This document shows positions 1 to 24,965 of a DNA stretch of 24,965 nt, piece after piece. Under the pieces are notes generated by a model that made no database searches, was not told where the DNA came from, and saw only the letters and a list, made by a program, of their open reading frames with translations. This DNA is from a virus: the IMG/VR virus record IMGVR_UViG_3300017732_000060, positions 1 through 24,965 of that record; one strand, given 5' to 3'. Made by a program: the position numbers and the translations under genes. Position 1 is the stretch's first letter; each line of letters begins with the position of its first letter.

Positions 1-228
1 ATATACTTTACCTTACAAGCAAGTGTAGCTGCAAACACAGAGGACATAGATGCGCTAAAAGTAAATAGTGTAAACCCTGTAGAGTTCCAATACAAAGATG
101 AGCTTGTTAGAAGCACTATCCAAAGAGTAGAGGAAAAGACTGATGTTTTGAGTGGAGATGTAAAAGAGGTCAAAGATCAGCTACAAAAGATAGACGAGAG
201 ATTATATCAAATTAGTAAACAAAGATGA
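1..228 (+). CDS. C-terminal part of a coiled-coil phage protein (5' end outside window)
   Basis: Frame 1 is open from the first base to a TGA at 226-228, giving 75 residues of a protein whose start lies upstream. The visible part opens with a hydrophobic scrap (IYFTLQ) that may be the end of a membrane segment. It then turns charged and heptad-like (VEEKTDVLSGDVKEVKDQL and on), ending in a lysine/arginine-rich tail. Short phage proteins with one N-terminal membrane helix and a C-terminal coiled coil are common in lysis regions of Bacteroidota phages, some proposed as holin-like. Because the N-terminus is missing, that role is inference only. Its stop overlaps the next ATG by four bases (ATGA), so it is translationally coupled to the thioredoxin-like gene. 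Confidence 0.75.
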   Translation: MYFTLQASVAANTEDIDALKVNSVNPVEFQYKDELVRSTIQRVEEKTDVLSGDVKEVKDQLQKIDERLYQISKQR

Positions 229-551
229 GATTATGTGTAATAATTGCGTACTTAGCGACTTTTGCGAGTTTTGCCCAATCGGACATTGAGGTTGTTCAAT
301 ATAGTGCAGAGTTTGTAAAAGCAAACGAAATATCCTTAAAGAGTTTTAGATACGATACAAAAACATTGTATATGTCTAAAGCACAAGATCAATTTAAAAA
401 ACTTAACATTAAGTATATCCCTACTGTTATATTGTTTTATAACGGAGAAGAAGTATATAGAGTAGAGTCAGGTATTAGCCTTAAGCTACCTGAAAACTCA
501 ATAGAGTTGATAGGAAACGAAATAGAAGAAATTATAGAAAGTAAGTTTTAA
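225..551 (+). CDS. exported thioredoxin-fold protein lacking the CxxC active site
   Basis: This is a 108-aa protein. Residues 1-18 look like a signal peptide (hydrophobic stretch, small residues before Q18), so the product should be periplasmic. The rest follows a thioredoxin layout: an early strand (EVVQYSAEF, 22-30) and the hallmark cis-proline strand YIPTVILFYNGEEVYR (64-79, Pro66). Where thioredoxins have WCGPC there is SAEFVKAN, so no redox dithiol exists; the only Cys is C4 in the signal peptide. It is therefore a structural or binding version of the fold, not an oxidoreductase. It sits at the head of the lysis/envelope block, with ATGA and TAATG overlaps to its neighbours. Fold call is fairly sure; role is unknown. 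A host-protein-binding role in the periplasm, by analogy with thioredoxin as a phage cofactor, is speculation. Confidence 0.72.
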   Translation: MRLCVIIAYLATFASFAQSDIEVVQYSAEFVKANEISLKSFRYDTKTLYMSKAQDQFKKLNIKYIPTVILFYNGEEVYRVESGISLKLPENSIELIGNEIEEIIESKF

Positions 552-907
552 TGAAATACATACTGTTGTTGTTTGTGGGATTATCGTATGGGCAAATAGC
601 CGAAGATAAAATCTTACATTTTGTAGCAGGAGGTATGAGTGGATCATCAGGATATTTAATAGGAGACTATTATTTAGACAAACCTGAACTTACAGGCATA
701 GGTTTAGCTTTTGTAAGTGGTGTTTTTAAAGAAACATACGACTACACAAAAGGAGGTAAGTTTGACAATAAAGATTTATTAGCCACTACAATAGGTGGAG
801 TAGTAATAGTTAAGATTATAAGTTTAACAAAAAAGAGTAAGAATGAAAAAATTAATGACAATCTTGTTCGTTCTATGCGTAAGTTGGAACGTCAACGCAA
901 AAGATAA
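551..907 (+). CDS. YfiM-like (DUF2279-type) exported protein
   Basis: This is a 118-aa protein that begins with a short hydrophobic leader (MKYILLLFVGLSYGQ). It is followed by the YfiM/DUF2279-like signature: DKILHFVAGG (19-28), a glycine/serine-rich helix, then FKETYDYTKGGKFDNKDLLAT (59-79) and a final hydrophobic glycine-rich helix. Family proteins are small envelope-associated proteins of uncertain function, often found near phage lysis genes, and they usually carry the conserved His and the KE-YD motif seen here. The start is set by the TAATG overlap with the previous stop. The last 21 codons (positively charged, RSMRKLERQRKR) overlap the signal-peptide codons of the next gene in another frame by 65 bases, an unusually long overlap for this genome. 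Envelope localisation is likely; a spanin-like or membrane-anchoring role is only a guess. Confidence 0.68.
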   Translation: MKYILLLFVGLSYGQIAEDKILHFVAGGMSGSSGYLIGDYYLDKPELTGIGLAFVSGVFKETYDYTKGGKFDNKDLLATTIGGVVIVKIISLTKKSKNEKINDNLVRSMRKLERQRKR

Positions 908-2027
908 TTTATTTAAAAGACTGTATAAAGAGTTGTTTAAGTACAGCACAGTTTATGTAGCAGGAGATATAGACAATCCTAAAGAAAACCCCAAAGATTA
1001 TTTTGTACGAACAAACCCAGATGGTAATTTATATGCACCACCTGTAGTTGTTGACGGAACAGACTATTACGACTTTGATTATCGTTATGGTTTTGGAATC
1101 CGTAAGTTAGCTCGATTTGACTACGAGATCAAAGGGAAACACTACTACGATGGTACAGAAAATAATATTGGACTATCAGCACCTAATTCGCCTGTTAATG
1201 GCTTAGAGTACACGTTTCACTACGAAAAAGAAAGATCAAGAGACGAGATATATAAAAACCATAGATACTTTATAAAACATAGTGGTAAGTATCACGTTGT
1301 AAAACTTGAAAGTAGAAAACAAGGTAGAGTAGATTTCAACTACAATTCAGCTGAAATACGAGCTAAACTACCAATAGGTAAAAAGTTCAGTATAAGTGGA
1401 GGTGCAATCTTCAGATCTCACGATAGACCTTATGGATATAATCCGATTGAGATATGGTTAAACGAAACAAATGCTGACGGATATCCTATAAACTATTGGT
1501 ACACGTTAGGTTTCGATTATGGCTATGACGATATCTATTACACTCAAGAAGATGAGAATGGTAATGAAATATCAGATTGGTATTGGATTGATCCTGATGG
1601 TAATGTAGTTGCGAATACAGACTTAGAGTTTAGAGATGGTGTGTTCGCAGATTTAATGAATCGTTATAACAACGAGATATTTGACCAAATAGATGCTTTT
1701 GGTGTAGTAAGTCCACTTGTAGGATTTGACTTTTATCACTACGGTAAGGGTGGTAAGTTTTGGCTACACGCTTACGGATCATACTTATTACCGTATCATA
1801 AATACGTTAAGGGAGATTTAGACTTTAGTTATCTAAACAGAAATAATTGGGGGTTAGGTGGATTAAGACAAGACTCAGAACACGAACAATGGGAAGATTA
1901 TCAAGCAGGTATTTCTTTTGGTTGGAAAGTGTCAAAAACAATCGGTATTTTTGTAGAGGGAGAATATACTAAGTTTTGGGATTCAGAAATATATAACTCA
2001 AGCATAGGTTTAAATTTTAGATTATGA
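843..2027 (+). CDS. predicted outer-membrane beta-barrel protein
   Basis: This is a 394-aa protein with a clear signal peptide (MKKLMTILFVLCVSWNVNA, cleavage near residue 19). The mature part is rich in aromatic residues and alternating polar/apolar strands (for example FRYGFGIRK-like and GGKFWLHAYGSYLLPYHKY stretches) and has many Y, W, G and D residues. It ends in GLNFRL, a C-terminal strand with a penultimate aromatic of the kind recognised by the BAM machinery. This fits an outer-membrane barrel of roughly 12-16 strands, but no named family was recognised. Its start lies 65 bases inside the upstream gene, and its TGA overlaps the amidase ATG by four bases. It could be a lysis helper, a receptor mask (superinfection exclusion) or a virion protein that inserts in the outer membrane. 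The sequence does not decide. Confidence 0.7.
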   Translation: MKKLMTILFVLCVSWNVNAKDNLFKRLYKELFKYSTVYVAGDIDNPKENPKDYFVRTNPDGNLYAPPVVVDGTDYYDFDYRYGFGIRKLARFDYEIKGKHYYDGTENNIGLSAPNSPVNGLEYTFHYEKERSRDEIYKNHRYFIKHSGKYHVVKLESRKQGRVDFNYNSAEIRAKLPIGKKFSISGGAIFRSHDRPYGYNPIEIWLNETNADGYPINYWYTLGFDYGYDDIYYTQEDENGNEISDWYWIDPDGNVVANTDLEFRDGVFADLMNRYNNEIFDQIDAFGVVSPLVGFDFYHYGKGGKFWLHAYGSYLLPYHKYVKGDLDFSYLNRNNWGLGGLRQDSEHEQWEDYQAGISFGWKVSKTIGIFVEGEYTKFWDSEIYNSSIGLNFRL

Positions 2028-2449
2028 GAGAAATAACAAAGATTATTGTTCATTGTACAGCTACACCTGAGGGTAGAGAAGTTGATGTAGAAGAAATAAG
2101 AAAGTGGCATACAGAAGCACCTCGTAATTGGTCAGATGTCGGTTATCATTTTCACATTAAATTAGATGGTACTTTACAAGAGGGTAGACCAATAGAAAGA
2201 ACAGGTGCGCATTGTGCAGGTCAAAACTTTTGTAGTATAGGGATCAGTTATGCAGGAGGTATGACTAAAGATATGAAAGAAGCTAAAGACACAAGAACAC
2301 CTGAGCAAAAAGATGCTTTAACAGATTTCTTACACGAACTAAAAGAACAATACCCAAAAGCAAAAATATACGGACACAGAGATTTTAGTCCTAAGGCTTG
2401 TCCAAGTTTTGATGCAAGAAGCGAATACGAATACATAAGCAACTGTTAA
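2024..2449 (+). CDS. N-acetylmuramoyl-L-alanine amidase (Amidase_2, T7 lysozyme type endolysin)
   Basis: This is a 141-aa single-domain amidase that cuts the bond between N-acetylmuramic acid and the stem peptide of peptidoglycan. Family residues are all visible: zinc ligands His10 (IIVHCTAT), His118 (GHRDFSP) and Cys126 (KACPSF), with Tyr41 (GYHFHI) and Lys124 matching the catalytic Tyr/Lys of T7 lysozyme. The His-to-Cys spacing of eight residues is the same as in T7 lysozyme. Length is typical for the T7 type (about 150 aa). There is no signal peptide, so release depends on the holin two genes downstream. It sits between the outer-membrane barrel gene and a 47-aa protein gene, with ATGA and TAATG overlaps. 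This is the endolysin of the cassette. Confidence 0.93.
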   Translation: MREITKIIVHCTATPEGREVDVEEIRKWHTEAPRNWSDVGYHFHIKLDGTLQEGRPIERTGAHCAGQNFCSIGISYAGGMTKDMKEAKDTRTPEQKDALTDFLHELKEQYPKAKIYGHRDFSPKACPSFDARSEYEYISNC

Positions 2450-2592
2450 TGGACTTTTCAGTTATACTTCTTTTACCTAATGGATTAAACATAGGTTTTA
2501 ACTTTTTCCCTGCTGACGATAATTACGAATACGAAGAAGTCAACGTGTATTTATTAATAGTACAACTTAAATGGAGATTTTATTATGAGTAA
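2449..2592 (+). CDS. small hydrophobic/aromatic phage protein (47 aa)
   Basis: A 47-codon reading frame starts with the ATG that overlaps the amidase stop (TAATG) and ends with TAA at 2590-2592, eight bases inside the holin gene. Overlap at both ends and the lack of any alternative reading of 2450-2584 support it as a real gene. The protein has an N-terminal hydrophobic run (FSVILLLPNGLNIGFNFF), a central acidic patch (DDNYEYEE) and a hydrophobic C-terminal part ending KWRFYYE. It is too short and too interrupted for a confident membrane helix. Similar short aromatic proteins occur in lysis cassettes of flavobacterial phages, but function is unknown. Confidence 0.62.
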   Translation: MDFSVILLLPNGLNIGFNFFPADDNYEYEEVNVYLLIVQLKWRFYYE

Positions 2593-3034
2593 GAAAAAAT
2601 TTAAAGATACAAAGGTAGGTCAGTTTTTATTATCTAAAGGAAGTGATATAGCAGGATTAGTAGGCGATGTATTGCCTGACAATGGTGTGTTAGGTCTTGT
2701 AAAGAACGTACTTGACAAAGATGATAGTATGCCTCAACAAGATAAAGATATAGCCTTAGAGCTTCTTAAACAAGATGAGATAGAAATGCAAGAGGTTACA
2801 AAAAGACTTGAATCAGACAACGAACACAACGTAACAAGATTAGTCAGACCTGTCAGTTATGCAGCTATGTTTATTTTATATATGAGTTGTATATTTTTTG
2901 ATGGAAACTTAGGAGACTTTCAAATTCGTGAACAATACATTCCGAGCATTACATCTTTATTTTCTACAATGACAATTTTTTACTTTGGAAGTAGAGGATT
3001 AGAAAAAGTTATGAAAACTGTAAATAAAAAATAA
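2585..3034 (+). CDS. holin of the 3TM family
   Basis: This is a 149-aa protein. The N-terminal half is soluble and charged (GSDIAGLVGDVLPDNGVLG, then a lysine/glutamate-rich helix). Next comes VTKRLESDNEHNVTRLVRP (77-95), the typical lead-in of the 3TM phage holin family, then hydrophobic segments around 96-112 (YAAMFILYMSCIFF) and 121-138 (PSITSLFSTMTIFYFG), and a basic tail. Holins form lesions in the inner membrane and time the release of the endolysin. Context fits: it follows the amidase within the same operon, separated only by the 47-aa gene, and is the last gene before a 111-base gap. The number of membrane passes cannot be fixed by eye; two clear ones are visible. Confidence 0.78.
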   Translation: MSKKKFKDTKVGQFLLSKGSDIAGLVGDVLPDNGVLGLVKNVLDKDDSMPQQDKDIALELLKQDEIEMQEVTKRLESDNEHNVTRLVRPVSYAAMFILYMSCIFFDGNLGDFQIREQYIPSITSLFSTMTIFYFGSRGLEKVMKTVNKK

Positions 3035-3145
3035 CAGATCCCCTTATATATAACGTACCTGAGATAACGTATTTTGTTGTTTAAGGTATGTAACGTATTA
3101 TATATATATAGGCGAAGTTATATTTTTTTTTTGTAACTTACAAGT
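3035..3145. promoter_or_regulatory. intergenic control region: three TAACGTA repeats within an imperfect hairpin, then a T tract
   Basis: This 111-base gap follows the lysis operon. TAACGTA occurs at 3051-3057, 3065-3071 and 3091-3097. The first is part of TATATAACGTA (3047-3057), the exact reverse complement of TACGTTATATA, the core of the motif found before late structural genes. The region can also fold: CC(3042-3043)/GG(3111-3112), TATATATA/TATATATA, ACGT(3054-3057 side)/ACGT(3093-3096) and ACCT(3057-3060)/AGGT(3084-3087), with bulges. Ten T follow at 3123-3132, shortly before the NinG ATG. It may be a terminator, a regulator-binding cluster, or a divergent late-type promoter; the repeats are visible, the role is inference. 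Confidence 0.5.
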
Positions 3146-3517
3146 ATGCCAAGAAAAATTAGTAGAAAGGGTTTAGTAAAAAAACTTGATAAAGTATTTA
3201 GTATATATATACGAAAAAGAAATGCAGTAGATGGTTATGTTAAGTGTGTAACTTGTGGAACTCGTAAGCATTGGACTGAAGTAGATGCAGGTCATTTTTG
3301 CTCGAGACGTCATTATTCTACGAGATGGCTGCCTATAAACGTCTTTGAACAGTGTAAAAAATGCAACTGCTATGGTGCAGGAGAAAATTACCTAATGGGT
3401 AAATACATAGACAAGACTTACGGAGAGGGTACAGCAGACGAGTTAATCACGATGTCAAGACAAATAAAAAAGTTTACAGATCAAGATTTAAAAGATTTAA
3501 TCGAACAATATTCATAG
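3146..3517 (+). CDS. ninG: NinG/Rap-like recombination protein
   Basis: This is a 123-aa protein with the NinG layout: a basic N-terminus (MPRKISRKGLVKKLD), C34-V-T-C37 followed by GH50FCSRRHYSTRW, then C70-K-K-C73-N-C. These Cys/His clusters form the zinc site and HNH-like nuclease centre of the lambda Rap (NinG) family, which acts on branched recombination intermediates and helps the phage recombination pathway. It is shorter than lambda NinG (about 200 aa), as are many Bacteroidota phage versions. It stands alone between the 3035-3145 control region and a strong terminator, so it forms its own transcription unit. Start ATG 3146 follows a T-rich leader, without a purine-rich ribosome binding site. 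Confidence 0.85.
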   Translation: MPRKISRKGLVKKLDKVFSIYIRKRNAVDGYVKCVTCGTRKHWTEVDAGHFCSRRHYSTRWLPINVFEQCKKCNCYGAGENYLMGKYIDKTYGEGTADELITMSRQIKKFTDQDLKDLIEQYS

Positions 3518-3536
3518 TTTTTTCCTTTTTGTTTTT

Positions 3537-3570
3537 AGAGGGCTTTACTTCGGTAAGGCTCTTTTTTTTT
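3537..3570 (+). terminator. rho-independent terminator after ninG
   Basis: The stem AGAGGGCTTTAC (3537-3548) pairs with GTAAGGCTCTTT (3553-3564), with a few G-T wobbles, around a C(TTCG)G tetraloop at 3549-3552. It runs into nine T (3562-3570). The UUCG loop closed by C-G is exceptionally stable. This ends the ninG unit and separates it from the replication block. Confidence 0.92.
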
Positions 3571-3597
3571 ATTAACAATAGTTTATTTAATTATTTT

Positions 3598-3627
3598 TTT
3601 GTAGCTTTATGCCATAATGTATTTAAA
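3598..3627 (+). promoter_or_regulatory. weak candidate Bacteroidota-type promoter before the replication block
   Basis: After the terminator the A/T-rich gap 3571-3616 holds TTTG at 3598-3601 and, 18 bases on, TATTTAAA at 3620-3627, a poor match to the Bacteroidota -7 element TAnnTTTG. The block 3617-4793 needs a promoter near here because a strong terminator lies just upstream. If this is it, its start site would fall inside the small ORF at 3617, so either that ORF or this promoter placement is doubtful. Confidence 0.25.
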
Positions 3628-3739
3628 TAAAAATAAATTAAGTAAAATTCCTCTTAGTGTTTTAAAGGGAGAGCTTGAAAGTTGTTTAGAACTTGCACAA
3701 GACCTTTTAAAAGAAATACACGAAAGAGAAAACAAGTAA
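3617..3739 (+). CDS. small charged helical protein (40 aa)
   Basis: A 40-codon ORF runs from ATG 3617 to TAA 3737-3739. Its product starts with MYLNKNKLSKIPLSVLKGEL, followed by an amphipathic helix rich in Leu and Glu (ESCLELAQDLLKEIHEREN). The composition is protein-like (regular Leu spacing, balanced charge), and the stop is six bases before the next possible ATG, which fits an operon. Function is not recognisable. The reading frame here competes with the upstream part of an overlapping frame that starts with TTG at 3682; this ORF looks more natural than that Arg-rich extension. Confidence 0.5.
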   Translation: MYLNKNKLSKIPLSVLKGELESCLELAQDLLKEIHERENK

Positions 3740-3745
3740 GGTTTA

Positions 3746-3762
3746 TGTCGCATGAAGCGACA
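3746..3762 (+). other. perfect 6-bp hairpin TGTCGC-ATGAA-GCGACA
   Basis: A perfect inverted repeat with a five-base loop lies between the 40-aa ORF and the next small gene, 21 bases upstream of ATG 3784. It has no T tract, so it is not a classical terminator. A near copy (TTTATGTCGCA then GAAGCGA) sits inside the sigma-like gene at 5951-5970. It could be an RNA operator or chance. Confidence 0.4.
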
Positions 3763-3783
3763 AAACCGACTAAAATTAAAATT

Positions 3784-3897
3784 ATGGAAACACCAAAGGA
3801 TCAGTTAATAGAATTGTATTATCAAAGAGTACAAGCTATGACTGATAAAATTAATCAATTACAAAAACAATTAAATAATTATGAAAGGAAAAATTAA
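3784..3897 (+). CDS. small coiled-coil protein (37 aa; start uncertain)
   Basis: The frame ending at 3897 encodes METPKDQLIELYYQRV, then a short heptad-like helix (MTDKINQLQKQLNNYE). The ATG at 3784 is chosen because the residues before it (from ATG 3745, MSHEATKPTKIKI) cover the 3746-3762 hairpin and look less protein-like. ATG 3745, six bases after the previous stop, remains a fair alternative and would add 13 residues. A TTG at 3682 would overlap the 40-aa ORF and is unlikely. The 3' end overlaps the next gene by 17 bases. The product is probably a small helical dimer of unknown role in the replication block. Confidence 0.5.
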   Translation: METPKDQLIELYYQRVQAMTDKINQLQKQLNNYERKN

Positions 3898-4231
3898 ATT
3901 TATTCAAGAAAAGGGAGAATGGTCAAATAGTTCAGGCACATTCAACAAATTTCAAGTAACATTTGACGATGGTCAAAGTTTTCAGTTTCTCGCAAAGGGA
4001 GATTTTAAGCGAAAGATTGGGGACGAATGTGAATATGAAATCACAAATAAACAATACGGAACTGCCAAATTAGTTTACACTCAACCACAAGCGACAACAA
4101 GCAAAGATGTAACAATATCTAAATTAGCGTGTTTAAAGGCTTCTGCTGAGTTTAATGCAGGTAGACCTCAGTCAGACAGAGTAAGTGTAGTAGAAGATGC
4201 TAAACACTTCTATAATTGGATAATAAGTTAA
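3881..4231 (+). CDS. OB-fold-like protein, possible DNA-binding accessory
   Basis: This is a 116-aa protein. Residues 1-67 read as a small beta-barrel: KGKIKFIQEKGEW, KFQVTFDDGQSFQFLAKG, KIGDECEYEITNKQYGTAKLVY. The alternation and turns resemble OB-fold proteins such as the DUF3127/SSB type gene two positions downstream. Residues 75-116 form a helical tail (SKLACLKASAEFNAG, then VVEDAKHFYNWIIS) that recalls a common phage helper domain in which an Ile-Ser-rich helix and an AxxFY segment follow the OB part. There is no acidic SSB tail. Function is inferred only as nucleic-acid binding. The last 19 coding bases before the stop are identical to a stretch of the MUG113 gene at 8957-8975, in the same frame. 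Confidence 0.6.
   Translation: MKGKIKFIQEKGEWSNSSGTFNKFQVTFDDGQSFQFLAKGDFKRKIGDECEYEITNKQYGTAKLVYTQPQATTSKDVTISKLACLKASAEFNAGRPQSDRVSVVEDAKHFYNWIIS
4211..4229 (+). repeat. 19-bp exact repeat, copy 1 (second copy 8957-8975)
   Basis: TATAATTGGATAATAAGTT occurs here and at 8957-8975. Both copies are read in the same frame as YNWIIS, here just before the stop of the OB-fold-like gene, there in the middle of the MUG113-domain gene. It may mark past recombination or be chance in an A/T-rich genome. Confidence 0.6.
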
Positions 4232-4234
4232 GTT

Positions 4235-4438
4235 ATGCCAATAAGCAACGAAATATTTGAAACGTTTAGAATACAGGAAAGAGCAAGAGAGCAATTAAAA
4301 GCAATTAGACTGTTAGCTAAACAAGGTTATACAATTATAGATTTAGAGAGTCGAATTATAAACAAAACAAACATAGATAATTTACACGATAGAGAATCTA
4401 TACAAAGTATTAAATACAATAGAGTACCAAAATTATAA
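4235..4438 (+). CDS. hypothetical small helical protein (67 aa)
   Basis: This is a 67-aa ORF with ATG 4235, three bases after the previous stop. The product is charged and mostly helical (ETFRIQERAREQLKAIRLLAKQ is the long first helix), followed by GYTIIDLESRIINK and a basic C-terminus. The segment KQGYTIIDLESR has the feel of a helix-turn-helix style helper, but no family was recognised. It lies between two OB-fold-like genes in the same tight transcription unit, so a role near DNA replication or recombination is possible but not shown. Confidence 0.65.
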   Translation: MPISNEIFETFRIQERAREQLKAIRLLAKQGYTIIDLESRIINKTNIDNLHDRESIQSIKYNRVPKL

Positions 4439-4448
4439 ATAAATAAAA

Positions 4449-4793
4449 ATGAATAAAATGTCAGTAAAAGGAAAAATTAAAAGAATAACAGACGTAGAAG
4501 AAAGAGGAACTTTTAGATTTAGAAAACTAATAGTAGAAACACAAGAAAAAGATGCAAAGTATAATCAAACAGTTTGTGTTGACTTTGTGCAAAATAATTG
4601 TGGACTTCTTGATGTATGGAAAGTAGGAGACTATGTAGAAGTATTATTTAACTTAAGAGGTAGAGAGTGGACTAATCCTAAAGGAGAGATACTATACTTT
4701 ACCACACTAAACGGATGGAAAGTAGAAAACTTTAAGGAAGAAGTAACCACACAAGATCAAGCTCCTGACAGAGAAGATGACCTACCATTCTAA
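4449..4793 (+). CDS. DUF3127-type single-stranded DNA-binding protein
   Basis: This is a 114-aa protein with the DUF3127 pattern: GKIKRITDVEERGTFRFRKLIVETQE (8-33), a middle Cys/Val strand pair, VGDYVEVLFNLRGREWTNPKGE and YFTTLNGWKVE. The end is an acidic tail closing in DDLPF, the same kind of C-terminal tip by which SSB proteins recruit partner proteins. It should coat single-stranded DNA during phage replication. A second ATG at 4458 (MSVKGK) is an equally good start. It is the last gene of its unit, 17 bases before a strong terminator. Identity as an SSB-like protein is quite sure from the RGREW motif and the tail. Confidence 0.85.
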   Translation: MNKMSVKGKIKRITDVEERGTFRFRKLIVETQEKDAKYNQTVCVDFVQNNCGLLDVWKVGDYVEVLFNLRGREWTNPKGEILYFTTLNGWKVENFKEEVTTQDQAPDREDDLPF

Positions 4794-4809
4794 TTAACTT
4801 TTAAACTAT

Positions 4810-4834
4810 AGGGGGCTAACTACCCCCTTTTTTT
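4810..4834 (+). terminator. rho-independent terminator whose T tract touches the helicase ATG
   Basis: AGGGGG (4810-4815) pairs with CCCCCT (4823-4828) around a seven-base loop, followed by a T run to 4834. The helicase ATG begins at 4835, so the gene has no leader of its own between hairpin and start. Reading into the helicase must come from read-through or from processing at this hairpin. Confidence 0.9.
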
Positions 4835-5758
4835 ATGCTTATAAACTATTCAGATCATATTAACCGACTCAACGACTTTCGTAAAGGCAAGGTAAAAGAA
4901 TCCCTTACGTTAGGTGTAAGAGATTTTGACAAACATTTTAGGTTTGTACATTCAAACTTAGTAATGTGGTTAGGGTTTCCGAACATAGGTAAAACACATT
5001 TTGTTATATACTTAATGATGTTGTATGCAATTAAACACAAACTTAAATTTTTGATTTTTAGCAGCGAAAATGATCCTGTCAGTTTAATTCGCAAAATGAT
5101 AGAAATGTACTTTGGATTACCGATCAACAAAATAGAGGAAGCAGATTATAAAAAAGGTGTAGAGTTTGTAGATAAACATTTTAAATTTGTTGATTGCTCA
5201 AAACAATATACTTATACAAGTTTACTTGATTTAGCTACTAATATAAAAAATGCTTGGGATTATGATTGTTTAATGATAGATCCTATAAACTCATTAAAGA
5301 AAGATATTAAAGCAGGTAGTAATTCGTTTGAATATGGCTATGAGCAGCTATCTGAAATTCGCATCTTCTCCAAAAAACATAACATAGCTACTTGGGTTTG
5401 CTTACACACGAACACAGAAGCTCTTAGAAAAGTACACCCTAAAGGACACGATTTTGAGGGACAACCTGCTGTTCCAAATTATGCGAGTGCAGAAAATGGG
5501 CAGATGAACGCCTCACGATCTTGCGACTTTGTAACACTACATAGATACATATACGATAAAAGAGATTGGATGTATACAAGAATGTACGTTAGTAAGGTAA
5601 AAAACCAAGAACTCGGCTACCGTCCAAACTCGATGAACGATCCTATAATGTGGAAAAGTATTTTAAATAATGTAGGTTTTGAAATCGGAGGTAAAAACTT
5701 AATAAAATATCCAACTAAGAAACAACTAACCATTGACAACACTCGAAAAAATATTTAG
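4835..5758 (+). CDS. DnaB-like replicative helicase (RecA-fold ATPase domain only)
   Basis: This is a 307-aa RecA-fold ATPase. Walker A is GFPNIGKT (47-54) and Walker B is DCLMID (144-149). A strand ending in SSEND (77-81) matches the DnaB H1a position, usually xSLEM. LHTNTEA (191-197) matches the sensor strand. The final part (SCDFVTLHRY, then KVKNQELGYRPN) resembles the DnaB/gp4 C-terminal region that contacts neighbouring subunits. The DnaB N-terminal primase-binding domain is absent, and so is a primase in the window. It should unwind DNA at the phage fork as a hexamer. The ATG directly follows the terminator T tract, and the sigma-like gene overlaps its end by 26 bases. Confidence 0.82.
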   Translation: MLINYSDHINRLNDFRKGKVKESLTLGVRDFDKHFRFVHSNLVMWLGFPNIGKTHFVIYLMMLYAIKHKLKFLIFSSENDPVSLIRKMIEMYFGLPINKIEEADYKKGVEFVDKHFKFVDCSKQYTYTSLLDLATNIKNAWDYDCLMIDPINSLKKDIKAGSNSFEYGYEQLSEIRIFSKKHNIATWVCLHTNTEALRKVHPKGHDFEGQPAVPNYASAENGQMNASRSCDFVTLHRYIYDKRDWMYTRMYVSKVKNQELGYRPNSMNDPIMWKSILNNVGFEIGGKNLIKYPTKKQLTIDNTRKNI

Positions 5759-6236
5759 CAAAAACAAAGATTGGATAAGAATATGTATGTCTTTTGGCTG
5801 CAACAAAACAACAGCACAAGACCTTACAAGCGAAATGTACCTTAAGGTAGCCACAATGCTACAAAACAATCAAAATCTAAATATTGATTACACAGACGAA
5901 GAAATTAATCATTTTTACATCTACAGAATATTAAGATCGTTGTTTATAGATTTATGTCGCAAAGAAGCGAAGATTACAAAAGTAAACATAGAATACTTAG
6001 AAAAGTTCGTAGAGGAAGAAGAAGTAAAAGAATACAAAGACATAGAGGGCAAGATGAAACAATTAGACAACGTGCTTGATAAAGTCTATTGGTATGACAA
6101 AAAAATCTTTAATTTAGTTTCGGAGGGAATGAGCATAGCAGAATTATCTAAGAAAACAAACATAAGTTATTACTCGTTATACAATACATACAAGAACGTA
6201 AAAACATTAATCAAACAAAATATAGAATGGGATTAG
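5733..6236 (+). CDS. sigma-70-family-like transcription factor (phage ECF-type)
   Basis: This is a 167-aa protein. Region-2-like features include WIRICMSFGCNKTTAQDLTSE, then a helix with YIYRILRSLFIDLCRKEAK. The C-terminal part has a region-4-like helix-turn-helix (NLVSEGMSIAELSKKTNISY, then YSLYNTYKNVKTLIK). The middle is acidic (FVEEEEVKEYKDIEG). Length is near the ECF sigma norm. The start is TTG 5733, since no ATG is available until 5785, which would remove the first helix; the TTG overlaps the helicase by 26 bases. It probably binds host RNA polymerase and redirects it. It is the best candidate in the window to recognise the ACGTTATA motif before the structural operons, but that link is inference. 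Confidence 0.75.
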   Translation: MTTLEKIFSKNKDWIRICMSFGCNKTTAQDLTSEMYLKVATMLQNNQNLNIDYTDEEINHFYIYRILRSLFIDLCRKEAKITKVNIEYLEKFVEEEEVKEYKDIEGKMKQLDNVLDKVYWYDKKIFNLVSEGMSIAELSKKTNISYYSLYNTYKNVKTLIKQNIEWD

Positions 6237-6382
6237 GAACATTATTAGAAAAAATCATTAACGTAGTAACATTTGGTTATGGTAAACGTATGGCTACTTG
6301 GGTAGCAAAGAAATTAGGAAAAGATGACTGTGGGTGTAACGACAGAAAAAACGACTTAGATAAAAAGGTAAAGCTATGGTAG
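6227..6382 (+). CDS. small CGC-motif phage protein (51 aa)
   Basis: A 51-codon ORF starts at ATG 6227, overlaps the sigma-like gene by 10 bases and the next gene by seven. The product has an amphipathic N-terminal helix (MGLGTLLEKIINVVTFGYGK), then VAKKLGKDDCGCNDRKNDLDK. The CGCxxRxxxL end is a pattern I associate with small proteins of Bacteroidota phages, and the two close cysteines suggest a metal or dimer contact. No function is known. The tight overlaps on both sides and the otherwise empty 6237-6375 stretch support it as a real gene. Confidence 0.72.
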   Translation: MGLGTLLEKIINVVTFGYGKRMATWVAKKLGKDDCGCNDRKNDLDKKVKLW

Positions 6383-6567
6383 AAGAAGATTTAGAAAGAT
6401 GGTTAGAGTTTACAAATCGTAAAAAACAACACGAGCTTAACAGAGATCAAATTAAGTTGGTAGCAGAACTACACGCAAAATACTATAAACATAAGTACGA
6501 TGAGCCTTGCACCTGCAATGGTAGTATCTATAGAAAATGGATTGCAGACCTTAATAAACTTGTTTGA
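6376..6567 (+). CDS. small CxC-motif phage protein (63 aa)
   Basis: This is a 63-aa protein: acidic/aromatic start (MVEEDLERWLEFTNRKKQHEL), a helix DQIKLVAELHAKYYKHKY, then EPCTCNGSIYRKWIADLNKLV. The pattern P-C-x-C-(x)n-W-I-x-D-L-N is shared with small proteins seen beside sigma-like and helicase genes in related phages. Like the preceding gene it has a CxC pair, so the two may work together or with a common partner. Overlaps: seven bases with the gene before, one base (TGATG) with the gene after. Function is unknown. Confidence 0.75.
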   Translation: MVEEDLERWLEFTNRKKQHELNRDQIKLVAELHAKYYKHKYDEPCTCNGSIYRKWIADLNKLV

Positions 6568-7208
6568 TGGAAGATCACTACTATACATTATCTATTCCTA
6601 CTGCTGTTTACAGAAAGCTAAACAAGAAGCAATCTATAAATAAGTATTTTAAAACAGAGTATGTAGGTAATTGTATGGAATTGATTACAGACTTCTACAA
6701 AACAACATCTGACTATACACACAACGCTTGGGAAGATTACTACAAAGAGATAGTAGGCTTTACACAATTAGAACTCGTTTACGAAAAGATAAAAGATATA
6801 TCAGAACAAAAAGAAATGTATTTAAAAAGATATGTTTGGCATAGGGTAATAGGTCAAACGTGGAATGGCTTTAGAAACGAGATAGGAATTATACAAGAAC
6901 TACAGGCGGAGTTTAAAAACGTAAAGATATATAAAACATCATTTAATATAGATCACGAGTATTGCATAGATGCAGAGATGTACAGCAACAAGACTTTATT
7001 GCTTGGCATACAAATAAAACCTATCAGCTACAAGCTAATGAATAGTCCTTACCAACTAAAAGCAAAAGAAAACCACAAAGCAAAGAACGAAAAGTATAAA
7101 TCTAAGTATGCACCCTATATTTATGTGTATCACAAGAATCATAAGATTTATAATAAATCAGATATAGTCAATCAAATAAATACAATATTTCACTTAAATA
7201 CATATTAA
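6567..7208 (+). CDS. MjaI-like PD-(D/E)XK restriction-type endonuclease
   Basis: This is a 213-aa protein starting at ATG 6567 in a TGATG overlap; a TTG at 6564 would add one residue and is not needed. The C-terminal half has QTWNGFRNEIGIIQELQ (98-113, Glu105), then YCIDAEMYSNKTLLLGIQIKP (132-152). Asp135-Ala-Glu137 and Gln149-Ile-Lys151 form a PD-(D/E)XK core, and the order of motifs resembles MjaI-type restriction endonucleases. No methyltransferase is in the window, so it may be a lone nuclease that acts on host DNA or on recombination intermediates. It is the last gene before a Bacteroidota-type promoter. The family match is by pattern, moderately sure. Confidence 0.65.
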   Translation: MEDHYYTLSIPTAVYRKLNKKQSINKYFKTEYVGNCMELITDFYKTTSDYTHNAWEDYYKEIVGFTQLELVYEKIKDISEQKEMYLKRYVWHRVIGQTWNGFRNEIGIIQELQAEFKNVKIYKTSFNIDHEYCIDAEMYSNKTLLLGIQIKPISYKLMNSPYQLKAKENHKAKNEKYKSKYAPYIYVYHKNHKIYNKSDIVNQINTIFHLNTY

Positions 7209-7210
7209 CA

Positions 7211-7240
7211 TTTGTTTATATCAAAATAATTTGTATATTG
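7211..7240 (+). promoter_or_regulatory. Bacteroidota-type promoter for the 7262 operon
   Basis: TTTG at 7211-7214, 19 bases, then TATATTG at 7234-7240 match the -33/-7 pattern (TTTG, TAnnTTTG) of host housekeeping promoters closely. It lies in the 53-base gap before ATG 7262, giving a leader of roughly 15-20 bases. It should drive the exonuclease/MazZ-like operon early in infection. It does not contain ACGTTATA. Confidence 0.6.
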
Positions 7241-7261
7241 CAATAAATAAAACTAAATATT

Positions 7262-7507
7262 ATGAAAGACGAAAAACATTTAAAACATAAACCATCGCTT
7301 AAAGAAAGAAAATCTTTGATGCAAAAGGATATTAAAGAAATCAAACAAATAAAAAATAGAACTAAACAACTTATAGACGAATTAGTAATCTTAGATGACT
7401 GTGTAGTAACAGGTACTTTTAAATGGAGATCAGAGATTGATCCGAATTGGAAACCAAGAGTATGGAACGAAACTTTTGAATGTTGGACAAAGAATTACTG
7501 TGGATAG
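7262..7507 (+). CDS. hypothetical basic protein (81 aa)
   Basis: This is an 81-aa ORF and the first gene after the 7211-7240 promoter. The first half is lysine-rich and helical (KHLKHKPSLKERKSLMQKD, then KEIKQIKNRTKQLIDEL). The second half is a compact segment with two Cys and several Trp (LDDCVVTGTFKWRSE, NETFECWTKNYCG). No family was recognised. The Lys-rich helix suggests nucleic acid contact. The end overlaps the next gene by eight bases if that gene uses its GTG at 7500. Confidence 0.65.
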   Translation: MKDEKHLKHKPSLKERKSLMQKDIKEIKQIKNRTKQLIDELVILDDCVVTGTFKWRSEIDPNWKPRVWNETFECWTKNYCG

Positions 7508-7793
7508 AAAGATAGATAACCTAAAAGATTTAGAGATTTGGTCTGATCTAAACTTTCTTATTTCTATAGTTAAAAAACAAATAGACAAAAAGAAAACTAA
7601 GAACTTAGAGAAGATGTCTGAGTGTCTTGTTAGGTTAACATTCTACTTCCAAGAAAACACAAACAACATACGATTATATAAAGAAGCTATCTCAGACTAT
7701 AGACTTGCAAGAAACAGAGCTATAGAAAGAGCAAGAAAAGCAGAACAAGAAAATGAGAAACTACGAAAACAAAATGAGAGCCTTAGCATTTAG
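7500..7793 (+). CDS. hypothetical coiled-coil protein (97 aa, GTG start)
   Basis: The frame is open from 7437, but the TTG there would impose a 71-base overlap. GTG 7500 gives an eight-base overlap, the usual style of this genome, and a sensible N-terminus (MDRKIDNLKDLEIWSDLNFL). The product is all-helical: a first helix pair to about residue 55, then RLARNRAIERARKAEQENEK and on as a regular C-terminal coiled coil ending in LSI. The IENLKDLEIWSDL-like opening recurs in hypothetical proteins of flavobacterial phages. Function is unknown. A 27-base gap separates it from the exonuclease gene. Confidence 0.65.
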   Translation: MDRKIDNLKDLEIWSDLNFLISIVKKQIDKKKTKNLEKMSECLVRLTFYFQENTNNIRLYKEAISDYRLARNRAIERARKAEQENEKLRKQNESLSI

Positions 7794-7820
7794 TTACTTA
7801 GGCTTTATAATTATATTTAT

Positions 7821-8609
7821 ATGGATACTATTGAGCTGTTAAACGGAGAAACATTTAGACACGATGAGATATTAGAACTAATGAAAGATGACACGTTCTA
7901 CTATGACTACTTAGGCAAAGCAGCATTAAGCTCCTCATCAATCAAACTACTCTTAGATAGTCCTAAGAAATACAAATACGTTACAGAATACGGATCGCCC
8001 TCATCTCAGGCACTTAGAGACGGTTGGTTATTTCATACCTGTATCTTAGAATCAGATGTGTTCAACTCACAAATATTTGTAGATGTACAATCTAAAAACA
8101 CTAAGGCTTACAAGTTGGCTAAGGAAGAACACGGTAAAGTGTTTACTATGAAAGAGAAAAGAGATGCTGAAAGATTAGCTGATGCCTTTCTAAGAAACGA
8201 ACACGCCTTACAACTAATAACAGACTGCGAGTTTGAAGTTCCTGCAATAGGATATATAACAGCAAGAAGTGGTAACAAATATCCATTTAGAGGCAAAGCA
8301 GATGTCCTTGATTCATATAGGATCGTAGATTTAAAAAGTACAAGCGACCTTAAAGCATTTCCATACTCATCACGAAAGTATGGATATATGTGTCAAGTGT
8401 ATATATATTGTGAATTGTTTAACAAACCTTACGACACATTTAAATTTTGTGCTGTCGACAAAAATAGTTGTGACGTTGGCATCTATGACATTAGCGAGGA
8501 CTTCTATAACTTAGGCAAAGAAAGAGTGTTAGATGCTCTTGACACTTACGAAACATTTTTTATTAATGCAGCCGATTTGGATAGTTACTGCATAAAAGGA
8601 ACATTATGA
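7821..8609 (+). CDS. PD-(D/E)XK exonuclease, RecE/DUF3799-like
   Basis: This is a 262-aa nuclease. LSSSSIKLLLDSPKKYKY (36-53) and GWLFHTCILE (68-77, His72) are the start motifs of the phage RecE-like/Cas4-related family. FRGKADVLD (156-164, Asp161), IVDLKST (168-174, Asp170 and Lys172) and YGYMCQVYIYCELF (187-200, Gln192-Tyr) complete the PD-(D/E)XK centre. It should resect double-stranded DNA 5' to 3' to give single strands for annealing, working with the SSB-like proteins and NinG. No RecT/Bet annealase is evident in this window. The upstream 12 bases read TTATA-N5-ATG, like a degenerate form of the late motif. The end overlaps the next gene by four bases. Confidence 0.85.
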   Translation: MDTIELLNGETFRHDEILELMKDDTFYYDYLGKAALSSSSIKLLLDSPKKYKYVTEYGSPSSQALRDGWLFHTCILESDVFNSQIFVDVQSKNTKAYKLAKEEHGKVFTMKEKRDAERLADAFLRNEHALQLITDCEFEVPAIGYITARSGNKYPFRGKADVLDSYRIVDLKSTSDLKAFPYSSRKYGYMCQVYIYCELFNKPYDTFKFCAVDKNSCDVGIYDISEDFYNLGKERVLDALDTYETFFINAADLDSYCIKGTL

Positions 8610-9454
8610 GAAAGGCAAATGACATATATGATTTTCCTATTGATGAAGTTCAAGATATTTTATTTAAAAACAAATGCAACAAAAAAAAACACGAACACAC
8701 TAAAATTATAGTTCAAAAAGAAATTTTAGATGCTGATATGGATGGAAGAGAAAGAGTTGAACGTTTTAATAAATTTAGAAAACAAGAATGGTTTTATGAA
8801 AAAATACATATTGATATTAGAGATAGTTCGCCACAATATTTTAACGAAAGAATAAGTATACAATTTTATAGAGAAAGAGTAACTCATTGTGCTAATTTTT
8901 ATTCAGAAAACTTATTTGATAACAGAATATCATTTGATGTAAATTATGAAAATGATTATAATTGGATAATAAGTTTTTTAAAAAAACAAATTAAGAAAAA
9001 CAAATATTTTATTCATTTAGAAAAATTATTCTTTTGGATTTTAGTAAAAAAAGATCACTTCAATAAAATACAATTTTGGAGACTTAAAAGCATAGGAGAA
9101 ACATTAGAGAAAAAATTAACTTGGTGGGAAGAACTTTCACGAGAAGGAAGAATTAAAATTATATCAAAACAAGAAAAGTTAGATATAAAAAAACAAGAAG
9201 AAGAAAAACGAAATAAAAAAACCTATATACTTAAAGATAAAAACACAGGTTATTATAAGATAGGTAAATCTATAAATCCACTTAATAGAGAGAAAACCTT
9301 ACAAGCAGAGAAACCAACATACGAATTAATAAAGATATTTAATAACGATATAGAAACAGACTTACATAAAAAATATAAAAAAGAAAATGTAAGAGGAGAG
9401 TGGTTTAATTTAAACAAGGTACAATTAAAATATATATGCACGAGTTATGAATAG
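8606..9454 (+). CDS. GIY-YIG superfamily (MUG113/T5orf172-like) nuclease with a novel N-terminal region
   Basis: This is a 282-aa protein. Residues 206-270 are a T5orf172/MUG113 domain: TYILKDKNTGYYKIGKS (206-222), Arg228 (NPLNREKTLQ), Glu250 (DIETDLHKKY) and GEWFNL (264-269). These are the GIY, YIG, Arg and Glu positions of the superfamily. Residues 1-205 are Lys/Phe/Asn-rich and match nothing I recognise; a charged linker (KQEKLDIKKQEEEKRNKK) joins the two parts. The gene is visibly more A-rich than its neighbours, with runs of AAA codons, which suggests a late arrival as cargo or a homing-type element. It is inserted between the exonuclease and DnaA-like genes with four- and eight-base overlaps. 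Confidence 0.75.
   Translation: MRKANDIYDFPIDEVQDILFKNKCNKKKHEHTKIIVQKEILDADMDGRERVERFNKFRKQEWFYEKIHIDIRDSSPQYFNERISIQFYRERVTHCANFYSENLFDNRISFDVNYENDYNWIISFLKKQIKKNKYFIHLEKLFFWILVKKDHFNKIQFWRLKSIGETLEKKLTWWEELSREGRIKIISKQEKLDIKKQEEEKRNKKTYILKDKNTGYYKIGKSINPLNREKTLQAEKPTYELIKIFNNDIETDLHKKYKKENVRGEWFNLNKVQLKYICTSYE
8957..8975 (+). repeat. 19-bp exact repeat, copy 2 (first copy 4211-4229)
   Basis: This is the second copy of TATAATTGGATAATAAGTT, in frame as YNWIIS at residues 118-123 of the MUG113-domain protein. Confidence 0.6.
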
Positions 9455-9890
9455 AGAGGCAAATAAAATAGCAAAATACATTATAGAAATATCAGGGGTA
9501 AATGTGTTTGAGAACACACGACAAAGAAAACATATAGAGATGAGGTCTTTACTTACCTTTATGTTAAGAAGCCATTGCGATATGACATTTCACGAAATAA
9601 GAGACTTCTATATATCAAAAGGAAAAAGCTACAATCACGCAACAGCTATACATAGTTTTAAAACCTTTGAAGTACACAGAAGATACAATCCTAAAATAGA
9701 TAAGTATTTTGACATAGCACTTCTTAGACTAAGAAACAAATCAAAATTAAGAAAAGCATTAATAAACCACATAGTAGATTACACAAAATCAAAGGACTTA
9801 AAGAAGCTCCTTAGAATAGTAGATACATTACCCTTAAAAGATATAGATGGAAAAGAACAAACAAAAGAGAAAAGAGATACCCTTGTATAG
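9447..9890 (+). CDS. DnaA domain IV-like DNA-binding protein
   Basis: This is a 147-aa protein. Residues 25-75 follow the C-terminal DNA-binding domain of DnaA: TRQRKHIEMRSLLTFMLRS (24-42, like the IVxARxIAMYL helix), MTFHEIRDFYISKGKSYNHA (46-65) and TAIHSFKTFE (66-75). The last two match the EIGxxFGxRDHTTVxHA signature, with YNHATAIHS for DHTTVLHA. The AAA+ domain of DnaA is absent. The rest is a basic helical tail. It probably binds DnaA-box-like sites to start phage replication or to compete with host DnaA. It overlaps the MUG113 gene by eight bases and the MazZ-like gene by 44. Confidence 0.75.
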   Translation: MNREANKIAKYIIEISGVNVFENTRQRKHIEMRSLLTFMLRSHCDMTFHEIRDFYISKGKSYNHATAIHSFKTFEVHRRYNPKIDKYFDIALLRLRNKSKLRKALINHIVDYTKSKDLKKLLRIVDTLPLKDIDGKEQTKEKRDTLV

Positions 9891-10215
9891 AGGACTAATA
9901 AAATACTTTCCTGATGCACTATGCGAAGTAGCAAGAGTAAGCTACATAGGAAGTAAACAACACCATCCTGACGAGGAGATACATTGGGATAGAGAAAAAA
10001 GCTCAGATGACTTAGATGCATTGATGCGACACCTAATGGAAAATGGTATGCACGACATAGACGGAGTAAGACACTCTGCAAAAATAGCTTGGAGAGCATT
10101 AGCGCACTTACAAAAAGAAATAGAGGGGGACAGTCTAAGAAGCGAGGAATGGAAAGTAGAACAATACAATAGAAACAGATTACCACACGATCAAATAATA
10201 TCAGGTACAGAATGA
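9847..10215 (+). CDS. dATP/dGTP diphosphohydrolase (DUF5664, MazZ-like)
   Basis: This is a 122-aa protein. RGLIKYFPDALCEVARVSY (15-33), the HHPDEEIHWDREKS segment (39-52), DDLDALMRHL (54-63), and DGVRHSAKIAWRALAHLQ (72-89) are the conserved blocks of the dATP/dGTP diphosphohydrolase N-terminal family. Relatives such as MazZ of cyanophage S-2L remove pyrophosphate from dGTP/dATP to steer nucleotide pools. Metal-binding acids and His residues are present. It sits in a nucleotide/recombination operon and starts inside the DnaA-like gene (44-base overlap). No PurZ is in the window, so a role in 2-aminoadenine genomes is possible but not supported here; many phages carry this gene alone. Confidence 0.82.
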   Translation: MEKNKQKRKEIPLYRGLIKYFPDALCEVARVSYIGSKQHHPDEEIHWDREKSSDDLDALMRHLMENGMHDIDGVRHSAKIAWRALAHLQKEIEGDSLRSEEWKVEQYNRNRLPHDQIISGTE

Positions 10216-10331
10216 AAGATAAAAAGTTTACACAAATACAAAGAATAAAAAGATTAGAGAATATAGTAAGCCAAATCTATATAAGTGTTGAGGCAATAAA
10301 ACAACAGCTTGACAAAAAAGAAGAAAAGTAA
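10212..10331 (+). CDS. small coiled-coil protein (39 aa)
   Basis: A 39-codon ORF starts with an ATGA overlap to the MazZ-like gene and ends at TAA 10329-10331, the last A of which is the first base of an ACGTTATA motif. The product (MKDKKFTQIQRIKRLENIVS, then QIYISVEAIKQQLDKKEEK) is a single amphipathic helix with Leu/Ile heptads. Without it 10216-10330 would be empty, which is unlike this compact genome. The function is unknown. Confidence 0.62.
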   Translation: MKDKKFTQIQRIKRLENIVSQIYISVEAIKQQLDKKEEK

Positions 10332-10344
10332 CGTTATATATTTG
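10331..10344 (+). promoter_or_regulatory. late-type promoter motif ACGTTATA before the terminase genes
   Basis: ACGTTATA at 10331-10338 is followed by TTTG, so TATATTTG at 10337-10344 also fits the host -7 element TAnnTTTG exactly. It lies 26 bases before ATG 10365, unlike the other four copies (5 bases). It may serve both host and phage-type polymerase and would leave a leader of about 20 bases. Confidence 0.55.
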
Positions 10345-10364
10345 AATAATCAAAGTTTTTCAAA

Positions 10365-10631
10365 ATGTACAAATTAGAGAACAGAGGAGGTAGAAGATTA
10401 GGCGCAGGTAGAAAACCTAAAGCTGATGAGCTTAAGTTAGTTGAGAAGTTAGATAATTTTATTGACAACGAGATAGCATTAAAGAAATTAGGAGAACTAA
10501 TAGCAAAGGGCGACATACGAGCAATACAAATCTACTTCAACTATAGATACGGAAAGCCAAAAGAAAAGATAGACATAAACTCATCAGAGGGTCTTAACAT
10601 TAGCTTTAAAGACTTAATAAGATTTAAGTGA
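10365..10631 (+). CDS. terminase small subunit-like protein
   Basis: This is an 88-aa protein. It opens with MYKLENRGGRRLGAGRKPKA: the GGRRxGAGRKPK block is a hallmark of many small terminase or terminase-adjacent DNA-binding proteins. It is followed by helices (ELKLVEKLDNFIDNEIALKK, then AIQIYFNYRYGKPKEKI) as in the small subunits of several Bacteroidota phages. It would bind the packaging site and hand DNA to the large subunit. Its length is short for the class (usual range 90-180). It is the first gene of the late region and overlaps the large terminase by four bases (GTGA). Confidence 0.75.
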   Translation: MYKLENRGGRRLGAGRKPKADELKLVEKLDNFIDNEIALKKLGELIAKGDIRAIQIYFNYRYGKPKEKIDINSSEGLNISFKDLIRFK

Positions 10632-11833
10632 TAGATATAAACCCTAAATACCAAAAGTTAGGTAACGACACAAGGTATTACATAATCACAGGAGGTAGAG
10701 CATCAGGTAAATCATTCTCAGTAAACCTAATGCTTGTACTACTAACATACGAAGCAAACCACACAATACTATTCACACGCTATACATTAACCTCAGCTTA
10801 TGTTTCAATCATACCTGAATTTATAGAGAAGATAGAACTATTAGATAAGTTTGATGACTTTCACATAACTAAGGATGAGATCATTAATTTAAAGTCAGGA
10901 AGCAAGATAGTATTTAAAGGAATTAAAACCTCATCAGGAGATCAGACAGCAAACCTTAAATCTATTACAGGTGTTACAACTTGGGTGTTAGATGAGGCAG
11001 AGGAATTAACAGACGAGGGTACGTTTGATAAGATAGACCTTACAATAAGAGAAACTAAAAACCAAAACAGAATTATATTAATCCTCAACCCTACAACTAA
11101 AGAGCATTGGATATATCAAAGATTCTTTGAGGATAAAGGAATACAAGAGGGAACTAATACAGAGAAAGACAACACTACCTACATACACACTACCTATCAA
11201 GACAACTTAGAAAACCTAAGTAAGTCATTCTTAAAGCAGATAGACGATTTAAAAATAAGGAGACCACTAAAATACAAACACGCTATAATGGGTGGATGGT
11301 TAGATAAAGCTGAGGGTGTTATATTTAATAATTGGAAGATAGGAGAGTTCAAAAGAGTAGGTGTTAGTGTATGGGGTCAAGACTACGGATTCTCTAACGA
11401 TCCTACAACCTTAATAGAAACTAATATAGACACTTCTAACAAACGAATATATCTTAAGGAATGTTATTACTTACCAAGCCTAACAACAAGCCAAATAACA
11501 CGCTTAAATGAACAACACGCTAAAGGTGGTTTAATAATAGCTGATAGTGCAGAGCCTCGACTAATAAGCGAGATAAGATCAAAAGGCTGTAATGTAAAGC
11601 CAAGTGTAAAAGGTCAGGGTAGTGTAACCTACGGAATATCATTATTACAAGACTATGATCTAATAATAAGCGAGGATAGTATAAATCTTGTTAAAGAACT
11701 AAACAACTACTCTTGGTTAGAAAGAAAGTCTAACACACCTATAGATAAGTTTAATCATTTAATAGATGCAGTAAGATACGCTGTGAGCTTTCAGTTAAAG
11801 AATCCCAATAGAGGTAAATACACAATAAGTTAG
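10628..11833 (+). CDS. terL: terminase large subunit
   Basis: This is a 401-aa packaging motor protein. ATPase: Walker A GGRASGKS (22-29), Walker B TWVLDEAEE (118-126) with catalytic Glu123, and the coupling motif ILNPTTKEHW (152-161). Nuclease (RNase H-like): Asp252 in WGQDYGFSNDPT, Asp306 in LIIADSAEP, and Asp380 in KFNHLIDAVRYAVSF. The start is GTG 10628, overlapping the small subunit stop. Every key residue is present. It forms the pentameric motor on the portal and cuts concatemeric DNA. It is the end of the terminase unit; 34 bases later the next late motif begins the tail block. Confidence 0.93.
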   Translation: MIDINPKYQKLGNDTRYYIITGGRASGKSFSVNLMLVLLTYEANHTILFTRYTLTSAYVSIIPEFIEKIELLDKFDDFHITKDEIINLKSGSKIVFKGIKTSSGDQTANLKSITGVTTWVLDEAEELTDEGTFDKIDLTIRETKNQNRIILILNPTTKEHWIYQRFFEDKGIQEGTNTEKDNTTYIHTTYQDNLENLSKSFLKQIDDLKIRRPLKYKHAIMGGWLDKAEGVIFNNWKIGEFKRVGVSVWGQDYGFSNDPTTLIETNIDTSNKRIYLKECYYLPSLTTSQITRLNEQHAKGGLIIADSAEPRLISEIRSKGCNVKPSVKGQGSVTYGISLLQDYDLIISEDSINLVKELNNYSWLERKSNTPIDKFNHLIDAVRYAVSFQLKNPNRGKYTIS

Positions 11834-11854
11834 TTTCTAAAACTTTTTTTTCTT

Positions 11855-11867
11855 ACGTTATATATAT
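11855..11867 (+). promoter_or_regulatory. late promoter motif ACGTTATA-N5-ATG before the tail block
   Basis: ACGTTATA lies at 11855-11862, with five bases (TATAT) before ATG 11868. If the motif is a -10 element, transcription would start at or next to the A of the ATG, giving a leaderless message. It follows a run of eight T, with no hairpin. Confidence 0.6.
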
Positions 11868-12518
11868 ATGAAAGTAGAGGTTTATATTCCTGATACTCTA
11901 AGCGAGATCACATTAGACAAATACCAAAGGTATCTAAAGATACAAGAGGAGAACACAGACGAGAACTTCTTAGCTATTAAATTGATAGAAATATTTTGTG
12001 GACTAAGAGGCGATACAATAATGTCTATGAAAGCTAAAAGCATCAAAGATATAACACTTATACTTACAGAGATGTTTAATGAGAAACCTCAGCTTGTAAA
12101 AGAGTTTAAACTAAATGGTAAGACTTATGGCTTTATACCTAAGTTAGAAGATATGAGTTTTGGAGAGTACATTGACTTAGATACCTACATAGGAGATATG
12201 GACAACATACACAGAGCTATGAATGTTTTATATAGACCTATCAAACAAAAGTATCAAGACAAATATTTAATAGAGGACTATACAGGAGATGATCCTGAGA
12301 AGATGAAACAAATGCCAATGGATGCTGTATTAAGTTCCATACTTTTTTTTTACAATTTAGGGATGGACTTGTCGAAAACTATGCTGAACTCTTTGGAGGA
12401 CAACAAGGAAATCAACTTAGCTCAGTATCTAACTTCGGAAGAAAATGGGGATGGTATCAATCACTTTTCGGACTCTCTCAGGGAGATATTAGAAGATTTG
12501 AGGATATCACTAAACTAA
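11868..12518 (+). CDS. tail assembly chaperone, frame-0 product (lambda gpG-like)
   Basis: This is a 216-aa protein. The N-terminal part (MKVEVYIPDTLSEITLDKYQ) resembles the domain found at the start of Bacteroidota tail assembly chaperones, followed by helical regions. The end of the shared part reads AVLSSILFFYNLGMDLSK. Residues 159-161 are encoded by CTT TTT TTT, part of a run of nine T (12343-12351) on which ribosomes can slip back one base. Frame 0 continues 55 residues past the slip site to TAA 12516-12518. In siphoviruses the G and GT proteins coat the tape measure during tail assembly; here the tape measure gene lies 4.9 kb downstream. Start ATG 11868 is five bases after ACGTTATA. Identity is inferred mostly from the frameshift layout and position. 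Confidence 0.7.
   Translation: MKVEVYIPDTLSEITLDKYQRYLKIQEENTDENFLAIKLIEIFCGLRGDTIMSMKAKSIKDITLILTEMFNEKPQLVKEFKLNGKTYGFIPKLEDMSFGEYIDLDTYIGDMDNIHRAMNVLYRPIKQKYQDKYLIEDYTGDDPEKMKQMPMDAVLSSILFFYNLGMDLSKTMLNSLEDNKEINLAQYLTSEENGDGINHFSDSLREILEDLRISLN
12344..12350 (+). other. slippery site T_TTT_TTT for programmed -1 frameshift
   Basis: In frame 0 the codons are TTT (12345-12347) and TTT (12348-12350), preceded by a T, so both tRNAs can re-pair one base back. The -1 frame then reads TTA CAA TTT and stays open to 12607. Nine T in all lie at 12343-12351. A single missing T in the assembled sequence would give the same reading, so raw reads should be checked. Confidence 0.7.
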
Positions 12519-12607
12519 ACATACACACCTGTCTTTACGCTTTAAGTTTTATGAAAGAGAAAGCAGAGGTAGAATCAAAGAATATAAAAAGTAAATTCAA
12601 TAGATGA
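12350..12607 (+). CDS. -1 frame extension of the tail assembly chaperone (T part of a GT-like fusion)
   Basis: After slippage at 12344-12350 the -1 frame encodes 85 residues: LQFRDGLVENYAELFGGQ, then a well-formed segment (FGRKWGWYQSLFGLSQGDI, RRFEDITKLNIHTCLYALSF, MKEKAEVESKNIKS). The stop TGA 12605-12607 overlaps the next ATG 12604 (ATGA), the same coupling used throughout this phage, and without this ORF 12519-12603 would be empty. The fusion would be 246 aa. 168 bases are read in both frames, long for this kind of gene pair. The WGWYQSL and HTCLYALSF pattern recalls T-domain sequences of Bacteroidota tail chaperones. There is no independent start codon before residue 68, which argues for translation by frameshifting. 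Confidence 0.72.
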   Translation, partial: LQFRDGLVENYAELFGGQQGNQLSSVSNFGRKWGWYQSLFGLSQGDIRRFEDITKLNIHTCLYALSFMKEKAEVESKNIKSKFNR

Positions 12608-13077
12608 GCAATCAAGGAGTAAGAGGCTATTACCAAATCACACAAACTATAAAGACTAATCTGTTAGCAGATGAGAATGTCAATACTGTAACAACAGGCG
12701 ATATATTTGACATAGACCTATCTAAACAAACAATCTTTCCTTTAAGTCATATAATAGTAAACAACGTAACCATACAAGAACAAGTCCTCAACTTTAACAT
12801 AACAGTAATGTCTATGGATATCGTAGATCAATCTAAAGAAGAAACAACAGACGTGTTTGTAGGCAACAACAACGAACAAGATATTTTAAACACACAATTA
12901 GCTGTAGCAAATAAATTAGTAGGGCTATTAAGCAAAGGAGATTTATATAGAGATAAATACCAAATGGATGGAGATGCTTCTTGTGAGTTCTTCTATGAAA
13001 GGTTTGAAAATCAAATGGCAGGTGTAGCTTGTACGTTTAATGTATTAATAAGTAATGACATTAATGTATGCAGTTAA
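12604..13077 (+). CDS. putative tail terminator/completion protein
   Basis: This is a 157-aa protein beginning MSNQGVRGYYQITQTIKTNL. It has a small alpha/beta layout: GDIFDIDLSKQTIFPLSHI (32-50), strands VNNVTIQEQVLNFNITVMSMDIVD, a helix NTQLAVANKLVGLLSKGDLY and a final strand VACTFNVLIS. This order (N-terminal helix, strands with IFPLxHI, helix LxxxxNxLxxLL) resembles tail terminator proteins that cap the tail tube. It also matches a conserved hypothetical family I associate with flavobacterial phages. It overlaps the chaperone extension (ATGA) and the next gene by ten bases. The assignment rests on fold impression and position. Confidence 0.5.
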   Translation: MSNQGVRGYYQITQTIKTNLLADENVNTVTTGDIFDIDLSKQTIFPLSHIIVNNVTIQEQVLNFNITVMSMDIVDQSKEETTDVFVGNNNEQDILNTQLAVANKLVGLLSKGDLYRDKYQMDGDASCEFFYERFENQMAGVACTFNVLISNDINVCS

Positions 13078-13580
13078 AAAAAGTAAAAAGAGAATTAAAC
13101 AGATTTGCTAAGTATGTTATACAACAAGCAAGAACTAATCTTACAAGAAAGAAAAAAAACTCTACTAAGAAATTGTATGACAGTTTACAATATAGTTTAA
13201 ATGAAACTCCTGATGCTACTACATTAGCTTTCTTTATGGAGGACTATGGATGGTATCAAGACAAAGGTGTAAGTGGTAAAAAAAGAAAGTTTGCTACCCC
13301 ATTTAGTTTTAAATCAAAGATGCCTCCTGCCTCTGCTTTTAGTCAATGGGTAATTAGAAAAGGAATTAAAGGAATAAGAAACAAACAAGGAAAATTTGTT
13401 AAACGTAAAAGTTTGCAATTTATGATGGCAAGAAGCGTGTTTTATTATGGTATTAAACCAAGTATGTTTTTTACTAAACCTTTTGAAAGAGCCTATGACA
13501 AGCTAAAGTTTGATTTACCAAAAAAATTAGCAGAAGATACAGACAAGAATTTTGAATTTTTATTTAACGTAGAAGACTAA
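13068..13580 (+). CDS. HK97 gp10-like head-tail/tail completion protein (putative)
   Basis: This is a 170-aa basic protein. The opening helix (VKRELNRFAKYVIQQARTNL) followed by LYDSLQYSL, FFMEDYGWYQDKGVSGKKR and a C-terminal helix (PFERAYDKLKFDLPKKLAED) match the order of the HK97 gp10/minor tail completion type. In that type an ARxNLTR-like segment and a YGxxQDxG motif precede a long helix ending in a P-F-xx-A turn. The central stretch is very Lys/Arg-rich (GIRNKQGKFVKRKS), possibly for contact with DNA or with an acidic tube. It lies between the terminator-like and tail-tip genes, with 10- and 1-base overlaps. Family call is moderate. Confidence 0.55.
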   Translation: MQLKKVKRELNRFAKYVIQQARTNLTRKKKNSTKKLYDSLQYSLNETPDATTLAFFMEDYGWYQDKGVSGKKRKFATPFSFKSKMPPASAFSQWVIRKGIKGIRNKQGKFVKRKSLQFMMARSVFYYGIKPSMFFTKPFERAYDKLKFDLPKKLAEDTDKNFEFLFNVED

Positions 13581-14539
13581 TGGCAAACATATTATTAAGA
13601 AGTCCGTACTTTGTAACGATTACAACAGCATCGCATTTATCAGCTAAGATGCAACTTACAATAGATGGTACACTTAGATACACAATACTAAAGAACGCAA
13701 CAAGCAATAGAACACTGTTTGAGATAGCAACTCTTGCTAAAGACTATTACACAGAAAGTTATGGAGGTAGTACAGGATCAACTTTTGATACAGTAGCAAT
13801 ATCTTATGTTATTACAACATATACAGGGTTAAACGGAACAGGTACAGGCACAGCTCAAAGTGCAGTAACACACACAGGTTTTTACGGATATTCTTTTTTT
13901 GCTAATGGTAAATCAGCTAATGAAATAGACCCTGATGATTACGAACTTACAAACACAGGAGAAACAAGAATAATATACCTACCTGAAAATACAGCTTCGT
14001 TTGCTTGGGATATGAACTCAGGAACAAAAGATAAAACAACAATAAGCACCTCAGCAACAAGCGTTACCTCAGCATCAGGTCAATACACTTGGACAATAAA
14101 AAGGATATGTAATCCTAAATACGGTTTTGTTCAAATGAGGTTTATAAACAGAAATGGTGCGCCACAAGACTTTCATTTCTTTTTAAAGTCAGTAGAAAGC
14201 GTAAACACTAAAAGCGAAACATTCAAACGTAATATATTCGATTTTGCAACATCTGAATATGACCCTAAAAAACATCAGAACACAGTATTTAACAAATCAG
14301 GTAAAAGAAGATACATATTAAACACAGAATATTTAGTTGAGGATTATAATGCTGTTATTGAGGATATATTATTAAGCGAATATGTATGGATTAAATACAC
14401 ATCATCAGAGGGTAGTAGAACAAGGCCTGTTATTGTTAACACAAGTTCTCTTACTAAAAAGACATCTGTAAACGATAAGTTAGTTCAATACACATTAGAA
14501 GTAGAAGAAGCAAATGATATTATTGATAATGTAGTATGA
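13580..14539 (+). CDS. putative tail-tip or tail fibre-like structural protein
   Basis: This is a 319-aa Ser/Thr/Gly/Tyr-rich, beta-rich protein without hydrophobic segments. The N-terminal part (MANILLRSPYFVTITTASHL) and the middle (TGLNGTGTGTAQSAVTHTGF) look like virion surface proteins. The C-terminal third (SETFKRNIFDFATSEYDPKK, then NKSGKRRYILNTEYLVEDYN) resembles domains found in Bacteroidota phage baseplate/distal-tail proteins, with charged strands and an EDYN helix. No enzyme motif is visible. Position, between completion proteins and the 692-aa tail protein, suggests a distal tail component, perhaps with host contact. Start: ATG in a TAATG overlap. It ends in an ATGA overlap. Confidence 0.55.
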   Translation: MANILLRSPYFVTITTASHLSAKMQLTIDGTLRYTILKNATSNRTLFEIATLAKDYYTESYGGSTGSTFDTVAISYVITTYTGLNGTGTGTAQSAVTHTGFYGYSFFANGKSANEIDPDDYELTNTGETRIIYLPENTASFAWDMNSGTKDKTTISTSATSVTSASGQYTWTIKRICNPKYGFVQMRFINRNGAPQDFHFFLKSVESVNTKSETFKRNIFDFATSEYDPKKHQNTVFNKSGKRRYILNTEYLVEDYNAVIEDILLSEYVWIKYTSSEGSRTRPVIVNTSSLTKKTSVNDKLVQYTLEVEEANDIIDNVV

Positions 14540-16614
14540 AGCGTGAGTTACAATTATATATACAAGATACAAGAGTTGATTTATTTAAAGACGAAACAGT
14601 TAGTCTTACAGATACAATCCAAAATGTCCGTGATATTGCTAAAATCTTCACAACTTTTACAAAGACTTTTACGCTTCCTGCATCACAGGTAAACAACAAA
14701 CTATTTAAGCATTACTACAACTTTGACATATTAGATACAACTTTAACTAAAAGTGCTTTTGATGCTCGTGTAAAAGTATCAGCAAGAATTGAGCTTAACC
14801 TTGTTCCTTTCAAAGATGGTAAAATAAAGTTAGAGGGTGTTGATATGAAAAACAATCAACCCTATGCTTATAGAGTTACATTCTTTGGCAATACAGTTGA
14901 TCTTAAAGACATAATAGGAGAGGATAAACTAAACGTGCTTTCGTCTCTTGATTCTTTAAAAAAAGACTTTAATGCGAGTAATATAAAAACATACTTAGAA
15001 ACAAATCCTGCAAGTAGTGATATTATAGTGCCACTTATAACACACACTCAAAGATTGTTTTATAATAGCAGTAGTTCAGCACACACAGACGACACAGGAA
15101 ACTTATATTATCATACAGGTAGTAGCCACGATCACGGAGTAAGATGGGATAACTTAAAATACGCTATAAGAGTACACAACATCATAGAAGCTATTGAAAC
15201 GAAATACGGATTAACATTCTCAAGTGATTTTTTTACAGAGACAAGCAACGATCAATACTCTAAGTTGTTTATGTGGTTACACAGAAAAAAAGGTGTTGTA
15301 GAAACAGGAGGTCAAATAGCTAACTTTCCAAGTATTGTAGATGGGTGGAGTACAGGTGTAGGAACATCAAGCTATACTCAAATGGTAACGACTACAACCC
15401 TCAGACTAACTGAGGATGCAGAAACATTTGGAACTGCTTTTACTTTATTATTGTTGAATCCTACAGGTACTTATGATATACTTATAGAAAAAGACGGTGT
15501 TAGTTACTATTCTGAAAACGGTATATCATCAACTAAAACCATAAACTTATTTTCGTTAAATGGTGGGGTTGCACAAGCAGGAGACTATACAGTAACAATT
15601 ACAGTTACCTCATCAGTATCTTTTCAGTCTATAAATTGGTCAATAACTACAAACGAATTTGGAACAGTTATTACAGATCAATTTAATACAGGTAGTTATA
15701 CAGCTTCAGCCACATTCGAGTTTGTAATTACAAGTCAAATGCCTGAAATGAAAGTAATAGACTTTTTATCAGGAATATTTAAAATGTTTAATCTTACAGC
15801 ATTTGTAAACAACTCAGGCACAATAGTAGTTAAAACATTAGATAGTTTTTATACAGGTGGCACATCATACGACATAACAGAATATGTTGATATAGAACAA
15901 GGACAAGTTAACGTAGCTTTACCATTTAAAGAAATAAGTTTTGGCTATGGAGATACAGACAGCTTTTTCTCTGCTATACATAATCAGTTATTTAATAAAG
16001 AGTGGGGTACAGTTGACTATAATGATAACGAGTCTTTAGATGGTGGATTGTATAAAATAGAAATTCCATTTGGACATATGAAGTTTGAAAAACTTATTGA
16101 TATTAATGGCTCAAACGAAACAGATACACAATGGGGTTGGAGTGTAGACGATAATCAAGACTCTTATATAGGTAAGCCTGTTTTATTTTATCCTGTATAT
16201 ACGTCTGTAGGCAGTAAAACTATAAGTTTTGTAGATGTTTTAAATCCTGAAACAGGTGTGTTTTCAAACAATGTAGAGATTACAGGATCAATAAATATGC
16301 CAAGTAATTCTGTAGCATTTGCAACAGCAACAAGCACAGCAAATATAAACTTCTTCAATGAGCTTAACGAGTACGAGCCTACCGAAGATTTTTCAGGCAC
16401 GTTATTTAAAAATTATTATGAGACGTATATAAAAACAGTATTTAACAGCAAGAATCGATTAACAAAAATAAAAGCAAGACTACCTATGAATATACTTTTA
16501 AATTATTCTTTAGCAGATAAATTTAGAATAGAGGGAACAGAATACAGAATAAACAGTATAACAACAAACCTAACAACAGGCGAAGCAGATATAGAACTAT
16601 TAAACGTATTATGA
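14536..16614 (+). CDS. large tail-tip/baseplate hub-like structural protein
   Basis: This 692-aa protein is the largest in the window. The N-terminus (LQLYIQDTRVDLFKDETVSL, then TDTIQNVRDIAKIFTTFTKT and FTLPASQVNNKLFKHYYNFD) is a conserved opening of tail proteins in Bacteroidota phages. A carbohydrate-binding-like beta region follows (about 270-400, with many Thr/Ser and GTYDILIEKDGVSYY), then MKVIDFLSGIFKMFNLTAFV (residues 408-427), typical of phage hub or tail-lysin-like domains. The C-terminal barrel ends SLADKFRIEGTEYRINSITT, as in gp27-like hub proteins. It is likely the central tail-tip protein. No peptidase motif was recognised. It is coupled to both neighbours by ATGA overlaps. Confidence 0.62.
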   Translation: MKRELQLYIQDTRVDLFKDETVSLTDTIQNVRDIAKIFTTFTKTFTLPASQVNNKLFKHYYNFDILDTTLTKSAFDARVKVSARIELNLVPFKDGKIKLEGVDMKNNQPYAYRVTFFGNTVDLKDIIGEDKLNVLSSLDSLKKDFNASNIKTYLETNPASSDIIVPLITHTQRLFYNSSSSAHTDDTGNLYYHTGSSHDHGVRWDNLKYAIRVHNIIEAIETKYGLTFSSDFFTETSNDQYSKLFMWLHRKKGVVETGGQIANFPSIVDGWSTGVGTSSYTQMVTTTTLRLTEDAETFGTAFTLLLLNPTGTYDILIEKDGVSYYSENGISSTKTINLFSLNGGVAQAGDYTVTITVTSSVSFQSINWSITTNEFGTVITDQFNTGSYTASATFEFVITSQMPEMKVIDFLSGIFKMFNLTAFVNNSGTIVVKTLDSFYTGGTSYDITEYVDIEQGQVNVALPFKEISFGYGDTDSFFSAIHNQLFNKEWGTVDYNDNESLDGGLYKIEIPFGHMKFEKLIDINGSNETDTQWGWSVDDNQDSYIGKPVLFYPVYTSVGSKTISFVDVLNPETGVFSNNVEITGSINMPSNSVAFATATSTANINFFNELNEYEPTEDFSGTLFKNYYETYIKTVFNSKNRLTKIKARLPMNILLNYSLADKFRIEGTEYRINSITTNLTTGEADIELLNVL

Positions 16615-16748
16615 TAAAAAACATATTAGAGATGCTACCCTATGTAAAGGGAGGATCAGAACTTATAGATATAGCAAAGGGTAAATACAAATACCCTGAA
16701 TCATTTAAGGAAACATTTAAAACTATAAAGGAATGGCACAAAAATTAA
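16611..16748 (+). CDS. small protein (45 aa) before the tape measure
   Basis: A 45-codon ORF starts with ATGA overlapping the previous stop and ends 16 bases inside the tape measure gene. The product (MIKNILEMLPYVKGGSELID, then IAKGKYKYPESFKETFKTIK) is amphipathic and helical with a basic end. Overlap at both ends argues that it is translated. It may be a small tail component or a chaperone; function is unknown. Confidence 0.62.
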   Translation: MIKNILEMLPYVKGGSELIDIAKGKYKYPESFKETFKTIKEWHKN

Positions 16749-18298
16749 TAATGGAGTTAGAAACTCGGACTGACAAGGCTGAGAAAAATATAAACACCAT
16801 AAATAAAGACATAGAAACGCTTAACAAAAACGTAAAAAAAACAGAAAAGGGTTTTGAGGGTGTAGAGAAAGCAACTAAAGACACAGCTAAAGGTGTTCGT
16901 AAAATAGGCACAACTTTAAAAGCTATAGGTATTGGTCTTTTACTTGCAGCATTTACAAAACTAAAAGAAGTGTTTGAAGAAAATCAAAAAGTAGCAGATG
17001 CTTTTAACACAACTTTTAATTTCTTGTCTATTGCGTTTAATGACTTCTTTAATTTTTTAGATGCTAACATAGGAACGGTTGTAAGCTACTTTAAAAGTAT
17101 ATTTGAAGACCCTGTTGAATCTGTTAAAAACTTTGGACAAGCAATATTAGACAATCTTATAGAAAGATTTAATTCTTTTAATAAAACTTTAGCTTTAGTT
17201 TCAAGTTCTGTAATGAAAGTTTTTAAAGGAGATTTTGCAGGTGCTTTAGAAGATGTAAAAAGCGCAGGTAAAGAAGTGGTAGATGTTTTTACAGGGGTAG
17301 ACGATTCATTTAATAAAATAGCTGAAGTTGCACCTAAATTAGTTAAAGGTATTACTGATTACGCTAAATCTTCATTTGAGTCTGCAAAAGCACAAACAGA
17401 AGCTAACAAGGCAGCAGAAATAGCAGTAGCAAGAAACAGAGTAATATTAGAACAAAAAGATAGAGAAGCTGAATTACTTAGACAAATAAGAGATGATGAT
17501 TTAAAAACAATAGATGAGAGAATAGAGGCAAACAATAAGTTAGGCGAAGTATTAAAAGAACAAGAAAAACTTATGTTAGCTAATGCAGATGCTTTAATTC
17601 TTGCAGCAGAATTACAACTAAAAAAGAATAACAACGATGCAAACCAAATAGCACTCTTAGAGGCTAAGGCAGAAAAAGAAGCTGTACTTGCACAAATAAC
17701 AGGTTTTAGATCAGAACAGTTAGCAAACCAAAACGCTTTATTGAGAGAAAACATAGAAGTTGAAGAAGAAGTTGCTGAATCTAAATTAAGAATACAAGAG
17801 ATGGCTGCCGATACAGCTATGAGGGGTTTTCAATTACTTGGTAAAATGGCAGGTAAAAATAGAGCCTTACAAGCAGCAGCAATCATTGGAGAAAATGCAG
17901 CAGGTATTGCAAAACAAATAATACAAACAAAAGCAGCAAACACCGCAGTAACAGCAAAATATGCACTATTGCCCGGAGGGTTAGCATTAGCAAAAGCAGA
18001 AAAGACACTAAATAATATATCTTTAGGTATCGGTATTGCAGGGTCAGTATTAGCAACCTCTACAGCGTTAAAAGCATTAAAAGCAGGAGGTAGTGTATCT
18101 AAGCCAAGTATATCAACAGCAGAGCCAACACCACAAGAACCTGCATTCAATATAGTAGGTCAAAGTACAACAGACCAATTAGCAGATGTTATAGCAGGTC
18201 AAACAGGACAGCCTGTAAGAGCTTTTGTAGTTTCTAATGATGTAAGCACAGCACAAGAACTTGATAGAAATATTATACAAGGAGCAAGTATAGGATAA
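16733..18298 (+). CDS. tail tape measure-like protein
   Basis: This is a 521-aa, mostly helical protein. The first 60 residues form a coiled coil (TDKAEKNINTINKDIETLNK and on). Next is a hydrophobic helix near 62-75 (AIGIGLLLAAF), then long Ala-, Glu- and Lys-rich helices (about 215-360). Another Ala/Gly-rich hydrophobic stretch lies around 385-450, of the sort that may insert into membrane at DNA entry. The tail of the protein is polar (AEPTPQEPAFNIVGQS). These features fit a tape measure. The length is short (roughly 80 nm of tail at about 1.5 angstrom per residue, a rule-of-thumb estimate). Position after the tip proteins, instead of before them, is unusual. It is the last gene of the tail unit. 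Confidence 0.68.
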   Translation: MAQKLIMELETRTDKAEKNINTINKDIETLNKNVKKTEKGFEGVEKATKDTAKGVRKIGTTLKAIGIGLLLAAFTKLKEVFEENQKVADAFNTTFNFLSIAFNDFFNFLDANIGTVVSYFKSIFEDPVESVKNFGQAILDNLIERFNSFNKTLALVSSSVMKVFKGDFAGALEDVKSAGKEVVDVFTGVDDSFNKIAEVAPKLVKGITDYAKSSFESAKAQTEANKAAEIAVARNRVILEQKDREAELLRQIRDDDLKTIDERIEANNKLGEVLKEQEKLMLANADALILAAELQLKKNNNDANQIALLEAKAEKEAVLAQITGFRSEQLANQNALLRENIEVEEEVAESKLRIQEMAADTAMRGFQLLGKMAGKNRALQAAAIIGENAAGIAKQIIQTKAANTAVTAKYALLPGGLALAKAEKTLNNISLGIGIAGSVLATSTALKALKAGGSVSKPSISTAEPTPQEPAFNIVGQSTTDQLADVIAGQTGQPVRAFVVSNDVSTAQELDRNIIQGASIG

Positions 18299-18316
18299 AC
18301 AAAAAAATAATTTAAT

Positions 18317-18329
18317 ACGTTATACATAT
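18317..18329 (+). promoter_or_regulatory. late promoter motif ACGTTATA-N5-ATG before the head block
   Basis: ACGTTATA lies at 18317-18324 and five bases (CATAT) before ATG 18330, in the 31-base gap after the tape measure gene. The upstream sequence is A/T only (AAAAAAATAATTTAAT). There is no terminator between. Confidence 0.6.
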
Positions 18330-19523
18330 ATGAGAATAGTTGAATTGATATTAGGCGATGATGAGTTTACAGGTATTGAGGCTATTTCAGTAGTTGAGAA
18401 TCCTGCAATCGAAGAAGATTTTATAGCACTTAAAAACGAAGAAATAAAGTTAGCAGAGGTTAACAACGAAAAGCGTATTTTAATGGGTGCATTATTAATT
18501 CCTAACAAGCCAATCTATCGTAGAAAAGGCGAAGAAGAATATTACATATATTTCTCTAAAAAGACTGTAGAAAAAGCATCACAGCTTTATTTAATGAATG
18601 GCAATCAGTCTAAAGCAACACTCGAACACCAATACACAATAAACGGACTAACTTTAGTAGAATCTTGGTTAGTAGAAGATGAGGTACACGACAAATCAAG
18701 AAAGTATGGTTTAAATGTTCCTGTAGGTACTTGGATGGGTGCAGTAAAAGTAAACAACAACCAAATATGGGATGAGTTTGTGAAAACAGGTAAAGTTAAA
18801 GGCTTTAGTATTGAGGGTTACTTTGCAGACAAGATGGAAAGACCTAAAGAGCCTGTAAATGACTTTTCTGACTTAGAAGAAGCAGAAGCAAGTGAGATGC
18901 TGTCTTATATAAGATCAATAGTCAAAGAGGACAAGCGTTTAAAGGGTGGTAAGAGGAGAGAACTCGAATCATATAGCGATTACCCTGACGGAGTTAAAAA
19001 CAACGCTAAGAAAGGCTTAGAGCTAAACAAAAAAGTAAACAATAAATGCGCTACACAAGTAGGAAAAGTAAGAGCTACACAATTAGCACAAGGAAAACCA
19101 ATCTCAAAAGAAACTATTAAGAGAATGTACTCTTATTTAAGTAGAGCAGAAGAATATTACGATGAGGGAGATTCTAAAGCCTGTGGTACTATTTCTTTTT
19201 TACTATGGGGTGGTTTAGCAGGTAAGAGATGGTCAGAAAGTAAACTTAAAGAATTAGGAGAAATAGACTTAGCTTCTATGGTAGTCAACGAAGATTTTGC
19301 GATCATAGATGATAGATTAGCATACGCTACAGAAGAAAAAGCATTAGAAGCTGCAAAGAATATAGGTTGTGATAAATACCACACACACGACTTTGAGGGT
19401 AAAACTTGGTATATGCCTTGTGAGGAGCATAATTTAAAAGCACCTTGTCAAGCAGGATATGAGCAATACGGAATGAAAATGAAAAATGGAAGATTAGTAC
19501 CTAATTGTATTCCCATTAAGTAA
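18330..19523 (+). CDS. XkdF-like prohead protease fused to two extra domains
   Basis: This is a 397-aa protein. Domain 1 (1-170) is the XkdF-like/S78-related protease: AISVVENPAIEEDFIALK, RILMGALLIPNKPIYR (49-64), LEHQYTI with His100, and KGFSIEGYF with Ser160, a likely His/Ser pair for capsid maturation. Domain 2 (about 215-312) reads SDYPDGVKNNAKKGLELNKK, NNKCATQVGKVRATQLA, YSYLSRAEEYYDEGDSKACG and WGGLAGKRWSESKLKEL, a module I know from Bacteroidota phage head proteins but whose role is undefined. Domain 3 (about 330-397) has five Cys (CDKYHTHDFEGKTWYMPC and on to the end). It is the first gene of the head unit, five bases after an ACGTTATA motif. Confidence 0.78.
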   Translation: MRIVELILGDDEFTGIEAISVVENPAIEEDFIALKNEEIKLAEVNNEKRILMGALLIPNKPIYRRKGEEEYYIYFSKKTVEKASQLYLMNGNQSKATLEHQYTINGLTLVESWLVEDEVHDKSRKYGLNVPVGTWMGAVKVNNNQIWDEFVKTGKVKGFSIEGYFADKMERPKEPVNDFSDLEEAEASEMLSYIRSIVKEDKRLKGGKRRELESYSDYPDGVKNNAKKGLELNKKVNNKCATQVGKVRATQLAQGKPISKETIKRMYSYLSRAEEYYDEGDSKACGTISFLLWGGLAGKRWSESKLKELGEIDLASMVVNEDFAIIDDRLAYATEEKALEAAKNIGCDKYHTHDFEGKTWYMPCEEHNLKAPCQAGYEQYGMKMKNGRLVPNCIPIK

Positions 19524-19642
19524 TGCCAAGAAAAGTAGTAAGTGTATATATAAAACCTAAACGTAAATCACATCCACACAGCAAAAATGCGAGTGTAGGA
19601 CAAAATAAATATAAAAAACCTTATAAAGGTCAAGGCAGATGA
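19523..19642 (+). CDS. small basic phage protein (39 aa)
   Basis: A 39-codon ORF starts in a TAATG overlap with the protease stop and ends with a four-base overlap to the next ORF. The product (MPRKVVSVYIKPKRKSHPHS, then KNASVGQNKYKKPYKGQGR) is highly basic and ends in the KKPYKGQGR pattern. That pattern recurs in short proteins of Bacteroidota phages next to head genes. It may bind DNA or the acidic scaffold; no function is known. Confidence 0.7.
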   Translation: MPRKVVSVYIKPKRKSHPHSKNASVGQNKYKKPYKGQGR

Positions 19643-19770
19643 AAAAATTTGAAACACCAAGTAAGACAAGTCCAAGAGGAGGACGTAGAGGTTGTTTATG
19701 TAAAGATGAAACCTATTCAGTAAAGTGCTGTAAGGGTAATATAATAAATCAAGGAATCGGTAAAATATAA
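19639..19770 (+). CDS. small cysteine-rich phage protein (43 aa)
   Basis: A 43-codon ORF starts in an ATGA overlap. The product has a basic start (MKKFETPSKTSPRGGRRG) followed by CLCKDETYSVKCCKG and INQGIGKI. The C-x-C-(x)n-C-C-x-G plus QGIG pattern is one I associate with small proteins in Bacteroidota phage head modules. Four closely spaced Cys could bind zinc. It ends three bases before the next start. Confidence 0.72.
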   Translation: MKKFETPSKTSPRGGRRGCLCKDETYSVKCCKGNIINQGIGKI

Positions 19771-19773
19771 GTT

Positions 19774-20100
19774 ATGAGTAAAAAAGCAATGGCTAAGATA
19801 GTCGAAATAAACAAACAAGAATTATCTACAGAAAAAGTAGAGTTAGCTTTAGTTGATGATTTGAAAGATTCAATACTGCGAGGAAGAAACATTGAAAAAA
19901 ATATAAAAAGTGTTTTATCAGGATATAATGGATTGTTAAGAGCAGCACGTAATTTTAAAGCTGATTATGCTACATTAATAAAACAAGCTAAAGAATTAGG
20001 AATTGATCCACCTGCACAATTAAAAGGACTTGAAGATATAGCAGATGGTTTTGAAAAAAAAGGACAAGCAATAAAAAGAGCATACGATCTATTTAGATAA
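19774..20100 (+). CDS. hypothetical helical protein (108 aa)
   Basis: This is a 108-aa, nearly all-helical protein with a helix-rich N-terminus (KIVEINKQELSTEKVELALV), a second part SGYNGLLRAARNFKADYATL and a coiled-coil-like end (GFEKKGQAIKRAYDLF). The IDPPAQLKGLED turn divides two helical hairpins. It lies between Cys-rich and scaffold genes, with only three bases before its ATG. No family recognised; a capsid assembly or decoration role is suggested only by position. Confidence 0.65.
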   Translation: MSKKAMAKIVEINKQELSTEKVELALVDDLKDSILRGRNIEKNIKSVLSGYNGLLRAARNFKADYATLIKQAKELGIDPPAQLKGLEDIADGFEKKGQAIKRAYDLFR

Positions 20101-20127
20101 TATAAAAATGCAAATATAAATTTTAAC

Positions 20128-20140
20128 ACGTTATAGTAAT
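20128..20140 (+). promoter_or_regulatory. late promoter motif ACGTTATA-N5-ATG before scaffold and capsid
   Basis: ACGTTATA lies at 20128-20135 and five bases (GTAAT) before ATG 20141. It would supply the scaffold and major capsid genes with their own strong late start, in addition to read-through from 18317. Confidence 0.6.
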
Positions 20141-20719
20141 ATGAAATCAACAGAAATCTTAAACAAAATCAAAACTTTCTTAGGAGAGGAAAAAATTGAG
20201 GAACAAGTAGAAGAAACTCAATTAGAAGAATCACAAGAGAAAGTCGAGTTAGCACAAGCTAAACTTGATAATGGTACAGTATTAGAAGCTGAGGCTTTTG
20301 AAGCAGGAAACGAAATCTTTATTGTTACTGAAGATGAAAGAGTAGCAATGCCTGTAGGAGAATATATGATGGAAGATGGTCAAATGCTCGTAGTAAGCGA
20401 GGAGGGAATCATCGGAGAGATCAAAGCACAGGAAGCAGAAGAAGTAGAGGCTGAAGAAGAAGAAGAAATGGCTTATGTATCAAAAGAAGAATTTGAATCT
20501 GCCGTTGAGGAAATCAAAGGTATGATAAACGAGCTAAAGGACAAGAAAGAAGAAATGGCTGAAGTAGAGGAGCAAGTAAAACAAGAACTAAGCGAAACTC
20601 CTGCAACTGAGCCTATCACTCACAATCCTGAAGCTAAAGAAAAATTTAAAGTAAAATTTGGTCAAAACAGACCTGAAACTGCTTTAGATAGAGTAATGAA
20701 AAAATTAACCAACAATTAA
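20141..20719 (+). CDS. capsid scaffold-like acidic protein
   Basis: This is a 192-aa very acidic protein. An N-terminal helix (MKSTEILNKIKTFLGEEKI) is followed by a Glu-rich segment. A small beta domain comes next (LDNGTVLEAEAFEAGNEIFI, then VAMPVGEYMMEDGQMLVV), then Glu runs and a coiled coil (EEFESAVEEIKGMINELKDK). The C-terminus is basic (KFKVKFGQNRPETALDRVMK), as in scaffolds that bind the capsid shell. The gene directly precedes the major capsid gene by ten bases, the classical position. The LDNGTxxEAExFExGxEIF motif recurs in Bacteroidota phage scaffolds. A DNA-mimic role is less likely given the position. Confidence 0.75.
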   Translation: MKSTEILNKIKTFLGEEKIEEQVEETQLEESQEKVELAQAKLDNGTVLEAEAFEAGNEIFIVTEDERVAMPVGEYMMEDGQMLVVSEEGIIGEIKAQEAEEVEAEEEEEMAYVSKEEFESAVEEIKGMINELKDKKEEMAEVEEQVKQELSETPATEPITHNPEAKEKFKVKFGQNRPETALDRVMKKLTNN

Positions 20720-20729
20720 AATTTAAAAA

Positions 20730-21653
20730 ATGCCAAATCCAACAATTACAAGTAGTAGTTATGCAGGAGAGTTTGCAGGTAAATACATTGCTGCATCTTT
20801 ATTAACAGCAAAGACCTTAGATGATGCTGCGATAACTATTATGCCAAACATTAAGTACAAAGCTGCTATGAAAGTAGGAACATTTACAAACTTAGTAAGA
20901 AGTGCTGACTGCGACTTCGATGCAACGACTTCAGGTCTTACACTTGCTGAAAAAGTATTAACACCAACTGAATTACAGGTAAACCTACAGATTTGTAAAA
21001 AAGAATTACACGCTGATTGGGAAGCTGCACAAATGGGATATTCTGCATTTGACAACTTACCTCCACTATTCTCTGATTTTGTAATCGCAAGAGTAGCTGC
21101 TGAGGTAGCAAGTGCAACTGAAACTTCTATATGGGCAGGTCAAGCAGCAGAGGGAAACTTTAACGGTTTTGTAAAACTTGCTACAGATGACGGAACTGTA
21201 GTAGATGTTGCAAAAGCAACTGTAACTTCTGCAAACGTAGTTGCTCAATTAGGAGCTATTGTAGATGCTATTCCAAGTTCAGTTTACGGAGCAGATGACC
21301 TTGTTATTTATGTATCACAAAACATTTACAGAGCTTACATTAGAGCTTTAGGTGGTTTCGGTGCATCAGGTTTAGGAGCTAATGGTTACGACAATAAAGG
21401 TAACAACCAATCATTAGGAGGTTTATTCTTTGATGGTATCAAGATTTATCCAACATCAGGCTTTGCAGACAACAATGCAATGGCTGCAAGATCAAGTAAC
21501 TTATTCTTTGGAACAGGTCTATTAAACGACAGAAATGAAGTAAAAGTAATTGATATGTCAGATATCGATGGATCACAAAACGTAAGAGTAGTAATGAGAT
21601 ATACAGCAGGATGCCAAATTGGTGTTGGTGCTGATGTAGTTCTTTATTCTTAA
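20730..21653 (+). CDS. major capsid protein (HK97-fold)
   Basis: This is a 307-aa protein. After MPNPTITSSSYAGEFAGKYI it has KVLTPTELQVNLQICKKELH (a P-loop-like strand and spine helix start), long helix FSDFVIARVAAEVASATETS (spine), then a beta-rich A-domain with AIPSSVYGADDLVIYVSQNI and YRAYIRALG, and a closing strand VRVVMRYTAGCQIGVGADVV. This order fits an HK97-fold capsid protein. Length is within the usual 280-400. Base composition is more GC-rich and codon-regular than elsewhere, as expected for a highly expressed gene. No N-terminal delta domain is evident, in agreement with the separate scaffold gene. A terminator follows after 25 bases. Confidence 0.85.
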   Translation: MPNPTITSSSYAGEFAGKYIAASLLTAKTLDDAAITIMPNIKYKAAMKVGTFTNLVRSADCDFDATTSGLTLAEKVLTPTELQVNLQICKKELHADWEAAQMGYSAFDNLPPLFSDFVIARVAAEVASATETSIWAGQAAEGNFNGFVKLATDDGTVVDVAKATVTSANVVAQLGAIVDAIPSSVYGADDLVIYVSQNIYRAYIRALGGFGASGLGANGYDNKGNNQSLGGLFFDGIKIYPTSGFADNNAMAARSSNLFFGTGLLNDRNEVKVIDMSDIDGSQNVRVVMRYTAGCQIGVGADVVLYS

Positions 21654-21678
21654 TATTTTAACTAACATATAAGAGGGT

Positions 21679-21704
21679 GGGTAGTAGTCTGCCTACCCTT
21701 TTTT
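21679..21704 (+). terminator. rho-independent terminator after the major capsid gene
   Basis: GGGTAG (21679-21684) pairs with CTACCC (21693-21698) around an eight-base loop, followed by six T (21699-21704). The next gene starts 14 bases later with no late motif before it, so its expression seems to depend on read-through. Confidence 0.85.
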
Positions 21705-21717
21705 AATACTAATAATT

Positions 21718-22242
21718 ATGGCTTGTACATTAACAACAGGTAGAAAAGTCCCTTGTAAATCGGCAGTAGGTGGTCTTAAGACTGTTTACTTTGCAGATTA
21801 TGGTACTCTTGGTGTTGCTACGATTGTAGGAGGAGAAGTAACTGCTTTAGCAGGAAGTCCTGCTTTATTTCAGTTTGATATAAAAGGCAATTCTTCTTTA
21901 GAAACTGCAATCAACAGCTCAAGAGAAAACGGAACTACATTCTACGAATCAACATTAAACTTGACACTTACGTTTCTTGAAAAAGCAACACAGGAAGAAC
22001 TAAAATTAATCGCACACGCAAGACCACACGTTTTTGTAGAAGATTATAATGGTAATTACTTTGTGATGGGATTAGAACACGGAGCTGAGGTTACAGGTGG
22101 ATCGATTGTGAGTGGAGCTGCTATGGGAGACCTAAGTGGATTTACCTTAACAATGGTTGCACAAGAAACTGCGCCTCCATACTTTATTACAGGATCAGTT
22201 GTAACAGGAGATGCAAGTGCAACACAAATAACACCGAATTAA
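21718..22242 (+). CDS. putative major tail (tube) protein
   Basis: This is a 174-aa beta-rich protein. MACTLTTGRKVPCKSAVGGL opens with two Cys; then KTVYFADYG, FQFDIKGNSSLETAINSSRE, NGTTFYESTLNLTLTFLEKA, FVEDYNGNYFVMGLEHGAEV, TGGSIVSGAAMGDLSGFTLT. The order of strand-rich repeats and the LGLExGAEVTGGSxxSGxAxGDxxGFTLT block resemble phage tail tube proteins of Bacteroidota phages. It lies between two terminators, behind the capsid gene and ahead of the portal unit, away from the other tail genes. It could also be a capsid decoration protein. Confidence 0.55.
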   Translation: MACTLTTGRKVPCKSAVGGLKTVYFADYGTLGVATIVGGEVTALAGSPALFQFDIKGNSSLETAINSSRENGTTFYESTLNLTLTFLEKATQEELKLIAHARPHVFVEDYNGNYFVMGLEHGAEVTGGSIVSGAAMGDLSGFTLTMVAQETAPPYFITGSVVTGDASATQITPN

Positions 22243-22301
22243 AAATAATTTTTGTATATTTATAAAAGTTTTCATCAATTATATTTAGTTTTTTGAATTA
22301 A

Positions 22302-22329
22302 GGGGGAGTTTTCGGACTCCTCTTTTTTT
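22302..22329 (+). terminator. rho-independent terminator after the tail-tube-like gene
   Basis: The stem GGGGGAGT (22302-22309) pairs with ACTCCTCT (22316-22323, with two G-T wobbles), around TTTCGG, followed by seven T (22323-22329). The preceding 22243-22301 is A/T-rich with nothing else evident. Confidence 0.88.
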
Positions 22330-22351
22330 ATACACAAAATTTAAAGTTTGT

Positions 22352-22364
22352 ACGTTATATAAGT
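22352..22364 (+). promoter_or_regulatory. late promoter motif ACGTTATA-N5-ATG before the portal unit
   Basis: ACGTTATA lies at 22352-22359 and five bases (TAAGT) before ATG 22365. A terminator ends 22 bases upstream, so this motif is the only obvious way to transcribe the portal genes, which strengthens the promoter reading. Confidence 0.65.
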
Positions 22365-22712
22365 ATGATACACTTAACGACATCTGCATCAGCTCAAACT
22401 TTAAAAGTAATACCAAGAAGTTATGCAAGTTCTGTTAGTATGATTCTAAGAGACGATTCAACAAACACCTCAACGACATACACAATAAGCACAACAACAG
22501 ACAAAAACTATTTAGTGTTATCACAAGCATTAAGTCCTGTACTTGTAGAGGGTAGATTCTACGACCTCACATTAAAAGAGGGAAGTAATGTAATATATAA
22601 GGATAAAGTTTTTTGTACAAATCAAACTATTTCAAGTTATTCAGTAAATAATGCAGAATATACTGTACCAACAGGAAACGATGTCTATGATAATGATTAT
22701 ATTGTAATATGA
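22365..22712 (+). CDS. small beta-rich structural protein (115 aa)
   Basis: This is a 115-aa beta-rich protein: MIHLTTSASAQTLKVIPRSY, SVSMILRDDSTNTSTTYTIS, then LSPVLVEGRFYDLTLKEGSN and VIYKDKVFCTNQTI. The FYDLxLxEGxNVIYKDKxFC strand pair is a conserved motif I associate with a small structural protein next to portal genes in Bacteroidota phages. It probably has an Ig-like or jelly-roll fold and could decorate head or neck. It starts the unit five bases after a late motif and overlaps the portal ATG by four bases. Confidence 0.65.
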   Translation: MIHLTTSASAQTLKVIPRSYASSVSMILRDDSTNTSTTYTISTTTDKNYLVLSQALSPVLVEGRFYDLTLKEGSNVIYKDKVFCTNQTISSYSVNNAEYTVPTGNDVYDNDYIVI

Positions 22713-24499
22713 AAAATAAATCAGATTTAAGTATAGTAAATTTAAGCACTTACACTTCTCCACAAGTAAAAGAGGTTAGTGGTAAGAACTTTATTGAGTA
22801 TGGTAGTGATAACAACTACTTTCAATATTTGATAGACAGATACAACGGAAGTCCTACAAATAACGCTATTATAAACGGTGTTAGCGAGATGATCTACGGA
22901 AAAGGCTTAGATGCTACCAACTCAAATAAAAAGCCTAATGAGTATGCTCAAATGAAAGCATTATTCAACAAGGATTGTGTAAGAAAACTATGCTATGATC
23001 TAAAATTAATGGGTCAATGTGCAATACAAGTCATTTATTCTAAAGACAGAAGTAGAATTGTACAATTAGAACACATACCTATTGAAACACTAAGGGCAGA
23101 AAAGTGTAACGAAAAAGGAGATATTGAGGGTTACTATTATTTTAGTGATTGGTCAAAGTACAAGCGAGGAAACGAATTAAGAAGAATACCTGCATTCGGA
23201 ACTTCTAAAGAGGGATTAGAAATACTTTACATTAAACCTTATAGAGCAGGTTTTAAGTATTATAGTCCTGTAGATTATCAAGGTGGAACACAATACGCTG
23301 AATTAGAGGAGGAGATATCCAACTACCATTTAAACAACATACTAAACGGACTTGCACCAAGTATGCTAATTAACTTCAATAATGGTACTCCTGATCCTGA
23401 GCAAAGAGAAATGATAGAAAGACGTATCTACGAAAAATTTAGTGGCTCAAGTAATGCAGGTAAATTTATTTTAGCTTTTAACGATAATTCAGAAACAGCA
23501 GCAACAATAGACCCTATACAACTTAGTGATGCTCACAATCAATATCAGTTTTTAAGTGATGAAAGTTCTAAAAAGATTATGGTAGCTCACAGGGTTGTAA
23601 GTCCTATGTTATTTGGTATTAAGGATAGTACAGGTCTTGGTAATAATGCTGACGAATTAAAAACAGCTTCTATCTTATTTGACAACTTAGTAATTAAAGG
23701 CTTTCAAGGGCTTTTAATAGATGCTTTTGACCAAATACTTGCGTACAACGATATCTCTTTGCATTTGTACTTTAAAACGCTTCAGCCACTTGAATTTACA
23801 GACTTAGAGAACGTAGAAGACGAAGAAACTAAGGAAGAAGAAACAGGAGTTAAATTAAGCAAAGACAACCCTATAGATAATGAGATCGCTGATGAATTAA
23901 TAAGTTTAGGTCAAAGCGAAGAGGATTTGTTAAAAGAATATGACATTGTAGATGAGTCTGAAGTTAATTATGACTTTGAAGATGAAATGGATGAGGTTGT
24001 AGAAGATTTAAACAAAACAGAATTAGCAAGAGTAGGTAAAGCAACACCTTATAGAGAAAGTGAACAAGATGGTAAATCTAAACAAGAATCACAAAAAGGT
24101 GTAACATTCCTCGTTAGATATATATACAGTCCTGCAAGAGTTAAACCAACTTCAAGAGAGTTTTGTAAGAAAATGGTAGCAGCAAATAAAGTATATCGTA
24201 AAGAAGATATTATGGCTATGAGTAAAAAGGCTGTAAATGCAGGGTTTGGAAAAAGTGGAGCAGCAACATATTCTATATGGCTTTACAAAGGTGGAGCAAG
24301 ATGCCAACACAAATGGTTTAGAAAGACTTATGCAAAAAAAGGTGGTAATGGGTTAGGTACAGAAATAACAAGCTCAGAAGCTAAGAGTAAAGGTTTTAAA
24401 GCACCTAAAAATGCTCAAAAAGTACCTGTAGCACCAAAGGATATGCCTTACAAAGGATATACAGCATCATACGCTAAGAAAATAGGAATAAGTAGATAA
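22709..24499 (+). CDS. portal protein fused to a C-terminal Cys/His domain
   Basis: This is a 596-aa protein. Residues 1-365 are portal-like: NFIEYGSDNNYFQYLIDRYN (28-46), NNAIINGVSEMIYGKGL, DLKLMGQCAIQVIY (97-110), a clip/wing region, NQYQFLSDESSKKIMVAHRV, SPMLFGIKDSTGLGNNADEL (298-317) and a crown helix. Residues 365-450 are an acidic linker. Residues 465-596 form an extra domain: FLVRYIYSP, TSREFCKKM with Cys486, YRKEDIMAM, YSIWLYKGGARCQHKWFRKT with Cys532 and His534. This order (R-x-FC-xxM then GGxxCxHxW) resembles the end of phage Mu F-/SPP1 gp7-like head proteins, so portal and minor head protein seem fused. The portal forms the packaging and ejection vertex. Confidence 0.85.
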   Translation: MKNKSDLSIVNLSTYTSPQVKEVSGKNFIEYGSDNNYFQYLIDRYNGSPTNNAIINGVSEMIYGKGLDATNSNKKPNEYAQMKALFNKDCVRKLCYDLKLMGQCAIQVIYSKDRSRIVQLEHIPIETLRAEKCNEKGDIEGYYYFSDWSKYKRGNELRRIPAFGTSKEGLEILYIKPYRAGFKYYSPVDYQGGTQYAELEEEISNYHLNNILNGLAPSMLINFNNGTPDPEQREMIERRIYEKFSGSSNAGKFILAFNDNSETAATIDPIQLSDAHNQYQFLSDESSKKIMVAHRVVSPMLFGIKDSTGLGNNADELKTASILFDNLVIKGFQGLLIDAFDQILAYNDISLHLYFKTLQPLEFTDLENVEDEETKEEETGVKLSKDNPIDNEIADELISLGQSEEDLLKEYDIVDESEVNYDFEDEMDEVVEDLNKTELARVGKATPYRESEQDGKSKQESQKGVTFLVRYIYSPARVKPTSREFCKKMVAANKVYRKEDIMAMSKKAVNAGFGKSGAATYSIWLYKGGARCQHKWFRKTYAKKGGNGLGTEITSSEAKSKGFKAPKNAQKVPVAPKDMPYKGYTASYAKKIGISR

Positions 24500-24501
24500 T
24501 T

Positions 24502-24965
24502 ATGGCAACAGTATTATTCATATCGAGAACAGATTTAGTCAAGAACAGTATTATTGATGGTAATGTTGATACAGATAAATTTATACAGTTTATTAAGTTA
24601 GCGCAACAAATCGAAATAAGAAACTACTTAGGAACTAAACTATATGACAAAATAGGTGCAGACATTGCAGGATCAGGTTTGTCAGGAAACTATGAAACCT
24701 TAGTAAATGAATATGTACAGCCTATGTTAATTTGGTTTGCACAAGCAGAGTATATTCCTTATGCAGCTTATCAGATCAAGAACGGAGGAGTGTTTAAGCA
24801 CACAAGCGAAAACTCAGAATCAGTTTCTAAGAATGAGGTTGACTTTTTAGTAAACAAAGCAAGAAATACAGCAGAGTATTATACTCAAAGGTTTTTAGAT
24901 TACATCAACAACAACAGTAGTTTATTTCCTGAGTATAATCAGAACACAGGAGGAGACGTATTTCC
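24502..24965 (+). CDS. DUF6712-like head-tail connector (3' end outside window)
   Basis: A frame opens with ATG 24502, three bases after the portal stop, and runs off the window (154 codons visible). The product begins MATVLFISRTDLVKNSIIDG, NVDTDKFIQFIKLAQQIEIR, NYLGTKLYDKIGADIAGSG, then VQPMLIWFAQAEYIPYAAYQ, GGVFKHTSENSESVSKNEVD and a helix AEYYTQRFLDYI. The opening, LYDKI segment and SENSESVSKNE loop are typical of DUF6712 proteins, helical head-tail adaptors that bind the portal ring. The place just after the portal fits. Confidence 0.8.
   Translation, partial: MATVLFISRTDLVKNSIIDGNVDTDKFIQFIKLAQQIEIRNYLGTKLYDKIGADIAGSGLSGNYETLVNEYVQPMLIWFAQAEYIPYAAYQIKNGGVFKHTSENSESVSKNEVDFLVNKARNTAEYYTQRFLDYINNNSSLFPEYNQNTGGDVF

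Follow-up and report, generated by a model that had tools for sequence, protein, structure and literature searches.

A bipartite late promoter predicted to start on the ATG, and the phage ECF-type sigma factor that probably reads it, in a group of uncultured phages

The gp36 sigma factor of phage phiEco32 recognizes middle and late promoters of the form tAATGTAtA, from which transcription starts 6-8 bases downstream (PMC8948821). The same source describes phage 7-11, in which the late sigma factor gp47 serves promoters of the form GTAAtg-16-aCTA, and a relative in which sigma factor and promoter have diverged together, the two sigma factors sharing 15% identity (PMC8948821). For phiKZ, the late promoters of the non-virion RNA polymerase are given as TATG with the G as start point (cited in PMC5312081). 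On the bacterial side, the ECF promoters of flavobacteria include motif SM6 of F. psychrophilum, which has a CGT box at -10 (PMC9723704). Only 5.5% of the messages of F. psychrophilum are leaderless (PMC9723704), and 87% of the leaders in F. johnsoniae are longer than 10 bases; Bacteroidota lack Shine-Dalgarno sites (PMC6847099).

The DNA analysed here (the window), 24,965 bases long, makes up an entire virus record of IMG/VR and has a G+C content of ~32%. Tail and lysis genes are followed by a replication block and then by the terminase, tail, protease, scaffold, capsid and portal genes. Among phages with a name, Nonlabens phage P12024S/L comes closest, at 37% for the portal and 57% for the terminase. 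A Bacteroidota host is a guess from the relatives only; a search for host or prophage copies in 84,980 genomes gave pattern matches, none of which was confirmed. Judged by its terminase, Riemerella phage RAP44 is also a relative; it has an integrase and no annotated sigma factor.

We propose, with a probability of about 0.8, that the octamer ACGTTATA serves as -10 element in a bipartite late promoter, which is read by a phage ECF-type sigma factor and starts at the ATG in four of five operons. Host RNA polymerase equipped with the ECF-type sigma factor encoded by ORF 5733-6236 would recognize AAA at -29 to -27 followed by ACGTTATA at -13 to -6, and would start transcription 6 bases past the element. 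In four late operons this position would be the A of the start codon, yielding leaderless messages, while the terminase message would keep a leader of ~21 bases. Late expression is inferred, because the genes served are virion genes.

As the first-pass annotation had reported, ACGTTATA occurs on the + strand at 10331, 11855, 18317, 20128 and 22352 and nowhere else on that strand; each copy precedes a structural gene block, and at 11855, 18317, 20128 and 22352 a gap of exactly five bases separates the copy from an ATG. The labels given to the blocks were broadly correct (TerL, protease-like, capsid-like and portal); the product of the 11868 gene corresponds to phrog_32199, of unknown function. 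An additional copy, absent from that annotation, lies on the - strand at 3049-3056, at the lysis/early junction, with near-copies at 3063-3070 and 3089-3096. The six copies compare with 0.97 expected, and a count of six is reached in 0 of 100 shuffles of the window. A fourfold recurrence of an 8-mer at a constant offset to gene starts was met in 0 of 1000 random anchor sets, so that a chance origin of the set was rejected. When one mismatch is allowed, 36 sites are found against 32.9 by chance; only the exact octamer is therefore special. The ATGs after the four spaced copies are the earliest possible starts of their ORFs, and homologues of the four products align from the same first residue.

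All five promoters lie on the + strand with an upstream element ahead of the -10. For the 11868 gene, the upstream TAAAA (11838-11842, i.e. -30 to -26) and the -10 element (11855-11862) lead to a predicted start at 11868, the A of the ATG. The protease promoter combines CAAAA (18300-18304) with a -10 at 18317-18324 and a predicted start at 18330, and the scaffold/capsid promoter CAAAT (20111-20115) with a -10 at 20128-20135 and a predicted start at 20141. At the 22365/portal promoter, CAAAA (22335-22339) and the -10 (22352-22359) point to 22365, and the hairpin and T-run that end the capsid block stand 5' of this -10 element. In the terminase promoter, the upstream CAAAA (10313-10317), a -35-like element, is one base more distant from the -10 (10331-10338) than at the other sites; the predicted start is the G at 10344, with a 21-base leader, and a conserved (near-)palindrome, TTGAATAATCAA, spans it at 10342-10353. 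The intergenic space ahead of the -10 amounts to 18-27 bases in three cases in the window; the promoter thus takes up the short stretch that separates one gene from the next.

Thinning of similar sites left 65 NCGTTATA sites, in which positions were counted from the A of the ATG. With the octamer at -13 to -6, AAA is present at -29 to -27 in 86-95% of the sites and T at -1 in 98%, compared with 48% at other starts of the same contigs. The terminase copies, which stand 26-34 bases from their ATG, are informative in this respect: after thinning, the position equivalent to -1 is T in 19 of 21 sites and the position equivalent to +1 is a purine in all 21. The T(-1)/purine(+1) step is kept at the terminase without an adjoining ATG, so the promoter itself would set the start point. 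Such a step at constant spacing from the -10 has the look of a transcription start point, and in the other four operons it coincides with the A of the ATG. The original proposal, a phage-specific -10-type element from which transcription begins at the ATG, is thus supported by the sequence tests, and is extended by the AAA element at -29 to -27, which makes the promoter bipartite. The leaderless state itself remains a prediction from the T(-1)/purine(+1) signature and the fixed N5, without RNA data. Nor is it universal, because gaps of 6, 9 or 17 occur at some operons of some relatives, with leaders of ~1-12 bases at one operon or more.

The promoter could be real and yet start a few bases upstream or downstream of the ATG, leaving leaders of 1-5 bases or losing the first bases of the gene. 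Start points that depend on sigma factors usually vary by 1-2 bases, which speaks for such a shift, as do the gaps of 6-9 in a few relatives. However, T(-1) and the purine at +1 are nearly invariant, even where no ATG follows, and the gap of exactly 5 is conserved across many differing gap sequences. We regard a shifted start as rather unlikely, with the exact 5' ends being inferred in any case.

The relatives used for comparison comprise 80 contigs with a homologue of the sigma factor, most of them fragments, and the motif was counted over 50 records. ACGTTATA-N5-ATG is found in 33 of the 50, with at most five occurrences per record and on a single strand within each, against no match for the reversed-pattern control in the same records. 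More broadly, dozens of phage contigs carry NCGTTATA-N5-ATG at the heads of the equivalent operons. De novo octamer counts at all ORF starts were too noisy in the loci centred on the sigma gene, and anchoring on homologous genes was the approach that worked. In this comparison, the 11868, protease, scaffold and 22365 genes retain the motif down to ~40% protein identity, and the inner genes (capsid, tape measure) do not have it. The check on which the first-pass annotation had staked its proposal, conservation of the motif in relatives along with the flanking genes, hence came out in its favour, the motif being kept at the same operon heads. Among contigs of at least 22 kb found via the capsid or the motif, 21 of 22 have the sigma gene, and 20 of the 21 sigma-bearing ones carry CGTTATA-N5-ATG, the remaining one (G060) being of the WTTATATA type. 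A late sigma regulon calls for a sigma gene and matching promoters before structural operons in one phage, and both are present here.

The candidate reader, which the first-pass annotation had missed, is the + strand ORF 5733-6236 (167 aa), likely an ECF-type sigma factor and the likely recognizer of the late promoter. Its TTG start overlaps the end of the helicase gene; the gene forms part of the replication block and precedes the structural genes. The NCBIfam model TIGR02937 (sigma70-ECF) matches the ORF over its full length with E=4.4e-11 and 42.7 bits, compared to a cut-off of 42.9, and a homologue in a related record (G059) exceeds the cut-off with 43.7 bits. Pfam at its default cut-off misses the protein, the best match being a sub-threshold Sigma70_r2, and a sequence search of solved structures returned only weak matches to ECF SigE (E 0.18). 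The AlphaFold model, based on 14 homologues, is of middling confidence (pLDDT 75, pTM 0.44) and shows helices for both domains, as expected for an ECF factor, which has only regions 2 and 4 within ~160-200 aa. A Foldseek search of the Protein Data Bank with this model placed ECF sigma structures at all ranks from 1 to 19 with probabilities of 0.96-1.00, including M. tuberculosis SigE, SigH and SigL, E. coli sigmaE, AlgU, SigW and BldN. TM-scores over the whole length are low (0.3-0.4), and the two sigma domains fail to superpose as one body. That this protein binds the core enzyme and initiates at the promoter is inferred.

Among cultured phages, tblastn with the sigma factor gave no match at 1e-2 or 1, and the family profile found P12024S only, matching gp33 at 6.6e-9; this protein, missed by tblastn, is annotated as Sigma-70 region 2 and encoded just before the terminase. 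In P12024S, CGTTA lies 12 bases before the ATG of six genes and AAAAC 34 bases before six; with random anchors in this genome, any 5-mer reached five in 1 of 500 sets and six never. The C of CGTT is likewise 12 bases before the ATG in the window's family, and the plan is therefore the same with another -10: in P12024S/L it is CGTTAATA instead of ACGTTATA, and position -1 is mostly T or C instead of T. P12024S thus has a sigma-like protein of its own and an analogous promoter, for which we found no description in the titles and abstracts searched.

Sequence differences among the relatives make it possible to follow the -10 element and the sigma factor together. In records of clade B, whose sigma factor is ~57% identical to that of the window, the same genes are preceded by ACGATATA with the spacing unchanged. 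Some contigs reached through the capsid, and not through the sigma factor, show WTTATATA, TTGATATA or AAGTTATA at the position of the -10, with a similar upstream element and T(-1). G060, one of these capsid-reached contigs, carries a distant sigma factor, and its relatives were added as clade C. WTTATATA-N4-T-ATG is present in all 16 long clade C records, one to four times each, with zero in the control, and NCGTTATA-N4-T-ATG in none of the 16. In a matched tree test on the 48 records holding both the sigma and the capsid proteins, the -10 type changes twice on the sigma tree, the minimum possible, with a support of 100/100 for clade C, versus six times on the capsid tree. Bootstraps give 5-6 changes on the capsid tree (A and C labels), and the larger unmatched sets give 3 versus 12 changes, one of the 3 being a lone ACGATATA match (L376). 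The -10 therefore follows the sigma factor and not the adjoining capsid gene. The independent events are few, because the sigma tree contains only two -10 switches; about four module exchanges on the capsid tree add weight to the covariation.

The changes can be compared with the two sigma domains. The -12 to -10 triplet is CGT in clade A, CGA in clade B and TTA in clade C, with TT replacing CG in the -10 of the latter, and region 2.4 is mostly DL[CHK]RK in A and B versus N[TI][HY]KK in C. YYSLYNTY, the putative recognition helix of region 4, hardly varies across the three clades, and neither does the AAA element. In four records with a sigma factor lacking the YYSLYNTY helix, the upstream element is another one, in most cases (G)AAACAAAA. 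ECF target promoters have a CGT-type -10 and an AAC-type -35; here the upstream element reads ACAAAA/TAAAA, while P12024S has AAAAC and group II has AAACAAAA, and the promoters are linked to the sigma factor by covariation only. The motif, its spacing and conservation, the -1/+1 signature, the sigma homology and this covariation can all be read from the sequences themselves; binding of the sigma factor to the promoter is inferred from them, and which residues would contact which promoter bases is likewise an inference.

A host sigma factor might still read the late promoter, either an alternative ECF factor or the primary factor with a phage activator, while the phage sigma acts elsewhere. Several flavobacterial ECF sigma factors do have CGT-box promoters (PMC9723704), and TATATTTG, which overlaps the terminase copy of the motif, fits the host -7 consensus. 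Yet a -10 that changes with the clade of the phage sigma and not with the capsid tree argues against a host reader. The 'host-type TATATTTG' pointed out earlier at the terminase also lost its support, as relatives carry TATAATTG or TATACTTG there instead. The primary-sigma -7 element TAHHTTTG is missing at 4 of 5 promoter sites, and no enrichment of it was found in the window (19 versus 25.9). On these grounds a host primary-sigma promoter was rejected, and a host reader of either kind seems improbable.

Could a phage repressor or activator bind the octamer near gene starts, as its operator or a similar box? The clustered - strand set at 3049-3096 and the palindrome after the terminase copy would suit such a box, but the element is directional, has a fixed offset to the ATG and an upstream partner at a fixed distance, and changes with the sigma clade, which makes this very hard to uphold. 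A translation signal in the message, i.e. a ribosome site of non-Shine-Dalgarno type formed by ACGTTATA-N5-ATG, would accord with the fixed ATG distance in a phylum without Shine-Dalgarno sites (PMC6847099) but was rejected as scarcely credible, since terminase copies 26-34 bases from their ATG retain the motif, spacing, upstream element and -1/+1 step, the motif is confined to operon heads and absent from genes inside operons, and the upstream element would lie outside ordinary ribosome contact.

Taken together, in an uncultured phage group related to a cultured Nonlabens phage, the promoter of virion genes appears to sit directly on the start codon. On balance, we favour a wider picture in which late promoters fused to start codons give a whole group of Bacteroidota phages mostly leaderless virion messages. 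In this picture the -10 specificity of the sigma factor has switched at least twice, from ACGTTATA to ACGATATA and to WTTATATA, every late promoter having changed along with it, and the pair of sigma factor and promoter can be joined to more than one capsid lineage. Late infection would then also bring a change in the mode of translation, for hosts that seldom make leaderless messages themselves. The promoter would provide a readable late-gene code for a large group of uncultured phages, with operons and start points callable from sequence. A natural series of sigma/promoter pairs with a near-fixed region 4 and a changing region 2 would make -10 recognition by ECF-type sigma factors testable, and with most late messages predicted to lack leaders in a non-Shine-Dalgarno phylum, the cost and handling of leaderless messages could be measured.

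The late promoters of T4, TATAAATA, are dominated by the -10 and read by a small phage sigma factor, gp55, as proposed for the window, but they need the sliding clamp and T4 gp33, and their messages have leaders with Shine-Dalgarno sites. In phiEco32, too, a phage sigma factor leads host RNA polymerase to the heads of middle and late blocks, from a single-element promoter without a -35, of another sequence and in another host phylum; leaderless messages are not described in the passages on the gp36 promoters (PMC8948821). Phage 7-11 resembles the window in its bipartite late promoters, which stand where a relative with a different sigma factor has its own (PMC8948821). It differs in its unrelated consensus and in forming one phage pair and not a series, and fusion to the start codon is not described in the passages on the gp47 promoters. 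In phiKZ, as in the window, bases recognized in the late promoter sit at the start point, although the polymerase is a multisubunit enzyme of the phage and a sigma factor of this type is absent. The flavobacterial ECF promoters have CGT within the -10 region as well, but SM6 belongs to a host regulon induced by low nutrients (PMC9723704). Our search, which covered part of the literature, found no paper on this promoter, this sigma family or an ATG-fused late promoter in these phages. Phage late sigma factors are known as such, and what is new, as far as we found, is the phage group together with a promoter design fused to the ATG and switching along with its sigma factor.

The sigma gene, which encodes the ECF-type factor proposed to recognise the late promoters, begins at position 5733 of the window with a TTG start codon located within the 3' end of the helicase gene. 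This arrangement, with a TTG start that is retained in most close relatives, suggests that expression of the sigma gene is low and coupled. A G-run/C-run hairpin with a T-run (window 4810-4834) directly abuts the helicase start codon (GGGGGCTAACTACCCCCTTTTTTT ATG) and is conserved among relatives, forming a terminator-like element ahead of the helicase-sigma pair that possibly gates sigma expression.

At the terminase promoter, the palindrome or near-palindrome TTGA[AT]TAA[AT]CAA (window 10342-10353) spans or just follows the predicted transcription start point, where it is conserved in nearly all relatives, and a further CAA copy lies downstream of it, ahead of the ATG. It looks like an operator or a structure in the leader that only the terminase operon has. 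A 147 aa protein (window 9447-9890) has no family match with a useful E-value; judged by eye, it is similar to the DnaA end that binds DNA.

Between the lysis genes and ninG (window 3049-3096), the - strand carries the -10 octamer three times in succession, exactly or nearly so (ACGTTACA, ACGTTATC and ACGTTATA), pointing toward the lysis genes. The contig of one relative, L030, carries the exact -10 at all three matching sites. These sites might drive late transcription in the antisense direction or act as a block where the late and early regions meet.

Other relatives display further -10 variants at genes equivalent to those with other -10 types, namely TTGATATA in L164 and L195, and AAGTTATA in L156, L177, L179 and L182; the sigma gene was not found on these six short contigs. 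In the cultured Nonlabens phage P12024S (L125), which has its own sigma-like protein, the pattern AAAACAAA-N-CGTTAATA, which is of the late-promoter type and for which a literature search of titles and abstracts found no published description, is present upstream of start codons, at positions 179, 3031, 5412, 21280, 23961, 25201 and 26802.
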